Positions 1 through 64,000 of a stretch of DNA of 64,000 bases are shown one piece after another. Numbering within the stretch: position 1 is the stretch's first letter; the number at the start of each line of letters is the position of its first letter. The notes beneath the pieces are model-generated. The model was not told the DNA's origin and did no database searches. It saw only the letters and a program-made list of their open reading frames with translations. The translations under genes were made by a program, and so were the position numbers. Source of the stretch: Buttiauxella agrestis (GTDB taxonomy: Bacteria > Pseudomonadota > Gammaproteobacteria > Enterobacterales > Enterobacteriaceae); NCBI RefSeq assembly GCF_900446255.1, contig NZ_UIGI01000001.1, forward strand, positions 2,444,763 through 2,508,762, read 5' to 3'.

Positions 1-1413
1 GAACTGGGCACCTTAAGCTATCAGCTTGCGGCGCACCCGGAATGGATGAACGCCGAAAACAAAGCCCGGCTGGCAAAACCCTTGCCGACACCCGCGCAAC
101 GTATGGCGCAGGCGCGCCTGTTCCAGGGCAAAGAAGATTGCACCGTCGTGCGTAATTTACTGGGCGATTTGTCGCCGCAGTATGACGCCGAAAGCTGGTC
201 GCATCTGGCACAGTGTTATCCGTGGCAACCAGGCCTTGCGTTATACGCCGCCCAGCAAGCCGCAGCACGAGACTCATCGCCATACTATCAGCGCCAGGTG
301 GGATATCTGGCCTACAGCGCGGAAGATTACCCGCTGGCACAAGCGCACGGGGTCGTCGCTCCACAGGCTAGTGCGGCAGAGCCAGACGATGCCGCACGCG
401 GTTTTGCGCTGGCCGCACAGGGCAAACACCGTGAGGCCCGTGACGCGCTGGAAAAAGCGCGCAAGGCACAGCCAGATTCACCTGAAATTCTGCGTCAACT
501 GGTGTTTCTCAATGAACACCTCGACGATAAACCAAACACGAAGCAGTACAGCGAGCGTGTGGTGGACGACATCGATAACACCCTCACGCCGCAGCAATCC
601 CTGAGCGACAAACAACAAGAAGACCGTTTTGCCTTCCGCCGTATTCACGAGGACAGCCAGCGCCGCTGGACGTTTAGCTACGACGGCTCATTTGGTTTAA
701 CGCCCGACTCGCTCAACAGCGGCGGCAGTAATAACGGTGTTCAGCAAAATAAAAGCTATCGCAGCTACCAGCAATTCGAGGCGGAATACCGTATCGGCAA
801 AAACAAAATACTCGACGGCGATCAGCTCTCTGTTTACAGCCGGGTGTTTGCAGGCAGCAAGGACAATAACTTCGTGCCGGTGGATGAGCCAATGCTTGGA
901 ATTGGTGTGCGCTGGAAACCGCTGCGCGACCAAGTCATTTATCTGGCCGCCGAGCAGCAAATCCCGCGCGACCACCACCATGGCGAAGCGGATCTAATGT
1001 TACGGGCCAGCGCTTCATTCTTTAACGGCGGGAAATTCAGCGATGACTGGCATCCCACCGGCAATGGCTGGATGGCGCAAAATCTGTATCTGGATGCGGC
1101 GCATTTCGTTAAAGCAGATTATCAGATCTACACCGCGGATTACCGCATGAGCTGGCACCAGAAAATCAACCACAAACAAACGCTCGAGCCTTACTGGCAC
1201 GCGCAGTACAACGCCAGCACCGACACGCCTTATCGTGATAACACGCTCGGCGGCGTCGGGGTGAGGCTGAATACCTGGTTTGGGGAATCGCATTACAGTG
1301 CCTTCCCGCACAAAGTTAGCGTGGGCCTGGAATATCAACGTGCGTTCTCAGGTCACCATCGCGACACCGATTCCAAAAACAGTCTTTTCCTGACGTTAGG
1401 AGCACGCTGGTAA
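1..1413 (+). CDS. NfrA-like outer membrane protein, C-terminal part (5' end outside window)
   Basis: The reading frame is open from base 1, so only the C-terminal ~470 residues are present. They hold helical TPR/Sel1-like repeats (for example the segment around AAQGKHREARDALEKARKAQ) followed, from about residue 215, by a region rich in alternating aromatic and polar strands that ends in FLTLGARW, as expected of an outer-membrane beta-barrel whose last residue is aromatic. This order matches the bacteriophage N4 receptor NfrA, which is thought to export or expose a surface glycan made with the inner-membrane glycosyltransferase NfrB. The stop overlaps the start of the next gene (TAATG), so the two are translationally coupled. 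The family call is fairly firm; the substrate is unknown. Confidence 0.75.
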   Translation, partial: ELGTLSYQLAAHPEWMNAENKARLAKPLPTPAQRMAQARLFQGKEDCTVVRNLLGDLSPQYDAESWSHLAQCYPWQPGLALYAAQQAAARDSSPYYQRQVGYLAYSAEDYPLAQAHGVVAPQASAAEPDDAARGFALAAQGKHREARDALEKARKAQPDSPEILRQLVFLNEHLDDKPNTKQYSERVVDDIDNTLTPQQSLSDKQQEDRFAFRRIHEDSQRRWTFSYDGSFGLTPDSLNSGGSNNGVQQNKSYRSYQQFEAEYRIGKNKILDGDQLSVYSRVFAGSKDNNFVPVDEPMLGIGVRWKPLRDQVIYLAAEQQIPRDHHHGEADLMLRASASFFNGGKFSDDWHPTGNGWMAQNLYLDAAHFVKADYQIYTADYRMSWHQKINHKQTLEPYWHAQYNASTDTPYRDNTLGGVGVRLNTWFGESHYSAFPHKVSVGLEYQRAFSGHHRDTDSKNSLFLTLGARW

Positions 1414-2279
1414 TGAAGAAAATCCTGTTAACGACGCTGTTGCTCGTCACACCGCTGGCAAATGCAATGAATGCGGTGATGTATCAACCCCAGTTGCGCG
1501 ATACCACGGTTTCTGACGCCCAATGGCAAAGCGTGTTAAACAAACTCAAAGGGCAGGGAATCGACACGTTAGTGTTGCAGTGGACGCGCTATGACGATGC
1601 GTTCCGCGAAGGAGAATCTCGCGCCTGGCTTGAGCATAAAGCGCAACTCACGACCGCAAACGGTCTGAAACTGGTCATCGGCCTCGCGGCGGACGGGCAG
1701 TTTTTCGAACGCCAAAAGCAGCCGCTTCCGGCACTGGAAAACTATCTCAACCTTTTACGTGCCGATGACGTATCGGTAGCGAAACGTTGGGTAGAAGTGC
1801 TGGGCAAAAATGCGATTGCAGGCTGGTACATCAGTAGCGAACTCGATGACCGGCGTTGGCGTGAACCCCAAATGCAGCAAGCGGCACAAGACTGGCTGAA
1901 CAAAACACGGCTTTCTTTGGCGGCGGTTGCCGATAAACCGGTGGCGGTAAGCAGCTTTTTTGCCGGAAATATGACGCCTGATTCCTACAGCAAATGGGTG
2001 ACGACACTCAGTCAGAGCGGCGTAAAAGTGTGGGTGCAGGATGGGGCAGGAACGCAGATGCTGAATGAAGCCGAACGCTCGCTTTACCTGAAAGCGTCGT
2101 CAGCCGGGAAGGTGATTGAACTCTTCCGCCAGGACAAACAGGCGAAAACGTTCAAAGCGACACCCGCCCCTGCACAATACCAGGAAAAGTGGCTGGCGAC
2201 GCCTGTCCCGCCGGGGCAGGACAGAATCTACTTCTCATTACGTTATATGAATGCGGCCAGCGGTGTGCTGGCGTTGTAA
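1413..2279 (+). CDS. DUF4434 family exported protein following NfrA-like gene
   Basis: A 288-residue protein with an N-terminal signal peptide (cleavage likely after LANA), so it is periplasmic. The rest looks like a TIM-barrel of the DUF4434 type: a strand reading GIDTLVLQWTRY, LKLVIGLAADGQ, and AGWYISSELDD with acidic residues at strand ends, as in glycoside hydrolases. It overlaps the NfrA-like stop by one base, and a DUF4434 gene commonly follows nfrA, so it probably trims or processes the glycan handled by the NfrA/NfrB machinery. Catalytic activity is inferred, not shown. Confidence 0.7.
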   Translation: MKKILLTTLLLVTPLANAMNAVMYQPQLRDTTVSDAQWQSVLNKLKGQGIDTLVLQWTRYDDAFREGESRAWLEHKAQLTTANGLKLVIGLAADGQFFERQKQPLPALENYLNLLRADDVSVAKRWVEVLGKNAIAGWYISSELDDRRWREPQMQQAAQDWLNKTRLSLAAVADKPVAVSSFFAGNMTPDSYSKWVTTLSQSGVKVWVQDGAGTQMLNEAERSLYLKASSAGKVIELFRQDKQAKTFKATPAPAQYQEKWLATPVPPGQDRIYFSLRYMNAASGVLAL

Positions 2280-2286
2280 CCAGATA

Positions 2287-2409
2287 TCAGGATTTAAATC
2301 CGGCAGCGGTCATCAGCAGCCGGAACCCCATTCCCACGGCGGCCAGGGCTAAAACACTGCCGCCCCATAACACCACCAACCACACCAGACGAGTTGCTGT
2401 TTGTTTCAT
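2287..2409 (-). CDS. DUF2474-type small subunit of cytochrome bd oxidase (40 aa)
   Basis: A 40-residue frame whose ATG overlaps the last base of the upstream cioB-like stop (TGATG). The product starts MKQTATRLVWLVVLWGGS and is one hydrophobic membrane helix with short charged ends. A single-helix peptide directly after subunit II is the hallmark of the third bd-oxidase subunit (CydX/AppX/CioX-like; DUF2474 in Cio-type operons), which stabilises the haem-bearing complex. Placement and composition support the call strongly; sequence conservation in such short proteins is weak. It converges on the DUF4434 gene with only seven bases between the stops. Confidence 0.8.
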   Translation of the reverse strand: MKQTATRLVWLVVLWGGSVLALAAVGMGFRLLMTAAGFKS

Positions 2410-3422
2410 CAGTGATACCCCTCACCATGCTGTACTTTTCCGCGGAAAACGTAATAACTCCAGAAGGTATAAACCAATATGATCGGAATGATAAACAGCG
2501 CGCCGACCAGCATAAAACCCTGACTTTGTGGCGGAGCCGCCGCTTGCCAAAGCGTAATAGACGGCGGGATAAGATATGGCCAGATGCTGATGCCCAATCC
2601 GCTAAATCCTAAGAAAATCAGCGCCAAAGTCAGCAAAAATGGTGTGCTGTGCCAACTTTGCTCAGACCCCACGGCTTTCCATAGCCAGATGCTACACAGC
2701 ACAACCAACAGCGGAACTGGCAGCAGAAAATAAAGGTTCGGCAAACTAAACCAACGCTCAGCAATTTGCGGATGCGCAAGCGGTGTCCACAGGCTAATGA
2801 CGGCAATAATCAGCAGCATAACCATCAGCAGCGGTTTGACGATTTTACGCATAACTTTCAGCAGCGGATCCTCGCTCTTCATCACCAGCCAGCTTGCGCC
2901 CAATAACGCATAAGCCACGATGAGCCCGACCCCGCAGAACAGATTAAACGGCGTTACCCAGTCGAGCTGCGAACCGCTAAACGCGCGTCCGCTCACCGGG
3001 AAGCCGGAAATCACCGCTCCGACGACCACGCCCTGGCAAAACGTCGCCACAATCGAGCCGCCAATAAACGCTTTATCCCAGAAGGGACGGTGCGCGGGTG
3101 TTGCTTTAAAGCGGAACTCAAATGCCACCCCACGGAAAATAAGCCCGAGCAGCATGACCGTCAGCGGGATCGTCAGCGCATCAATAATCACGGCGTAGGC
3201 GAGGGGAAACGCGCCGAACAGCGCCGCTCCACCCAACACCAGCCAGGTTTCGTTCCCGTCCCACACCGGTGCGACACTGTTGACCATCACGTCTCTGTCT
3301 TGCGCGTCACGCACGAACGGAAACAGAATGCCGATGCCAAGATCAAAGCCATCCATCACGATATACATCAACGTGGCGAATACGATAATCACAAACCAGA
3401 TAACGGATAAATCGACGCCCAT
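2409..3422 (-). CDS. Cytochrome bd-type (CioB-like) ubiquinol oxidase subunit II
   Basis: A 337-residue polytopic membrane protein with about eight to nine helices. It begins MGVDLSVIWFVIIVFATLMY and carries the family signatures YIVMDGFDLGIG and PVWDGNETWLVLGG near the N-terminus, with RGVAFEFRFK in the next loop. Subunit II scaffolds subunit I in the quinol oxidase that reduces O2 to water without pumping protons. Its start abuts the stop of subunit I. The length and the accompanying short-Q-loop subunit I and DUF2474 peptide place it with the cyanide-insensitive Cio type rather than with the main cydAB. Confidence 0.9.
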   Translation of the reverse strand: MGVDLSVIWFVIIVFATLMYIVMDGFDLGIGILFPFVRDAQDRDVMVNSVAPVWDGNETWLVLGGAALFGAFPLAYAVIIDALTIPLTVMLLGLIFRGVAFEFRFKATPAHRPFWDKAFIGGSIVATFCQGVVVGAVISGFPVSGRAFSGSQLDWVTPFNLFCGVGLIVAYALLGASWLVMKSEDPLLKVMRKIVKPLLMVMLLIIAVISLWTPLAHPQIAERWFSLPNLYFLLPVPLLVVLCSIWLWKAVGSEQSWHSTPFLLTLALIFLGFSGLGISIWPYLIPPSITLWQAAAPPQSQGFMLVGALFIIPIILVYTFWSYYVFRGKVQHGEGYH

Positions 3423-4756
3423 TAGTGTGTCTCCTCAAACGGCTGCGGCCCTTTCTTAATCTGCTTGATCATGTAGCTGTAACCCACGCCAAATACCGAC
3501 ATGTACACCACAAAGAAGGTCAGTAGGCTGATACTCATCTGCAAATTACCGTGTGCGGAAACCGCGTCTTTGGTGCGCAGCAACCCATAAACCACCCACG
3601 GCTGGCGACCCACTTCGGTTGTCACCCAACCGGCGAGAATAGCGATAAGCCCGGATGGCCCCATCCACAGCATAAAGCGCAGGAACGTGCGGCTTTCATA
3701 TAAACGATGGCGGTAGCGCAGCCACAAACTGAACACGCCAGCCAGAATCATCAACATGCCCAGCCCCGCCATAATGCGGAATGACCAGAACACCATGGTG
3801 GAATTTGGGCGATCTTCTTTCGGGAACTCTTTTAGCGCCGGGACTTGTTTATCCAGGCTGTGAGTCAGAATCAGGCTGCCGAGTGCCGGGATTTCCAGCC
3901 CGTAACGCGTGCGCTCTTGTTCCATATCCGGCCAGCCAAACAGCAATAGCGGCGTCGGTTCGCCCGGTACGTTTTCCCAATGACCTTCAATCGCGGCTAT
4001 TTTTGCGGGCTGATGTTTTAAGGTATTCAGGCCATGCATATCCCCAATCATCGCCTGTAGCGGGGCGACGATTAATGCCATCCACAGCGCCATTGAAAAC
4101 ATGGTTTTGATGGCTGGCGTTTTGTTGCCTTTCAACAAATGCCAGGCCGCCGACGCCCCGACAAAAAATGCGCTACTGAGAAACGCCGCCACCGACATAT
4201 GCAACAGCCGGTAAGGGAAGGACGGATTAAATACCACGGCAAACCAGTCAACCGGCACCACTTGCCCATTGTGAATTTCAAACCCTTGCGGCGTTTGCAT
4301 CCAACTGTTCGACGCCAGGATCCAGAACGTGGAAATAAGCGTACCTGACGCCACCATACAGGTGGCAAAGAAGTGCAGGCCAGGGCCGACGCGCTTCCAG
4401 CCAAACAGCATCACGCCAAGAAAACCCGCTTCAAGGAAGAACGCCGTCAGCACTTCATAGGTCAGTAGCGGCCCGGTGATACTCCCCGCAAACTGTGAAA
4501 ACCCGCTCCAGTTGGTGCCAAACTGATAAGCCATTACCAGCCCGGACACCACGCCCATACCAAAGTTGACCGCGAAAATCTTCGACCAGAAATCGTAAAG
4601 CGAACGGTAAACCGGATTTTTAGATTTGAGCCACAAGCCTTCAAGCACCGCCAGATAACTGGCAAGACCGATGGTGATGGCGGGGAAAATAATGTGGAAG
4701 GAAACAGTAAACGCGAACTGAATTCTTGCCAGATGAAAAGCGTCTAAACCAAACAT
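3422..4756 (-). CDS. Cytochrome bd-type (CioA-like) ubiquinol oxidase subunit I
   Basis: Haem-bearing subunit of a quinol oxidase in the inner membrane. I start it at the ATG giving MFGLDAFHLARIQFAF (444 residues) because the codons of an upstream in-frame ATG at 4768 contain a GAGG Shine-Dalgarno correctly spaced for the second ATG. Conserved features are the N-terminal His in the HLARIQFAF helix (haem ligand in the family) and the GRQPW motif near residue 385. At about 444 residues it lacks the long Q-loop of E. coli CydA (about 520 residues), as in short-Q-loop Cio oxidases linked with cyanide or sulfide tolerance. First gene of a three-gene operon with cioB-like and DUF2474. Confidence 0.88.
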   Translation of the reverse strand: MFGLDAFHLARIQFAFTVSFHIIFPAITIGLASYLAVLEGLWLKSKNPVYRSLYDFWSKIFAVNFGMGVVSGLVMAYQFGTNWSGFSQFAGSITGPLLTYEVLTAFFLEAGFLGVMLFGWKRVGPGLHFFATCMVASGTLISTFWILASNSWMQTPQGFEIHNGQVVPVDWFAVVFNPSFPYRLLHMSVAAFLSSAFFVGASAAWHLLKGNKTPAIKTMFSMALWMALIVAPLQAMIGDMHGLNTLKHQPAKIAAIEGHWENVPGEPTPLLLFGWPDMEQERTRYGLEIPALGSLILTHSLDKQVPALKEFPKEDRPNSTMVFWSFRIMAGLGMLMILAGVFSLWLRYRHRLYESRTFLRFMLWMGPSGLIAILAGWVTTEVGRQPWVVYGLLRTKDAVSAHGNLQMSISLLTFFVVYMSVFGVGYSYMIKQIKKGPQPFEETH

Positions 4757-4839
4757 GCGCAACCTCATAGCACAATAACTTCAAGGCTATGTTAGGGCTT
4801 TGGGAAGGGAATAATCAGAAACAGAAAGGTGATATTTAT

Positions 4840-4864
4840 CTATAACAGTTGGCGACTGTTATGG
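4840..4864. promoter_or_regulatory. Candidate inverted box pair (CTATAACAGT / ACTGTTATGG)
   Basis: The two halves ATAACAGT (4842-4849) and ACTGTTAT (4855-4862) form a perfect 8-bp inverted repeat around TGGCG. The left half extends to CTATAACAGTTG, nearly identical to two boxes in front of yjiR at 6326 and 6360. It lies about 155 bp before the YfaP-like gene at 5019 and about 75-115 bp before the CioA-like gene on the other strand. It may be an operator shared with yjiR; the binding protein is inferred. Confidence 0.45.
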
Positions 4865-5018
4865 GTTTTCGCGTGCATTGCTATTACGCGCACTTATCCG
4901 AAAGTATCAATCCGGACATCGTTTACATTAGCCAGCAGCACACAGGTCAATATAATACCGGGTTGGATTTTTACCCAATGTCGCATCAGCATCACGTGGA
5001 ATATTAAAAAGGAATAGC

Positions 5019-6206
5019 ATGAAACATTTTTTAAAAATGAGCCTTCTGGCGACTTCATTATCAATAAGCTTTTTATCGCAGGCACAACAGGCAAATATAG
5101 AAGTGTTGAGCGCAACAGTAAAAGATCAAAAAATTGCTAACGCTCAAGTTGTTGTGCAGCACAATGGGGAGCGTTCTCTTTCTATATTGAGTGATGCAGC
5201 AGGCAAAGCGACATTTACCAGCGAATTTTCCGATACCAGTGACAATCTGATCATTATTAAAAAAGAAGGGTTTTCCACCTTAGTCGCAAAATGTCCGTGC
5301 GATGGAATGTCTTATGCTTTAAGTCCAGTCATGAAAGGTCTGGATAGTATACGTGTGGTTCTGAGTTGGGGTCGTACGCCATTTGATCTTGACTCACATA
5401 TGGTTTATCCAGGTAACCATCTCTATTTTAGCCGGAAGAATGGCAGTAATGGCAATCTGGATGTCGATGATACGGACAGCTATGGCCCTGAAACCATTAC
5501 CATCACGAAGCGTGAAAGCGGGCAAAATTATGTTTATGCGGTGCATGATTTTAGCGACCAGGGTGAACCGGATACCACAAACCTTTCCAGTAGCCAGGCA
5601 AAAGTATTTGTCTATGTTGGCGAGTCATTAGTCAGAACCTATTATGTTCCTGCTGGTAAGAACGGAAACTTATGGACGGTATTTAAAATTAATGGAAGTG
5701 GCGAAATTGAAGATATTAATAATATCGCAGGGATTTCATTATCAGCAGATAAAATTCATTCCAACCTGGTGCCGATAATGAATGGGAACGCGCCATCGAA
5801 TACATCAATGTGGAGCGAAGGTAATATTCAGCAGTCAAACGTGCTTAACCTCAAAGGTGAAAGTGCTTATCGTGATAAAAATTATGAGGATGCGATTGGA
5901 TTCTTTACCGATGCCATCAACCTATATCCAAATAATGGTAAGGCCTATGGCAACCTCGGTATTGCCTATCAAAAGGCTGGACGCACTGCAGAAGCTATTT
6001 GGGCAAACCGTAAAGCCATTGCATTAGCATCCGGTAATGGTGCTGCCACCATTCGCGCAGGCGCTAATTACAATATTGGGAAAATATACGAGGCGGCGAA
6101 TCAATATTCTGATGCGCTAAATTATTATCAAGCGGCCAAAAATGAGAAGCAGAATGTTGTTTACGACAACGCAATCGTTAGAGTTCGTAGCAAAGTAAGT
6201 CAGTAA
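5019..6206 (+). CDS. Secreted YfaP/DUF2135-like protein with C-terminal TPR repeats
   Basis: A 395-residue exported protein: signal peptide up to about SFLSQAQQ, then an immunoglobulin-like/carboxypeptidase-regulatory-like segment (residues ~25-105), then a YfaP-type domain (~110-215) recognised by SWGRTPFDLDSHM, LDVDDTDSYGPETITI and YVYAVHDFS, with many acidic residues that could bind calcium. A TPR region (~275-390) carries typical repeats such as KAYGNLGIAYQKAGRTAEAI. The start is set by AAGGAATAGC before the ATG. The gene is clearly more AT-rich than its neighbours and stands alone between two hairpin/box regions, which suggests acquisition. The function is unknown; a periplasmic or surface assembly role is only a guess. 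Confidence 0.7.
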   Translation: MKHFLKMSLLATSLSISFLSQAQQANIEVLSATVKDQKIANAQVVVQHNGERSLSILSDAAGKATFTSEFSDTSDNLIIIKKEGFSTLVAKCPCDGMSYALSPVMKGLDSIRVVLSWGRTPFDLDSHMVYPGNHLYFSRKNGSNGNLDVDDTDSYGPETITITKRESGQNYVYAVHDFSDQGEPDTTNLSSSQAKVFVYVGESLVRTYYVPAGKNGNLWTVFKINGSGEIEDINNIAGISLSADKIHSNLVPIMNGNAPSNTSMWSEGNIQQSNVLNLKGESAYRDKNYEDAIGFFTDAINLYPNNGKAYGNLGIAYQKAGRTAEAIWANRKAIALASGNGAATIRAGANYNIGKIYEAANQYSDALNYYQAAKNEKQNVVYDNAIVRVRSKVSQ

Positions 6207-6215
6207 CCCCCAGAA

Positions 6216-6248
6216 AATAGCGTGTTTGAGTCGCTCAGACACGCTATT
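6216..6248 (+). terminator. Hairpin after the YfaP-like gene
   Basis: AATAGCGTGT (6216-6225) pairs perfectly with ACACGCTATT (6239-6248), with further partial pairing inside. It lies ten bases past the stop codon. No good T-run follows, so intrinsic termination is uncertain. Confidence 0.5.
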
Positions 6249-6325
6249 CACATCTCCAGTCTTCCAGCTTATGCCTTGTCATCACCGCGAAAAACACCCA
6301 TCACAAGATAAAAAGCACTATCGAT

Positions 6326-6371
6326 CTATAACAGTTATCTAATAAAGAGTATTTTTAGCTAACTGATATAG
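6326..6371. promoter_or_regulatory. Two opposed CTATAWCAGTTA boxes before yjiR
   Basis: CTATAACAGTTA at 6326-6337 and its inverted partner TAACTGATATAG at 6360-6371 (reverse complement CTATATCAGTTA, one mismatch) flank the presumptive yjiR promoter, ending 20 bp before its ATG. MocR-type regulators generally bind repeated sites in their own promoters, so these are good candidates for YjiR operators. A third copy lies at 4840. Confidence 0.5.
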
Positions 6372-6391
6372 ACGGTGGGGCCGTATTAAAA

Positions 6392-7804
6392 ATGAAAAAA
6401 TACCAGCAACTTGCCCAGCTTATTATTGACCAGATTGCGCTTGGTGCCTGGCTTGCGGGAGACAAACTCCCTTCATTGCGTGAGCAAGTGGCGCTGAGTG
6501 GTATGAGTTTTATGACAGTCAGCCATGCTTACCAGACGCTTGAAAGTCAGGGCGTGATTGTAGCGAGGCCGCAGTCGGGTTATTACGTAGCTTCGCGCCC
6601 GGCGGCACGCAACACGCTGGCCCCGGTAAAAGTGACGCGCGACGAAGCGGTGGACATCAATACCTATATTTTTGATGTGCTGCAGGCGAGTTGTGACGCC
6701 AGCGTGGTGCCGTTTGGCTCCGCATTTCCCGACCCGCGTTTATTCCCGCTACAACAGCTTAATCGCTCGCTGGCGACCGTCAGCAAAACCGCCACGGCCA
6801 TGAGCGTCATTGAGAACCTGCCGCCGGGGAATGAAGCGTTGCGCCACGCCATTGCGCGGCGTTATGCGCAGCAGGGAATGCAGGTTTCGCCGGATGAAAT
6901 CGTCATCACGGCAGGCGCGCTCGAAGCGTTAAACCTCAGTCTGCAAGCCGTTACTGAACCGGGCGATTGGGTGATTGTAGAAAACCCGTGTTTTTATGGT
7001 GCGTTACAGGCGCTGGAGCGTCTGCGCTTAAAGGCGTTGTCGGTAGCCACCGATCCCATAAACGGCATTGATCTTACCGCGCTAAAACAGGCTCTTAACG
7101 ATTATCCGGTGAAAGCCTGCTGGCTGATGACCAATAGTCAAAACCCGTTAGGTGTGACACTGTCACCGGAAAAGAAAAAACAGCTGGTTGAATTGCTGCA
7201 ACAACATAATGTGACGCTGATTGAAGATGATGTTTACAGCGAGTTGTATTACGGGCGCGAGCGCCCCTTGCCGGCACGCGCGTATGACGAAAAGGGCATT
7301 ACGCTGCATTGTTCATCGTTCTCAAAATGCCTGGTTGCCGGGTTCCGTATCGGCTGGGTGGCGGCGGGGAAACACGCCCGTCGCATTCAGCAGCTCCAGT
7401 TAATGAGCACGCTTTCGACCAGCTCACCGATGCAACTGGCACTGGTTGAATACCTGGCGACCAAACGTTATGACACCCATTTACGCAAACTACGGCGCAT
7501 TCTCGCGGAACGCAAACAGCAAACCTGGCAGGCATTGCATCAGCATTTCCCCGCTGGGGTGAAAATTCACCACAGCGAAAGCGGTTACTTTTTGTGGATT
7601 GAATTGCCGCAATATATGGATGCCAGCATCCTGAGCGAACAGGCGATTGCACAAAAAATCAGTATCGCTCCGGGGAAAATGTTTACGACCGGGGGCGCCT
7701 GGCATAATTATTTCCGCCTGAACGCGTCATGGGCTTTGGGCGAACGTGAGCGACATGCCGTGTTAACCCTGGCAAATTTAATCAGACAAAACATTAAGGA
7801 GTGA
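6392..7804 (+). CDS. yjiR: MocR-family (GntR-aminotransferase fusion) transcriptional regulator YjiR
   Basis: 470 residues, the same length as E. coli YjiR and recognisably the same protein. An N-terminal GntR winged helix (~1-70, with PSLREQVALSGMS and the SQGVIVARPQSGYYV wing) is joined to a fold-type I aminotransferase domain (~100-470). The PLP lysine is in SSFSKCLVAGFRIGW near residue 312; NSQNPLG and EDDVYSELYYG form the rest of the cofactor pocket. Such proteins use PLP as a sensor rather than an enzyme cofactor. The next gene starts just past its stop, with its Shine-Dalgarno inside the last codons, so the two are coupled. Paired 12-bp boxes upstream suggest autoregulation. The physiological target is unknown. 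Confidence 0.92.
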   Translation: MKKYQQLAQLIIDQIALGAWLAGDKLPSLREQVALSGMSFMTVSHAYQTLESQGVIVARPQSGYYVASRPAARNTLAPVKVTRDEAVDINTYIFDVLQASCDASVVPFGSAFPDPRLFPLQQLNRSLATVSKTATAMSVIENLPPGNEALRHAIARRYAQQGMQVSPDEIVITAGALEALNLSLQAVTEPGDWVIVENPCFYGALQALERLRLKALSVATDPINGIDLTALKQALNDYPVKACWLMTNSQNPLGVTLSPEKKKQLVELLQQHNVTLIEDDVYSELYYGRERPLPARAYDEKGITLHCSSFSKCLVAGFRIGWVAAGKHARRIQQLQLMSTLSTSSPMQLALVEYLATKRYDTHLRKLRRILAERKQQTWQALHQHFPAGVKIHHSESGYFLWIELPQYMDASILSEQAIAQKISIAPGKMFTTGGAWHNYFRLNASWALGERERHAVLTLANLIRQNIKE

Positions 7805-7806
7805 AC

Positions 7807-8343
7807 ATGGAATACCACACCGAGCGCCTGATTTTACGCCGCTGGAAGCAAAGTGACCGTGAGCCTTTTGCTGCGTTAAATGCCAATCCAGAAGTGATGC
7901 GCTATTTCCCCAGCACGCGCACTCGCGAAGAAAGCGACAAAATGGTCAACGCCGTTGAGCAGATAATCGCCGAGAAAGGCTGGGGTTTGTGGGCGGTTGA
8001 AGAAAAGAGTAGCGGGGAATTTATCGGTTTTGTCGGGTTAAATATTCCCGGCTACGAATTGCCTTTTTCGCCGGTAATTGAAATTGGCTGGCGCCTGGAT
8101 AAACCATTTTGGGGTAAAGGCTATGCGCCTGAAGCGGCAATAAAAGCGCTGGAAATTGGTTTTGAACAGTTTGGCATGACAGAAATTGTCGCGTTTACCG
8201 CGCTGGAAAACTTACCGTCACAACGGGTAATGGAAAAAATCGGCATGACGCGCTGCGAGGAATTTGATCACCCAATGCTGGCAGAACATCACCCTTTGAG
8301 GCGTCATATTCTTTACCGAATTTCGCACCCAAAAGCCGGTTAA
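7807..8343 (+). CDS. GNAT N-acetyltransferase, RimJ/RimL type
   Basis: A 178-residue single-domain acetyltransferase. It begins MEYHTERLILRRWKQSDREP, typical of the RimJ/RimL branch; the acetyl-CoA loop is in the segment WRLDKPFWGKGYAPEAA (residues ~97-113) and the late motif NLPSQRVMEKIGM follows. I prefer the ATG at 7807 because AAGGAG, inside the yjiR stop region, is correctly spaced for it; a GTG at 7801 would overlap that site. It is presumably co-transcribed with yjiR. The substrate (protein N-terminus, amino acid or antibiotic) cannot be told from sequence. Confidence 0.85.
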   Translation: MEYHTERLILRRWKQSDREPFAALNANPEVMRYFPSTRTREESDKMVNAVEQIIAEKGWGLWAVEEKSSGEFIGFVGLNIPGYELPFSPVIEIGWRLDKPFWGKGYAPEAAIKALEIGFEQFGMTEIVAFTALENLPSQRVMEKIGMTRCEEFDHPMLAEHHPLRRHILYRISHPKAG

Positions 8344-8369
8344 AAATAGTTCTTGAACCCATCTCGCCC

Positions 8370-8397
8370 AAAGCCGTTAACCGGCTTTAGGTTTTTT
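8370..8397 (+). terminator. Rho-independent terminator after the GNAT gene
   Basis: AAAGCCG (8370-8376), loop TTAAC, CGGCTTT (8382-8388), then a T-rich run from 8392. It lies between two convergent genes. Confidence 0.8.
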
Positions 8398-8419
8398 CTT
8401 TCTTTACCGAATGAAAACA

Positions 8420-8806
8420 TCACGAAGTGATCTCAATCAGATTACCGTCGGGGTCGGAAATCACGGCTTCGTAGAAGCCATCACCCGTCCAGCGAGCTTC
8501 ATGGACTAATGCCCCCAAAGGTTTGAGGCTGGCGACCATCGTATCCACCGCTTCAACGGAGCCAAGGCTGATGGCGATATGCGCCCAACCGGTGCGGTTA
8601 TCTTCACGCGGCGGTTTATCCACCAGCCCTGGCAACGTCATTAACTCGAGCGCAGGCCCATTTTCCAGCGTCACAAAATGGGAGATAAAACCTTCGCGGC
8701 GTTTAGAGTGATAAGCCTCGCCAATATGTGCTTTAAAATGTAGACGCCAGAATGTACAAGCCTCTTCAAGTTTATTCGTCCACAGCGCGATATGAGCAAC
8801 CTGCAT
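8420..8806 (-). CDS. VOC family (glyoxalase/bleomycin resistance-like) protein
   Basis: A 128-residue protein with one pair of beta-alpha-beta-beta-beta modules. It begins MQVAHIALWTNKLEEACTFW and ends DGFYEAVISDPDGNLIEITS, the usual start and end of vicinal-oxygen-chelate proteins. Candidate metal ligands are the His at position 5, the Glu in ALELM, the His in GWAHIAI and the Glu in LIEIT. It converges on the GNAT gene and has no evident partner. The reaction is unknown. Confidence 0.82.
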   Translation of the reverse strand: MQVAHIALWTNKLEEACTFWRLHFKAHIGEAYHSKRREGFISHFVTLENGPALELMTLPGLVDKPPREDNRTGWAHIAISLGSVEAVDTMVASLKPLGALVHEARWTGDGFYEAVISDPDGNLIEITS

Positions 8807-9099
8807 TTATTCTCTCCATCCATATGAAATTTCGATAATTAAGAAAACCAGTGGCGTACTTTCACCGCCTCGCTTACATCTTATCTACACTTTATAAATC
8901 ATCCATTTATCTTACCGCGGAAGAAATATCAGGGGCGTGTTTTACTGCGCTGTGTATCACATCCTGATGAAATTTCCTCTCGCCGCCATGCTTGCCATAT
9001 AGCCGCAGACTATTGTTTTTATACGGGGATTTTTTTGCTCTTTCGGCACTGATTTTTGACTTGCGTGCCGCCTTTATCTTTCAGACAGGAGTAGCAGCA

Positions 9100-10245
9100 A
9101 TGCGTACAAAACAGACTATATGGACTCTTTCAGCCCTCTGTTTGACCGTGCTCTCTGCACAGGCGGCGGGGCTTCCGGACAAAATCGGTGCTGGCGAAGG
9201 GCAGCTCGATATCATCGCCTGGCCGGGTTATATCGAACGCGGTGATACCGATAAAGCCTACAACTGGGTGACGGATTTCGAAAAAGAAACGGGCTGTAAG
9301 GTCAACGTGAAAACAGCGGCCACTTCCGATGAAATGGTTAGCCTGATGGCGAAGGGAGGTTATGACCTCGTGACCGCGTCGGGCGATGCGTCCCTGCGTC
9401 TGATTATGGGTAAACGCGTGCAGCCGATAAACACGGCACTCATCCCAAACTGGAAAAACGTCGATCCGCGCCTGGTGAAAGGATCGTGGTTTAACGTTGA
9501 CGGCAAAGTGTACGGCACGCCGTATCAGTGGGGACCAAACCTGCTGATGTACAACACCAAAACCTTCCCGACGCCGCCAGATAGCTGGAGCGTGGTGTTT
9601 GTGGAACAAAATTTACCGGACGGCAAAACTAACCAGGGCCGTGTGCAGGCTTACGATGGGCCAATTTACATCGCCGATGCCGCGCTGTTTGTTAAAGCTA
9701 CACAGCCGCAACTGGGCATTACCGATCCGTATCAACTCACCGAAGAACAATACGCCGCAGTGCTGAAAGTGTTGCGCGACCAACACGGCCTGATTCACCG
9801 CTACTGGCATGACACCACCGTTCAAATGAGTGACTTCAAAAACGAAGGCGTTGTGGCTTCCAGCGCGTGGCCGTATCAGGCTAACGCCCTGAAAGGTGAA
9901 GGTCAGCCGATCGCCACCGTATTCCCGAAAGAAGGCGTCACCGGTTGGGCGGACACCACTATGTTGCATGCTGATGCCAAACATATGAATTGCGCATACA
10001 AATGGATGGACCACTCGCTAAAAGCGAAAGTTCAGGGTGATGTCGCGGCCTGGTTTGGTTCGCTCCCGGCAGTGGCTGAAGGATGCAAAGCCAGCACATT
10101 GCTCGGCGATAAAGGTTGTGAAACCAACGGCTATAACTACTTCGATAAGATTGTGTTCTGGAAAACCCCGGTCGCTGAAGGCGGTAAATTCGTGCCGTAC
10201 AGCCGCTGGACCCAGGATTACATCGCGATTATGGGTGGCCGTTAA
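9100..10245 (+). CDS. ydcS: Polyamine ABC transporter substrate-binding protein YdcS
   Basis: Periplasmic binding protein of the YdcSTUV importer for putrescine or other polyamines. Starting at the ATG at 9100, preceded by CAGGAG, gives 381 residues, the exact length of E. coli YdcS. The signal peptide ends near VLSAQA. The mature part has the PotD/PotF-like opening DIIAWPGYIERG and the hinge segment YGTPYQWGPNLLMYN. An in-frame start at 8992 would add 36 unrelated residues and is rejected. In E. coli the same protein has also been linked to polyhydroxybutyrate synthesis. First gene of ydcSTUV-patD; the ~290 bp before it hold its promoter, where I see no unambiguous operator. Confidence 0.95.
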   Translation: MRTKQTIWTLSALCLTVLSAQAAGLPDKIGAGEGQLDIIAWPGYIERGDTDKAYNWVTDFEKETGCKVNVKTAATSDEMVSLMAKGGYDLVTASGDASLRLIMGKRVQPINTALIPNWKNVDPRLVKGSWFNVDGKVYGTPYQWGPNLLMYNTKTFPTPPDSWSVVFVEQNLPDGKTNQGRVQAYDGPIYIADAALFVKATQPQLGITDPYQLTEEQYAAVLKVLRDQHGLIHRYWHDTTVQMSDFKNEGVVASSAWPYQANALKGEGQPIATVFPKEGVTGWADTTMLHADAKHMNCAYKWMDHSLKAKVQGDVAAWFGSLPAVAEGCKASTLLGDKGCETNGYNYFDKIVFWKTPVAEGGKFVPYSRWTQDYIAIMGGR

Positions 10246-10259
10246 GCCCTGGAGGCGTT

Positions 10260-11285
10260 ATGCCGTACGCTGTGCAGTTCAGAAACGTCTCGCGCCTTTA
10301 TGGTGATGTACGAGCCGTGGATAACGTCTCGATTGATATCGAAGACGGGGAGTTTTTCTCGATGCTCGGGCCATCTGGCTCGGGCAAAACCACCTGCCTG
10401 CGGCTGATTGCGGGCTTTGAGCAGGTGACATCCGGGGAAATTGCGATTTTTGGCAAACCGGCACAAGACGTGCCGCCTTATCAGCGCGATGTGAATACGG
10501 TCTTTCAGGATTACGCATTATTCCCACACATGACGGTGCTGGAAAACGTCGCTTACGGCTTGATGGTAAAGGGTGTCGATAAAAAGACGCGCCTTGCCAA
10601 AGCGCAGGAAGCTCTGGAGCGCGTGGCGCTGGGATTTGTTCACGCCCGTAAACCCTCGCAGCTTTCTGGTGGCCAGCGTCAGCGTGTGGCGCTGGCTCGC
10701 GCTTTAGTCAATCGTCCACGCGTTTTGCTGCTGGATGAACCTTTGGGCGCACTCGATCTCAAATTGCGTGAACAAATGCAGGGCGAACTGAAAAAGCTCC
10801 AGCGCGAATTGGGCATCACGTTTATTTTCGTCACCCACGACCAGAGCGAAGCGCTGTCGATGTCCGACCGTGTTGCGGTATTTAATAACGGTCGCATTGA
10901 GCAGGTCGATACCCCGCGCCAGTTGTATATGCAGCCACGCACCGCCTTTGTGGCGAGTTTTGTCGGCACTTCAAACGTGTTGCAACCGGCGCTTTCCGGC
11001 AAAGTGTGCGGCGAGGAAGGGCTGTTCTCACTGCGGCCAGAACATATCGTTTTGAGCGATGAACCTGCCCACAACGGTGATGTTCGGGTCAGCGGCATGA
11101 TTCAGGAAATCCACTATCAGGGTGCGGCAACTCGCCTTGAACTGCGCCTGTCAGACGGCGAAAAACTGCTGGTCAGCGAGGCGAATCCGCAACGCATTAT
11201 CAGCGAAGAACGCTATCAAATCGGGCAGCAAGTCACCGCGGTCTGGCCCCGTGCAGCGATGGTTCCGTTGCAGGGGGAAGGATGA
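10260..11285 (+). CDS. ydcT: Polyamine ABC transporter ATPase YdcT
   Basis: A 341-residue ATP-binding subunit. Walker A GPSGSGKTT (~residues 38-46), Q-loop at FQDYALFPHM, ABC signature LSGGQRQRVALARAL, Walker B VLLLDEPLGALD and switch His in FVTHDQSEALS are all intact, followed by a TOBE regulatory domain (~270-335). It energises uptake through YdcU/YdcV from the cytoplasmic face. GGAGG precedes the start, 14 bp after ydcS. Confidence 0.95.
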   Translation: MPYAVQFRNVSRLYGDVRAVDNVSIDIEDGEFFSMLGPSGSGKTTCLRLIAGFEQVTSGEIAIFGKPAQDVPPYQRDVNTVFQDYALFPHMTVLENVAYGLMVKGVDKKTRLAKAQEALERVALGFVHARKPSQLSGGQRQRVALARALVNRPRVLLLDEPLGALDLKLREQMQGELKKLQRELGITFIFVTHDQSEALSMSDRVAVFNNGRIEQVDTPRQLYMQPRTAFVASFVGTSNVLQPALSGKVCGEEGLFSLRPEHIVLSDEPAHNGDVRVSGMIQEIHYQGAATRLELRLSDGEKLLVSEANPQRIISEERYQIGQQVTAVWPRAAMVPLQGEG

Positions 11286-11286
11286 A

Positions 11287-12231
11287 ATGGATATGAGTCT
11301 TCCCGCGTCCCATCCTGACAACCGCCTGATGCGGCGCGTCGCCACGTTTTTGTGGCAACGTCCTGGGTTCTGGCTGGCGTTGTTATTGCTGCCGCCATTG
11401 CTGTGGTTCGGCGTTATTTATCTTGGCTCGCTGTTAACGCTGCTGTGGCAGGGGTTTTACACCTTCGATGATTTCACCATGTCGGTCACGCCGGACCTGA
11501 CTTTTGCCAACATCGCCGCGCTGTTTAACCCGGCGAACTACGACATTATTTTGCGCACGCTGACCATGGCGGTGGCCGTCACGCTCGCCAGTGCCGTATT
11601 AGCGTTCCCGATGGCCTATTTTATGGCGCGTTATACCTCGGGCAAACTCAAAGCATTTTTCTACATCGCCGTGATGCTGCCGATGTGGGCGAGCTACATC
11701 GTTAAGGCTTACGCCTGGACGCTGTTGCTTTCTCGTGATGGCGTGGCGCAGTGGTTCCTTAATCATATGGGGCTGGAACCGTTACTCAACCTGATGCTGA
11801 CGATCCCGGCAGTGGGCGGTAACACGCTGTCGACCTCCGGTTTTGGGCGTTTTCTGGTGTTTCTCTACATCTGGCTGCCGTTCATGATTTTACCGATTCA
11901 GGCTGCTCTTGAGCGCCTGCCGCCGTCATTGTTACAGGCCTCGGCAGATTTGGGCGCGCGACCGACGCAAACCTTCCGCCATGTGATTTTGCCGCTGGCG
12001 ATCCCCGGCGTGGCAGCCGGCTCAGTGTTTACGTTCTCACTGACGCTGGGTGATTTTATCGTGCCGCAACTGGTTGGCCCGCCGGGGTATTTCATCGGCA
12101 ACATGGTCTACTCTCAACAAGGTGCGATTGGCAATATGCCGATGGCGGCGGCTTTTACGCTGGTGCCCATCGTGCTGATTGCGATTTATCTCTCACTGGT
12201 GAAACGACTGGGGGCTTTCGATGCACTCTGA
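11287..12231 (+). CDS. ydcU: Polyamine ABC transporter permease YdcU
   Basis: A 314-residue inner-membrane permease with six predicted helices and the cytoplasmic EAA loop [20 protein letters not shown] (~residues 220-240) that docks on YdcT. I start it at the ATG at 11287, with GGGGGAAGGA ending five bases before it and the ydcT stop one base away; a long upstream frame would run through ydcT and is not credible. An ATG six bases on (11293) is the only alternative. The sequence is very close to E. coli YdcU (313 residues). Confidence 0.93.
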
Positions 12232-13027
12232 ACGCGCTCCGTTACTGTTAAAAATCGCCGCCTGGGGCGGGGTGATTTTCCTGCATTTCCCGCTGCTGAT
12301 TATCGCGCTGTATGCGTTTAACACCGAAGAGGCGGCATTCAGTTTCCCGCCCAAAGGGCTGACGTTGCACTGGTTCAGCGTGGCGGCATCGCGTGGCGAT
12401 ATTCTTGATTCGGTGACGTTGTCACTTAAAATTGCCGCACTGGCAACGTTACTTGCTTTGATTCTTGGCACGCTGGCGGCTGCGGCGCTGTGGCGGCGGG
12501 AATTCTTCGGCAAAAATGCCATCTCTTTATTGCTGCTGTTACCCATTGCTTTACCGGGGATTATCACCGGGCTGGCGTTGTTAACCGCCTTTAAGATGAT
12601 GAATTTTGAACCGGGGTTTTTCACGATTGTGGTCGGGCACGCGACGTTCTGCGTGGTGATCGTCTTTAACAACGTCATCGCCCGTTTTCGCCGCACCTCG
12701 TATAGCCTGATTGAAGCGTCGATGGATTTAGGGGCTGATGGCTGGCAGACCTTCCGCTACGTCATTTTGCCCAATTTAGGTTCGGCGTTACTCGCCGGGG
12801 GCATGCTGGCGTTTGCGCTGTCGTTTGATGAAATTATTGTCACCACCTTTACCGCCGGGCATGAACGCACATTGCCGCTGTGGCTGCTCAACCAACTGGG
12901 CCGCCCGCGTGAAGTGCCGGTGACAAATGTCGTGGCGTTAATGGTGATGCTGATGACCACCATTCCGATTTTAGGGGCGTACTGGCTGAGCCGTGGCGGA
13001 GATGAAGTCGCGGGCAGCGGTAAATAA
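12221..13027 (+). CDS. ydcV: Polyamine ABC transporter permease YdcV
   Basis: The second permease subunit, 268 residues, with six helices and the EAA loop [15 protein letters not shown] (~residues 173-187). It overlaps the end of ydcU by 11 bp, so translation is coupled, as expected for heterodimeric permeases of the PotB/PotC type. It completes the YdcSTUV importer. Confidence 0.94.
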
Positions 13028-13042
13028 CGAAAGGGTATCACT

Positions 13043-14467
13043 ATGCAAAGCCAACTCTTAATTAACGGCCAGTTAGTGAAAGGCCTGGGTGAAAAATTGC
13101 CGGTCTACAATCCGGCAACGGGGGAAGTGCTGCTTGAGATTGCGGAAGCCACAACGGAGCAGGTTAACGATGCGGTGAATGCCGCAGAGTTTGCATTTGC
13201 AACCTGGGGGCAAACCACGCCGAAAGAGCGCGCCGAACATCTGCTCAAGCTGGCGGATGTTATCGAGCAAAACGGCGAATCGTTTGCCCGTCTGGAATCG
13301 CAAAACTGCGGCAAGCCTTATCACTGCGTGTTAAATGATGAAATTCCGGCGGTCGTGGATGTCTTCCGTTTCTTCGCGGGAGCCAGCCGTTGCCTGAATG
13401 GCCTGGCCGCAGGGGAATATCTTAGCGGCCACACCTCGATGATCCGCCGTGATCCGGTTGGCGTAGTGGCGTCTATCGCGCCGTGGAACTACCCGCTCAT
13501 GATGGCGGCCTGGAAACTCGGCCCGGCGCTGGCCGCAGGCAACTGCGTGGTGATCAAACCATCGGAAATCACACCGCTAACCGCGTTTAAACTCGCTGAA
13601 CTGGCAAAAGATATTTTCCCGGCGGGCGTGTTGAATGTGCTGTTTGGGCGTGGGCAAACCGTGGGTGATGCGCTGACCGGACATCCAAAAGTGCGCATGG
13701 TGTCGCTCACCGGCTCGATTGCCACGGGCGAACATATCATCAGCCATACCGCGCCTTCGATTAAGCGCACCCATATGGAACTGGGTGGCAAAGCGCCGGT
13801 TATTGTGTTTGATGATGCCGACTTAGATGCCGTCGTCGAAGGGGTTCGTACCTTTGGTTATTATAACGCCGGGCAGGATTGCACTGCCGCGTGTCGTATC
13901 TACGCTCAGAAAGGGATTTACGACAAACTGGTCGAGAAGCTGGGTGAGGCGGTCAGCACGCTGAAATTTGGTGCGCCGGATGATGAGTCCACCGAACTTG
14001 GCCCACTGAGTTCCGCCGCCCATCTTGAGCGTGTAAGCAAAGCGGTGGATGCCGCTAAAGCCCTGGCACACGTAAAAGTGGTGACGGGCGGGGCAAAAGT
14101 AGACGGGCCGGGATATTACTTCCAGCCGACGCTGCTTGCTGGTGCAAAACAGGAAGACGACATCGTGCAAAAAGAGGTGTTCGGCCCGGTTGTCAGCGTC
14201 ACAACGTTTGACGATGAAGAGCAAGTTCTGGGCTGGGCCAACGACTCCAGTTATGGGCTGGCGTCATCAGTCTGGACGAAAGACGTGGGTCGTGCGCATC
14301 GCCTGAGTGCGCGGTTGCAGTACGGTTGCACCTGGGTGAATACCCATTTCATGCTGGTGAGCGAAATGCCGCACGGCGGGCAAAAACTTTCGGGTTATGG
14401 CAAGGATATGTCGTTATTCGGGCTGGAAGATTACACCGTAATTCGGCATGTGATGATTAAGCACTAG
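13043..14467 (+). CDS. patD: 4-Aminobutyraldehyde (gamma-aminobutyraldehyde) dehydrogenase PatD
   Basis: NAD-dependent aldehyde dehydrogenase that oxidises 4-aminobutanal (from putrescine transamination by PatA) to GABA. 474 residues, the same as E. coli PatD/YdcW. Visible are the NAD-binding segment IAPWNYPL, the catalytic Glu in MELGGKAP (~residue 246) and the nucleophilic Cys in [10 protein letters not shown] (~residue 280). It lies 15 bp after ydcV behind AAGGG, so uptake of the polyamine and its oxidation are co-transcribed. Confidence 0.95.
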
Positions 14468-14486
14468 CTTTTCGTGACGATGGATA

Positions 14487-14519
14487 AAGGTGGATAGCGC
14501 GGATGTGTCTATCCGCCTT
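14487..14519. terminator. Bidirectional hairpin between patD and yiaV
   Basis: AAGGTGGATAG (14487-14497) pairs with CTATCCGCCTT (14509-14519) with one T-G pair and an 11-base loop. It sits between two convergent genes. Confidence 0.6.
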
Positions 14520-14563
14520 CATAAATTTAGAGGTAACCTGTATTTTTTTATAAGTTCTTCATA

Positions 14564-15700
14564 TTAATGATCAAGATACAGATAGTGCATCCAGCTGGTC
14601 ATGCGCAGCAGCACTTTACGCATCACCGACACATGAGTGAAGTGGTCAGAGTAAACGGCGACCTGCGCAAAAATTCCATCCGGTAAATCATCAACTTGCT
14701 GATTTGGCTCAAGCTCAATGACCGCAAGAACGCCGTCACTGCCGGGTGTGAGCGTTAATGACTGCAATGTCCCTTGCGCCTGGTAACTGCCGCCAGGTAC
14801 CACCGGAAGAATTGAAGTGAGTTTCCCGCGGAAAACCTGGCCGGGAAGAGCATTAAACACCACTTCAGCTTCATCACCCGCTTCGAGGCGTAACAGCGAG
14901 TTTTGCCTGAACTGTGCAATAATTTGTCGTTTTTGTTGCGGAATAAACACCATCACCGGGCGTAATGGCAGGGCGGCTGCATAAGTGCCGGGGCGAATCA
15001 GCACTTGCGTTACGTACCCGTCGCTGGGGGCGCGAATGACTGTCTGGCTGAGGTTATATTTGGCTTCAGCAAGCTGGGCGCGCAGGCTGACAATCTGTGA
15101 TTGTTCGCCATTCACCATGCTGTCTAACTGGCTTTTAATTTGCGATTGCTCAGCAAGCGAGCCTTTCACCAGCGCATCCTGAGCCAGGTAATTCTGCCGG
15201 GCATTATCAATATCGCTTTCAGAAAACGGGTTCACTCGCGCCTGACTGCCGCGCAAGTAACGTTGGTAATCTTTATATAATCTATCGCGCTCTGCGGTGA
15301 CTCGCGTGGTATTTGCCACGGCTTCATCGAGTTCACCTTTAAGTGACTGAGTGCTGTGAATCGCCGTCGTTAAATCAGCCTGGAGTCTGTCCACTCGCGT
15401 TTGGTAGCGGGTGGGATCTAATTTAAACAGCACTTCTCCTTTTTTAATCATCATATTTTGTTTATCAGTCACTTCACTCACCACACCGGTAACTTGTGGA
15501 GTAAGTGGAATAGAAATCACCGCTTTTTGCGCTAAATAAGTATAAGGATGGTTGTAGTTCATTAACAAAATAAGCGCGCCAATTAAAAATACGCCGCCGA
15601 GGGCAGCCGTTGGCACTGTCCATTTATTTACCGGTATTTTAAATATTTTGAAGATTGACCAGGCAATAGCAACATATGTCAGGATAATGAGCAAATCCAT
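14564..15700 (-). CDS. yiaV: HlyD-family membrane fusion protein YiaV
   Basis: 378 residues, the same as E. coli YiaV, with the identical-style end [12 protein letters not shown]. Two N-terminal membrane segments (~3-20 and ~30-48) anchor it in the inner membrane; then comes a barrel-sandwich half ([13 protein letters not shown]), a long alpha-hairpin/coiled coil (~90-205) and the second half with [13 protein letters not shown]. Such adaptors link an inner-membrane transporter with an outer-membrane channel. It forms an operon with yiaW (4-bp gap). The exporter partner is not in this window. Confidence 0.93.
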
Positions 15701-15704
15701 GATG

Positions 15705-16034
15705 TTACTCCGATGGCGGTATTATTTTATTGTCGCCTAACTTTTGCTCCAGCTCAGAAACCCTTTGCTGTAACGAAGCCAGTGTTGCGTCGGGGTTTTG
15801 TTGCATACCCCAGCCTCTTTCAGGTCGGTAAAGAGTGGCCCAAATCCACAAAAACGGCCAGATAACATGCAGCGTAAACAAACTTACCCAGCCCGCTACA
15901 TGAATAGCATCGGCATGGGGATGATTACGTGCTTTCGCAATAAGATAAGGAATATCGTGAAGAATAATGATCCCGTAAAAAATAATCAGGAAAACGAAAA
16001 TAAGCACGCCGAGCGCAAAATAGTTAAGAAACAT
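15705..16034 (-). CDS. yiaW: DUF3302 inner membrane protein YiaW
   Basis: 109 residues, matching E. coli YiaW (107). Two hydrophobic helices (~residues 6-28 and ~45-68, the latter in [20 protein letters not shown]) are followed by the strongly conserved [13 protein letters not shown] and a short C-terminal coiled coil. Always found with yiaV; probably an accessory membrane subunit. No function is established. Confidence 0.92.
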
Positions 16035-16050
16035 AGCGGCCTCGATTCAT

Positions 16051-16064
16051 AGAACAGCGGTTCT
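16051..16064. promoter_or_regulatory. Small inverted repeat upstream of yiaWV
   Basis: AGAAC-AGCG-GTTCT, perfect in both arms, lies 17-30 bp in front of yiaW. It may be an operator or a leader hairpin; nothing further supports either. Confidence 0.25.
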
Positions 16065-16264
16065 GTATTAAAGATAGACGCTATCAAATCAGGCGGCAGG
16101 GAATTATAAAAATCTCACCCGTTATCATTAAGCTCTCCCCATTAAGAGGGATGGCACGTGCTTTTACTCGATTGCTTTGAAGCCAGCAGGGTCGCTAAAA
16201 CTTGATCTGAGTCATAAAAAACGGCATATTCCGCAACATAATTTTTCAAAGCCCTTAATTATTC

Positions 16265-16438
16265 ATGACTACTTATCAACATATGTTGGTTTTTTACGCT
16301 GCAATGTCGTTAATCACCGCTTTTATCACATGGTTTTTGGCTCGTGATACCAAAAGAATTAAACTGTTAAGCTCTGTGCTGGTGGGCGCAACGTGGCCGA
16401 TGAGTTTTCCAGTCGCGTTGATGTTTTCTCTTTTCTAA
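16265..16438 (+). CDS. ortT: Orphan membrane toxin OrtT (57 aa)
   Basis: A 57-residue protein beginning MTTYQHMLVFYAAMSLITAF and ending PMSFPVALMFSLF. It is nearly superimposable on E. coli OrtT/YdcX, a GhoT-family inner-membrane peptide with two helices that lowers proton motive force and ATP and slows growth during the stringent response. As in E. coli, no ghoS-like antitoxin is adjacent. It lies downstream of patD as in E. coli, but here yiaVW intervene. The ATG has only a weak Shine-Dalgarno, in keeping with low expression of a toxin. Confidence 0.9.
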   Translation: MTTYQHMLVFYAAMSLITAFITWFLARDTKRIKLLSSVLVGATWPMSFPVALMFSLF

Positions 16439-16483
16439 AACCCGTCATATACATGGCTCAGGGTTTAGCCGAACAGGTATTCC

Positions 16484-16813
16484 ATGAACGACATAACATT
16501 TTTTCAACGCTTTGAGAGCGATATCGTTGCCGGGCGTAAAACCATTACGCTGCGCGATGTTTCGGAGTCGCACTTTATCCCAGGCCAACAGTTGCGCGTA
16601 GGGCGTTATGAAGATGACGTCTACTTTTGCACCATTGAAGTGGTGAGCGTGACTCCGGTAGCGCTTGAAAAGCTGACAGACGAGCACGCGCGCCAGGAAA
16701 ATATGACGCTGCCGGAACTCAAAGCAGTGATTGGTGAAATTTATCCCGGTTTGACGGAGCTTTACGCGATTGTTTTTAGATTGCAGGCAAAGGGCGAACA
16801 ACGGGTTTTGTAG
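16484..16813 (+). CDS. yqfB: N4-acetylcytidine amidohydrolase YqfB (ASCH domain)
   Basis: A 109-residue single ASCH (PUA-like) domain. E. coli YqfB (103 residues) hydrolyses N4-acetylcytidine to cytidine and acetate. The conserved N-terminus [22 protein letters not shown] contains the Lys and Thr (KTIT) used in catalysis, and the Glu in the LPELKAVI region is also kept. Its TAG stop lies at the very edge of a REP element. Confidence 0.92.
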
Positions 16814-16886
16814 GGTGGATAAGCGCTAGCGTCATCCACCATTAGCGTCAATAGTGTCGGATGACGCTTTGCTTATCCGACCTACG
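16811..16886. repeat. REP-type palindromic element between yqfB and ydcH
   Basis: A GTAGGGTGGATAAGCG half and a CTTATCCGACCTAC half, each with a GCGTCATCC/GGATGACGC arm, form a ~75-bp imperfect inverted repeat. The same motif recurs at 20410, 24851, 44772 and 48081. The stop codons of both flanking convergent genes fall within it. Confidence 0.85.
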
Positions 16887-17109
16887 AAGAGGTTTGCTGA
16901 CTGGCCTTCTTCAACATCTGATACAACTCATCTTTTAGCCGCAACTTTTCTTTTTTCATCTGCACGACCTTTTCGTTGCATCCCGTCCCTTGCGGTCCTC
17001 CCTTGCGTAAAATCTCGTCGTCGAGTTGATTGTGCTTGTCAAACAAGCTGAGGAAACGCGGGTTAGCGGATTTTAGTTCGTTGATCAATTCACGGTACTC
17101 AGGAAACAT
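16882..17109 (-). CDS. ydcH: DUF465 family small coiled-coil protein YdcH
   Basis: 75 residues starting MFPEYRELINELKSANPRFL, close to E. coli YdcH (74). GGAGG seven bases before this ATG decides the start; an upstream frame adds 24 residues without support. The whole chain is predicted helical and highly charged (VVQMKKEKLRLKDELYQML), typical of DUF465 coiled-coil proteins. The function is not established. The stop codon is formed by the REP end sequence. Confidence 0.9.
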   Translation of the reverse strand: MFPEYRELINELKSANPRFLSLFDKHNQLDDEILRKGGPQGTGCNEKVVQMKKEKLRLKDELYQMLKKASQQTSS

Positions 17110-17300
17110 GACATACCTCCTGGACTTGGGTGGGTGAATGGAATGTCGCTTGGCACTTGCTGCCATAGCCAGTGTAGGCACTCCTTAAGGCAAATTGAAA
17201 GCACCGCTTCGTAAGGGTTTGTCAATTTGCGACCCATCTTGTGAGTTCACTATTCTGATGATATTTTCGCCACTTTATGCCTTGCATAAAAGCAAAAATT

Positions 17301-17322
17301 GACAACGACAATCTCATTATCG
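17301..17322. promoter_or_regulatory. Fur-box-like sequence upstream of siderophore reductase
   Basis: GACAACGACAATCTCATTATCG consists of two GACAAY hexamers facing an ATTATCG arm. It resembles the Fur consensus (GATAAT hexamers) but has two extra bases between arms. A -35-like TTGACA overlaps its left end. Iron control of this gene type is common, so a Fur site is plausible but imperfect. Confidence 0.35.
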
Positions 17323-17333
17323 TGTGCTAAAAC

Positions 17334-17346
17334 ATATCTATGATAT
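17334..17346. promoter_or_regulatory. ATATC-TAT-GATAT inverted repeat, candidate PadR operator
   Basis: Perfect 5-bp arms around three bases, about 30 bp before the start of the siderophore-interacting protein gene, which is followed by its PadR regulator. AT-rich interrupted palindromes are typical PadR targets; the assignment is inference. Confidence 0.35.
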
Positions 17347-17374
17347 ATCTTAAATGCCGAAAAATGAGAATCCA

Positions 17375-18136
17375 ATGACCTTACAAACCAAACCCCATCT
17401 CCCGCAGCGCGTAAAAAATGAACTCAAATTTCGCGAGTTAACCGTTAAAAATAAAGAAACTATTGCCGGGTGTTTTCATCGCATTGTGTTTACCAGTCCG
17501 GAGCTGGCGGGCTTTTCCTCACAGGGCTTTGATGACCACGTAAAAGTCTTCTTCCCACCTGAAACCGGTGACTTCGCGCGCCCATCCGTCACTGACGATG
17601 GGATTGTCTGGGGGGAAGGCGCTCGCCCCATTTCCCGCGACTACACGCCGCTGCATTTTGATGCCGCGCGTAATGAACTGACGCTGGATTTCTATATTCA
17701 CGACGGTGGCGTTGCCAGCCTGTGGGCGGAAAACGCGCAAACTGGCGATACGTTGCTTATCGGCGGGCCAAGAGGTTCGCTGGTTATTCCCGTTGATTAC
17801 GCTTTCCAGGTTTATGTTTGTGATGAAAGTGGTTTGCCTGCGGTACGCCGTCGTTTGGCTTCGCTGGCGCAACACATTTCCCCGCTGGTGCTGGTTAACA
17901 GCCATCACCCGGATACTCACGATTACCTCCGTGAGTTTGAACACGCGCACATCGAATGGCTTGATACCGAATCTATCGCCAGACGCATCAGCGAACTTGA
18001 ATTCCCGTCCAGCGACTATTTTGTCTGGATAACGGGTGAAGGGCGCGATGTGAAACAACTGAGCGATGAACTGCTGGAAAAGCGGGGGCTGGACGGAGAT
18101 TACATCCGCGCTGTGGCTTACTGGCATAACAAATAA
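17375..18136 (+). CDS. Siderophore-interacting protein (YqjH/ViuB-like FAD ferric reductase)
   Basis: A cytoplasmic NADPH-dependent flavin ferric-chelate reductase, ~253 residues from the ATG at 17375 (GAGAATCC precedes it; an ATG at 17354 lacks a ribosome site). The FAD-binding beta-barrel (~20-120) has RDYTPLHFD, the RxYTP flavin motif, and LDFYIHDGGVASLWA; the NAD-binding half (~125-250) has VCDESGLPAVRRRLASL and YFVWITGEGRDVKQL. It is clearly similar to E. coli YqjH, which releases iron from ferric siderophores. It is coupled by a one-base overlap (TAATG) to a PadR gene, unlike the divergent yqjH/yqjI arrangement in E. coli. Confidence 0.88.
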   Translation: MTLQTKPHLPQRVKNELKFRELTVKNKETIAGCFHRIVFTSPELAGFSSQGFDDHVKVFFPPETGDFARPSVTDDGIVWGEGARPISRDYTPLHFDAARNELTLDFYIHDGGVASLWAENAQTGDTLLIGGPRGSLVIPVDYAFQVYVCDESGLPAVRRRLASLAQHISPLVLVNSHHPDTHDYLREFEHAHIEWLDTESIARRISELEFPSSDYFVWITGEGRDVKQLSDELLEKRGLDGDYIRAVAYWHNK

Positions 18137-18645
18137 TGAGAGTTCACGAACACGGTGGCATGGAAGGCAAAGCACGCATGCGCCGCGAGCGTCTGTTTGA
18201 TGCCAGCGACATTCGTTTGCTGATCCTGCATTTCCTTTCAGGTAACGCGGCCCACGGTTACGAGTTGATTAAGTCCATCGAAGCGACGGCCAAAGGTGAA
18301 TACGTACCCAGTCCCGGGATTATCTACCCGAACCTTTCGTTACTTGAGGAGATGGGATTTATCGCTGCGGTGCAGGGCGACAGCAGTAAAAAAGCCTGGA
18401 TGTTAACCGCAGAGGGTCAGGCTGAACTCGCGCAACAGCAGGAACACCTTGGGCATATCATTGCGAAGCTCGAATCGTTAGGCGTGCTGGGTGACAACCG
18501 CCGTTTGCCAGAGATTCAGCGCGCGATTCATAATTTCAAAATGGCGCTCAATACCAAACTTGGCCAGAGCGATTTACCTAAAGAGACGCTGTATAAAATC
18601 ATCGATACCCTGGATCAGGCCGCGAAAGATATCGAGCGGAGTTAA
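18136..18645 (+). CDS. PadR-family transcriptional regulator (YqjI-like, without metal-binding tail)
   Basis: 169 residues: a PadR winged helix (~20-95; LLILHFLSGNAAHGYELIKS, then SPGIIYPNLSLLEEMGFI) and a C-terminal dimerisation helix region (~110-165). E. coli YqjI has a His/Cys-rich N-terminal extension that senses nickel; here only HEHGG remains, so metal sensing is probably altered or lost. Translation is coupled to the preceding ferric reductase, which it presumably represses together with itself, perhaps through the ATATC-TAT-GATAT site. An internal ATG (residue 9 or 15) is an alternative start. Confidence 0.8.
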   Translation: MRVHEHGGMEGKARMRRERLFDASDIRLLILHFLSGNAAHGYELIKSIEATAKGEYVPSPGIIYPNLSLLEEMGFIAAVQGDSSKKAWMLTAEGQAELAQQQEHLGHIIAKLESLGVLGDNRRLPEIQRAIHNFKMALNTKLGQSDLPKETLYKIIDTLDQAAKDIERS

Positions 18646-18671
18646 TTTCGTCCATTCTCGACAATGAAGCA

Positions 18672-18698
18672 TAAAGATTCGCCCAAATCTGCCGAAAC
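18672..18698 (+). promoter_or_regulatory. Sigma-28 (FliA) flagellar promoter of tsr
   Basis: TAAAGATT at 18672-18679, an 11-base spacer and GCCGAAAC at 18691-18698 match the FliA consensus TAAAGTTT-N11-GCCGATAA closely, 33 bp before the tsr start. Confidence 0.88.
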
Positions 18699-18731
18699 TA
18701 TATGCTTCTGTTGCCATGAGAATAAAAAAGC

Positions 18732-20396
18732 ATGTTAAATCGTATAAAAGTTGTTACCAGCCTACTATTTGTGCTGGGTTTATTTGGAATTTTACAAATG
18801 ACGTCCGGCGGGTTGTTCTTTAACGCGCTGAAAAACGACAAAGAAAACTTCACTGTGCTGCAAACGATTCGCCAGCAACAGTCGACGCTCAACGGTAGCT
18901 GGGTGGCGTTATTGCAAACCCGCAACACGCTTAACCGTGCGGGTATCCGTCATATGATGGACACCAACAACATCGGGAGTGGTGCGACGGTCAATGAGCT
19001 GATGCTGATTGCCAGCCAGTCGCTCAAGCAGGCCGAAAAAGAGTGGGCCGCGTATGAAGCGCTGCCACGCGATCCGCGCCAGAGCGAAGAGTCCATCAAT
19101 GAAATCAAGCGTAACTATGCGATTTACCATGGTGCTTTGGCCGAACTGATCCAGTTGCTGGGGGCGGGTAAAATTAATGAATTCTTCGACCAGCCGACGC
19201 AGAAGTATCAGGATGGGTTTGAGAAAGAGTACGTTAACTATCTGCAACAAAACGACCACTTGTACCAGGAAGCGGTTGACGACAATAACCAGTCTTATTC
19301 ACAGGCCATCTGGATACTGGTTGTCATTCTGACGCTGGTTGTCGCGGCCATTATTACCGTGTGGCTGGGTATCAAGAAAACCCTCATCGAACCGCTTCAT
19401 CGCTTGATTGATAACATCCGCCACATTGCGGATGGCGATTTGGTGCACACCATTGATGTGCATGGCACCAATGAAATGGGCCAACTGGCGGCAAGTCTGC
19501 GACACATGCAGTCAGAGCTTGTGAGCACTGTTAACGAAGTTCGTAACGGCGCACATGCGATTTATAGCGGTGCCAGTGAAATCTCTATCGGTAATAACGA
19601 CCTGTCTTCCCGTACCGAGCAACAAGCCGCTTCGCTTGAAGAGACCGCTGCCAGCATGGAACAGCTGACCGCGACCGTTAAGCAGAATGCCGAAAACGCC
19701 CGCCAGGCAAGCCAGCTGGCGTTGAGCGCGTCAGAAACCGCGCAGAAGGGCGGCAAAGTGGTGGATAACGTGGTGCGCACCATGAATGACATCGCTGGCA
19801 GCTCGAAGAAAATTGCCGACATTACCAGTGTGATTGATGGCATCGCTTTCCAGACCAATATTCTGGCGCTGAACGCCGCTGTTGAAGCGGCGCGTGCCGG
19901 TGAACAAGGCCGAGGTTTTGCGGTTGTTGCAGGTGAAGTCCGCAACCTGGCGCAACGCAGCGCGCAAGCGGCGAAAGAGATCAAAGGCCTGATTGAAGAT
20001 TCCGTCAACAAAGTGGATACCGGTTCAACGCTGGTTGAAAGCGCGGGCGAAACCATGGGTGAAATCGTCAATGCGGTCACGCGTGTGACGGATATCATGG
20101 GCGAAATCGCGTCGGCGTCTGATGAGCAAAGCCGGGGTATCGACCAGGTCGGTCTGGCGGTGTCTGAAATGGATCGCGTAACCCAGCAAAACGCCGCCCT
20201 GGTGGAGGAATCCGCCGCCGCCGCTTCTGCACTGGAAGATCAGGCGAGCCGTTTGACTCAGGCTGTTGCCGTGTTCCGTATTGGTCAGGAAGCCAAAAAG
20301 GAGTCTCGTCAGGTTGAGCCAAAACTGACTATCGCTCCGGTGATGAATCGTAAAGCCGCCGTCAGCGACTCAAACGAGAACTGGGAAACCTTCTGA
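18732..20396 (+). CDS. tsr: Serine chemoreceptor Tsr (methyl-accepting chemotaxis protein I)
   Basis: 554 residues, one of the clearest matches in the window. Transmembrane helix 1 (~9-30), periplasmic four-helix ligand domain (~35-190), transmembrane helix 2 (~191-212), HAMP (~215-265) and a long signalling coiled coil. The serine-binding residues of E. coli Tsr are present: Arg and Asn in [12 protein letters not shown] and the FFDQPT segment. Methylation helices ([16 protein letters not shown]) and the hairpin tip [20 protein letters not shown] are intact, and the C-terminus ends NWETF, the pentapeptide that tethers CheR and CheB. Transcribed alone from a FliA promoter. Confidence 0.96.
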
Positions 20397-20409
20397 TTTT
20401 TTAGACAAG

Positions 20410-20456
20410 CCTGGATAAGCGACAGTGCCGGATGACGCTGCGCTTATCCGGCCTAC
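20410..20456. repeat. REP-type palindrome downstream of tsr
   Basis: CTGGATAAGCG faces CGCTTATCCGG, with an inner GGATGACGC arm; same family as the elements at 16811 and 48081. It probably serves as a 3'-end stabiliser for tsr mRNA. The remaining bases to 20645 (about 190) contain the rhm promoter region, in which I see no clear operator. Confidence 0.8.
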
Positions 20457-20645
20457 AACGCGTAAATGTCAGTTCCAGTACAACCTGTTGTACTGCTGCT
20501 AAAAAAATCTGCGTGCTTCCTCACATTTCTCCGTACTAAATCTTCGCGTTTATCCGACAAACAAAAAAGTATGACCCTCTTCACATAAGCACAGCGTACC
20601 GATCGCCACACTTGATTCCATCAGACAAGACCGGAGTCCAGCCCA

Positions 20646-21425
20646 ATGGAATCAAGCAAAGTTCCCGCACTCACGCGATCTATCGAAATTATCAATTTCA
20701 TTGCGCAGCACGGGCCATCCAGTGCTGCAACGTTGATGAACGCACTGGGTATCCCGAAAAGCACTCTTTATCTGCTGTTAGCGGAATTAAAGAAGCACCG
20801 GTTTCTGGCGGTTGATGCACAAGATAACTACTGCCTGTGGACCAAGCTGGTTGAGCTTGCCGGGCATGCGCTGAGTAAAATCGACCTGCGGGATATTGCC
20901 CGTAAGCGTCTGACTCAATTAATGGAGCTGACCGGATTGCTGTGTCATTTGGGGATCATTGATGGCGGGAATGCTTATTACATCCTGAAAATCGAATCCT
21001 CATCCACTATCAGCGTGCGTTCGCATGAAGGGAAAAGTCTCTCGCTGAGCCGTTCGGGTATTGGCAAATGCCTGCTCGCCTGGCAGCCCTCGCCGCAGCG
21101 TGAAAACATTGTTGCCGGGCTTGATTACAGCCCCAGTACGCTGACCTCGATTACCACCCCAGAACGCATGCTCCAGGAGATAGAAAAGATCCGCTATCAA
21201 GGCTGGAGCTATGACCGGGGGGAAGATTATACCGATGTGCGCTGTGTCGCCGCTCCTGTATTCAATGGGCACAACAACCTCACTGCCGCTATCTCAGTGG
21301 TCGGTACTCGCCTGCAAATCAATGATGACAATCGTGACCTGATTGCCAGCCAGACTATTGCCTGCGCCAAAGATATTTCCCGTTTACTCGGCTGGCGCAG
21401 TCCGTTTGACCTGAAAGCCTCATAA
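20646..21425 (+). CDS. rhmR: IclR-family regulator of L-rhamnonate utilisation, RhmR
   Basis: 259 residues, matching E. coli YfaX/RhmR (260) and followed by the same genes. An N-terminal IclR winged helix (~10-75; [20 protein letters not shown]) is joined to the effector-binding domain (~85-250) with [18 protein letters not shown] and AAISVVG. It presumably represses rhmDTA in the absence of rhamnonate or a derived ligand. Here it is first in the operon, on the same strand as its targets, 25 bp before rhmD. Confidence 0.9.
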
Positions 21426-21450
21426 CCTATTTCATAAGGAGAACGACCCA

Positions 21451-22656
21451 ATGACCCTACCTAAAATTAAACACGTTCGAGCCTGGTACCTGGGCGGTGC
21501 GACCGCAGAAAAAGGCAGCGGGGGTGCCGATTACCACGATCAGGGCAATCAGCACTGGATTGATGACCATATCGCGACACCAATGAGTAAATACGCCCAG
21601 TATGAGCAATCACGCCAGTCGTTTGGTATCAACGTACTGGGCACCTTAGTGGTGGAAATCGAAGCCGAAAATGGACAGACCGGTTTCGCGGTATCCACGG
21701 CCGGTGAAATGGGATGCTTTATTGTCGAAAAACACCTCAATCGTTTTATAGAAGGCAAATGCGTCAGCGATATCAAACTCATTCACGATCAAATGCTGAA
21801 TGCTTCGATGTATTACTCCGGTTCTGGCGGCCTGGTCATGAATACCATTTCCTGTATCGATCTCGCATTATGGGATCTGTTTGGGAAAGTGGTCGGGCTG
21901 CCCGTTTATAAGCTGTTAGGAGGAGCGGTGCGTGATGAAATTCAGTTTTACGCCACCGGCGCTCGCCCGGATCTCGCCAAAGAGATGGGGTTTATCGGCG
22001 GCAAAATGCCAACGCACTGGGGGCCGCACGATGGCGATGCGGGTATCCGTAAAGATGCCGCTATGGTGGCGCAATATCGTGAAAAATGCGGGCCAGACTT
22101 CTGGTTAATGCTCGATTGCTGGATGAGCCAGGATGTGAATTATGCCACCAAACTTGCCCATGCCTGCGCCCCGTACAACCTGAAGTGGATCGAGGAATGC
22201 CTGCCGCCTCAGCAATACGAAGGTTATCGCGAACTCAAGCGCAATGCGCCTCCAGGTATGATGGTTACTAGCGGTGAACACCACGGCACCTTGCAATCCT
22301 TCCGCACGCTGGCGGAGACGGGCATCGATATTATGCAGCCGGATGTAGGCTGGTGCGGTGGTTTAACCACGCTGGTAGAAATTGCGGCGATTGCTAAATC
22401 TCGCGGGCAGCTCGTTGTGCCGCACGGTTCGTCGGTCTACTCCCATCATGCGGTGATAACTTTTACTAATACGCCTTTTAGCGAATTCCTGATGACCAGT
22501 CCGGATTGCTCAACGATGCGTCCGCAGTTTGACCCGATTTTGCTCAATGAGCCGGTGCCTGTGAACGGACGGATGCACAAATCGGTGCTGGATAAACCTG
22601 GCTTTGGTGTTGAGCTTAACCGGGAATTAAACCTTAAACGTCCTTACAGCCATTAA
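21451..22656 (+). CDS. rhmD: L-rhamnonate dehydratase RhmD
   Basis: Mg-dependent enolase-superfamily dehydratase converting L-rhamnonate to 2-keto-3-deoxy-L-rhamnonate. 401 residues, identical in length and very close in sequence to E. coli YfaW/RhmD. An N-terminal capping domain with the active-site segment [14 protein letters not shown] (~residues 28-41) precedes the barrel with metal ligands in [18 protein letters not shown] and SGEHHGTLQ, and the catalytic His in [22 protein letters not shown] lies before the start. Confidence 0.97.
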
Positions 22657-22743
22657 TCATCCCGTGTCACGTTCAACAGGGCACTAACGCCTTTTATTCG
22701 TGACACTGTCACCTTTATTGGTCTCATTGAGAGGAAGACTGCT

Positions 22744-24039
22744 ATGGATTCCGTTTTAAATCGCGCCGTGAAGAAGAACCGCGCACGCCTGATTCCGTTC
22801 ATGCTGGCGCTGTATATTCTGGCATTCCTTGACCGCTCTAATATCGGTTTTGCGAAAGAGACCTATCAGATAGATACCGGACTGAGCAATGAAGCGTATG
22901 CGCTTGGCGCGGGGATCTTCTTTGTGGTGTACGCCTTCCTGGGCGTTCCGGCGAATTTGCTGATGCGAAAATGGGGGGCTCGCCGCTGGATTGGTGGCAC
23001 AACTTTGTTATGGGGAATGCTCTCGGCTGCCATGGGGTACGCCGATACCGAAGCGAAGTTTCTCATTGTTCGGACACTGCTGGGTGCGGCGGAGGCTGGG
23101 TTTTTCCCCGGCATGATCTATCTCACCTCACAATGGTTCCCGCAGCAAAATCGCGCTGCAATTATGGGGCTGTTTTACATGGGCGCGCCTCTGGCGTTAA
23201 CCCTTGGCTCACCACTTTCCGGTGCGTTACTGGAAATGCATGGCTTTATGGGCAGCCCCGGCTGGTACTGGATGTTTCTGATTGAGGGGCTGCTGGCCGT
23301 GGGCGCTGGTGTGTTCACCTTTTTCTATCTCGACGATACCCCACAAAAAGCCCGTTTTCTGACGGAAGAAGAGAAGCGAGTGTTGCTGGCTCAACTGGCG
23401 CTTGAAGACGAGAAGAAAACCAACTCGCGGTTTATGGACGCCATCAGCAACAGCCGGGTATGGCAGCTCGCCATCATCTACATGACCATTCAGATTGCGG
23501 TATACGGGCTGATTTTCTTCTTACCCACCCAGGTCGCAGAACTGATGGGCACCAAAGTCGGGTTTACCGCCTCCCTGGTCACCGCCATTCCCTGGATAGC
23601 CGCTCTGTTTGGTACCTGGTACATCCCGCGTTACTCCGACAGAACCGGCGATCGTAAAAATGTGGCGGCTCTGACGCTGCTGGCCGCGGGCGTGGGTATT
23701 GGGGTTTCTGGCTTAGTCAGCCCTGTTTTCGCCATTGTTGCGCTGTGTGTGGCGGCCATTGGTTTTATTGCCGTACAACCGGTTTTCTGGACGATGCCCA
23801 CGCAGCTTCTTTCAGGGACGGCGCTGGCCGCAGGCATTGGTTTTGTGAATCTGTTCGGCGCGGTTGGCGGTTTTCTGGCACCGCTTATTCGAGTCAAAGC
23901 GGAAACGGCTTTTAACAGCAATGCCGCAGGATTGCTGGCGCTGGCTGGCATCGCCATTGTCGGTGCGTTGATTATCTTCACTCTTAGCGTGGCAAAACAG
24001 GCACCGCTAACACGAATTAATAAAAAGGAATCGGTATGA
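22744..24039 (+). CDS. rhmT: MFS transporter, probable L-rhamnonate importer RhmT
   Basis: 431 residues with 12 predicted membrane helices, of the anion:cation symporter (GudP/ExuT-like) branch. Helix 1 contains [19 protein letters not shown], the branch signature, and the loop 2-3 motif [12 protein letters not shown] is present. Lies between rhmD and rhmA with a 4-bp overlap (ATGA) to the latter, so it is presumably the rhamnonate uptake protein, as proposed for E. coli YfaV. Confidence 0.92.
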
Positions 24040-24839
24040 ATTCGCTGTTATCTAATCCGTTTAAGCAGGGCATTTTGAACAACGAGGTACAAATTGGGCT
24101 GTGGTTGAGTAGCACCTCATCCTACCTGGCTGAAATTGCGGCGACATCAGGTTATGACTGGCTTTTGATAGACGGTGAACATGCTCCCAATACCGTGCAG
24201 GATCTCTATCATCAGTTGCAGGCCATTGCCGCTTACCGCAGCCAGCCGGTGATCCGTCCCGTTGAAGGACAGCGGAGCATTATTAAGCAGATGTTGGATA
24301 TTGGCGCCCGCACTCTGCTTATTCCGATGGTGGATACGCCTGAGCAGGCGCGCGAGATTGTCAGCGCCACACGTTACCCACCGCTTGGAACCCGTGGCGT
24401 TGGCGCTAGTGTGGCTCGCGCCGCCCGCTGGGGGCGGGTAGAAAACTATATGGCGCAGGCGAACGATGAATTATGCGTGTTAATTCAGGCCGAAAGCAAA
24501 ACGGCACTGGATAACCTGGACGCTTTACTGGAAGTCGATGGTATCGACGGGATTTTTATCGGTCCGGCAGATTTGTCCGCATCATTGGGTTATCCGGATA
24601 ACGCCAACCACCCGGAAGTGCAGCGCATCATTGAGCAGAGCATTCGCCGCATTCGTCATGCAGGGAAGGCGGCGGGATTCCTGGCGGTTAACCCGGAAAT
24701 GGCGAAAAAATGCATCGAGTGGGGCGCTAATTTCGTCGCGGTTGGCGTGGATACCATGCTCTATACACAAGCGCTGGATGCCCGGCTGGCGTTATTCAGC
24801 CAGACGCCAGTGAGCAACGGTAATAAAAACAGCTACTAA
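24036..24839 (+). CDS. rhmA: 2-Keto-3-deoxy-L-rhamnonate aldolase RhmA
   Basis: Metal-dependent class II HpcH/HpaI aldolase that splits 2-keto-3-deoxy-L-rhamnonate into pyruvate and L-lactaldehyde. 267 residues, as E. coli YfaU. Catalytic His in [10 protein letters not shown] (~residue 49), metal ligands in IQAESKTAL (~153) and [11 protein letters not shown] (~179). Last gene of rhmRDTA; the enzymes after lactaldehyde are not in the window. Confidence 0.96.
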
Positions 24840-24850
24840 CAAAGCAAACC

Positions 24851-24884
24851 GTAGGTCGGGTAAGCGCAAGCGTCACCCGACATT
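24851..24884. repeat. REP-type palindrome between rhmA and hipT
   Basis: GTAGGTCGGGTAAGCG facing CGTCACCCGACAT. A half-REP between convergent genes, likely acting as an mRNA end. Confidence 0.75.
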
Positions 24885-24891
24885 TCCCAAT

Positions 24892-25929
24892 CTACAATTC
24901 CGCCTCATCCAGGCGCATCAACCTGTCCAGGCGCTGATGGTAACAACGCAGCGTGGCGTCAATCGCCTCGGGCGGCATAAACGAATCACGATATACCGCT
25001 TCCACAATGCGACTCTCTTTTTGCAAATCACTTAATAACTTGACGATCAGTTTGTCGGTCAATCCTATCGCCAGGCCGAGTTCCCGGAAATCCATACCCA
25101 GATATTCGCCGTATGCGGTTTTAAAACCGGGCGCTAACTCGCGTTCGCCTTCCTCGCAACTCAGTAACGGCAGCGCCATAAATCCTGAGCTAAAAATGGC
25201 CGGATAGGGCGCAACCGAGACAAAATCATAAACCGGCGATAGCGTCGGCTCGCCCATACGCGGGTGTATCAGCCCGAAATTGCGCAGGTGCATATCGTTA
25301 TTGCCCAGCAGATACGCGTAAGCAATGCGCCGGAACAGGTCGATTTTAAAGGCGAGGTTGCTATTCACATGCTGCGTCAGGAACTCGGCTAATTGTTGAT
25401 AGCTGACGTTCTGTTTGCCGTCGCTGCCGGTTTTTCCGTACTTTTCGCCGACATTCATCGCCGCATCCAGTTGTTCCTGGTGGATTGCCGCCCCGGTTTG
25501 AATGTCTCTGTCAAAGCGGCGGATCACAAAGGCCAACTCTGGCGTGGCTTGGTTGTCTTCACACGCAAATCTCACCAGCCCATGAGGCGGCACGTCAAAT
25601 CCCAGCCGCGCCATAAGCGTCATGGTGGCGTGTTCGTTTTCCGCCAGATGGGGGAATTCTGCCGGGGACGGTTTTAGGATGTATTCGCCCTGGTGTTCAA
25701 CCACGGCAAATTCACCGTCGCGCACCACCATTTGCAATTTAGGCTGATAGCCGGAGATGCTCATCCCGCGCTGGGCTTTGGGCAATTCATGAATAAATTC
25801 ATTGCGCGTAAAACTTAGCTGCGGGTTCACTTTGCCAGAGCCAGTCAGGTGCTTCAGCCCTTTGGTTGAATAGCCGGACTCTCGCTCTTTGGCCTGCACC
25901 AGCGGCGTCAAAAGAATAGGGCAACGCAT
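24892..25929 (-). CDS. hipT: HipT toxin kinase of a HipBST toxin-antitoxin system
   Basis: A 345-residue HipA-like Ser/Thr kinase without the N-terminal subdomain of HipA. The Gly-rich loop QRGMSISGYQPKL places Ser at positions 57 and 59, precisely the two autophosphorylated serines described for E. coli O127 HipT. Catalytic segments LLGNNDMHLRNFGL (~residues 220-233) and SPVYDFVSVAPY (~245) are intact. HipT of O127 phosphorylates tryptophanyl-tRNA synthetase TrpS and stops growth; the small partner HipS, not HipB, neutralises it. Here hipT is the last gene of hipB-hipS-hipT with a 2-bp gap after hipS. All active-site elements appear functional. Confidence 0.92.
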   Translation of the reverse strand: MRCPILLTPLVQAKERESGYSTKGLKHLTGSGKVNPQLSFTRNEFIHELPKAQRGMSISGYQPKLQMVVRDGEFAVVEHQGEYILKPSPAEFPHLAENEHATMTLMARLGFDVPPHGLVRFACEDNQATPELAFVIRRFDRDIQTGAAIHQEQLDAAMNVGEKYGKTGSDGKQNVSYQQLAEFLTQHVNSNLAFKIDLFRRIAYAYLLGNNDMHLRNFGLIHPRMGEPTLSPVYDFVSVAPYPAIFSSGFMALPLLSCEEGERELAPGFKTAYGEYLGMDFRELGLAIGLTDKLIVKLLSDLQKESRIVEAVYRDSFMPPEAIDATLRCYHQRLDRLMRLDEAEL

Positions 25930-25931
25930 CG

Positions 25932-26246
25932 TTAATCCTCTTGCATGCTGACCAGTTGCACCGCACCAATCAGGTTTTTACCGTTATCGATAAGCATCCC
26001 GAGAAGGTCATGCTCGTCGCGCTGCTGTAATTGGCTGTAGCGCATTTTCAGCCAGCCTTCCGGTGCCAGCGAGGCAAAAAAGGGCGGCAGCGTCGGGCTT
26101 TGAAAATGACCCACACGCACCGGTAAACTGAGCGACAGCGGCGGGCCGACGTAATCTGCGCGATAGCTAAATGCAAAACCGTTGTCGTCCTGGCGCAGCT
26201 CACCCACCGGTTCACCGTATAACCAGACCTCTACACGGCGGCGCAT
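25932..26246 (-). CDS. hipS: HipS antitoxin (HipA N-subdomain-like)
   Basis: A 104-residue protein equal to the N-terminal subdomain 1 that is fused in HipA but separate in HipBST systems: RVEVWLYGEPVGELRQDD, SLSLPVR and the conserved PPFFASLAPEGWLKMRYSQL, ending at GAVQLVSMQED. In the O127 system this piece is the antitoxin; a conserved Trp (here in PEGWLKM) inserts into HipT. It overlaps hipB by 16 bp and lies 2 bp before hipT, so the three are made as a set. Confidence 0.9.
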   Translation of the reverse strand: MRRRVEVWLYGEPVGELRQDDNGFAFSYRADYVGPPLSLSLPVRVGHFQSPTLPPFFASLAPEGWLKMRYSQLQQRDEHDLLGMLIDNGKNLIGAVQLVSMQED

Positions 26247-26554
26247 AATTTCACCCCCAGCGCCTCGGCAACGCGTAATACCGTGCCAAATTTGACCTGT
26301 TCCGGATCTTTAAACAGGCGTTTGAGCGTGGATGCCGACACGCCAGTTTGCAGCTCAAGTGTTGCCAGGTCGATGTCGAGCTCTTTGCGGCGCTGGTTGA
26401 GTTGCGCCCCGAGTTGGGCTGATTCGCTAATGACGTGTTCGCTTACGGCCAGGTCTGATTCCTGCGCCCGCAGAATCACCGCTTTTTTAACGTCATTCAA
26501 TAATTCGCCCATCGCATGCAGTTTGTCGGCAAGCGTAGTGGTGTCGTAGTTCAT
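26231..26554 (-). CDS. hipB: HipB HTH component of HipBST
   Basis: 107 residues from the ATG at 26554, chosen because AAAGGGGTC precedes it; an upstream ATG adds seven residues and puts that site inside the gene. An N-terminal helical region (~1-45) precedes a Xre-type helix-turn-helix (~50-100; LATLELQTGVSASTLKRLFKDP, then LRVAEALGVKLCA). HipB binds the operon promoter and the HipST complex. Candidate operators lie upstream at 26607-26624 and 26769-26787. Confidence 0.88.
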   Translation of the reverse strand: MNYDTTTLADKLHAMGELLNDVKKAVILRAQESDLAVSEHVISESAQLGAQLNQRRKELDIDLATLELQTGVSASTLKRLFKDPEQVKFGTVLRVAEALGVKLCAAV

Positions 26555-26606
26555 TTCTGACCCCTTTCTTTTCATTTAAGCAGGGAAATGGTTGTCTGTG
26601 AGCCTT

Positions 26607-26624
26607 TGATACAAAAATGTATCA
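26607..26624. promoter_or_regulatory. TGATACA-AAAA-TGTATCA inverted repeat, candidate HipB operator
   Basis: Perfect 7-bp arms around four A's, 53 bp upstream of the hipB start. The position fits autoregulation of hipBST. Binding by HipB is inference. Confidence 0.5.
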
Positions 26625-26768
26625 TGCGTGAGCTTTATTGTCTTTTTTTTAATTTAAATGGCTCATATTTGGTCTGATCCATATTTAATAGATTATTAAA
26701 GACCTTTTTATGAATGATAAACACGACAATAGACCATTTGTGAGCTTTTAACAGGAAGCGAAATCGGC

Positions 26769-26787
26769 TTATCCAGATTCTGGATAA
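26769..26787. promoter_or_regulatory. 19-bp perfect palindrome TTATCCAGATTCTGGATAA
   Basis: Nine-base arms around one T. It contains TATCC-N7-GGATA, one base shorter than the K-12 HipB operator TATCC-N8-GGATA, yet it lies ~80 bp before the monooxygenase cluster and ~215 bp from hipB. It may serve either unit. Confidence 0.5.
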
Positions 26788-26867
26788 CCAAATGTAAATT
26801 AATTGTTTCACTCAGGTAGCGCGAATCCCTATTAATGAAGGCATGTTAATCAACACGAGTTTGTTGC

Positions 26868-27890
26868 ATGTCTTATCGAATCAGTTTGTTGGATAAAATC
26901 CCGGTCGCTCAGGATGACACGCCTGCTGAGGCGCTGAAGCACACGTTGCATCTGGCACAACAGGCCGAAGCCTGGGGCTATCACCGCTTCTGGATTGCCG
27001 AGCACCATAACACCGCCCGGCTGGCAAGCCCTTCACCGGAGCTGCTTATTGCGTGGATCATCGGGCAAACAAACCGTATTCGTGTCGGTTCCGGCGGGGT
27101 GATGTTGCAGCACTACAGCCCATATAAAGTGGCCGAAAACTTCAACTTACTGGCGAACCTGGCACCGGGGCGCATTGATCTCGGTGTTGGTAAAGCGCCT
27201 GGCGGTTTACCGCTTTCGACCAAAGCGTTGCAGCGCGGCGTGCAGGATAAATCCTCATTTGCCGATCAACTCGCCCAGCTCGATAACTGGCTTTCTTTAC
27301 CTGCCGCACAAGATGACGAAGAAACCCTGCGCGCCACGCCGGTTCCCGCTCGTAGCGCCGATCGATTCTTGTTAGGTGCCAGTCTTGAAAGTGCGACGCT
27401 TGCCGCAAACCTGAACTGGAATTTTGTCTACGCCGCCCATCTGAATGGGGACAAAGCCCTGATGCGCGAAGTATTGAGTTCATGGCGCAGCCGCAGTTCG
27501 CTCGACACGATAGTGGCGGTGCAGGTGATTGTCGCCGCTGACGCTGAAAAAGCTGACCAATTAGCCAGTCTTGTCGAGATCTGGAGTGTTGAACTGGAAA
27601 ACAACCAGCGCGTCAGTGTGGCCAGTGAAGCGCAGGCCCACGCGTTTGCTCGCCAGGCGGGGAGCGCCATCAAAAAAATCGAACGCCGCGAACCTTCACT
27701 GCTAAAAGGCACTGCGGAGACGGTTCACGCCGGGCTTGCGGCATTGAGCAAAGAGTTCGCTATCGACGAATTTATTATTGATACCCCGATTGCCGACCCG
27801 GTCGCTCGTCTTCAATCGCTGCGTTTGTTAGCTGGCGTTCAGCCTGCCATATCGCACCTCGATTTTGCTGCCCAGCATGATGCCTGGTAA
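26868..27890 (+). CDS. Luciferase-like (LLM) flavin-dependent monooxygenase, YtmO-like
   Basis: A 340-residue single-domain bacterial luciferase-like protein. It opens SYRISLLDKIPVAQDDTPAE and has FWIAEHHNTARLASPSPELL (~residues 38-60), the family's flavin-site segment, then RIRVGSGGVMLQHYSPYKVAE and GRIDLGVGKAPGG. FMNH2-dependent oxygenation of an organosulfur or related compound is likely. It is the first gene of an eight-gene run on the plus strand with a deacylase, a second monooxygenase, an acetyltransferase and an ABC importer; a YtmO-type protein accompanies the same set in the Bacillus ytm operon. Shine-Dalgarno is weak. Confidence 0.8.
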   Translation: MSYRISLLDKIPVAQDDTPAEALKHTLHLAQQAEAWGYHRFWIAEHHNTARLASPSPELLIAWIIGQTNRIRVGSGGVMLQHYSPYKVAENFNLLANLAPGRIDLGVGKAPGGLPLSTKALQRGVQDKSSFADQLAQLDNWLSLPAAQDDEETLRATPVPARSADRFLLGASLESATLAANLNWNFVYAAHLNGDKALMREVLSSWRSRSSLDTIVAVQVIVAADAEKADQLASLVEIWSVELENNQRVSVASEAQAHAFARQAGSAIKKIERREPSLLKGTAETVHAGLAALSKEFAIDEFIIDTPIADPVARLQSLRLLAGVQPAISHLDFAAQHDAW

Positions 27891-27900
27891 GGGGACGCAG

Positions 27901-29022
27901 ATGACATTTGAACAGCAGCTTATCGACTGGCGGCGTGAACTCCACCAGAACCCGGAACTGTCGGGGGAAGAGGTGGCAACTACCGCGCGGATACGCCACT
28001 GGCTGGAATCTGCTGGCATACGGTTATTGCCTTACTCACTGGCGACCGGCGTGGTGGCAGAAATCGGGCAGGGCGAGAAGATGATCGCGCTGCGTGCGGA
28101 TATTGACGCGCTGCCGATTCAGGAAACCAGCGGCGTTGCGTTCAGTTCACACAATGAAGGGGTGATGCACGCCTGCGGGCACGACGTTCACAGTAGCGTG
28201 ATCCTCGGTGCCGCATTGTTATTAAAAGCGCGGGAATCGCAACTGGCCGGGCGCGTGCGCTTGTTATTCCAACCTGCGGAAGAAAACTTTACCGGCGCGA
28301 AAGCGTTGATTAAAGCCGGGGCGCTGGAAAACGTGACCGCGATTTTCGGCATGCACAACGAGCCTGGTTTACCGGTAGGCACCTTTGCCACCCGAGGCGG
28401 CGCGTTTTATGCCAACGTTGACCGTTTTGTTTTGCGGGTGCAGGGGAAAGGTGCGCACGCTGCCCGTCCACATCAGGGAAATGACGCCATTGTGCTCGCC
28501 AGCCAGTTGGTGATTGCCCTGCAAACCATTGCCAGCCGCAATATCGACACGCTGGATTCAGTGGTCGTCAGCGTCACACGCATTCAGGGAGGGAATACCT
28601 GGAATGTGTTGCCTGAACACGTCGAACTCGAAGGAACCGTGCGTACCCATAACGCCGATGTTCAACGTCACGTTGAGAAACGAATCAGTGAGATTGCAGC
28701 CGGTTTAGCCAGTGCGTTTGGCGCACACATAGAAGTGGAATGGTTTAACGGGCCAATAACATTGCTCAACGATGAACAATGGGCGGCTTTTGCGATGCAG
28801 GTCGCACAAGATTTTGGATATCAGACCCAAACCTCTGAACTGCACATGGGCGGCGAGGACTTCGCGGTTTATCTGCAAAACATTCCCGGCGCATTTGTCA
28901 GCATTGGCAGCGCCAGCGCATACGGTTTACACCATTCGGCATTTAATCCGGATGAAGCATTAATAGAAGATGCGGCGAGATATTTCGCCACACTTGCTGA
29001 ACAGGCGCTACTGGTCAATTAA
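27901..29022 (+). CDS. M20 family amidohydrolase/deacetylase, YxeP/SndA-like
   Basis: 373 residues from the ATG at 27901 (AAGGGG before it, 10 bp after the previous stop). Metal-binding motifs of the M20D family: [33 protein letters not shown] and the late [11 protein letters not shown]; the dimerisation insert contains [16 protein letters not shown]. Such enzymes remove acyl groups from N-acyl amino acids. By analogy with YxeP and SndA of Bacillus it may deacetylate an N-acetyl-cysteine product released by the neighbouring monooxygenase. Confidence 0.85.
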
Positions 29023-29039
29023 CTATTTGGAGAACCACC

Positions 29040-30350
29040 ATGTCAAACAACAGACAATTGCGCCTGGGCACCATATTACATGGCGCGTCCGGGAATATGT
29101 CGGCCTGGCGTCACCCGGCAGCTATTGCGGATGCCAGTATTAATTTCGAGTTTGTCAAAGAGACGGCATTAAAAGCCGAAGCTGGAAAGCTGGACTTTTT
29201 ATTTGTGGCGGATGGTTTATATATTAACGAAAAATCTATTCCGCATTTTCTGAATAGATTCGAGCCGCTCACGGTGCTGTCGGCATTAGCCAGCGTGACC
29301 ACACATTTAGGGCTGGTCGGTACGCTGTCCACCTCTTACAGCGAGCCTTTTACGGTCGCACGCCAGTTCGCCAGCCTGGACCATTTAAGCAAAGGCCGCG
29401 CGGGCTGGAACGTGGTGACGTCACCGCTGGAAGGTTCGGCGAAGAACTTCTCACGTGAGAAACACCCGGAACACGCGCTGCGTTATCGCATTGCGGATGA
29501 ATATCTCGATGTGGTGAAAGGGCTGTGGGATTCCTGGGAAGAAGATGCGTTTATTCGTGACAAAGAAAGCGGGCAGTTTTTTGATGCGAATAAATTACAC
29601 ACCTTAAATCACCACGGCGATTTCTTTAAAGTGGCAGGGCCGCTGAATATTTCTCGCACCCCACAAGGTCGCCCAATTGTATTTCAGGCGGGCGCTTCTG
29701 ATGATGGTAAAAAATTAGCCGCACGCCATGCGGATGCTATTTTCACCCATCATGAAACCCTTGAAGAAGCGCAACATTTTTATCATGACGTGAAAGGCCA
29801 ACTGGCCAGTCACGGTCGCTCGCCTGAAGATCTGCATATCTTCCAGGGTGTGAGCGTGATTGTCGGTAAAGATGCCGCCGACGTTGAAAACCAATATCAA
29901 ACCACCGCCGCGCTGGTTTCGATTAACGATGCGCTGAATTACCTCGGTCGCTATTTTGAACATCACGATTTCAGCCAGTATCCGCTGGATGAAGCGTTCC
30001 CGGATATCGGGGACCTGGGGCAGAACAGTTTCCGTAGCACCACGGATGAAATCAAACGTAATGCCCGCGAGCGCAATCTGACATTACGCCAGGTGGCGCT
30101 GGAAGCGGCATCGCCTCGCCCGCGTTTTTCTGGCACCGCGCAACAGGTTGCAGACGGATTACAGCAGTGGTTCGAAAGCCACGCCGCAGACGGTTTTATC
30201 ATTCAGGGCGGTACGCCGGACACCTTCCCACGCTTTGTGGATGAAGTGGTTCCGGTTCTGCAAGCCCGGGGGTTATTCCGCACCGAATATCCAGGGACCA
30301 CGCTGCGCGAAAGCCTCGGGCTGGCGAGTCCGGTTAATCAATATTTGTAA
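29040..30350 (+). CDS. NtaA/SnaA/DszA-family FMN-dependent monooxygenase, YxeK/SnaA-like
   Basis: A 436-residue two-component flavin monooxygenase. The opening [18 protein letters not shown], then FLFVADGLY, the [20 protein letters not shown] segment, [14 protein letters not shown] and [18 protein letters not shown] are diagnostic of the NtaA/DmoA group. In Bacillus, YxeK/SnaA oxidise N-acetylated S-substituted cysteines so that the S-substituent is lost. TTGGAGAACC precedes the start. A flavin reductase is not in the cluster, so one must be supplied in trans. Confidence 0.87.
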
Positions 30351-30395
30351 AAGCGTCATCCGACAAAAAAATCAAAATAAGAAAGAGAACCTGTT

Positions 30396-31331
30396 ATGAA
30401 CAAAACATCGCTAATTCTGACTATCGCTCTGGCACTGTCATCGGCACAAACCTTCGCACAGGAGGTCACGATCAACGGCACTGGCGTCAGCCTGGAAGCC
30501 AATAAAACGCCTGTTAATACCGCCGTGAATCCGGCTGCGGTAGCACAACTGCCTAAAGACTATCGCTTTGCGGTGCCGGGGAAATTTACCGTGGCGGTTG
30601 CCGCACTCAACTCACCGCCGCTGACGGTGTTTGCCGAAGACAACAAAACGCTGCTGGGCAGTGAAGTGGATATTGCCCGCCTGGTGGCAGACAGCTTAGG
30701 GCTGGAGCTTAACGTGGTGCCAACCTCCTGGGAGGACTGGCCGCTGGGCGTGACATCAGGGAAATACGATGCGGCAATCAGCAATATTACCGTCACCAAA
30801 GATCGCAAACAGAAATTTGATTTTGCCACCTACCGTAAAGACTCGCTCGGGTTCTATGTGAAAGCCAATAGCCCGATTAAGAAGATTGAGAAAGCAGAAG
30901 ATATTGCCGGGCTGCGCATTATCGTCGGCTCAGGCACTAACCAGGAATCTATTTTGCTGGCGTGGAACGAAGAGAACCTGAAAAAAGGGCTTAAACCTTT
31001 CACGCCGGTTTACACCAAAGATGATGCCGCACAAACCCTCGCGTTGCAGTCAGGTCGCGCCGATGCCTTCTTTGGCCCGAACGTGACCGGTGCCTGGAAA
31101 GCGGCGTTAACCCAGAAAACACAATTAGTCGGCGTGGTGGATGGCGGCTGGCCGAAAGCGGCGCATATCGCCGTCACGCTCAAGAAAGGCAGTGGCCTGG
31201 TTGATCCGGTACAAACCGCACTTAACGGCGTCATCAAGAATGGCGATTACAACAAAGTGCTGAACCGCTGGGGAGAAGGCGTCGAGCAAATCCCGGCATC
31301 TGAAATCAACCCGGCAGGCCTTGGCGATTAA
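30396..31331 (+). CDS. ABC transporter amino-acid-type substrate-binding protein (first copy)
   Basis: 311 residues, signal peptide ending near SAQTFAQE, so periplasmic. Two-lobe SBP family 3 protein: FTVAVAALNSPPLTVFAEDN, GSEVDIARLVADSLGLEL, TSWEDWPLGVTSGKYDAAISNIT, RIIVGSGTNQE. It has a close relative three genes downstream (33581) sharing most of these blocks, so the cluster carries two binding proteins for one permease, as in the Bacillus TcyJ/TcyK pair. The ligand is probably an S-modified cysteine or related amino acid. Confidence 0.85.
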   Translation: MNKTSLILTIALALSSAQTFAQEVTINGTGVSLEANKTPVNTAVNPAAVAQLPKDYRFAVPGKFTVAVAALNSPPLTVFAEDNKTLLGSEVDIARLVADSLGLELNVVPTSWEDWPLGVTSGKYDAAISNITVTKDRKQKFDFATYRKDSLGFYVKANSPIKKIEKAEDIAGLRIIVGSGTNQESILLAWNEENLKKGLKPFTPVYTKDDAAQTLALQSGRADAFFGPNVTGAWKAALTQKTQLVGVVDGGWPKAAHIAVTLKKGSGLVDPVQTALNGVIKNGDYNKVLNRWGEGVEQIPASEINPAGLGD

Positions 31332-31341
31332 GGAGACGAAC

Positions 31342-31848
31342 ATGAGTGAACAATTTCGTGATGTTTCCCCGGAAGCATCAGAACTCCAGCCTATTATCGC
31401 CGGGCTGTTTGGCGAGTATGAAGCGCGTTATGGGGACTACTTTTCCCGTGATGCGGAAGTGGAATTAACCGAATGGTATCTGGCGCCTCAAGGGTTGTTC
31501 ATCGTGCTTGAACGTGACGGCGAGATTATCGCTACCGGCGCGTATAAGCCATTCGATAAATATACCGCCGAGATAAAACGTATCTGGACGCATCCCGAAT
31601 TACGCCAGCAAGGGCTTGCCCAGCGCATGATGCGGGAGCTGGAAAACAGGGCGCAGCTTGCCGGTTACAGCCATCTTTATCTCACCACCGGCTTTCGTCA
31701 GCCGGAAGCGGTAAAGCTGTATCTGAGCCTGGATTACCAACCGCAGTTTGATATCTACCGCGACCGCGAAGAATACAGCGTGGCTCCTTTCGACGGGCGC
31801 TTACGGTTTACCAAACAGCTCACCGTTGCGCAGCTGAAAACGGCCTGA
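31342..31848 (+). CDS. GNAT N-acetyltransferase, YxeL/SnaB-like
   Basis: 168 residues from the ATG at 31342, placed after AAGGAGACGAAC (an upstream in-frame start would overlap the preceding gene). The acetyl-CoA loop is in RIWTHPELRQQGLAQRMMRELE (~residues 76-97), followed by YLTTGFRQPEAVKLYLSLDY. In the proposed pathway it would N-acetylate the imported S-substituted cysteine before oxidation. Its place between an SBP gene and the permease gene ties it to the transport and degradation cluster. Confidence 0.82.
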   Translation: MSEQFRDVSPEASELQPIIAGLFGEYEARYGDYFSRDAEVELTEWYLAPQGLFIVLERDGEIIATGAYKPFDKYTAEIKRIWTHPELRQQGLAQRMMRELENRAQLAGYSHLYLTTGFRQPEAVKLYLSLDYQPQFDIYRDREEYSVAPFDGRLRFTKQLTVAQLKTA

Positions 31849-31857
31849 GGAATCATC

Positions 31858-32808
31858 ATGACTACACCTTCAAATACACCTTCAAATACCCCATCAACTA
31901 TCAAAGTGGTTCCGGCGCGTTATCCGTGGCGCACTTTCGGGGCGATTGTCGCCCTGTTTGTGCTGGCGATTGTGGTTCAGTCGGTAGCGTTTAACCCGCG
32001 CTGGGAGTGGAGCGTGTTTGCCCGCTGGTTCTTTGATCCGGTGATTCTGGAAGGGCTGGCGCAAACATTGCTGCTGACATTGATTGGCACCGCGCTGAGT
32101 GTCGTATTTGGGGGATTGCTGGCGCTGGCCAGACTCTCATCGTCATGGCTGTTGAATAGTCTGGCGTGGGGTTATATCTGGCTGTTTCGCTCACTGCCGC
32201 TGATTGTGGTGCTGATCATCCTCTATAACTTCTCCTATTTGTACGACACGCTTTCGATTGGTATTCCTTTCACCCAAATCAGTTGGGGAAGCTATCAGAC
32301 CATTAACGTGCTCGGCCAGTTTTCAACGGCGGTTGTCGGGCTGACGTTAGTGCAAAGCGCGTATACGGCGGAGATTATTCGCGGCGGGTTTCTCGGCGTC
32401 GATCACGGGCAATATGAAGCGGCTGCGGCGTTAGGGCTTCCGGCATGGCGACGTACGGTGCGCATTATTCTGCCGCAGGCGTTGCGGACCATTTTGCCTT
32501 CCGGCTTCAATGAAATTATCAGCCTCGCGAAAGGGACGGCGATGGTTTATGTGCTGGCGATGCCGGAGTTGTTCTACACCATTCAGATGATTTACAACCG
32601 CACCCAGGAAGTGATCCCGCTGCTGATGGTTGGCGCGGTCTGGTATCTGGTTATCACAAGCGTACTGTCGTTGATTCAGCATCTGGTCGAACGCTGGCTG
32701 GCTCGCAGTGAACGCCGCTCGGCCATCAATCAACAAAGTCCGGCCCGCCTGGCACCACGCCAGCCCGTACTGCAAACTCAGGAGGCCGCCCATGCTCCAC
32801 TCCCATAA
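31858..32808 (+). CDS. Amino-acid-type ABC transporter permease
   Basis: 316 residues with about five to six membrane helices. The His/Glu/Gln-type permease domain contains LEGLAQTLLLTLIGTALSVV, the EAA loop EAAAALGLPAWRRTVRIILPQAL (~residues 187-210) and YVLAMPELFYTIQMIYNR. The N-terminus is made of short NTPS repeats (12-bp tandem DNA repeat). Probably works as a homodimer, as no second permease gene is present. GAGGAATC precedes the start. Confidence 0.9.
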   Translation: MTTPSNTPSNTPSTIKVVPARYPWRTFGAIVALFVLAIVVQSVAFNPRWEWSVFARWFFDPVILEGLAQTLLLTLIGTALSVVFGGLLALARLSSSWLLNSLAWGYIWLFRSLPLIVVLIILYNFSYLYDTLSIGIPFTQISWGSYQTINVLGQFSTAVVGLTLVQSAYTAEIIRGGFLGVDHGQYEAAAALGLPAWRRTVRIILPQALRTILPSGFNEIISLAKGTAMVYVLAMPELFYTIQMIYNRTQEVIPLLMVGAVWYLVITSVLSLIQHLVERWLARSERRSAINQQSPARLAPRQPVLQTQEAAHAPLP

Positions 32809-33571
32809 TCCAACCGGTCATATTTCGATTACTGGCGTCAGTAAATATTTTGGCCGCCATAAAGCGCTGGATAATATTTCCCTCGAGCTGGAACCGGGTT
32901 CAGTCACCGTGATCCTCGGGCCGTCAGGTTCCGGTAAATCCACCTTATTGCGGGCCATTAACCACCTGGAACGTGTTGATGAAGGGTTTATCCAGATTGA
33001 CGGCGATTACATAGGCTACCGTCAGTCCGGGGACAAACTGTATGAGCTGAAAGAAAAAGAGATCCTGCGTCAGCGCGTGAATGTCGGTTACGTATTCCAG
33101 AACTTTAATTTGTTCCCGCATCTCACGGTGCTGGAAAACCTGATTGAAGCGCCGATTGCCCATAAGCAACTCAGTCGCAAAGCGGCGGTTGAACAGGCGT
33201 ATCAACTGCTGGATGTGGTGGGTCTGCGTAATAAAGCGGACGCATGGTCACGGCATCTTTCCGGTGGGCAGCAACAACGTATCGCCATTGCCCGCGCTCT
33301 GGCGCTGCGCCCGCGAGTGATGTTGTTTGATGAGCCCACCTCAGCGCTTGACCCTGAACTGGTGGGCGAAGTGTTGGACGTCATCAAAAAGCTCGCGCGT
33401 TCCGGTACTACGCTGGTGGTCGTGACCCATGAAATCGGTTTTGCCCGGGAAGTGGCAGATAACGTGGTGTTTATGGTGGATGGCAAAATTGTTGAGCAAG
33501 GTAGCAGCGACGAAGTGCTTAACCATCCGCAACATTCGCGAACGCGTCAGTTTTTATCGAAAGTTCTTTAA
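32792..33571 (+). CDS. Amino-acid-type ABC transporter ATP-binding protein
   Basis: 259 residues from the ATG at 32792, decided by AGGAGG seven bases before; it overlaps the permease end by 17 bp. Walker A GPSGSGKST, Q-loop YVFQNFNLFPH, signature LSGGQQQRIAIARAL, Walker B VMLFDEPTSALDPE and switch His in VVVTHEIGFAREVA are complete, typical of GlnQ/YxeO-type subunits. It powers import through the preceding permease. Confidence 0.93.
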   Translation: MLHSHNPTGHISITGVSKYFGRHKALDNISLELEPGSVTVILGPSGSGKSTLLRAINHLERVDEGFIQIDGDYIGYRQSGDKLYELKEKEILRQRVNVGYVFQNFNLFPHLTVLENLIEAPIAHKQLSRKAAVEQAYQLLDVVGLRNKADAWSRHLSGGQQQRIAIARALALRPRVMLFDEPTSALDPELVGEVLDVIKKLARSGTTLVVVTHEIGFAREVADNVVFMVDGKIVEQGSSDEVLNHPQHSRTRQFLSKVL

Positions 33572-33580
33572 GGAGCAGGC

Positions 33581-34477
33581 ATGAAATTTGTCCCACTGGC
33601 GCTGATTGTTTTGAGTACCGCGAGCTTTGCTCAGGGAAGCCTGGATCTGAAGGCGAATGAACAGCCGATACATACGGCTAAAGACCCGATTGCTATCGGT
33701 AAAATTCCGCAGAACTATCAATTTGTGGAACCGGGAACGCTGACGGTGGCGATTTCCGCGCTCAATTCGCCGCCGCTGGCGATGCTGGCGAGTGATAACC
33801 GCACCAGGATCGGCAGCGATCCGGATATCGCCCGTTTGCTGGCCGATAGCCTCGGGCTGAAACTCAAACTGGTGCCGACCGCCTGGGAAGACTGGCCGCT
33901 GGGGATTACGTCCGGGCGATATGATGTGGCACTGGTGAATATCGCCGTTACAGAGCAGCGTAAAACGAAGTTTGATTTTGCGACCTATCGCGTAGATTCC
34001 CTGGCGTTTTCGGTGAAATCAGACAGTCCGATTCAAAAAATTGCAGGCCCGGTAGATGTTGCCGGGTTACGGATTATTTTGGGTTCCGGCACCAATCAGG
34101 AAAAGATCCTGTTGGGTTGGAATGAGCAAAATGAACGCGAAGGGCGTAAACCCGCCCAGCCGATTTACCTGACGGACGACGCTTCCGGGAATCTGTATAT
34201 TCAGGCTGGCCGGGCAGATGCGACGTTTGGCCCGCAAAGTGTGGCCGCCTATAAAGCGGCGTTAACCGGGAAAACGCGCGTTGTGGGGCTTGGGCCTAAA
34301 AAAGCGTATGTCGCCACTACCACCAAAAAAGGTAACGGGCTGGTTTATGCCTTACAAGCCGCGCTTGATGGTGCGGTGAAACGGGGTGAATACCAGCAAG
34401 TTCTCGACCGTTGGGGAGAAAAGGGCGAAGAAGTCGCGGCGTCTGAGGTGAATCCACCCGGCATTACTTATCCTTGA
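33581..34477 (+). CDS. ABC transporter amino-acid-type substrate-binding protein (second copy)
   Basis: 298 residues, signal peptide up to about STASFAQ. Shares with the protein at 30396 the blocks LTVAISALNSPPLAML, GSDPDIARLLADSLGLKL, TAWEDWPLGITSGRYDVALVNI and GSGTNQEKILLGWNEQN, so the two are paralogs probably from a duplication. Divergence is greatest in the distal lobe, which suggests related but not identical ligands. TTAAGGAGCAGGC precedes the start, 9 bp after the ATPase gene. Last gene of the cluster; its stop directly adjoins that of the convergent TetR gene. Confidence 0.85.
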   Translation: MKFVPLALIVLSTASFAQGSLDLKANEQPIHTAKDPIAIGKIPQNYQFVEPGTLTVAISALNSPPLAMLASDNRTRIGSDPDIARLLADSLGLKLKLVPTAWEDWPLGITSGRYDVALVNIAVTEQRKTKFDFATYRVDSLAFSVKSDSPIQKIAGPVDVAGLRIILGSGTNQEKILLGWNEQNEREGRKPAQPIYLTDDASGNLYIQAGRADATFGPQSVAAYKAALTGKTRVVGLGPKKAYVATTTKKGNGLVYALQAALDGAVKRGEYQQVLDRWGEKGEEVAASEVNPPGITYP

Positions 34478-35065
34478 TTAACGCTTAACAACGAGCAAAA
34501 CCTGCTCAATAAAGCCATAAATATCTTCCAGCGCCTGTTCTCTCGCCAGCGGGGCGCTGTCGATGATCAGTTGATCCGAGTACCCGTTCAGCAACGCTCC
34601 AAGCTGGCGGGTCACTCGCCAGACATCGGTCTGGCGAAATACGCCGCTTTCAATGCCCGCGCGAATGATATTCGCCAGCAACGCATCCCACTTTTCAGTC
34701 AGCGTTAGCGCAAAGTCGGCATACACTTTGTTATGCACCGCGAGACGCCACAACGAACCATACAGCTCCCAAACCGCATCGGCGCGGTCAGGCAAATAAT
34801 CTTCAATAAAAATCTTCAAACCCTGCTCAGGCGGCAGTGCGCAAGACTTTTGGCTAAACGTTTCCAGTTCCGCATACATGAAGCGCGAAAACGCTTCGAG
34901 ACACAGCGTCTGCCAGTCGGGGAAATAGTGATAAATATGGCTGCGCGCGATGCCGACTTGCTCGGTTAATTCACGCGTGGTGACTTTTTCCACCCCTTTT
35001 TCAGTGAACAACACGATCGCGGCATCGAGAATATTCTCTTTCAGAACAGATGCTTTTTCTTTCAT
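34478..35065 (-). CDS. TetR/AcrR family transcriptional regulator
   Basis: 195 residues starting MKEKASVLKENILDAAIVLF, with GGGGGT before this ATG; a start at 35116 would place codons over the operator. N-terminal TetR helix-turn-helix (TTRELTEQVGIARSHIYHYFPDW, ~residues 25-47) and a helical ligand domain (~60-190). Two inverted repeats with TTGAGC/GCTCAA arms lie directly upstream, between it and the divergent membrane protein gene, so it most likely represses itself and that gene. The ligand is unknown. Confidence 0.88.
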   Translation of the reverse strand: MKEKASVLKENILDAAIVLFTEKGVEKVTTRELTEQVGIARSHIYHYFPDWQTLCLEAFSRFMYAELETFSQKSCALPPEQGLKIFIEDYLPDRADAVWELYGSLWRLAVHNKVYADFALTLTEKWDALLANIIRAGIESGVFRQTDVWRVTRQLGALLNGYSDQLIIDSAPLAREQALEDIYGFIEQVLLVVKR

Positions 35066-35085
35066 CACAGTACCCCCGGTTGACT

Positions 35086-35135
35086 TTGAGCAAGTGCTCA
35101 AATAGACTCTTTTCATTCTTTGAGCAACCGCTCAA
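35086..35135. promoter_or_regulatory. Twin TetR operators TTGAGCA-N2-YGCTCAA
   Basis: TTGAGCA-AG-TGCTCAA at 35086-35101 (perfect arms) and TTGAGCA-AC-CGCTCAA at 35120-35135 (one mismatch), centres 34 bp apart, in the 96-bp gap between two divergent genes. A strong architecture for a TetR repressor. Confidence 0.75.
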
Positions 35136-35161
35136 GAATAACAACTAAAGAAATTAAAGTC

Positions 35162-36052
35162 ATGGAAACTTCACAAGCCGCGCAGCTTCAGCCTTCACGC
35201 GGTGCATTAAATACCATCAAAAAACTCGCAAAACTCCACAGTAAAAAATTAGTCATTACTCTGATGCTGGTGGTCGCCGAAAACATCATTTACCTGCTTT
35301 ACCCGCTGATGGCCGGTTTTGCGATTAACGCCATTATCAAAGGCCAGCCACTTCATGCATTGCTGTATGCGCTGGTGGTCTTTGTGATGTGGGCGATTGG
35401 CGCGGCACGTCGCAGCATGGACACCCGCACCTTTGCGAGAATCTACGCAGAACTGGCTGTGCCGGTGATTGTGGCGCAACGTAAAGATGCGCATAGTCAT
35501 TCGACTATCGCTGCACGAGTGACGTTGTCACGTGAATTCGTCAATTTCTTCGAAACACACCTGCCGCTGCTGATTACTTCCGTGGCATCAATAATCGGTG
35601 CCGTGGTGATGCTGCTGACGATAGAGTTCTGGGCCGGGGTGGCGTGTCTGGCGGTGCTGATTTTCTTCTCGCTGTTCCTGCCGAGCTATACGCGCAAAAA
35701 CGAAATGCTGTATGAAAAGCTCAATGACAGGCTGGAAAAAGAGGTCGGGTTCGTCGGCACAGCCAGTGAAAATACGCTAAACAAGCATTACGACTTTTTA
35801 GCTCGCGTGCGTATCCGCCTGTCTGACCGTGAAGCATTCGGTTATTTATCGATTGGTATTGCCGCCGCGTTCCTGTTTGCCACGACCATCTTCCTGATGA
35901 CCGCGAAAGGCGTCGGGAACGCCGGGCATATTTATTCCGTCATGACGTACATGTGGATGTTCGCCATGAGTCTTGATGACGGCCCATCTCTGCTGGAAAA
36001 GTATTCCCAGCTTAAAGAGATAGGCAAACGGGTAAATACCGGACTGGTGTAA
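35162..36052 (+). CDS. ABC-transporter six-transmembrane-domain protein without ATPase domain
   Basis: 296 residues with the six-helix arrangement of an ABC exporter membrane domain (LVITLMLVVAENIIYLLYPLMAG, then ARRSMDTRTFARIYAELAVPV and the paired C-terminal helices) but no nucleotide-binding domain: there are no Walker motifs and the chain ends soon after the sixth helix. I use the ATG at 35162; a TTG at 35120 would begin inside the operator. Probably controlled by the divergent TetR regulator. Whether it pairs with a separate ATPase or has another role is unknown. Confidence 0.78.
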   Translation: METSQAAQLQPSRGALNTIKKLAKLHSKKLVITLMLVVAENIIYLLYPLMAGFAINAIIKGQPLHALLYALVVFVMWAIGAARRSMDTRTFARIYAELAVPVIVAQRKDAHSHSTIAARVTLSREFVNFFETHLPLLITSVASIIGAVVMLLTIEFWAGVACLAVLIFFSLFLPSYTRKNEMLYEKLNDRLEKEVGFVGTASENTLNKHYDFLARVRIRLSDREAFGYLSIGIAAAFLFATTIFLMTAKGVGNAGHIYSVMTYMWMFAMSLDDGPSLLEKYSQLKEIGKRVNTGLV

Positions 36053-37264
36053 TTAACCCACTTCCGGTAACGCGCCGCTGGCAATCAACGCCTGAATAAC
36101 AATCACGGCGATACCGCAGGCGAACACCAGAATCAGCAACGGTTTGCCGCCAGCCACACGGTAAACCGTTTCCGTTTGTAGCTGGCGGCTTTTCCAGACC
36201 AGCAAAGACGGGATAATCAGCGCCAGAATCGCCAACGCCACACCGGCATAACCGAGCGCCATCACAAAACCTTGCGGGTAGAACAGCGCGAATACCAGCG
36301 GTGGCACAAAGGTCATCAGCCCGGTTTGCATGCGCCCGGAGGCCTTGCGATTGCGGTTAAACAGGTCGCCCAGGTAATCAAACAGCCCCAGCGAAACTCC
36401 GAGGAACGACGTCGCCAGTGCCAGATCGGCAAACAGATGCACCGCCAGTTCGACGTGCGGCGAGGCCACCACTTCACGCACCGCCTGCAACAAACCATTC
36501 AGCCCTGAATGGCTGGCTAACAGCCCGCTGAATACACCCGAGTCAATCGCGCCAAGTGTGGCGATTTGCCAGAAGATATAGGCGACTAACGGAATGGCGC
36601 TGCCGATGATAAACACCCAGCGCAGTTTGCGCAGGTTGCCATCAAGATAACTGACAATACTCGGCACGCTGCCGTGGAAACCAAACGAAGTGAAGATCAC
36701 CGGAATCGCCGAAAGCGCGAGGCCTTTCTCGAGCGGCAACGTCAGCAAATTAGTGTGGTGGATGTGCGGCATCATCAGCGCCAGCATCACCACTAACATG
36801 ACTATTTTTGCGCTGAACAACACGCGGTTGAACATATCCACCATGTGCGTGCCGATACAGACAATCCCTCCGGCAACAATCGTGAACAGCAAAACCCCGC
36901 TGGTCACTGAAATATCGGTAGAGAACCACTGGCTAAGGCTTGCCGATAATAGCTCCCCCGCGCCGCTGATATACGCCGCCGTCAGGGCGTACATCAAGAA
37001 CAACATGCTAAAGCCGGTCAGCCATTGCCCAGGTTTCCCCAGGTAGCGGCGGGCAAGGGTGCCAAGGCCGGTGTCGGCGGATACATGCTGGTAAACCTCC
37101 ACCAACAGCAGCGCGGTGTAACACATCAACCCCCACAGGCCGACCAGTAAAAGCAATGTGACGCCAAAACCCACGCCCGCAGAAGCCAGCGGCATTGCCA
37201 ACATTCCTGCGCCAATAGTGGTTCCGGCGACGATAAAGATACTGCCAAGAGTGCGATTCTTCAC
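36053..37264 (-). CDS. tyrP: Tyrosine-specific transport protein TyrP
   Basis: 403 residues with 11 predicted helices, same length and near-identical motifs as E. coli TyrP: the start [20 protein letters not shown], then [22 protein letters not shown] and the end ASGALPEVG. Proton-dependent tyrosine uptake in the inner membrane (HAAAP family). A TyrR-box-like sequence lies ~95-110 bp upstream. Its stop adjoins that of the convergent ABC-like gene. Confidence 0.95.
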
Positions 37265-37355
37265 GCTTCCCTCTGAATTTACGCTTGTAATAACGAGATT
37301 ATGCCGCGCAGGGTAAGGGATTGTGGTGAAGTCGTCAAATGAGGGTTACAGAGTG

Positions 37356-37373
37356 TGTAATGTAAACTTTACG
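37356..37373 (-). promoter_or_regulatory. TyrR box upstream of tyrP
   Basis: TGTAAT-GTAAAC-TTTACG matches the TyrR consensus TGTAAA-N6-TTTACA at 10 of 12 fixed positions, ~95-110 bp before tyrP. E. coli tyrP is regulated by TyrR. Confidence 0.65.
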
Positions 37374-37382
37374 ATAAATTGC

Positions 37383-37408
37383 GCTGTCTCAGCCATCACT
37401 GAGACAGC
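37383..37408 (-). terminator. Hairpin downstream of the orphan binding-protein gene
   Basis: GCTGTCTCAG and CTGAGACAGC form a perfect 10-bp stem with a six-base loop, starting seven bases past the stop of the gene at 37415. The following T-run is short. Confidence 0.65.
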
Positions 37409-37414
37409 GGTAGC

Positions 37415-38173
37415 TTAGTGCTTGCCGAGATACTCTTTTTCCAGCCGGGCAACCGTGCCATCCTGGGTCATTTTAGTCAGTGCGTCATTGATGAGCTTCA
37501 ACGTCTGTTCATCACCTTTGCGCACGCCGATCGCACTATTGGCTGAGAGCATTGGGTCTTTCACCGGCTCGCCCGAAAACGCGTACTCTTTGCCAATCGG
37601 CTGGTCGAGAAACGCCGATTGCCCGGAGGTGGCAACGACAAAGGTCGCATCCAGTCGGCCATTGGCTAAATCGCCGTAAATCGACTGTTGATCCGGGTAC
37701 TCCGTCACGTTGGCACCTTGCGAGCGCCATTTCGCATCAGCATATTTCGCCTGCACAGAACCCTGTAACACCCCGACGTTTTTCCCGCTTAGTGACGCTG
37801 AATCAGGTTTCAACGGCGCATTTTTGGCAGAAATTAAACGGCTGTCGTCTTCATACAATGTCTGGCTGAAGTCGATGACTTTCTGGCGCTGCGCATTCGG
37901 GGCCATTGAGGAAATGACTGCATCAAATTTTTTGGCATTCAGGCCAGGAATTAAGCCATCAAAACCGGACTCGACCCACTGGCAGGTCACGCCCGCGGTT
38001 TTGCAGATTTCATTGCCAATCGCAATATCCAGCCCAACCAAACTGCCGTCAGGTTTTTTTGACTCATAAGGTGGATAGGTGGGGTCAGTGCCAAAACGCA
38101 GTGTCTGAGCCCCAACGGCCTGGCAGACCGTCAATGCCAGCAATCCACAAACCCCTGCAACGTATTTGTTCAT
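37415..38173 (-). CDS. Periplasmic amino-acid-binding protein (ArgT/HisJ-like), orphan
   Basis: 252 residues: signal peptide ending VGAQ, then TLRFGTDPTYPPYESKKPDG, the classical opening of cationic amino-acid binding proteins, LVGLDIAIGNEICK, SGFDGLIPGLNAKKFDAVIS and the hinge segment ANSAIGVRKGDEQTL. It is preceded by an M20 amidohydrolase gene on the same strand (31-bp gap), but no permease or ATPase gene is adjacent, so it probably docks on a transporter encoded elsewhere. With the amidohydrolase it may serve N-acyl or dipeptide-like amino acid sources. Confidence 0.85.
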   Translation of the reverse strand: MNKYVAGVCGLLALTVCQAVGAQTLRFGTDPTYPPYESKKPDGSLVGLDIAIGNEICKTAGVTCQWVESGFDGLIPGLNAKKFDAVISSMAPNAQRQKVIDFSQTLYEDDSRLISAKNAPLKPDSASLSGKNVGVLQGSVQAKYADAKWRSQGANVTEYPDQQSIYGDLANGRLDATFVVATSGQSAFLDQPIGKEYAFSGEPVKDPMLSANSAIGVRKGDEQTLKLINDALTKMTQDGTVARLEKEYLGKH

Positions 38174-38204
38174 CTTAAGCTCCGGTGGTAGTCAGTTTTG
38201 GCTG

Positions 38205-39365
38205 TCATGCTGAGAGACGGTCAAGGGCGAGGGTGATGAAATAGCGCACACCCAGCGGCAGGACATCGTCGTTAAAATCATAATGTGGGTGATGGCAAAA
38301 AACGCCGCCCTGGCCGAGCAGCACGTAAGCACCAGGCCTGCGCAGCAGAAACTCTGAGAAATCTTCTGAGCCGTTCATCGGCGGGAAACTGCGTAAGACG
38401 TTCTCTTCGCCAAACACCTTTTCGGCACTTTGGGCTGCGGCCTCGGCTTGAGCAGGATGATTCACGGTTGCCGGGGAACCGTTGGCAAAACGCACGGCAA
38501 TCTCACACTCACAGGTTTTTGCCACTCCTTCGCAAATCGCCTCAATACGACGTTTTGCCTGAGTTCGTACCGCCTCGTTAAAGGTGCGCAAGGTGCCTGC
38601 AAGCGAGGCATGAGCCGGAATAACGTTCGGCGTGCTGCCAGCATGAATGCTGCCGATACTGAGCACCGACATTTCTGAAGGGGAGATCGTGCGGCTGACT
38701 ACCGTTTGTAGCGCGCAGACCAGTTGGGCTGCGGCAATGACCGGGTCGCGCGTGAGTTCTGGCGCGGAGCCATGTCCGCCCACGCCATCAATGGTGATCA
38801 GCACATCATCGCATGAGGCCAGCATCGCGCCGTCCAGCACGCCAAAGGTGCCGGGCGCAAAATGGGGAGCATTATGCAGGCCGTAAATTTCATCCCAGTC
38901 GAACTGGGCTTCAACACCCGCTTCCAGCATCGCCAGCGCGCCACCGCCGTTTTCCTCGGCGGGCTGGAACACAAACACCACTTTCCCGGCAAAATCGCGG
39001 TTTTGACTAAACCATTGCGCCGCGCCTAACAGCATGGCGGTGTGTCCGTCATGGCCGCAACCGTGAAAAGCTCCGGCACGAGTCGAGCGGTATTCCGGGT
39101 TGCCTTCTTCTTCCATCGGCAACGCATCCATATCCGCACGCAGGGCGATAGTGCGTCCGTGGCCGCGTTCGCCTTCCACCACGCCGACAACGCCTGTGCC
39201 GCCAATATTGCGCCAATGAGTCACGCCCCATTGTTGCAGGCAGTTGACGACACGTTCACTGGTGCGGGTTTCTTCAAAAGCAATTTCGGGATGGGCATGC
39301 AAATCACGGCGTAATGCTACTAACTCAGCAATATTTACCGTCAAATCAAGGTTATTGTTCACCAC
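38205..39365 (-). CDS. M20 family amidohydrolase (aminoacylase/hippurate hydrolase-like)
   Basis: 386 residues from a GTG start (a second GTG follows immediately and either may serve). Metal motifs RADMDALPMEE, FHGCGHDGHTA, FQPAEENGGGA, and MNGSEDFSEFLL; dimerisation insert with GVGGHGSAPELTRDPV. Hydrolyses N-acyl amino acids or similar amides. Same operon as the orphan binding protein and divergent from a LysR gene, its likely regulator. Confidence 0.86.
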   Translation of the reverse strand: MVNNNLDLTVNIAELVALRRDLHAHPEIAFEETRTSERVVNCLQQWGVTHWRNIGGTGVVGVVEGERGHGRTIALRADMDALPMEEEGNPEYRSTRAGAFHGCGHDGHTAMLLGAAQWFSQNRDFAGKVVFVFQPAEENGGGALAMLEAGVEAQFDWDEIYGLHNAPHFAPGTFGVLDGAMLASCDDVLITIDGVGGHGSAPELTRDPVIAAAQLVCALQTVVSRTISPSEMSVLSIGSIHAGSTPNVIPAHASLAGTLRTFNEAVRTQAKRRIEAICEGVAKTCECEIAVRFANGSPATVNHPAQAEAAAQSAEKVFGEENVLRSFPPMNGSEDFSEFLLRRPGAYVLLGQGGVFCHHPHYDFNDDVLPLGVRYFITLALDRLSA

Positions 39366-39456
39366 TTATAAAGCCCTCTATTATACTGAGTTCGCAAAAC
39401 GACCGGCTTTATGATGCTAGAAGAGACTGAAATCATTGGTCAATTTCCAGTTTCTT

Positions 39457-40422
39457 ATGCCTATAACAAACGGTTATAGCGGAGGGTGTATCAAAACATC
39501 TCAATTGCGGATTTTAGTGGCGGTGGCCCGACACGGAACGCTGATAGGCGCCGCTGGCGAGCTGGGATTATCTCAACCGGGTGTCACGCGCAGTATCAAA
39601 GAACTGGAATCCAGGTTGGGGGTACAGCTACTGGTGCGCAGCGGTGCAGGTGTGCGTTTCACCGCTTATGGCAACACGCTGCTGCGTTACGCTCGCACCG
39701 TGATGGCCGAAATCAGCCGCGCCGAACAAGAAATTGCCGCCATGAAAGCGCAGTCGCATGCCAGTTTAAATATTGGTGTGTCACTGCTTTCAGCCACCGT
39801 TCCGGTGTATGAGGCGTTGCGTCGCTTTCGCCTACGCTTCCCGCAGGCGAGAGTGAACGTTCACGAAGGTATGCCAGGGCAAATCATTGATGGATTACGC
39901 AATGGCGATTTTGACCTGTGCCTGGCATTTGTGGCGCAAACCGACCCCATTGCTGAATTTCGTCTGATTGCTTTGCAGCACTGGCCGCAAGTTCTGGCGG
40001 TGGCGAAAGACGACCCGCTGGCCCGCGCTGAAAATCTCAATCAACTGTGTGATGCGCAATGGCTGTGCAGTCATACCCGGGAAAGCTGGCAACCGTTTTG
40101 GCAACAGCTGGCGGGGGAACAAAACGTGCAGGAACCCACGCAGGTGAATATCTGCACTTCTCTGGGGCTTTATTCCGCGCTGGCGCAAGATGCCAATACC
40201 GTCAGCATCTGGCCAGATTTTTTACTGCGGGCGCGCACCGGGCCTGGCAAGTTAGTGCCGTTAAATATTCAGACGCAACTTCCCGATATCACCTTTGGTT
40301 TTATGCTGCGAAAAGACCAGGTGCTAACGCCAGCTTACGAATATTTTATCGACTGCATGGGTCAGGAGCTAAAGGCTTCTGCTTTGGAGCCATCGAGCAA
40401 AGGGCAATTCCCAGCGCAATAA
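39457..40422 (+). CDS. LysR-family regulator, divergent from M20/SBP operon
   Basis: About 321 residues from the ATG at 39457. N-terminal LysR helix-turn-helix (QLRILVAVARHGTLIGAAGELGLSQPGVTRSIKEL) and a two-lobe effector domain (~105-310) with LNIGVSLLSATVPVY. The start is uncertain: codons 2-8 contain a perfect CTATAAC-N5-GTTATAG repeat and a GGAGG lies at 39481, suggesting that translation might begin just after it at an unusual codon. It probably activates the M20/SBP genes. The 3' end overlaps the convergent DMT gene by 77 bp. Confidence 0.85.
   Translation: MPITNGYSGGCIKTSQLRILVAVARHGTLIGAAGELGLSQPGVTRSIKELESRLGVQLLVRSGAGVRFTAYGNTLLRYARTVMAEISRAEQEIAAMKAQSHASLNIGVSLLSATVPVYEALRRFRLRFPQARVNVHEGMPGQIIDGLRNGDFDLCLAFVAQTDPIAEFRLIALQHWPQVLAVAKDDPLARAENLNQLCDAQWLCSHTRESWQPFWQQLAGEQNVQEPTQVNICTSLGLYSALAQDANTVSIWPDFLLRARTGPGKLVPLNIQTQLPDITFGFMLRKDQVLTPAYEYFIDCMGQELKASALEPSSKGQFPAQ
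39461..39479. promoter_or_regulatory. CTATAAC-AAACG-GTTATAG inverted repeat, candidate LysR site
   Basis: Perfect 7-bp arms around five bases, the T-N11-A layout of LysR sites, ~95 bp upstream of the divergent M20 gene. It overlaps the assumed start of the LysR gene itself. Confidence 0.5.
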
Positions 40423-41266
40423 GCAGGGCGCTGATCAGGTGAAAACCGTGTAACGGCACGTTGAGAAACAGCACGCTAAACACGCCGCCGGTCAGTGGAA
40501 TCAGGTGCGAATAAACTTCACCCCGTGTCGCACCAATCGCCTGAATCCCTTTATTCCACAGCAGATAAGACAGCCATGACGGGAAGATAACCAGATAAGC
40601 CAGCCCCAACATGAAGCCCGGATCTAAAGACAACTTTAACGGCGGGCCAAAATGAGTTGCCGAGTAAAACGATAAAACGGGCAGCAGAACGATGGCGCCA
40701 ATCGCCGCGCTCACCGCGACAAAGGCGTTGCCCCCAATCTGTTTGGGTTTGAGGCGTAAGAAAGCGCAATAAAGTGCCCAGCTAATGGCCGACGCCATTG
40801 TCCAGACATCGCCTCGGTTCAAATTTTTGAGCGTATTCAAATGTAGAAGGTCGCCCTGCATCACCAGATATATCACCCCCAACGAACTGAGCACCACGCC
40901 ATAAATATTGCGCCGGGAGATCGCCTCTTTGAAAATAAACTTATTGATCAACAACACCAAAGCGGGCGTGGTGGATAAATAGATCGCCGCATTTAATGAA
41001 GAGGTATATTGCAGGCCAACGTACAGCGTCACCGGGAATAATACTTGCCCACACAATGCGAGGAAAAACACCGTGTATTTTGCCTCCGTCATCGCCGCCC
41101 ACTGCGCTTTTATCTGGCGGAAATAGAGGCTGATGAGCAACAGCGCGGTGAGCATCCAGCGGGCTTCCGACAGGACAATAGGGTCAACCTGCGCCACTAA
41201 CACATGGCCAACCACGTAGTTTCCGCCCCAGAAACAGGCAGCAAGGCTTAACAGTAAATACGGCAT
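40346..41266 (-). CDS. EamA/DMT-superfamily exporter
   Basis: 306 residues with ten predicted membrane helices in two EamA repeats; the start MPYLLLSLAACFWGGNYVVG and the YLSTTPALVLLINKFIFKE segment are typical. Such proteins often export amino acids or metabolites. It is divergent from the LysR gene at 41422, its probable regulator, and its last 26 codons overlap the end of the convergent LysR gene. Confidence 0.85.
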   Translation of the reverse strand: MPYLLLSLAACFWGGNYVVGHVLVAQVDPIVLSEARWMLTALLLISLYFRQIKAQWAAMTEAKYTVFFLALCGQVLFPVTLYVGLQYTSSLNAAIYLSTTPALVLLINKFIFKEAISRRNIYGVVLSSLGVIYLVMQGDLLHLNTLKNLNRGDVWTMASAISWALYCAFLRLKPKQIGGNAFVAVSAAIGAIVLLPVLSFYSATHFGPPLKLSLDPGFMLGLAYLVIFPSWLSYLLWNKGIQAIGATRGEVYSHLIPLTGGVFSVLFLNVPLHGFHLISALLIALGIALCSMAPKQKPLAPDPCSR

Positions 41267-41421
41267 AATTTGAGTTCCTGAAGACGGTTTAAGCCACTCA
41301 GCTATAGATTCAATGCATACCCGAAGGATAATAAGAACATCGATTTGTGGACTACCATGCTAAAATTACGAGGAGTGAAAATCTAATTCATCTTTTTCGT
41401 GGCGAGGTATAGTTTAAAACT

Positions 41422-42336
41422 ATGAGATTCACATTGCGGCAACTAGAATTTTTCATCGCTTTAGCACAGACGCAACAGATATCTAAAGCCGCGTCTCAAT
41501 GTAATATCTCGCAGTCATCAATGACGGTGGCGATGCGTAATCTCGAATCCGCACTCAACAATCAGTTATTTATTCGTCTGCCAAAAGGGATTCAGCTCAC
41601 GTCCGCCGGTGAGCGCTTTGCGCATTACGCACGTAAAATAATTAATGACAGCCAGATTGCGATAGACGATTTGCTGTATCAGCCCCAACTGGAAAAAGGC
41701 ACGGTGAATATTGGCATTGCCAAAACCCTTTCCGCTTATTTATTACCGGCGATTATTCTTGAGGTTGAGCAGCATTTCCCATTAATGACGATCAACTTTA
41801 TCGAAGCCAACCCGCAGGTATTAACCGAATCATTAAAACGGCGTGAAACAGACTTTTCGCTATTATTAACCTCGAATATTCCGCCAGACAGCGCGTTAAA
41901 TACTGAAATCTTTATTCGTTCACCTCGTCGCCTGTGGGCGGCCCAGGGGCATCCGCTATTAAACCAGTCGGTCATTCATCTTGCCGATATCGAAAACCTG
42001 CCATTTTTATTGCTCGATACCGACGAATACCCGGATGTGATCACAGAGCACTGGCGCGCGCAGGGTGGCAGCCCAAATATCAGCTTTACCACCACCTCAT
42101 TTGAAACGGTGCGCAGCCTGGTGGCAAAAGGAAAGGGCGTGACGATATTGTCGGACCTGGTTTATCGCCCATGGTCGCTTGAAGGTTTGCGCGTTATGCG
42201 TCGCAACATTGCGGATAGCACCACATATATGGATGTCGGGGCGGTGACGCTGAATCACTCGTCGATGACGGAGGCCGCCACGACAGTACTGAATTACTTG
42301 CGCAGGGCCATCACCCGGCTGGGTGATGAGAGTTGA
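41422..42336 (+). CDS. LysR-family regulator, divergent from DMT exporter
   Basis: 304 residues: helix-turn-helix at the N-terminus (RQLEFFIALAQTQQISKAASQCNISQSSM region, ~residues 5-35), then an effector domain with VNIGIAKTLSAYLLPAIILE. Closest in style to CynR/OxyR-type activators. The divergent layout (155-bp gap) points to control of the DMT exporter. No clear T-N11-A palindrome stands out in the gap. Confidence 0.85.
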   Translation: MRFTLRQLEFFIALAQTQQISKAASQCNISQSSMTVAMRNLESALNNQLFIRLPKGIQLTSAGERFAHYARKIINDSQIAIDDLLYQPQLEKGTVNIGIAKTLSAYLLPAIILEVEQHFPLMTINFIEANPQVLTESLKRRETDFSLLLTSNIPPDSALNTEIFIRSPRRLWAAQGHPLLNQSVIHLADIENLPFLLLDTDEYPDVITEHWRAQGGSPNISFTTTSFETVRSLVAKGKGVTILSDLVYRPWSLEGLRVMRRNIADSTTYMDVGAVTLNHSSMTEAATTVLNYLRRAITRLGDES

Positions 42337-42337
42337 A

Positions 42338-42368
42338 GGCGACAGGAGCGATATTCACTCCCGTCGCC
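42338..42368. terminator. Hairpin between LysR gene and tynA
   Basis: GGCGAC (42338-42343) pairs with GTCGCC (42363-42368), and GGAG with CTCC inside, around a ~9-base loop. Located between convergent genes. Confidence 0.6.
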
Positions 42369-42376
42369 ATTCTGTA

Positions 42377-44638
42377 TTACTTCGCTTCTTTTTTCCCCGC
42401 CAGATTTAACGTTGGCGTTTCGTCAAAGAAGTTCCACGGTTTGAGCAACGAATGAACCCATTCGGTTGGCATAATTGGCCACTCTTCAGCGCGGGCGACG
42501 TGGGTGGTGCCGGTGGTCATCCACACCACATCATCCTGATTATCCAGCGATTGATTATCTTTAGTGTAAGCCCCTAAACCCGTGTCATGCGCCGAACGGT
42601 TAGGGTATTTGCCTTCCGGGTAGCGTTCATCCGGGTTATAGCGCGTCACCCATAACTGTTTATCCATAAAGCTCAGACGGTGATAAATCCACTCGTCCGG
42701 GGCGAATTTCGCGCCGGTAGCCACGGGATGCGTGCCACCTGCATAGGGGATGATTTGATACGAAACCGGGTTGCCCATTTTGTTCTCCTTGCTGGTATTA
42801 CTCAGCAAACGAATGGTGCCGGGGTCAAACTTCTGCGCCGCTTCCTGCTCGGTAGCAATATCATGCTGATTAATTTGCAGGGTACTGGTGCGCGGGCCGC
42901 CCGCCGTGTTTGGTTTCACTTCCGGGTCAAGTGCGACGAGCTTGTTGTTCTCGCCATCGACGTCCATATCAAGGCGGAAGTTATAGATGTGCTGATGGGT
43001 GGTGCCGACAATATTATGGTCGATCAGCGTGCCATATTGGGTGTCGTCTTTGGCGGTTTCGTCGTGCATGGTTTTGGCTTTCACGCCTTTTACCGCTTCA
43101 ATACCCGTCGCGCCCGCATCAATGCCGATGGTGCCATTCTGATGGAATACCCAGTCGAAAATGTAATCGTAGTTACCGACTGTGCTAATCCAGCGCACCA
43201 CTAATTCCCGGCGCTCGGTGCTGATATTCGGTTGACTCATTTCCTGGTGTTTATATTCAGGCCCGGCGTAGCGTTCAAAAATCGCCACCGCATGGGGAAT
43301 GGTGGTCGGTTTACCGGTGTAATCGGCAATCGTTTCATCGAGTAATACAGCGTTGCCCGGTGCGTCTTTTCCGCGTGCAATGGGGGAGGTCAGCGTACCC
43401 ATGCCGTAATCGCCTGCATCCAGATAGGCCTTGAAATACCAGCCCACATCCGGGTCGCCATAAGGCACAATCATGCCGCCCAGCGAGCCTTCATACATCA
43501 CTTTGCGTTTGGTACCGTTGTCGTTATAAGTCACCGTTGACAAGATCGGCCCAACGCGCGAGTTCAGGCGCAGGTGGAAATCCCAGTTCTGCCAGTGAAT
43601 GGTGTCGCCCGTGATGGTGTAGTTTTTGCCTTCCGGCTCGATGATTTCCAGCGGCTTAACAACCGGTGCCGTGCGGTCACGGCCATCAAACGGACGCGGG
43701 TTCATCGGCACCGGAATGACCTGGCCTTCTTCGATTTTGATGATTTTCTTCTGCTCAAGATCGACTACCGCTACCAGGTTTTCGATAGGGTTCGCCCAAT
43801 AATTACCATCGCCAACGTCAAGATAACTCACGACTTTCAGCAAGCGCTGGTTTTGCTCCAGCCCGTCTTTCCCATCGAAATATCCCACGGTCAGTGGGGT
43901 AGTCATCACCTTGCTCGGATCGTTTACGCCATGTTTTTTCAGCGCATCTGCGTATTCTTTGCTGCCATTAATAATTGACTGCACGCTGGCGAAATCATCA
44001 AGCAGAACCATGCCATGCGCGCCCTCAATTGGCTTCCAGGACACCACTTTCCCGGCGTTTAAATCCACCACGCCTTCAACAATATGAATCCCATCGAGCA
44101 TAATCACGTCGGCCATGCGCGGAGCCGTCACCGCCTGGCCGCTCAGTACAAACTGCCAGACCTGATCCTTCGGCGGTTCATGGAGTGATATTTCGGTAAA
44201 GCGGCTCCCGGTTTTATATTCAGGTGCGGCCTGAATTACCTTGACCACCTGATTTATTTCATTCGCCGTCAGGGAATTAAGCGGATGGGGTTTTTTCTCG
44301 ACCGCGAAAGTTTGATCCAGGCCAGACTGGAAAACCTCGTTAATAAAATCTTCAGAGATATAAGCGGTTTTATTTTTGAAGATGACCGGCACCTGTAATT
44401 GCAAAGTCTTGCCATTCACCATGGCCGATTTTGTATTGGGTTTTACCTTCACAAACGCACCATCTTTAACGATGGTGAACATTTGCGCGTAATCATCCCA
44501 TTGCACATCAGCGCCAAATTCAGCCAATGTTTTTTCCATCGGCACCATATGCGCTTCACCGCCGTGAGCCGAAGCATGCGAAGAAATCAGGAGTGCAATG
44601 GCTAAAGCCAGGGCTTTTTTTCCGGTGGTTAAATTCAT
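42377..44638 (-). CDS. tynA: Primary (copper) amine oxidase TynA
   Basis: Periplasmic copper/topaquinone oxidase that turns 2-phenylethylamine or tyramine into the aldehyde, H2O2 and ammonia. 753 residues (E. coli 757): signal peptide to SSHASAHG, the D1 domain typical of E. coli-type enzymes, D2/D3, then the catalytic barrel. The topaquinone precursor Tyr is the first Y of NYDYIFDW (~residue 490); the catalytic Asp is in YLDAGDYGMG; copper ligands are HQH in GTTHQHIYNF and the late His in TGTTHVARAEEWP. I start at the ATG at 44638 behind AGGAGTGAG; a TTG lies one codon before. Paired FeaR-type sites upstream predict activation by FeaR. Confidence 0.96.
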   Translation of the reverse strand: MNLTTGKKALALAIALLISSHASAHGGEAHMVPMEKTLAEFGADVQWDDYAQMFTIVKDGAFVKVKPNTKSAMVNGKTLQLQVPVIFKNKTAYISEDFINEVFQSGLDQTFAVEKKPHPLNSLTANEINQVVKVIQAAPEYKTGSRFTEISLHEPPKDQVWQFVLSGQAVTAPRMADVIMLDGIHIVEGVVDLNAGKVVSWKPIEGAHGMVLLDDFASVQSIINGSKEYADALKKHGVNDPSKVMTTPLTVGYFDGKDGLEQNQRLLKVVSYLDVGDGNYWANPIENLVAVVDLEQKKIIKIEEGQVIPVPMNPRPFDGRDRTAPVVKPLEIIEPEGKNYTITGDTIHWQNWDFHLRLNSRVGPILSTVTYNDNGTKRKVMYEGSLGGMIVPYGDPDVGWYFKAYLDAGDYGMGTLTSPIARGKDAPGNAVLLDETIADYTGKPTTIPHAVAIFERYAGPEYKHQEMSQPNISTERRELVVRWISTVGNYDYIFDWVFHQNGTIGIDAGATGIEAVKGVKAKTMHDETAKDDTQYGTLIDHNIVGTTHQHIYNFRLDMDVDGENNKLVALDPEVKPNTAGGPRTSTLQINQHDIATEQEAAQKFDPGTIRLLSNTSKENKMGNPVSYQIIPYAGGTHPVATGAKFAPDEWIYHRLSFMDKQLWVTRYNPDERYPEGKYPNRSAHDTGLGAYTKDNQSLDNQDDVVWMTTGTTHVARAEEWPIMPTEWVHSLLKPWNFFDETPTLNLAGKKEAK

Positions 44639-44727
44639 CAAATTCTCACTCCTGGAAGATGTCGATTATTGTTGTGGGTTTTATAAATAAGCCTGAATTC
44701 AACATAACAACTTCCTGAGCCGGATAT

Positions 44728-44764
44728 ATTGTGCTGCTTGCCAGGTGTTTTGTTAGTTTTGCCA
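44728..44764 (-). promoter_or_regulatory. Two FeaR-type sites upstream of tynA
   Basis: Read on the minus strand: TGGCA-N8-AAA (44764 to 44749) and TGGCA-N8-AAT (44743 to 44728), 21 bp apart, i.e. two helical turns. The reported FeaR motif is TGNCA-N8-AAA. They lie 90-126 bp before the tynA start. Confidence 0.7.
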
Positions 44765-44771
44765 AAATAAC

Positions 44772-44798
44772 GGTGGATAAGGCTTACGCTTATCCACC
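44772..44798. repeat. REP-like hairpin between tynA and paaZ
   Basis: GGTGGATAAG and CTTATCCACC form a perfect 10-bp stem with a seven-base loop, 28-54 bp past the paaZ stop. Related to the REP halves elsewhere in the window; may end paaZ transcription. Confidence 0.7.
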
Positions 44799-44825
44799 AG
44801 ACAGCAGTCATCCAACAAAAATGGG

Positions 44826-46856
44826 CTAATTCTTACGCGCAACCAGCGTCAAAATGGAATACAACGCCACGGATTGGTTGTCCTGATTTAGCACTTCTAC
44901 CGCCCATTCCACGACACCGACCGGTTTATCCTCCGCCGTTTTTTGCGGTTTGGCCGTTTTGCGCTTACATGTCAGGCGCACCTGAATGGTATCGCCGATT
45001 TTGACCGGCTCGATAAAGCGCAGGTTTTCCATCCCGTAGTTGGCGATGACTGGCCCTACGCCAGGGTCGACGAACAGCCCGGCGGCGGCAGACACCACAA
45101 AGTAACCGTGGGCCACGCGCTCGCCAAAGAACGACTCTGCCGCGCCGATTTTATCGACATGCGCGTAGAAATGGTCGCCGCTGAGGTTGGCGAAATTGAC
45201 AATATCGGCTTCGGTAATGGTGCGGCGGGCGGTCAGCAAACTCTCGCCAATGACCAGCTCTTCAAAATGTTTACGGAAAGGATGAACCGGATCTTCTTTG
45301 ACTGCCGCGCCATAGCTCCACTGTTTGCTCACGGCGGCCAGCATAGAAGGGCTGCCCTGAATCGCTGTGCGTTGCATGTAATGTTTTACCGCCCGCAGGC
45401 CGCCTAACTCTTCACCGCCGCCCGCGCGGCCTGGCCCGCCGTGCACCAGCATCGGTAGCGGAGAACCGTGCCCGGTAGATTCCACTGACGACTCCTGATT
45501 CAGCACCTGAATACGCCCGTGAGCACGCGCCGCACCGAGAATAAACTGACGGGCAATGTCACCATCCGCCGTCACCAACGTTCCGACAAGGCTACCCTGG
45601 CCTGCACGCGCCAGCGCCATCGCATGTTCGCCATCGTGATAAGGCATGACGGTGGCGACCGGGCCGAAGGCTTCGAGTTCATGTACGGTGGGTGTTTCAC
45701 CCGGTTGCTGGCATAACAATAACGTCGGCGGGAAGAATGCCCCAGCGCGTGTGGTATCGGCTTTTCCACCCACAACCACCTGGCAGCCAGCCGCGATCAG
45801 CTGATCCACTTTGTTTTGCACATCATCACGCTGTTCGAGACTGACCAACGCGCCCATTTTCACGCCTTCCTGCGCCGGGTCGCCGGGCTGGATTTTTTCA
45901 AGTTTTGCCTTCAGCGCCTGAGTCACATTCTCCAGTTGCGCCTGCGGAACGATAATCCGGCGGATAGCGGTACACTTTTGCCCGGCTTTGGCCGTCATTT
46001 CGCGAACGATTTCGCGAATGAACAGCGCAAATTCAGGCTGCTCAGGCGTGACATCTTCCCCCAGCACGCAGCAGTTCAGGGAATCTGCTTCCATGGTGAA
46101 GGGGACTGAGCGGGCGATAATATTTGGGTGACAACGTAACTTTTGGCCGGTCTGTGCGGAACCGGTAAACGTCACCACGTCCTGCTCGTCGAGCAAATCA
46201 AACAGGTTAGCCACGCCACCGCTAATCAGGCTGATCGCACCTTCCGGCACCAGCCCGGAATCGACAATAGATTTCACCATCGCGTGAGTTAACTGAGCGC
46301 TGGACGTACCTGGTTTTATCATCGCAGGCATTCCCGCAAGCCAGGTCGGCGCCAGTTTTTCTAACATGCCCCAGCACGGGAAGTTGAAGGCGTTGATATG
46401 CAATGCCACGCCGGATTTTGACGTCAGCACATGGCGAGCGGCAAAACCGCCTTGTTTCGACAGCGGGATCATTTCGTCTTCAGGCCACAACACGTCGTCC
46501 GGTAATTCGCGGTTCCCCATTCCGGCATAGGCGAACAGCGTGCCAATTCCGCCTTCGATATCCACCCAACTGTCAGCGCGTGTCGCACCCGTCTGGTAAG
46601 AAACCTCGTAAAACGACTCTTTGTTTGCCAGCAGATGTTTCGCCACTGCTTTGAGCAGGGCGGCGCGCTGCACGAAGGTCATGGCGCGTAAAGCTTTGCC
46701 ACCGTTGTCGATGGCATAACGACGAGCCAGCGCCATATCCAGTCCTTCGCTCGTCACCTGGTACAACGCTTCGCCGCTAATTGCATGATTTATCGTGCGT
46801 TCTTTGCCATGACCCATCAGCCATTGGCCCGAAAGATAACTGGTTAACTGCTGCAT
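44826..46856 (-). CDS. paaZ: Oxepin-CoA hydrolase / 3-oxo-5,6-dehydrosuberyl-CoA semialdehyde dehydrogenase PaaZ
   Basis: Bifunctional ring-opening enzyme: an N-terminal NADP aldehyde dehydrogenase domain (~1-510) and a C-terminal MaoC-type hydratase (~530-675; [17 protein letters not shown]). Catalytic segments include the Glu in MEADSLN and the Cys in [11 protein letters not shown]. 676 residues from the ATG at 46856, chosen because GAGGTGTG precedes it; an ATG four codons upstream contains this site. Transcribed divergently from paaA-K, as in E. coli. Confidence 0.96.
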
Positions 46857-46898
46857 CTCACACCTCATTAAGTATTACGTTTAATGCAATCAATGTTT

Positions 46899-46917
46899 GA
46901 TTTGTGAATCATAAAAA
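46899..46917. promoter_or_regulatory. PaaX-type site (TGATTC core) near paaZ
   Basis: GTGAATCATAA (core TGAATCA at 46905-46911; reverse complement contains TGATTC) lies ~50 bp before the paaZ start. The PaaX consensus contains TGATTC; related cores occur at 47089, 47123 and 56902. Confidence 0.5.
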
Positions 46918-47013
46918 TCAAGCTGTAATTTAATAATTTGTTAACAATGTGATTGAGTGTGGTTTTGGTGATTTTCATATCGGTATGTTTAATAACGATT
47001 TATGAAAATATAT

Positions 47014-47029
47014 CGTGATAACGCTCACA
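47014..47029. promoter_or_regulatory. CRP site in the paaZ-paaA divergent region
   Basis: CGTGA-TAACGC-TCACA matches the CRP consensus TGTGA-N6-TCACA in 9 of 10 arm bases. It lies ~115-130 bp before paaA. The E. coli paa promoters are CRP-dependent. Confidence 0.7.
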
Positions 47030-47088
47030 AAGCGTACGTGTTATTTTTGCTGTTTTAGTTAACTTATCTGTAACTTTTAATCATTAAG

Positions 47089-47128
47089 TGATTCACATAA
47101 ACCGATTATGTGAGTCTAAATTGAATCA
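47089..47128. promoter_or_regulatory. Opposed PaaX-type half sites before paaA
   Basis: TGATTC (47089-47094) and GAATCA (47123-47128) face each other across 28 bases just before the paaA ribosome site. Together they resemble the PaaX operator at the catabolic promoter. Confidence 0.55.
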
Positions 47129-47142
47129 TAAAAGGTGATGAC

Positions 47143-48072
47143 GTGACTGAACAACACCGCTTTGATGAGCGAATCGCACAGGAAATTGCGATTGAAGCGC
47201 AGGACTGGATGCCGGACGAATACCGTAAAACGTTGATTCGCCAGATTGGGCAACACGCACATTCCGAGATTGTGGGCATGTTGCCTGAGGGCAACTGGTT
47301 GACGCGTGCACCGAGCCTGAAACGTAAAGCGATTTTGCTGGCGAAGGTGCAGGACGAAGCCGGGCACGGGCTTTATCTGTATAGCGCGGCGGAAACGCTG
47401 GGTTGTGCGCGGGAAGACATCTACCAAAAGATGCTCGACGGAAAAATGAAATATTCCTCGATCTTCAATTATCCCACGCTGAACTGGGCCGACATTGGCG
47501 TGATCGGCTGGCTGGTTGATGGCGCGGCCATTGTTAATCAGGTCGCGCTGTGCCGCACCTCTTACGGCCCGTATGCCAGGGCGATGGTGAAAATCTGTAA
47601 GGAAGAGAGTTTCCACCAACGTCAGGGGTTTGAAGCCTGCATGGTTCTGGCACAGGGAAGCGATGAACAACGCCAGATGTTGCAGGACGCAATCAACCGT
47701 TTCTGGTGGCCAGCACTCATGATGTTTGGCCCCAACGACGACAACTCGCCGAACAGCGCCCAAAGCCTGGCGTGGAAAATCAAACGTTTTGGCAATGACG
47801 AACTGCGCCAGCGTTTTGTCGACAACACCGTGCCACAGGTGGAAATGCTCGGCATGACGGTTCCAGATAACGATCTGCGTTTCAACGAAGCCACCGCTCA
47901 TTACGAGTTCGGTGAAATCGACTGGGAAGAATTTAACGAAGTGATCGCCGGTCGTGGACTGTGTAACGAAGAGCGCCTGGCCGCCAAGCGTAAAGCTTGG
48001 GAAGAGGGGGCATGGGTTCGTGAAGCGGCGCTGGCTTACGCAGAAAAGCAACATGCGCAAAAAGTCGCATAA
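47143..48072 (+). CDS. paaA: 1,2-Phenylacetyl-CoA epoxidase, catalytic subunit PaaA
   Basis: Di-iron oxygenase subunit that epoxidises the ring of phenylacetyl-CoA. 309 residues, as in E. coli. Iron-binding helices carry [17 protein letters not shown] (~residues 68-84) and [18 protein letters not shown] (~152-169). Starts with GTG behind AAAGGTGAT. A REP element separates it from paaB, so it may be present in excess or cut off from the rest of the transcript. Confidence 0.97.
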
Positions 48073-48080
48073 AGAATTTG

Positions 48081-48112
48081 TAGGTCGGATAAGCGCAGCG
48101 TCATCCGACATT
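48081..48112. repeat. REP element inside the paa operon (paaA-paaB gap)
   Basis: GTAGGTCGGATAAGCG facing CGTCATCCGACATT, same family as at 16811. Unusual place, between two genes of one complex. Confidence 0.85.
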
Positions 48113-48137
48113 TACGCCCGACTTAAAGGAAAAACTG

Positions 48138-48425
48138 ATGAGCAATGTTCACTGGCCGTTATACGAAGTATTTATCCGCAGTAAACAAGGGCTGTCGCAT
48201 CGCCACGTGGGCAGCCTGCATGCCGCCGACGAACAAATGGCGCTGGAAAACGCACGGGATGCGTACACCCGTCGCTCCGAGGGCTGTTCGATTTGGGTGG
48301 TGAAAGCGAGCGAAATTATTGCCTCGCAGCCAGAAGAACGGGGTGCGTTTTTCGATCCGGCGGAAACCAAAATTTATCGCCATCCCACGTTCTACACCCT
48401 GCCTGATGGCATCGAGCACATGTGA
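48138..48425 (+). CDS. paaB: Phenylacetyl-CoA epoxidase subunit PaaB
   Basis: 95 residues, the family's usual length. Small alpha/beta protein with LYEVFIRSKQGLSHRHVGSL at the N-terminus. Needed for PaaABCE activity, perhaps by bridging PaaAC units. AAAGGA lies before the ATG, just past the REP element. Confidence 0.96.
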   Translation: MSNVHWPLYEVFIRSKQGLSHRHVGSLHAADEQMALENARDAYTRRSEGCSIWVVKASEIIASQPEERGAFFDPAETKIYRHPTFYTLPDGIEHM

Positions 48426-48433
48426 GGCGCGAA

Positions 48434-49189
48434 ATGACTTATTCCCCGTTAACCACATACACCCTGCGCCTTGGTGACACTTGTCTGGTTCTGGCCCAGC
48501 GTTTAACCGGCTGGTGTGGACACGCGCCAGAGCTGGAAATTGACCTCGCGCTGGCAAACATTGGCCTGGATTTACTCGGCCAGGCACGCAATTTCCTGAG
48601 CTACGCGGCAGAGCTTCAGGGCGAGCAGCTTGATGAAGACAAACTGGCGTTTGGCCGTGATGAACGCCAGTACCACAATTTGTTGTTAGCTGAACAACCA
48701 AACGGTGATTTTGCCGACACGCTAATGCGCCAGTATTTGCTGGATGCCTGGCATGTCGAACTGTTTGAGCGCCTTGCTCAAAGCCGCGACCCGCAACTGG
48801 CCGCAATCGCGGCGAAAGCCATTAAAGAGGTGCGCTACCACCTGCGTTTCAGCCGTGGCTGGCTGGTTCGCCTGGGCAACGGTACAGAATTCTCACAGCA
48901 GAAAATGCAGCAATCCCTGAACAAACTGTGGCGTTTTAGCGGCGAAATGTTCCAGACCGACGAGCTGGAAATCAGTCTGGCAGAACAGGGTATTGCGGTT
49001 GACCCGCGTAGCCTGCGTGCAGCCTGGGAAGCGCAAGTATTTGGCGCTCTGCATGATGCCTCGCTGGTCAAACCGCAGGAGGCGCAATACCGCAGCGGCG
49101 GCAAGCAAGGGCTGCACACCGAGCACCTCGGCCCGCTCCTGGCAGAAATGCAGTATTTGCAACGCGCTTATCCTAATCAGCAGTGGTAG
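48434..49189 (+). CDS. paaC: Phenylacetyl-CoA epoxidase structural subunit PaaC
   Basis: 251 residues from the ATG at 48434 (GAGGCG before it); a GTG at 48422 overlaps that site. Ferritin-like helical bundle related to PaaA (NIGLDLLGQARNFLSYAAEL) but lacking a full set of iron ligands, as known for PaaC. Forms the stable PaaAC core. Confidence 0.95.
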   Translation: MTYSPLTTYTLRLGDTCLVLAQRLTGWCGHAPELEIDLALANIGLDLLGQARNFLSYAAELQGEQLDEDKLAFGRDERQYHNLLLAEQPNGDFADTLMRQYLLDAWHVELFERLAQSRDPQLAAIAAKAIKEVRYHLRFSRGWLVRLGNGTEFSQQKMQQSLNKLWRFSGEMFQTDELEISLAEQGIAVDPRSLRAAWEAQVFGALHDASLVKPQEAQYRSGGKQGLHTEHLGPLLAEMQYLQRAYPNQQW

Positions 49190-49199
49190 CGAGGTGAAG

Positions 49200-49697
49200 A
49201 TGCAAACTCTCGACGTGGTTGAACCGGCGCAGGTGCGCGAAGTCTGGCGCATTCTCGGGCAAATCAGTGACCCGGAAATCCCGGTCCTGACCATCACCGA
49301 TTTGGGGATGGTGCGCAGCGTGCGCCATCGCGAAGACGGCTGGCACATCGGATTTACGCCAACCTATTCCGGCTGCCCGGCGACTGATTTTCTGCTCAAA
49401 GCGATTCGCGAGGCGATGGAAGCCGCCCGGCATACCCCGGTGCATATCGAACAGATGTTGCATCCCGCCTGGACCACCGACTGGATGACACCAGACGCGA
49501 AAACACGTTTGCGTGAATACGGCATCAGCCCACCGCAAGGGCATGCGTGCCACGCCGATTTAGACCGCGAAGTGAGTTGCCCACGCTGCGGCAGTTTGCA
49601 GACCTCGCTGATTAGCGAATTCGGTTCCACAGCCTGCAAAGCGTTATACCGCTGCGATAGCTGCCGCGAACCCTTTGATTACTTTAAATGTATTTGA
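49200..49697 (+). CDS. paaD: Phenylacetate degradation protein PaaD (Fe-S/metal maturation)
   Basis: 165 residues, same as E. coli. N-terminal MIP18/DUF59 domain (DPEIPVLTITDLGMVRSV; YSGCPATDFL) and a C-terminal zinc-ribbon with CPRCGS and CDSC motifs. Thought to assist assembly of the epoxidase iron or Fe-S centres. GAGGTGAAG lies before the start. Confidence 0.95.
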   Translation: MQTLDVVEPAQVREVWRILGQISDPEIPVLTITDLGMVRSVRHREDGWHIGFTPTYSGCPATDFLLKAIREAMEAARHTPVHIEQMLHPAWTTDWMTPDAKTRLREYGISPPQGHACHADLDREVSCPRCGSLQTSLISEFGSTACKALYRCDSCREPFDYFKCI

Positions 49698-49704
49698 GGT
49701 TGCC

Positions 49705-50772
49705 ATGACGACGTTTCATTCGCTAAAGGTGGCGCGCATTGAGCAGGAAACTCCTGAAGCGGTTGCCATCACTTTTGCAGTGCCCGCAGATTTGCTGACC
49801 CATTACGCCTTCAAACCCGGTCAGCATTTGACCCTGAAAGCCCGTCTTGGGGGCGAAGAACTGCGCCGCTGTTACTCCATTTGCCGGGCCGAAAAGCCGG
49901 GTGAAATTTGTGTCGCGGTGAAGGCCATCGACGGTGGGCGTTTTTCGCAATATGCCGTAACCGATTTAATCGCCGGAATGGAGATGGACGTGATGATCCC
50001 GCAGGGGACATTTGGCTACCAGCCGCAGCCTGAAACCGCAGGCAACTATCTGGCGCTCGCCGTCGGCTCCGGCATTACGCCAATGCTCGCCATCGTCAGC
50101 ACGACACTGGCGACCGAATCAAACAGCCGCGTGACGCTGGTTTATGGCAATCGCAGCAGCCGCAGCATGATGTTCCGCCAGGCGCTGGCCGACTTAAAAG
50201 ACCGTTATCCGCAGCGCCTGCAACTAATCTATCTGTTCAGCCAGGAACTGCAGGAAAGCGAGTTACTGTGCGGGAGACTGGATGGTGCGAAGATCAAAGC
50301 GTTGGGCGACAATTTGCTCAACCTGAAAGGCTTTGACCGTACCTTCATCTGCGGCCCGCAAGGCATGATGCAGGAATCCGAGGCGGCGCTGCTGGAAATG
50401 GGTGTCGCGCAGCACAACATCTTCATTGAGCACTTCAACACACCAGGCACCGTGCCAAGCCTGCGCCGCCGTGAACAAGCGGCAGGCAAAGTGGTGACGC
50501 TGCGCCAGGACGGGCGCGACCGCCGCATCACCCTCGATTCCCACGACGAAAGCATTCTGGATGCCGCATTGCGCCAGGGCGCGGATTTGCCCTACGCCTG
50601 CAAAGGCGGCGTGTGCGCAACGTGTCGCTGCAAAGTGGTGCGCGGCGAAGTGGAAATGGGCGTCAATTACAGTCTCGAACCGGACCAACTGGCGGCGGGT
50701 TATATCCTGAGTTGCCAGGCGTTGCCCAAAGGTGATGACGTGGTACTCGACTTTGACGCGCAGGGGCTGTGA
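49705..50772 (+). CDS. paaE: Phenylacetyl-CoA epoxidase reductase subunit PaaE
   Basis: 355 residues, from the ATG at 49705 after TTGAGGTTGCC. FAD domain (RCYSICRAEKPG, ~residues 53-64), NADPH domain (AVGSGITPMLAIVST) and a C-terminal plant-type 2Fe-2S ferredoxin domain with Cys residues in CKGGVCATCRCKVV and ILSCQ (~290-340). Supplies electrons from NADPH to PaaA. Confidence 0.96.
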   Translation: MTTFHSLKVARIEQETPEAVAITFAVPADLLTHYAFKPGQHLTLKARLGGEELRRCYSICRAEKPGEICVAVKAIDGGRFSQYAVTDLIAGMEMDVMIPQGTFGYQPQPETAGNYLALAVGSGITPMLAIVSTTLATESNSRVTLVYGNRSSRSMMFRQALADLKDRYPQRLQLIYLFSQELQESELLCGRLDGAKIKALGDNLLNLKGFDRTFICGPQGMMQESEAALLEMGVAQHNIFIEHFNTPGTVPSLRRREQAAGKVVTLRQDGRDRRITLDSHDESILDAALRQGADLPYACKGGVCATCRCKVVRGEVEMGVNYSLEPDQLAAGYILSCQALPKGDDVVLDFDAQGL

Positions 50773-51539
50773 TGAGTGAATTACTGATTAGCCAGAACGA
50801 GCGCGTGCTCACGCTGACGCTCAACCGTCCGCAGGCGCGAAACGCCCTGAACAACACACTGCTCGAACAAATCGCGCAAGCGCTGGAAGCCGCGCAGCAA
50901 GATGAAACACTCGGTGCGGTAGTCATCACTGGTAACGCGCGTTTTTTTGCCGCCGGAGCCGATCTCAAAGAAATGGCGAGCCGCGATATGCCCGCCACGC
51001 TAAACGATCCACGTCCGCAGCTTTGGGCGCGAATCGAACGCTTTAACAAACCGTTACTGGCGGCGGTCAACGGCTATGCGCTCGGCGCGGGCTGCGAGCT
51101 GGCGATGTTGAGTGACATCGTTCTGGCGGGCGATAACGCCCGTTTCGGGCTGCCGGAAATCACGCTCGGAATCATGCCCGGCGCAGGCGGCACGCAGCGC
51201 CTGATTCGCAGCGTCGGTAAAGCGCTGGCCTACAAAATGGTACTGACCGGCGAGGCCATAACGGCGGAACAAGCGCAGCAGGCCGGATTAGTTGCCGACG
51301 TTCACCCCAGCGCGCTGACGCTGGAATACGCCCAGAACTTAGCTGCCCGCATCGCCCAACACGCTCCGCTGGCGTTGCAGGCAGCAAAAATCGCGCTGCG
51401 CCAGGCGCACGAACTCTCTCTGACCCACGGATTACAACAGGAGCGCCAGCTTTTTACGCTGCTTGCTGCCACTGAAGACCGCCAGGAAGGCATCAATGCT
51501 TTCCTCGAAAAACGCCCCGCAGCGTTCAAAGGACGATAA
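50772..51539 (+). CDS. paaF: 2,3-Dehydroadipyl-CoA hydratase PaaF
   Basis: 255 residues, as in E. coli. Enoyl-CoA hydratase/crotonase fold with oxyanion-hole segments AAGADLKEM and NGYALGAGCELAM and the catalytic Glu region LPEITLGIMPGAGGTQRL. Its ATG overlaps the paaE stop (TGATG). Confidence 0.95.
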   Translation: MSELLISQNERVLTLTLNRPQARNALNNTLLEQIAQALEAAQQDETLGAVVITGNARFFAAGADLKEMASRDMPATLNDPRPQLWARIERFNKPLLAAVNGYALGAGCELAMLSDIVLAGDNARFGLPEITLGIMPGAGGTQRLIRSVGKALAYKMVLTGEAITAEQAQQAGLVADVHPSALTLEYAQNLAARIAQHAPLALQAAKIALRQAHELSLTHGLQQERQLFTLLAATEDRQEGINAFLEKRPAAFKGR

Positions 51540-51541
51540 CC

Positions 51542-52327
51542 ATGACTTTTATTGTGAGTGACGTGCAAAACGGCGTAATGACGCTGACTCTAAATCGCCC
51601 GGAACGCCTGAACAGTTTTAACGATGAAATGCACCGCCAGCTGGCGCAAGCTCTGACGCAAGCTGAACGTGATGACACCATTCGCTGCCTGTTAATCACT
51701 GGTGCAGGCCGTGGATTTTGCGCGGGGCAGGACTTAAACGACCGCAACGTTGACCCGAGCGGCGAAGCCCCTGATTTAGGCGCGTCGGTCGAAAACTTCT
51801 ATAACCCGCTGGTAAAACGCCTGGCGGCATTGCCAAAACCGGTCATTGCGGCGGTAAACGGCGTGGCCGCAGGGGCTGGCGCGACACTGGCATTAGGTTG
51901 CGACATCGTGATTGCCGCCCGGTCGGTAAATTTCATTATGTCTTTCAGCAAATTAGGCCTGGTTCCCGATTGCGGCGGCACCTGGTATTTACCACGCCTT
52001 GCCGGGCGCGCACGGGCGATGGGGCTGGCGCTGATGGGCGACAAACTCAGCGCAGAACAGGCGCAGCAGTGGGGAATGATCTGGCAAGTTGTTGATGACG
52101 AAGCGTTGAGTGATACCGCTCGCCAGCTTGCCAGCCATTTTGCCAGCCAGCCGACGTTTGGCCTCGGTCTGGTGAAAAAAGCGCTGCTGGCCTCTGAAAC
52201 CCACACGCTTGAAGAACAGCTCGATATCGAGCGTGATTATCAGCGTCTTGCGGGACGCAGCGAAGATTATCGCGAAGGGGTATCGGCATTCCTGGCGAAG
52301 CGCCCACCCGTGTTTAAGGGGAAATGA
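51542..52327 (+). CDS. paaG: 1,2-Epoxyphenylacetyl-CoA isomerase PaaG
   Basis: 261 residues (E. coli 262). Crotonase family; converts the epoxide to oxepin-CoA and also shifts a double bond later in the pathway. GRGFCAGQDLNDR and the catalytic Asp in GLVPDCGGTWYLPRL are visible. Starts two bases after the paaF stop. Confidence 0.95.
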   Translation: MTFIVSDVQNGVMTLTLNRPERLNSFNDEMHRQLAQALTQAERDDTIRCLLITGAGRGFCAGQDLNDRNVDPSGEAPDLGASVENFYNPLVKRLAALPKPVIAAVNGVAAGAGATLALGCDIVIAARSVNFIMSFSKLGLVPDCGGTWYLPRLAGRARAMGLALMGDKLSAEQAQQWGMIWQVVDDEALSDTARQLASHFASQPTFGLGLVKKALLASETHTLEEQLDIERDYQRLAGRSEDYREGVSAFLAKRPPVFKGK

Positions 52328-52329
52328 TA

Positions 52330-53811
52330 ATGCTGACGCCACAATCAGTGATCGCCGTGATTGGCAGCGGAACCATGGGCGCAGGCATTGCGCAGGTTGC
52401 CGCGCAGGCCGGGCATCCGGTCAAAATTTATGACATTCAACCTGGCGCTGCGTCACGCGCAATCGACAATATTGCGACCGTACTAAGCGCCAGGATGGCG
52501 AAAGGCAAACTTTCTGAAAGTGACAAAAATGCCACAGTCTATCGATTAAGCGCCGCAAACAGCCTCAATGATCTGGCCGATGCTGCCCTGGTGATTGAAG
52601 CCGCCGCCGAGCAAATCGACATCAAACAGGCGATTTTCCGCGATCTTGCTGCGGTCTGTTCCGCGCAGACGATTTTCGCCAGTAACACCTCGTCAATTTC
52701 GATTACTGCCATTGCCAGCGGCGTTGAGCATCCGCATCGCGTAGCCGGAATGCACTTTTTTAACCCGGCTCCGGTGATGAAACTGGTGGAAGTGGTGAGC
52801 GGGCTGGAAACCGCGCCAGCCGTGCTGGAAAGTTTAACCACGCTGGCGCTGCGCTGGGGGAAACAGCCGGTACGTTGCCATTCAACGCCAGGGTTTATCG
52901 TCAACCGCGTGGCGCGTCCTTTTTATTCGGAAGCGTGGCGGGCGCTGGAAGAAAATATTGCACCTGCGGGTGTGATTGATGCGGCGCTGCGTGACTGCGG
53001 GGGCTTCCCGATGGGACCGCTGGCGCTGACCGATTTGATTGGCCAGGATGTGAATTTTGCCGTTACGTGTTCCGTGTTTAACGGCTTCTGGCAGGAGCGA
53101 CGTTTTCTGCCCTCGCTGATTCAACAAGAGCTGGTACTCGGTAAGCGGCTGGGTAAGAAAACCGGGCAGGGAGTGTATCGCTGGCCGCTCAACGAAGCGC
53201 TGCCGTATCTGCCCGCCGAGCCAGCTATGGCCGGGGCAAAACAGATTTGTCGCCACGGACGTGCTGCCTGGCTGAATAATCACTCATCAAGTGACGGTGT
53301 CACTGAATCTTCGCTGGAACTCGACGATGTCTGGGTGCAGGTGACTCAGGGCGAAACGGCAACGCAACTGGCAAAACGTCTGCAACGCCCGGTAGTGCTG
53401 CTGGATTTAGTGAATGACTGGCAGCGCTCGCCCCTGGTCGTGCTGGCTGCGGCGGCGAATAACCGCCCGGAAGACACCGCCAAAGTGATTCACTTCTTCC
53501 AGCAACAGGGCAAACAGGTGCTGATGATCAACGACTACCCTGGCATGTTGGTGTGGCGCACGGTGGCGATGTTGGCAAACGAAGCGACAGACGCGGCTCA
53601 GAAAGGCGTCGCCAGTGAGCAAGACATCGATACCGCGATGCGCCTGGGCGTGAATTATCCGCACGGCCCGCTGGCGTGGGGGGCAGAACTTGGCTGGCAG
53701 CACGTGCTGCGCCTGCTGGAAAACCTGCAACAACATTACGGCGAAGAGCGTTATCGCCCCACGTCCTTACTGCGCCAACGCACGCTGCTGGAGACGCAAC
53801 ATGAGCATTAA
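52330..53811 (+). CDS. paaH: 3-Hydroxyadipyl-CoA dehydrogenase PaaH
   Basis: 493 residues. N-terminal NAD-binding Rossmann motif VIGSGTMGAGIAQVAA, SNTSSISITAIA, FFNPAPVMKLVEVV and CHSTPGFIVNRVARP, then two C-terminal 3-hydroxyacyl-CoA dehydrogenase domains. The ATG at 52330 is better spaced from AAGGG than the one at 52324, which overlaps the paaG stop; the difference is two residues. About 18-20 residues longer than E. coli PaaH, the extra lying in the linker around residues 290-330. Confidence 0.94.
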   Translation: MLTPQSVIAVIGSGTMGAGIAQVAAQAGHPVKIYDIQPGAASRAIDNIATVLSARMAKGKLSESDKNATVYRLSAANSLNDLADAALVIEAAAEQIDIKQAIFRDLAAVCSAQTIFASNTSSISITAIASGVEHPHRVAGMHFFNPAPVMKLVEVVSGLETAPAVLESLTTLALRWGKQPVRCHSTPGFIVNRVARPFYSEAWRALEENIAPAGVIDAALRDCGGFPMGPLALTDLIGQDVNFAVTCSVFNGFWQERRFLPSLIQQELVLGKRLGKKTGQGVYRWPLNEALPYLPAEPAMAGAKQICRHGRAAWLNNHSSSDGVTESSLELDDVWVQVTQGETATQLAKRLQRPVVLLDLVNDWQRSPLVVLAAAANNRPEDTAKVIHFFQQQGKQVLMINDYPGMLVWRTVAMLANEATDAAQKGVASEQDIDTAMRLGVNYPHGPLAWGAELGWQHVLRLLENLQQHYGEERYRPTSLLRQRTLLETQHEH

Positions 53812-54226
53812 TGCATGGGCCAACGCCCGGGAAATGTACGCCCGCGATAACTGCGCACAGCAGATGGGCATTGAAATCCAGGAGATGGGCGAGGGTTTTG
53901 CGCGCCTGACGATGACCATTACCGAAGCGATGCTCAACGGCCATCAAACCTGCCACGGCGGGCAACTCTTTACGTTGGCGGATACTGCCTTTGCTTATGC
54001 CTGCAACAGCCAGGGGCTGGCGGCAGTGGCATCCGGTTGCAGCATTGATTTTGTCAGACCGGGTATGGCGGGAGATACGCTAACGGCGATTGCCCAGGTG
54101 CGCACTCAGGGGCGACAAACCGGCGTTTATGACATTGAAATCATTAACCAACATGAGAAAACGGTCGCGCTGTTTCGCGGGCGTTCACATCGCATCGGCA
54201 CAACAGTTTCTGGAGCCAAACTATGA
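53801..54226 (+). CDS. paaI: Hydroxyphenylacetyl-CoA thioesterase PaaI
   Basis: 141 residues (E. coli 140). Hotdog-fold thioesterase with the catalytic HGGQLFTLADTAFAYA segment (~residues 52-67). Frees CoA trapped in dead-end ring-hydroxylated intermediates. Overlaps the paaH end by 11 bp; a long in-frame start inside paaH is rejected. Confidence 0.94.
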   Translation: MSINAWANAREMYARDNCAQQMGIEIQEMGEGFARLTMTITEAMLNGHQTCHGGQLFTLADTAFAYACNSQGLAAVASGCSIDFVRPGMAGDTLTAIAQVRTQGRQTGVYDIEIINQHEKTVALFRGRSHRIGTTVSGAKL

Positions 54227-55431
54227 ATGACGCATTTATCTGTGACGGCGTGCGCACCCCAATTGGCCGCTATGGTGGAGCGCTTTCCTCCGTGCGTGCC
54301 GACGATTTGGCGGCTATCCCGCTTAAAGAACTGATGGCGCGTTATCCGAATCTTGACTGGAGCGCGGTCGACGATGTGATTCTCGGATGCGCGAACCAGG
54401 CGGGGGAAGACAACCGCAACGTGGCACGTATGGCGACGCTGCTTGCCGGATTGCCGCAGTCACTTTCTGGCACCACCATCAACCGTTTGTGCGGCTCCGG
54501 CCTTGATGCGTTGGGCATGGCGGCACGCGCGATAAAAGCGGGCGATGCCGAACTGATGATTGCCGGTGGCGTGGAGTCGATGTCGCGTGCGCCGTTTGTT
54601 ATGGGCAAGGCCAGCACGCCGTTTCAGCGCCAGGCGGAGATGTTCGATACCACGATTGGCTGGCGTTTTGTGAACCCGCTCATGGCTGAACACTTTGGTA
54701 CTGACAGCATGCCCGAAACGGCAGAGAATGTAGCGCAGTTGTTAAATATAAGCCGTGAAGATCAGGATGCTTTCGCCTGGCGTAGCCAGCAACGTGCGCA
54801 GCAGGCTCTCGAGAAGGGTGTTCTGGCGCAGGAAATCGTCCCGGTGGTGTTGAAAGATAAGAAAGGCGTGGTGACGGAAATTCGTGAAGACGAACATCCG
54901 CGCCCAGAAACAACTTTGCAACAACTCAACGGGCTGAAAGCGCCATTTCGCCAAAACGGCGTGATCACAGCCGGAAACGCCTCCGGTGTGAACGACGGCG
55001 CTGCCGCGCTGATTATTGCCAGTGCCGCCGCTGCTCAGCGCCACGGTTTAACGCCAAAGTCACGCATTGTGGCGATGGCAACGGCGGGTGTGGAACCCCG
55101 TCTGATGGGCCTTGGCCCTGTGCCAGCGACGCGCAAAGTGCTGGAACTGGCGGGGCTGTCCATTACCGATATGGACGTTATCGAACTGAATGAAGCCTTT
55201 GCCGCACAGGCGTTGGGGGTTTTACGACAATTGGGACTTCCTGACGACGCCCCACATGTTAATCCCAACGGCGGTGCAATTGCGTTAGGCCATCCATTAG
55301 GTATGAGTGGAACCCGACTGGCGCTGGCCGCCAGCCACGAACTTCATCGCCGCAAAGGGCGTTACGCTCTGTGTACGATGTGTATCGGTGTTGGTCAGGG
55401 CATTGCCCTGATCCTTGAGCGTGTGAGCTAA
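54223..55431 (+). CDS. paaJ: 3-Oxoadipyl-CoA/3-oxo-5,6-dehydrosuberyl-CoA thiolase PaaJ
   Basis: 402 residues (E. coli 401). Thiolase with the nucleophilic Cys in NRLCGSGLDALG (~residue 90), His in NPNGGAIALGHPLG and the second Cys in CTMCIGVGQG. Carries out both thiolytic cleavages to acetyl-CoA and succinyl-CoA. ATGA overlap with paaI. Confidence 0.96.
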   Translation: MNDAFICDGVRTPIGRYGGALSSVRADDLAAIPLKELMARYPNLDWSAVDDVILGCANQAGEDNRNVARMATLLAGLPQSLSGTTINRLCGSGLDALGMAARAIKAGDAELMIAGGVESMSRAPFVMGKASTPFQRQAEMFDTTIGWRFVNPLMAEHFGTDSMPETAENVAQLLNISREDQDAFAWRSQQRAQQALEKGVLAQEIVPVVLKDKKGVVTEIREDEHPRPETTLQQLNGLKAPFRQNGVITAGNASGVNDGAAALIIASAAAAQRHGLTPKSRIVAMATAGVEPRLMGLGPVPATRKVLELAGLSITDMDVIELNEAFAAQALGVLRQLGLPDDAPHVNPNGGAIALGHPLGMSGTRLALAASHELHRRKGRYALCTMCIGVGQGIALILERVS

Positions 55432-55453
55432 TCAACCCTGCGAGTACCCTATA

Positions 55454-56770
55454 ATGATAACCTCTACTACAAAGCTGGAACCGATTGAAACCGCGTCAGT
55501 TGATGAGCTGCAAGCCCTGCAAACGCAGCGAATGAAATGGACGCTGAATCACGCCTACAACAATGTGCCGATGTACAAACGCAAGTTTGATGCGGTCGGC
55601 GTGCACCCTGATGATTTTAAAGAGCTGAAGGATATTCGCCTCTTTCCTTGCACCACCAAGCAAGACCTGCGCGACAACTATCCGTTTGACACTTTTGCGG
55701 TGCCGATGGAACAGATCGTGCGTATTCATGCGTCGTCCGGCACGACCGGTAAACCAACGGTGGTGGGTTATACCCAAAAAGACATTGATACCTGGGCGGA
55801 TATTGTGGCTCGCTCTTTGCGTGCTGCGGGCGGTACGCCGAAAGATAAAATTCACGTTGCCTATGGTTACGGACTGTTTACCGGCGGCTTAGGTGCGCAC
55901 TACGGTGCAGAACGCCTGGGTGCCACGGTGATCCCCATGTCCGGCGGGCAAACTGAAAAACAGGCACAGCTTATCCGTGATTTCCGCCCGGATATGATTA
56001 TGGTGACGCCATCCTGGTGCCTGAATTTGATTGAAGAACTGGAACGTCAGATGGGTGGCGATGCTCGCGATTGCTCGTTGCGCGTGGGGGTGTTTGGTGC
56101 TGAACCGTGGACTCACGCCATGCGCCGTGAAATTGAACGCCGCCTGGGCATTACCGCGCTGGATATTTATGGCTTGTCAGAAGTGATGGGGCCGGGTGTG
56201 GCGATGGAATGCCTGGAAACCACCGATGGCCCAACGATTTGGGAAGACCACTTCTACCCGGAAATTGTTAACCCCATCAGCGGCACTCCGCTGGAAGATG
56301 GTGAGCAGGGCGAATTACTGTTTACCACGTTGACCAAAGAAGCGCTGCCGGTGATTCGCTACCGCACCCGCGATTTAACGCGTTTGCTGCCAGGAACCGC
56401 GCGTACCATGCGCCGCATGGATCGTATTACTGGCCGTTCAGATGACATGTTGATTATCCGTGGTGTGAATGTGTTCCCGTCGCAACTCGAAGAAGAGATT
56501 GTGAAATTCGAACATCTGGCCCCGCATTATCAGTTGGAAGTGCATCGCAACGGGCATCTCGACACGCTTTCCGTCAAAGTGGAACTCAAAGAAAGTAGCC
56601 TGCATCTGAGCCATGAACAGCGTTGCTCCGTGTGCCACCAGTTGCGCCACCGCATCAAATCAATGGTGGGGATTTCGACGGATATCAGTATCGTGAATTG
56701 TGGCAGCCTCCCACGCTCGGAAGGGAAAGCGATTCGCGTAAGTGATTTGCGCCAGGCTGCGAATCAGTAG
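55454..56770 (+). CDS. paaK: Phenylacetate-CoA ligase PaaK
   Basis: 438 residues (E. coli 437). Adenylate-forming enzyme: P-loop HASSGTTGKPTVVGYT (~residues 92-107), YGLSEVMGPG, and YRTRDLTRL. First step of the pathway, phenylacetate + CoA + ATP. The product, phenylacetyl-CoA, is also the inducer recognised by PaaX. Last gene of paaA-K. Confidence 0.96.
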   Translation: MITSTTKLEPIETASVDELQALQTQRMKWTLNHAYNNVPMYKRKFDAVGVHPDDFKELKDIRLFPCTTKQDLRDNYPFDTFAVPMEQIVRIHASSGTTGKPTVVGYTQKDIDTWADIVARSLRAAGGTPKDKIHVAYGYGLFTGGLGAHYGAERLGATVIPMSGGQTEKQAQLIRDFRPDMIMVTPSWCLNLIEELERQMGGDARDCSLRVGVFGAEPWTHAMRREIERRLGITALDIYGLSEVMGPGVAMECLETTDGPTIWEDHFYPEIVNPISGTPLEDGEQGELLFTTLTKEALPVIRYRTRDLTRLLPGTARTMRRMDRITGRSDDMLIIRGVNVFPSQLEEEIVKFEHLAPHYQLEVHRNGHLDTLSVKVELKESSLHLSHEQRCSVCHQLRHRIKSMVGISTDISIVNCGSLPRSEGKAIRVSDLRQAANQ

Positions 56771-56774
56771 AACC

Positions 56775-56860
56775 ACCCTCACCCTGACCCTCTCCCTGAG
56801 GGAGAGGGAATAAACCATTTAGCTCCTTCTCCCTGGGGAGAAGGTTGGGATGAGGGGAGG
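56775..56860. repeat. Double palindromic repeat downstream of paaK
   Basis: Two hairpins: CCCTCTCCCT-G-AGGGAGAGGG (56788-56808) and CCTTCTCCC-TG-GGGAGAAGG (56825-56844), enclosed by an imperfect outer pair (CCCTCACCC ... GGGATGAGGG). A mobile-type intergenic repeat seen in many Gram-negative genomes; not of the REP family found elsewhere here. May also end the paaA-K transcript. Confidence 0.75.
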
Positions 56861-56901
56861 ATTGAATACACTTCACCCCATGCCAAAGTTCGAAAAATTG
56901 T

Positions 56902-56934
56902 GAATCACATTGTTAATGACATGATTTAAATCAT
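56902..56934. promoter_or_regulatory. PaaX-type site and ATGATTTAAATCAT palindrome before paaX
   Basis: TGTGAATCACA-like core (GAATCA at 56902-56907), then a perfect 14-bp palindrome at 56921-56934, 57-90 bp before paaX. Possible autoregulatory site. Confidence 0.45.
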
Positions 56935-56990
56935 CTTTATTGTGCTATGTTTTATATTGCTATCGACTTTAACCACGGATTTGGCGGGCC

Positions 56991-57923
56991 ATGAGCAACA
57001 AACTGGAACAGTTTATTCAGCAGGCGGTGAGTGCGGTTCCTATTAGTGGAACGTCACTGATTGTCTCTTTGTACGGCGATGCGCTGGCGCATCGCGGCGG
57101 TGAAATCTGGCTTGGCAGTCTGGCGACGATGCTGGAATCACTGGGCTTTGGTGATCGTTTTGTACGAACGTCGCTGTTCAGACTCAATAAAGAGGGCTGG
57201 CTTGATGTGGAGCGCGTTGGACGGCGCAGCTTTTATCGCCTGACCGAAATGGGGCAGCGTATGACTCGCCGGGCAGAAGCCAAAATTTACCGTGCCGGGC
57301 AACCGGAATGGGACGGTAAGTGGCTGCTGTTGCTTTCAGAAGGGCTGGAGAAAAACACGCTACAACAAGTGAAGAAACAGCTTATCTGGCAAGGGTTTGG
57401 CACGCTTGCGCCGAGCCTGATGGCATCGCCATCGCAAAATCTGGCTGATGTACAAAGCTTACTGCATGAGGCAGGGGTGTCGGACAACGTGATGTGTTTT
57501 GAAGCGTCTTCACCGCTTCAGGCTTCGAAAACGGCACTTAAAGCGCGTGTTGAAGAGTGCTGGTTGCTGACGGACAAAAACGAACGCTATGGCGAGTTTA
57601 TCAACTCGTTTCGTCCTTTGCTGCCGTTGCTGCGAGAGGCCGATGAGAGCGAGTTGACGCCGTTACGCTGCTTCCAGATTCAGCTTTTGCTTATTCACTT
57701 CTACCGCCGTGTGGTGCTGAAAGACCCTCTGTTGCCTGATGAATTGCTGCCGCCGCACTGGCAGGGGCAAAGCGCCCGCCAGTTGTGCATCAACATCTAT
57801 CAGCGGGTTTCTGCTGGCGCGTTAGCGTTTGTCACTGAGCACGGTGAAACTTCAGTGGGCGACTTGCCGCAGCCGGGTAGCGGTTATTTCCAACGTTTTG
57901 GTGGACTCACGCTGAGTCCGTAA
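56991..57923 (+). CDS. paaX: Phenylacetic acid degradation repressor PaaX
   Basis: 310 residues (E. coli 316). An N-terminal PaaX winged helix (SLIVSLYGDALAHRGGEIWLG; FVRTSLFRLNKEGWL) and the PaaX-C domain. A GntR-like repressor released by phenylacetyl-CoA. Followed 9 bp later by paaY. Confidence 0.95.
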   Translation: MSNKLEQFIQQAVSAVPISGTSLIVSLYGDALAHRGGEIWLGSLATMLESLGFGDRFVRTSLFRLNKEGWLDVERVGRRSFYRLTEMGQRMTRRAEAKIYRAGQPEWDGKWLLLLSEGLEKNTLQQVKKQLIWQGFGTLAPSLMASPSQNLADVQSLLHEAGVSDNVMCFEASSPLQASKTALKARVEECWLLTDKNERYGEFINSFRPLLPLLREADESELTPLRCFQIQLLLIHFYRRVVLKDPLLPDELLPPHWQGQSARQLCINIYQRVSAGALAFVTEHGETSVGDLPQPGSGYFQRFGGLTLSP

Positions 57924-57932
57924 GGAGAGATT

Positions 57933-58529
57933 ATGCCGATATATCAAATTGACGGGCTGACGCCTGTCGTCCCCGAAGATAGTTACGTGCACCCGACTGC
58001 GGTACTGATTGGTGATGTGGTGCTCGGTCATCGTGTTTACATCGGGCCAAATGCCAGCTTGCGCGGTGACTTTGGGCGCATCATCGTTAAAGATGGGGCG
58101 AACGTGCAGGATAATTGCGTGATGCACGGTTTCCCGGAACAGGATACGGTGGTTGAGGAAGACGGGCACATCGGCCACGGTGCGATTCTGCACGGTTGTG
58201 TAATTGGCAAGAATGCGCTGATCGGAATGAATGCGGTGATTCTGGATGGCGCGCAAATCGGGCAGAACAGTATTGTTGGGGCCGCTGCGTTTGTGAAAGC
58301 CAGGGCTGAATTTGGTGCCAGCCAAATGATCCTCGGTAGCCCGGCGAAGTTTGTCCGTGAATTACGCCCCGATGAGATCGAATGGAAGAAAAAAGGCACG
58401 CGTGAATATCAGGATTTAGTGATTCGCTGCCAGCAAACCATGCATCAGGTGGAGCCGCTGCGCGAAGTCGAAGCGGGTCGCGGTGAGAAAACCATGAGCA
58501 GTATTTACCAGCCAAAATTGCAGAAGTGA
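57933..58529 (+). CDS. paaY: Phenylacetic acid degradation thioesterase PaaY
   Basis: 198 residues (E. coli 196). Left-handed beta-helix of hexapeptide repeats, gamma-carbonic-anhydrase-like, with [28 protein letters not shown] and [11 protein letters not shown]; metal-binding His residues are kept. Acts as a thioesterase on pathway CoA esters and assists PaaX-related control in E. coli. AAGGAGAG lies before the start. Confidence 0.95.
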
Positions 58530-58535
58530 GTGAGC

Positions 58536-58562
58536 TAAGGGGAAGGAGTAAAAATCCCCTTA
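58536..58562. terminator. Hairpin between paaY and feaR
   Basis: TAAGGGG (58536-58542) pairs with CCCCTTA (58556-58562) across 13 bases. Lies between the two convergent genes and includes the feaR stop codon. Confidence 0.55.
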
Positions 58563-59468
58563 CTGCCAGCGCTTACGATATTCCCCCGGCGACACACCGA
58601 AACGCAGCTTAAAGGCTGTGGAGAAGTGACTGTGATCCGTAAACCCCCAGTGGTAGCCAATTCCTGCTAACTTTTCTGAGCTATTCGCCGTGCGTAATGC
58701 CTGAGCGCAGAGATCCAGACGACGGTTTTTGATGTACTGCGCCACAACTAAACCTTTGTCGGCAAACATGCGATAAAGGCTGCGCACGGACATTCCTGCT
58801 TCGCTGGCGATCCACTCCGGGCGCAGGTCTTCAGACTGAATGTTGTTATCAATCAAACCCATCACCCGGTCTAATTGCTTTTCGCGTTTTGACGGCACCG
58901 CGTCACGCACCTGCAACACCGGGCGCAACAGGCAAATAATCGCTTCCAGTGCCGCCTCACTTTCACCGACGTTAAGCGTTGGGTTCTTCATGCTTTCGTG
59001 CAGCAGACGCTGGCTCATTTTCACCACCGGCTTCCCGGCATCTAAGCGTTGCGCGCATGGGATAACACCAGTGCGCAGGTTTTGCTCAAGCAAATGGCGC
59101 GGCACCAGAAGGGAAATTTGTCTCGCGGTTTGCGAATAGGTAAAGCGGCTGGGACGGGAGGCATCAATCAGGGTGATATCACCCCGGCGCATCAACGCCT
59201 GGCTCTCGCCTTGTTCCATCACGGCTTCGCCATCAAGCTGAAATACCGTGTAAAACCAGGCGTCGTTGCCACCGTCGATTTCACGTTGTGTGCGGAGCAG
59301 GCGGGCATGGGCAATGTTGACCATGCTGAGTTTCATGGCGTTGGCGTGGTATTCCTGCAAGCTGCCATGGAAACCCTCGGCCAAAAATTGCCCGGAGAAT
59401 TGGCCGCAAGCGCGGTTGATATGCCCCAGCCAGCGATCAAAACGTTCGTTAGTTTGCGATTGTGCCAT
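58560..59468 (-). CDS. feaR: AraC-family activator of aromatic amine degradation, FeaR
   Basis: 302 residues (E. coli 301). N-terminal cupin-like sensing region (~40-180) and a C-terminal AraC/XylS DNA-binding domain (~200-300; IASEAGMSVRSLYRMFADKG; GYHWGFTDHSHFSTAFKLRFGVSPGEYRKRW). Activates tynA and feaB in response to the aldehyde. Divergent from feaB. GAGGTAAG lies before the start. Confidence 0.94.
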   Translation of the reverse strand: MAQSQTNERFDRWLGHINRACGQFSGQFLAEGFHGSLQEYHANAMKLSMVNIAHARLLRTQREIDGGNDAWFYTVFQLDGEAVMEQGESQALMRRGDITLIDASRPSRFTYSQTARQISLLVPRHLLEQNLRTGVIPCAQRLDAGKPVVKMSQRLLHESMKNPTLNVGESEAALEAIICLLRPVLQVRDAVPSKREKQLDRVMGLIDNNIQSEDLRPEWIASEAGMSVRSLYRMFADKGLVVAQYIKNRRLDLCAQALRTANSSEKLAGIGYHWGFTDHSHFSTAFKLRFGVSPGEYRKRWQ

Positions 59469-59610
59469 TGCTTACCTCACCAACTGCTTAAGTGTTAATT
59501 CATTGTTACAGCTTGCGCGATACGGGAGAAGAGCTTCGCGTCTGGTATAGGAATTCACTATAGATAATTCCCGCATCAAAACGGCGAGCTTTGTCGCCAA
59601 ATGCGTGTGC

Positions 59611-59647
59611 TGTCACAGGGAACAAAGCAATTGTCAGGCAGAGAAAA
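59611..59647 (+). promoter_or_regulatory. Two FeaR-type sites upstream of feaB
   Basis: TGTCA-N8-AAA at 59611-59626 and TGTCA-N8-AAA at 59632-59647, exactly 21 bp apart, 69-105 bp before feaB. The same geometry occurs at tynA. Confidence 0.75.
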
Positions 59648-59715
59648 ACCTTTTCTGCGGCGTGACTCTAGACTTCTGGCAGGGCTTTTCGCCATGACGA
59701 TAATAAGGAGAAACT

Positions 59716-61215
59716 ATGTCTGCAAATACAGTTGCTGTTCTCGAGTCGGTTCAACGCTTTCTGGCACGCCACCATGGGTTGTACATCAACGGAAGCTGGC
59801 AGCCTTCAGAGTCTTCATCGCGCCTGAGCGTGTTTAACCCGGCTGACGGACTGCAAATATCCAGCAGTGCAGATGCCAACGAAGCCGATGTCGATAAAGC
59901 CGTCGCGTCAGCCTGGCGGGCATTTACCAGCGGAGTATGGGCGAATATGCTGCCTGCCGCGCGTGAGAAAATCCTGCTGAAGTTTGCCGATCTCGTTGAG
60001 CAAAACAGCGAAGAACTGGCGCAGCTTGAAACGCTGGAGCAGGGCAAATCGATTAACATTTCTCGTGCGTTTGAAGTCGGCTGTGCGCTGAACTGGATGC
60101 GTTATACCGCGGGGCTTACCACCAAAATCAGCGGTCGCACGCTGGACGTGTCGATTCCAATGCCGGAAGGGGCGCGTTATCAGGCGTGGACGCGCAAAGA
60201 GCCGGTCGGCGTGGTGGCGGGCATTGTGCCGTGGAATTTCCCGCTGCTGATTGGCATGTGGAAAGTGATGCCCGCGCTGGCGGCGGGGTGTTCGATTGTG
60301 GTGAAACCCTCGGAAACGACACCGCTCACGCTGTTACGGGTAGCGGAATTAGCCAGTGAGGCGGGTGTACCAGATGGAGTGTTTAACGTTGTTACCGGGA
60401 GCGGTGCGGTCTGCGGGCGGGCGTTAACGGAACATCCGCTGGTCGCCAAAGTGAGTTTTACGGGTTCTACGGCTACCGGGAAAGGCATTGCGCGTGCCGC
60501 GGCAGACCGTTTAACGCGTGTTACGCTCGAGTTGGGCGGTAAAAACCCGGCGATTGTTCTCAAAGATGCCGACCCGGCGATGGTGATTGAAGGCCTGATG
60601 GCGGGAAGTTTCCTGAATCAGGGGCAAGTTTGTGCGGCAAGTTCACGTATTTATATTGAGTCACCGCTGTTTGATTCGCTGGTGAGCGGCTTTGAACAGG
60701 CGGTGAAATCCTTGTCTGTGGGCGCAGGAATGGATACCAATACGCATATCAATCCGCTGGTTTCACGCGCGCACCAACAAAAAGTCGCCAGTTATCTGGA
60801 TGATGCGCAACGAAATCATGCGGAGCTGATTAGCGGCAATCATGGGCCAACCGGCGAGGGGTATTACGTGACGCCAACGCTTGTGGTGAACCCGGCGGCG
60901 GAACTGCGTCTTAATCATGAAGAGGTGTTTGGCCCGGTGGTTAATCTGGTGCGGGTAAAAGACGCAGAGGAGGCGCTCCGCCTTGCCAACGATACGGAGT
61001 ATGGTCTGACGGCCAGTTTGTGGACTCGCAACCTACAGGCGGCGATGAGTTACACCTCGCGCATTCAGGCTGGCACCGTTTGGGTGAACAGCCACACATT
61101 GATTGACGCCAATATGCCGTTTGGTGGGATGAAACAATCGGGTTCCGGTAGAGATTTTGGCCCGGATTGGCTGGATGCTTACACTGAAACAAAATCAATT
61201 TGTGTGCGCTATTAA
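59716..61215 (+). CDS. feaB: Phenylacetaldehyde dehydrogenase FeaB
   Basis: 499 residues, as in E. coli FeaB/PadA. NAD-dependent oxidation of phenylacetaldehyde (and hydroxy forms) to phenylacetate. NAD site [14 protein letters not shown], Glu in LELGGKNP (~residue 275), catalytic Cys in [13 protein letters not shown] (~residue 308). AAGGAGAAAC lies before the start. Confidence 0.95.
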
Positions 61216-61221
61216 TTAATT

Positions 61222-61241
61222 ACCCCGGATGCTTCCGGGGT
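61222..61241. terminator. Terminator after feaB
   Basis: ACCCCGGA (61222-61229), loop TGCT, TCCGGGGT (61234-61241). AT-rich on both sides, between convergent genes; probably bidirectional. Confidence 0.75.
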
Positions 61242-61262
61242 GAATTTATACCAGGCTTATTC

Positions 61263-61376
61263 TTAATGGTAGTGGTGGTGATGCCAGCCGTGGTGACGGC
61301 CACCATCGTGATATATACATCCTGAAAGACTCATAACAATTACTATACTGCTGATAATCAATGCAAATTTCTTCAT
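61263..61376 (-). CDS. Tiny His-rich lipoprotein (37 aa)
   Basis: A 37-residue frame starting MKKFALIISSIVIVMSLSGC: a lipoprotein signal with lipobox LSGC, leaving a mature peptide of 18 residues beginning CIYHDGG and ending in a cluster with eight His residues (HHGWHHHHYH at the C-terminus). A Shine-Dalgarno is weak. The clean signal peptide makes a real gene likely. The His tail suggests metal binding (Zn, Ni or Cu) at the envelope; this is inference. I do not recognise a named family. It stands alone, facing feaB and upstream of nothing obvious on its strand. Confidence 0.6.
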   Translation of the reverse strand: MKKFALIISSIVIVMSLSGCIYHDGGRHHGWHHHHYH

Positions 61377-61544
61377 GTGTTCATACCGCTTGTCACTGTG
61401 AATATTGCATTTGATTATCGGTTTATATAAATCTGGAACAACCAGAATAAACTCAATTTTCCGGCCTTCACATTTTCCTCAATATTGCTCACTTATTATC
61501 CTGGGCAACAATTTAATATATTTTTCTATATTAATGGTATTGCG
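61377..61544. other. AT-rich intergenic stretch between digH and the mini-lipoprotein
   Basis: About 170 bp with no frame or strong hairpin that I can support. It should contain the promoter of the lipoprotein gene and the 3' end of digH. Confidence 0.5.
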
Positions 61545-62852
61545 TTAGCCGTTATTCCAGCGATGTTTAATGTAACTGACCGCTTCCTGCGTTTGTGGCT
61601 GGTTGAGATAATTCTCCCGGAACAAAATTGTGCCGTTGATGTTGGGGAGAGACTCATTTAAATCGAGCTGTTTTTTCAGTTCCGGCACACCGCCATTGAC
61701 CGTCCAGTCGGGTTCATTTTTTGATGACTCACCGACTTTATAAAACGCCACGCCAATATAAAGACGAGTGTTGGTCGGTTTCACCACATCAGCCCACCAT
61801 TTTGCCAGCACATCATAACGCGCCGCTTTGCGTGAGAAGGGCCAATAGACCTGCGGGGCGATGTAATCCAGCAGCCCTTTTTGCACCCAAAGACGCGTAT
61901 CGGCATAGGCTTCATCATAAGCCGCGGCACCAGAAGTTTCGGAACCGGCCGGATCGTGTGAGCGGTTGCGCCAGACGCCCGCAGGGCTTACCCCAAATTC
62001 GACGTTGGGATTTAACTGTTTGATAGTCCGGGAAACTTGTTCAATTAACAGCTGCGTATTGTGCCTGCGCCAGTCTGCTTTAGACGCGAAACCCTGACCA
62101 TATTTCTGGAAAGTCTGGCTGTCATTGAGCGTCGCCCCTGGCGATTCAGTATAGAAATAGTCATCAAACTGAACACCATCAACAGGATAGCGTTTAACGA
62201 CTTCAGCAACGACACTGGTTATCCAGTCCCGAGCTTCAGGAATGCCAGGGTCCACGACATAACGATCGCTTGCCGTGCGAATCCAGTCGCGATGCAGCAC
62301 AAATACGCTTGGCGGCTGATTCGTTAAGGTGTTGTTGAGTTCCGCGACGGTTGAGGCTTTGGTGTTCGTCGATACACGATAGGGGTTAAACCACGCATGG
62401 ACTTTCATGCCGCGCTTGTGCGCTTCATCAAGCATAAACTGCAACGGATCGTAGCCAGGATCTTCGCCAATTTTGCCGGTTAATGTGTCTGACCACGGCA
62501 AAATCTGTGATGGCCACAGCGCGGTGCCATCCGGTTTCACCTGGAAAAATACCGTGTTGACCCCCAGGGTTTTAAGCTTATCGAGCTTATCGGTTAACGC
62601 TTTTTGTTGCTGGCTAATCCGGTTTGCGGGACTGGCATTCACGGAGGCGATAGGCGGCCAGTCAAGACGTGAAACGGTTGCCAGCCAGACGCCACGCATC
62701 GGTTCTTTATTCAGCTGAGATTTCCCCGGTAAGGGCTGTTTCGCGACCGGGGGAAAAGGCGTAACCAAAGACTGCGGCGGTTTCGATGAACAACCTGCAA
62801 GTAAAAGAGCAAACGCAACGAGCGTTCCTGTTCGTTTAACCGTTAACTTCAT
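61545..62852 (-). CDS. digH: Glycosyl hydrolase DigH (YddW), divisome-localised
   Basis: 435 residues (E. coli DigH/YddW 439). Lipoprotein signal with LLAGC (~residue 21), a Pro/Gln linker, then a GH10-like DUF187 barrel (~50-420): MRGVWLATVSRLDWPP, DGVQFDDYFYTESPG with paired Asp residues, and YIAPQVYWPFSRKAARYDVL. In E. coli it cleaves denuded septal peptidoglycan glycans. Monocistronic. Confidence 0.92.
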   Translation of the reverse strand: MKLTVKRTGTLVAFALLLAGCSSKPPQSLVTPFPPVAKQPLPGKSQLNKEPMRGVWLATVSRLDWPPIASVNASPANRISQQQKALTDKLDKLKTLGVNTVFFQVKPDGTALWPSQILPWSDTLTGKIGEDPGYDPLQFMLDEAHKRGMKVHAWFNPYRVSTNTKASTVAELNNTLTNQPPSVFVLHRDWIRTASDRYVVDPGIPEARDWITSVVAEVVKRYPVDGVQFDDYFYTESPGATLNDSQTFQKYGQGFASKADWRRHNTQLLIEQVSRTIKQLNPNVEFGVSPAGVWRNRSHDPAGSETSGAAAYDEAYADTRLWVQKGLLDYIAPQVYWPFSRKAARYDVLAKWWADVVKPTNTRLYIGVAFYKVGESSKNEPDWTVNGGVPELKKQLDLNESLPNINGTILFRENYLNQPQTQEAVSYIKHRWNNG

Positions 62853-62920
62853 CGTATCCAGGCTCTTTTAAGGCGTTATTAATGCATGGCCTGCAAGATT
62901 ATCAGTAAATAAAGAGGGTG

Positions 62921-64000
62921 TCAGTATTCCTTAAACGCCAGCTCCAGGCGGGCGATCAGCGGCTTGAACAAGTAACTTAAGAAGGTTCGTTCCCCGGTTT
63001 TTATCGTTACGCTTGCGGGCATACCGGCTTTAATTTTGTAATCGCCAAGCAACTGTACGCCTTCTCGTGAAACCTGGACTTCTGCGAGGTAGTAGGGTTG
63101 TTGCGTGACTTCATCCATTAAACGGTCTGCCGAAATAGTCAGAACGCGAGCCGGAACCGACGGTAATAAAGCATGGTTGAGGGCAGGGAATAACACATCC
63201 ACTATTAGCCCTGGCGCCATTTTATCAATCGCATGCACCGGGATTTTGGCGTCTATTTGCAGAGGCTGCCCGGCGGCGACAATATCCATTAAATGTTCAC
63301 CCGGCTGGATAATCCCGCCGACGGTACTGACTTTAACATCCAGAACAATGCCATTAATCGGCGAGCGAATTTCGGTGTTATCCAGTTCATGCCGTGTCGA
63401 TACCAATTCATCTTCCAGCATCGCGACTTCTTTTTGTTTATCTGATAACTCGGACTCCACTTCGCGCAGGTATTGATGACGTACTTGATAGGCTTTGATC
63501 TTTAGCTCGTTTTGCTGGGATTTTAGTTTGGCAATATTCAGAATATCTTCGGAGACACTACTGGATATTTCAGCCGCTTCACGTTCAAGCACCAGTAATT
63601 GTGCTTTTGGGTAGTAGTTTTTTTCACTGAGCGCTCTGATGGCACCCAGTTCGCGGCTGATCAGCGTGAATTGGTGATCGCGGAATCCTTTTATTTTATT
63701 CAGGTTTTCGGTTTGCCCCACCAGGCCGTCGAGTGTTTCCTGAATCATTGATAATTCGTCCTGAATTGTTTTCCGGCGCGTATCGAATAGCTTTTCCTGG
63801 AGATTTCTTGCATCCGCCAGGCGTTTATTATTGGCGAACTGTTTTGTCAGGCTCGCATCGAAAGCGATAGTTTCCAGACCATCTCTTTCCGCCAGCAAAC
63901 GGTCTTCATTGCTTTTGGCTGAGATATATTGCGCGTTTAAGGCACTGAAACGCATGTCGAGTTGCATTTTGTCCAGGCGCACTAATATCTGATTTTTTTG
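62921..64000 (-). CDS. Type I secretion HlyD-family adaptor (N-terminus outside window)
   Basis: The frame remains open to base 64000, so the N-terminal cytoplasmic segment, membrane helix and part of the first lipoyl half are missing. The ~360 residues seen contain VRLDKMQLDMR at the top, a long coiled-coil hairpin (about the first 200 residues), IRSPINGIVLDVKVSTVGGIIQPGEHLMDIV (second lipoyl half) and a C-terminal barrel ending GERTFLSYLFKPL. This matches the LapC/PrtE-type membrane fusion proteins that export large RTX or adhesin substrates. The partner ABC exporter and TolC-like genes would lie beyond the right edge. Confidence 0.85.
   Translation of the reverse strand, partial: QKNQILVRLDKMQLDMRFSALNAQYISAKSNEDRLLAERDGLETIAFDASLTKQFANNKRLADARNLQEKLFDTRRKTIQDELSMIQETLDGLVGQTENLNKIKGFRDHQFTLISRELGAIRALSEKNYYPKAQLLVLEREAAEISSSVSEDILNIAKLKSQQNELKIKAYQVRHQYLREVESELSDKQKEVAMLEDELVSTRHELDNTEIRSPINGIVLDVKVSTVGGIIQPGEHLMDIVAAGQPLQIDAKIPVHAIDKMAPGLIVDVLFPALNHALLPSVPARVLTISADRLMDEVTQQPYYLAEVQVSREGVQLLGDYKIKAGMPASVTIKTGERTFLSYLFKPLIARLELAFKEY

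Follow-up and report, generated by a model that had tools for sequence, protein, structure and literature searches.

A predicted enterobacterial operon for recovery of cysteine from S-alkylated cysteine in Buttiauxella agrestis

The core of a cysteine salvage pathway in which the substrate is acetylated, cleaved and then deacetylated is known from Bacillus, where ytm/ytn and yxe/scm gene clusters are the closest described systems. The Bacillus monooxygenases CmoO (YtmO) and CmoJ (YtnJ) act in sequence, CmoO first, according to PMC10863075, which is the source of the reaction order used here. The deacetylase activity is taken from PMC12757645. We analysed a 64,000-nucleotide stretch of the Buttiauxella agrestis genome (the window; positions are counted from its first letter) that contains eight genes related to these systems. 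Judged from their sequences, these genes form a predicted operon that would recover cysteine, and hence sulfur, from S-alkylated cysteine, a reading to which we assign a probability of about 0.8. The version described here departs from Bacillus in its acetyltransferase and its importer.

The cluster spans positions 26868–34477 and consists of eight open reading frames, all uninterrupted and all on the forward (+) strand. The first three encode a CmoO-like FMN-dependent monooxygenase of the MsnO8-type LLM group (26868..27890; TIGR03558, 336.5 bits), a predicted M20 N-acetylcysteine deacetylase of the YxeP/ScmP and YtnL type (27901..29022; TIGR01891, 378.4 bits) and a CmoJ-like (YtnJ) FMN-dependent monooxygenase of the NtaA/DmoA family (29040..30350; TIGR03860, 552.7 bits). 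They are followed by a periplasmic substrate-binding protein (SBP 1, 30396..31331; PF00497), a GNAT N-acetyltransferase with an acetyl-CoA-type motif, RQQGLA (31342..31848; PF00583, 64.8 bits), an ABC permease (31858..32808; PF00528), an ABC ATPase of polar amino-acid type (32792..33571; PF00005) and a second periplasmic substrate-binding protein (SBP 2, 33581..34477; PF00497), a paralogue of the first with 56% identity over 300 amino acids. The mechanically assigned ATPase start, a GTG at 32708, was replaced by the ATG at 32792 because a Shine-Dalgarno sequence, AGGAGG, precedes the latter. Intergenic distances in gene order are 10, 17, 45, 10, 9, −17 and 9 bp; the permease/ATPase overlap of 17 bp is the only one, and the remaining gaps are 9–45 bp. 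These coordinates and the NCBIfam and Pfam matches bear out the initial annotation, which named the same eight families on one strand with short gaps or overlaps. Its statement that the cluster contains neither a flavin reductase nor a sulfur regulator gene also stands on inspection of 26868–34477, where no YtnI-like glutaredoxin was found either. The layout is operon-like, and the eight genes are presumably co-transcribed as one operon.

Conservation of the cluster was assessed in 247 Enterobacterales genomes, 13 of which have an NtaA-type gene at a match threshold of E up to 1e-100. All eight genes occur in the window order in nine of these 13 genomes (L046–L054) and in another order in two (L055, L056), so the grouping exceeds what chance would produce; like the gene families and their layout, this association is observed directly. 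One further genome has seven of the genes (L057; an M20 match is absent from the stretch examined), and in another they are split over two loci (G219: L058, L060; the second SBP is absent from the stretch examined). A CmoO match lies inside the CmoJ locus in 13/13 genomes (14 of 16 loci); the window-type GNAT is likewise found there in every genome. The window gene order is also found on two Pantoea agglomerans plasmids (L029; L075 by annotation) and in one Klebsiella pneumoniae record (L076), and four rhizobial plasmids carry the same components, as established by BLASTP for L070 and L072 and from annotation together with the GNAT match for L116 and L117. Neither megablast with 8,001 bases nor blastn with the NtaA-type gene matched E. 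coli in a 5,426-genome collection. No paper on an enterobacterial version was recognized by title or start of abstract among the literature matches listed, in a search that most subscription papers fall outside; a Klebsiella LLM paper (PMC11354265), in the part available, puts its enzyme to a different use.

Both monooxygenases group with the Bacillus Cmo pair. The 29040 product falls with YtnJ copies in a 34-row clade of a 54-row tree (support 100/100), is 56% identical to the YtnJ copy versus 51% to the YxeK copy, and has YtnJ as its closest solved structure (E 2.6e-167); on this evidence it is a CmoJ orthologue. The 26868 product is the reciprocal best match of the Bacillus YtmO copy, scores 220 bits against it with the next paralogue 28 bits behind at 192, and falls with YtmO copies in a 27-row clade of a 35-row tree (support 98/99) that leaves four other Bacillus paralogues outside; on this evidence it is a CmoO orthologue, at an identity of about 40%. 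Several long branches in the monooxygenase trees are flagged by the tree tool. Membership of the CmoJ clade is no guarantee of the pathway, as five clade loci (L009, L012, L059, L071, L073) have no CmoO match in the stretch examined. Since 26868 clusters with YtmO and 29040 with YtnJ, the two enzymes most likely catalyse successive steps, sulfoxidation followed by oxidative C–S cleavage, and do not serve two substrate ranges. The initial annotation had taken the presence of two monooxygenases and two binding proteins to suggest a wider range than that of yxe, which the two monooxygenases do not indicate by themselves. Parallel action on different substrates would fit the two SBPs, the third LLM enzyme in three of the four rhizobial clusters (not L070) and the CmoJ-clade genes that lack CmoO alongside, but we regard it as highly doubtful given that the window pair groups with exactly the two Bacillus enzymes described as sequential in PMC10863075.

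The 27901 product has YxeP (1ysj) as its closest solved relative (E 1.3e-106), and YxeP in turn has the copy of this M20 gene as its top match in genome G001, which makes the two reciprocal best matches. Its top two Bacillus matches are YxeP (365 bits) and YtnL (362 bits), with the next 114 bits lower, and its HACGHD, PAEE, HN and C-terminal HH motifs align with those of the YxeP and YtnL copies. It belongs to the YxeP/YtnL group and is a probable N-acetylcysteine deacetylase. The near-equal scores, the single permease and the 51% identity between the YxeK copy and 29040 would also fit a yxe/scm-like salvage of S-(2-succino)cysteine, in which 29040 would act as a one-step YxeK on N-acetyl-2SC. 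This is improbable, however: the YxeK copy (L068) lies outside the clade shared by 29040 and YtnJ, so that 29040 is not a YxeK orthologue; the 16-kb yxe stretch has no CmoO match, whereas CmoO stands beside the CmoJ gene in all 13 Enterobacterales genomes; and the window GNAT is not YxeL. The proposal of an enterobacterial counterpart of Bacillus salvage therefore holds for the outline of import, N-acetylation, oxidation and deacetylation, with ytm/Cmo replacing yxe as the match. A role unrelated to sulfur, such as breakdown of N-acyl amino acids or aminopolycarboxylates (NTA, EDTA), might be read from the NtaA family name, and M20 enzymes take many N-acyl amino acids as substrates. We consider such a role extremely improbable, as solved chains that carry the names nitrilotriacetate or EDTA monooxygenase (3sdo, 494 bits; 5dqp, 198 bits) score below YtnJ (560 bits) and ssuE, msuE or cystathionine beta-lyase genes join the clusters of relatives.

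The acetyltransferase and importer set the cluster apart. In Bacillus, the window GNAT matches ytmI at E 0.04, behind another GNAT at 8e-4, and the yxeL locus is not among its four matches (E up to 1). YxeL gives no match to window-type GNATs at 1e-6, and YtmI matches YxeL and the GNATs of L058, L059 and L061, not the window type. The enzyme is orthologous to neither YxeL nor YtmI, and no characterised orthologue of it was found. Relatives with 46–50% identity occur in the rhizobial CmoO/CmoJ-type clusters and in Streptomyces, where they adjoin LLM genes, ssuE and a GST-type gene. For the importer, the top NCBIfam matches are a cystine permease model (134.8 bits, below the cut-off of 300) and, for the ATPase, L-cystine TcyN, whose 303 bits fall short of the equivalog cut-off (406). 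The ATPase is 48% identical to the Bacillus TcyN copy, the single permease has 29–30% identity to either Bacillus permease, and SBP 1 alone has a match in the Bacillus SBP pair, to one member at 24% identity. The importer thus differs from TcyJKLMN, which has two SBPs, two permeases and an ATPase.

SBP 1 keeps an Arg at what we take to be the alpha-carboxylate site, and both window SBPs lack the usual alpha-ammonium Asp. The missing Asp was considered as a sign of an N-acylated ligand and dropped, because that residue is also absent from the TcyJ, TcyK and YxeM copies and is not diagnostic. It bears on an unlikely alternative, namely that the cluster mainly imports N-acetylated cysteine conjugates (mercapturates) from plant or animal hosts, with the GNAT reserved for free conjugates. 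Both monooxygenases and the deacetylase would act after acetylation, and GST relatives lie near five loci (L048, L049, L050, L052, L076), as such a role might predict; retention of a window-type GNAT in 13/13 genomes instead favours substrates with a free amino group.

In the S-alkylcysteine pathway that we favour, the two SBPs would hand substrate to one ABC importer (31858, 32792), and the GNAT (31342) would N-acetylate the amino group of the S-alkylcysteine. The CmoO-like enzyme (26868) would convert the thioether of N-acetyl-S-alkylcysteine to a sulfoxide, and the CmoJ-like enzyme (29040), with O2 and reduced FMN, would cleave the C–S bond, releasing an aldehyde and leaving N-acetylcysteine sulfenic acid. 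Reduction of this acid by cell thiols would give N-acetylcysteine, from which the M20 enzyme (27901) would yield cysteine by deacetylation. We infer both these reactions in Buttiauxella agrestis and the side chain of the substrate. Reduced FMN would come from reductases encoded elsewhere; the nearest genome in the collection has seven PF03358 and two PF01613 matches. Relatives supply partners that the window cluster does not have: a PF01613 flavin reductase lies inside L055 and L056, a PF03358 FMN reductase adjoins L057, and DsbA, msuE, cystathionine beta-lyase or ssuE genes accompany the rhizobial and Streptomyces relatives.

A conserved 20-bp element, AAATGTAAATTAATTGTTTC (26790..26809, + strand), lies 58 bp 5′ of the first start codon and likely serves the operon promoter as an operator or activator site. 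It was compared in seven eight-gene genomes, picked because an earlier alignment had revealed it there, and is exact in five, with one mismatch in G199 and two in G081; the K. pneumoniae record (L076) has it with two mismatches. It was not seen in the alignment of L053, L054, L029 and L075, despite the same gene order, and the comparison left out L055–L057. Only part of the cassette's range thus has the element. G199 has a second near-exact copy, which was rejected as a site at another gene; it belongs to a relic comprising a duplicated promoter and a 5′ fragment of the first gene. A regulon search with the element in the seven genomes gave nine off-cluster matches, all with three mismatches, against ten for a reversed control, and a scan for promoters and terminators found no signal exceeding that of shuffled sequences. 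The operon is presumably controlled by sulfur supply.

The cassette could also serve a more general dismantling of cysteine S-conjugates and mercapturates, by which plant- or host-associated enterobacteria would reverse the detoxification that their hosts carry out with glutathione, recover cysteine and release the foreign group as an aldehyde. This is a rather unlikely reading; if true, an acetyltransferase and a binding-protein family would be newly assigned to sulfur salvage. Our analysis extends a pathway established by biochemistry in Bacillus to enteric bacteria, Klebsiella pneumoniae and Pantoea among them, where it would take the form of a compact cassette with an acetyltransferase and importer of its own. 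It also offers a reading for genes whose annotation stops at LLM oxidoreductase, amidohydrolase or GNAT, and it raises the testable questions of which S-alkylcysteines cassette carriers can use and whether cysteine conjugates of hosts or plants serve them as a source.

Like the window cluster, the Bacillus ytm/ytn cluster combines orthologous CmoO, CmoJ and M20 deacetylase with an N-acetyltransferase and an ABC importer of polar amino-acid type. It differs in gene order, in its non-orthologous GNAT and in having TcyJKLM where the window cluster has one permease and weakly similar SBPs; the latter cluster also lacks genes of the ytm/ytn locus (L006) that we take to be glutaredoxin-like, RibR-like and YtnM-like. 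The yxe/scm cluster likewise has an NtaA-type monooxygenase, a GNAT, an SBP, one permease, an ATPase and an M20 deacetylase, but its YxeK lies outside the CmoJ clade, it has no CmoO match, and its YxeL-type GNAT and YxeM-type SBP are unlike those of the window. The rhizobial clusters (L070, L072, L116, L117) share CmoO, CmoJ, M20, the window-type GNAT and two SBPs, and differ from the window cluster in a fused permease-ATPase, in DsbA (4/4) and an extra LLM gene (3/4), and in the addition of msuE in L072 and cystathionine beta-lyase in L116.

The eight open reading frames of the cluster (26868-34477) were confirmed on the sequence where the initial annotation had placed them, all on the + strand, with successive intergenic gaps of 10, 17, 45, 10, 9, -17 and 9 bp. 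NCBIfam and Pfam searches also bear out the families proposed there: an MsnO8-type LLM oxidoreductase (26868), an M20 amidohydrolase (27901), an NtaA/DmoA monooxygenase (29040), two PF00497 binding proteins (30396 and 33581), a GNAT acetyltransferase (31342), a permease (31858) and an ATPase, for which a start at 32792 is better placed than the mechanical GTG at 32708. For comparison with Bacillus, the names ytmO, ytmI, ytnI, ytnL, tcyJKLMN, yxeK, yxeL and yxeM are assigned from the known operon layouts, YtnJ and YxeP are named through solved chains, and we take CmoJ to be YtnJ and CmoO to be YtmO.

The closest solved relative of the 29040 protein is YtnJ. In Bacillus inaquosorum (the genome of ytm/ytn locus L006) the YtnJ copy shares 56% identity with the 29040 protein and the YxeK copy 51%, and in a 54-row tree the 29040 protein falls within a 34-row clade (support 100/100) with YtnJ copies inside and the YxeK copy outside. 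The 26868 protein groups with YtmO copies in a 27-row clade (98/99) of a 35-row tree (33 rows different), which leaves outside four other Bacillus paralogues and a second LLM of the nearest comparison genome, G001. In searches both ways the 26868 protein and YtmO pick each other as best match, YtmO leading the Bacillus proteins by a modest margin (220 vs 192 bits for the next match). Both trees were midpoint-rooted for drawing only and include several long-branched rows and a few that repeat one gene. YxeP is the closest solved relative of the 27901 protein, which matches YxeP and YtnL in Bacillus at 365 and 362 bits (next 248), and the best match of YxeP in G001 is the copy of 27901. By these comparisons, the window carries an orthologue of each of the three diagnostic enzymes, CmoO, CmoJ and the deacetylase.

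A sample of 247 Enterobacterales genomes, spread evenly over a larger group, contains 13 that match the NtaA-type protein at E 1e-100 or better; these 13 yielded 16 loci for comparison. All eight genes are collinear in nine of the 13 genomes (L046-L054) and present in changed order in two (L055, L056); another has seven (L057), with no M20 match in the stretch compared, and in G219 the genes are split between two loci (L058, L060), with the second binding protein absent from the stretches compared. The same order occurs on a Pantoea agglomerans plasmid (L029) and, by annotation, on another (L075), and also in a Klebsiella pneumoniae record (L076), where the first gene reads as a shorter ORF. 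That record (CP125156.1, 5.37 Mb) is filed as a plasmid, bears chromosome-like pqqU and ansP, and is probably a mislabelled chromosome. A search of the E. coli genome collection gave no match to the cluster. Phylum-wide, with the limit set at E 1e-130, the NtaA-type protein has matches in 26 of 398 genomes, a set that partly overlaps the Enterobacterales genomes. A CmoO match lies within the CmoJ locus in all 13 Enterobacterales genomes (14/16 loci). Because of this pairing and the three diagnostic orthologues, the two monooxygenases, initially regarded as a sign of wider substrate range, are best read as successive steps in which 26868 and then 29040 would catalyse consecutive reactions. No CmoO match was found within the stretches compared near the CmoJ-clade genes of loci L009, L012, L059, L071 and L073, so clade membership is not automatic proof of the pathway.

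Of 17 loci compared, only L046 and L047, which come from the nearest genome and a second member of its genus, share the window's flanking genes next to the cluster; in L050 the window's MFS gene finds a 41% match. Upstream, 21451-24839 holds an MR_MLE dehydratase-type gene, an MFS carrier and an HpcH/HpaI aldolase in a row; this looks like a sugar-acid pathway, presumably of rhamnonate type. Divergent from the operon is a three-gene toxin-antitoxin-like arrangement (24892-26575, - strand), which we take to be HipBST-like: an HTH gene (26231-26575) and genes for HipA N-terminal (25932-26246, PF13657) and C-terminal (24892-25929, PF07804) domains. Downstream (34478-36052), a convergent TetR regulator and an adjoining ABC transmembrane-region gene (PF13748) likewise adjoin the operon in L046 and L047 only, among loci compared. 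Farther on, a second M20 amidohydrolase (38205-39365, 37% to that of the operon) stands between the gene of a family-3 binding protein (37415-38173) and that of a LysR regulator transcribed divergently (39436-40422); 37415-40422 is possibly a further N-acyl amino acid uptake unit.

A 20-bp conserved element (26790-26809) lies upstream of the cluster and recurs in part of the eight-gene genomes. In seven such genomes, picked since alignment had already shown it there, it is exact in five, with one mismatch in G199 and two in G081; the K. pneumoniae copy has two mismatches. It was not seen by alignment in L053, L054, L029 or L075, and L055-L057 were outside the comparison. Off-cluster matches numbered 9 vs 10 for a reversed control, aside from a duplicated relic in G199. 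The element looks like a promoter-proximal operator travelling with the cassette; a promoter scan gave no prominent consensus promoter. G199 (L052, 11500-13600) carries the element and the opening codons of the first gene twice, and three small ORFs of obscure kind (157, 118 and 161 aa) separate the copies.

The proposed Bacillus counterpart holds for CmoO, CmoJ and the deacetylase by trees and reciprocal hits, but not for the acetyltransferase, which by sequence similarity is not orthologous to YxeL or YtmI. The window GNAT matches ytmI at E 0.04, more weakly than another Bacillus GNAT (8e-4), and yxeL is absent among its four matches; between YxeL and YtmI themselves the match is 44%. The GNAT of a Psychrobacillus CmoO/CmoJ cluster (L010) is a weak match (27%, E 5e-6). 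Five loci with GNAT relatives were opened, from 25 of 306 records listed, and in four the GNAT occurs with LLM monooxygenases of the same kind, the exception being a 33% match. In rhizobia, GNAT relatives at 46-50% belong to clusters that also encode an M20 enzyme, two binding proteins and both monooxygenase types (MsnO8 and NtaA). A Streptomyces clavuligerus relative (46-50%) adjoins ssuE, a GST-type gene and three LLM enzymes, with no M20 or importer in that stretch, and the annotated stretch around a Pantoea piersonii copy has no M20 gene. Enterobacterial NtaA-type genes in L058, L059 and L061 have a YtmI-type GNAT nearby. This variety around NtaA-type and LLM genes suggests that the acetyltransferase and the importer were swapped around a constant CmoO-CmoJ core. 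Binding-site residues of the binding proteins do not discriminate between free and N-acetylated ligands. In 12 of 13 actinobacterial loci (L016-L028, from Brachybacterium and one Actinomycetales MAG), a distant NtaA-type gene is preceded by binding proteins of the operon's family. The cluster lacks a flavin reductase, as initially observed, and has no reductant supply of its own. Relatives provide one: PF01613 lies inside L055 and L056, PF03358 adjoins L057, and the rhizobial plasmid locus L072 contains msuE and DsbA; G001 has seven PF03358 and two PF01613 matches.

Among the matches listed, the open-licence literature yielded no enterobacterial version of the pathway. In Bacillus, according to the sections of PMC10863075 drawn on here, S-alkylcysteine is first N-acetylated, CmoO then makes the sulfoxide, CmoJ performs a flavin-dependent Pummerer-type C-S cleavage to a sulfenic acid and an aldehyde, and cysteine is finally released through reduction and deacetylation. 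The portion of PMC12757645 consulted names ScmP (YxeP), YhaA and YtnL as N-acetylcysteine deacetylases and includes S-methyl- and S-benzylcysteine among the compounds linked to the ytn and yha clusters. The yxe route, as outlined in an excerpt of PMC9706529, uses a single monooxygenase, or a lyase.
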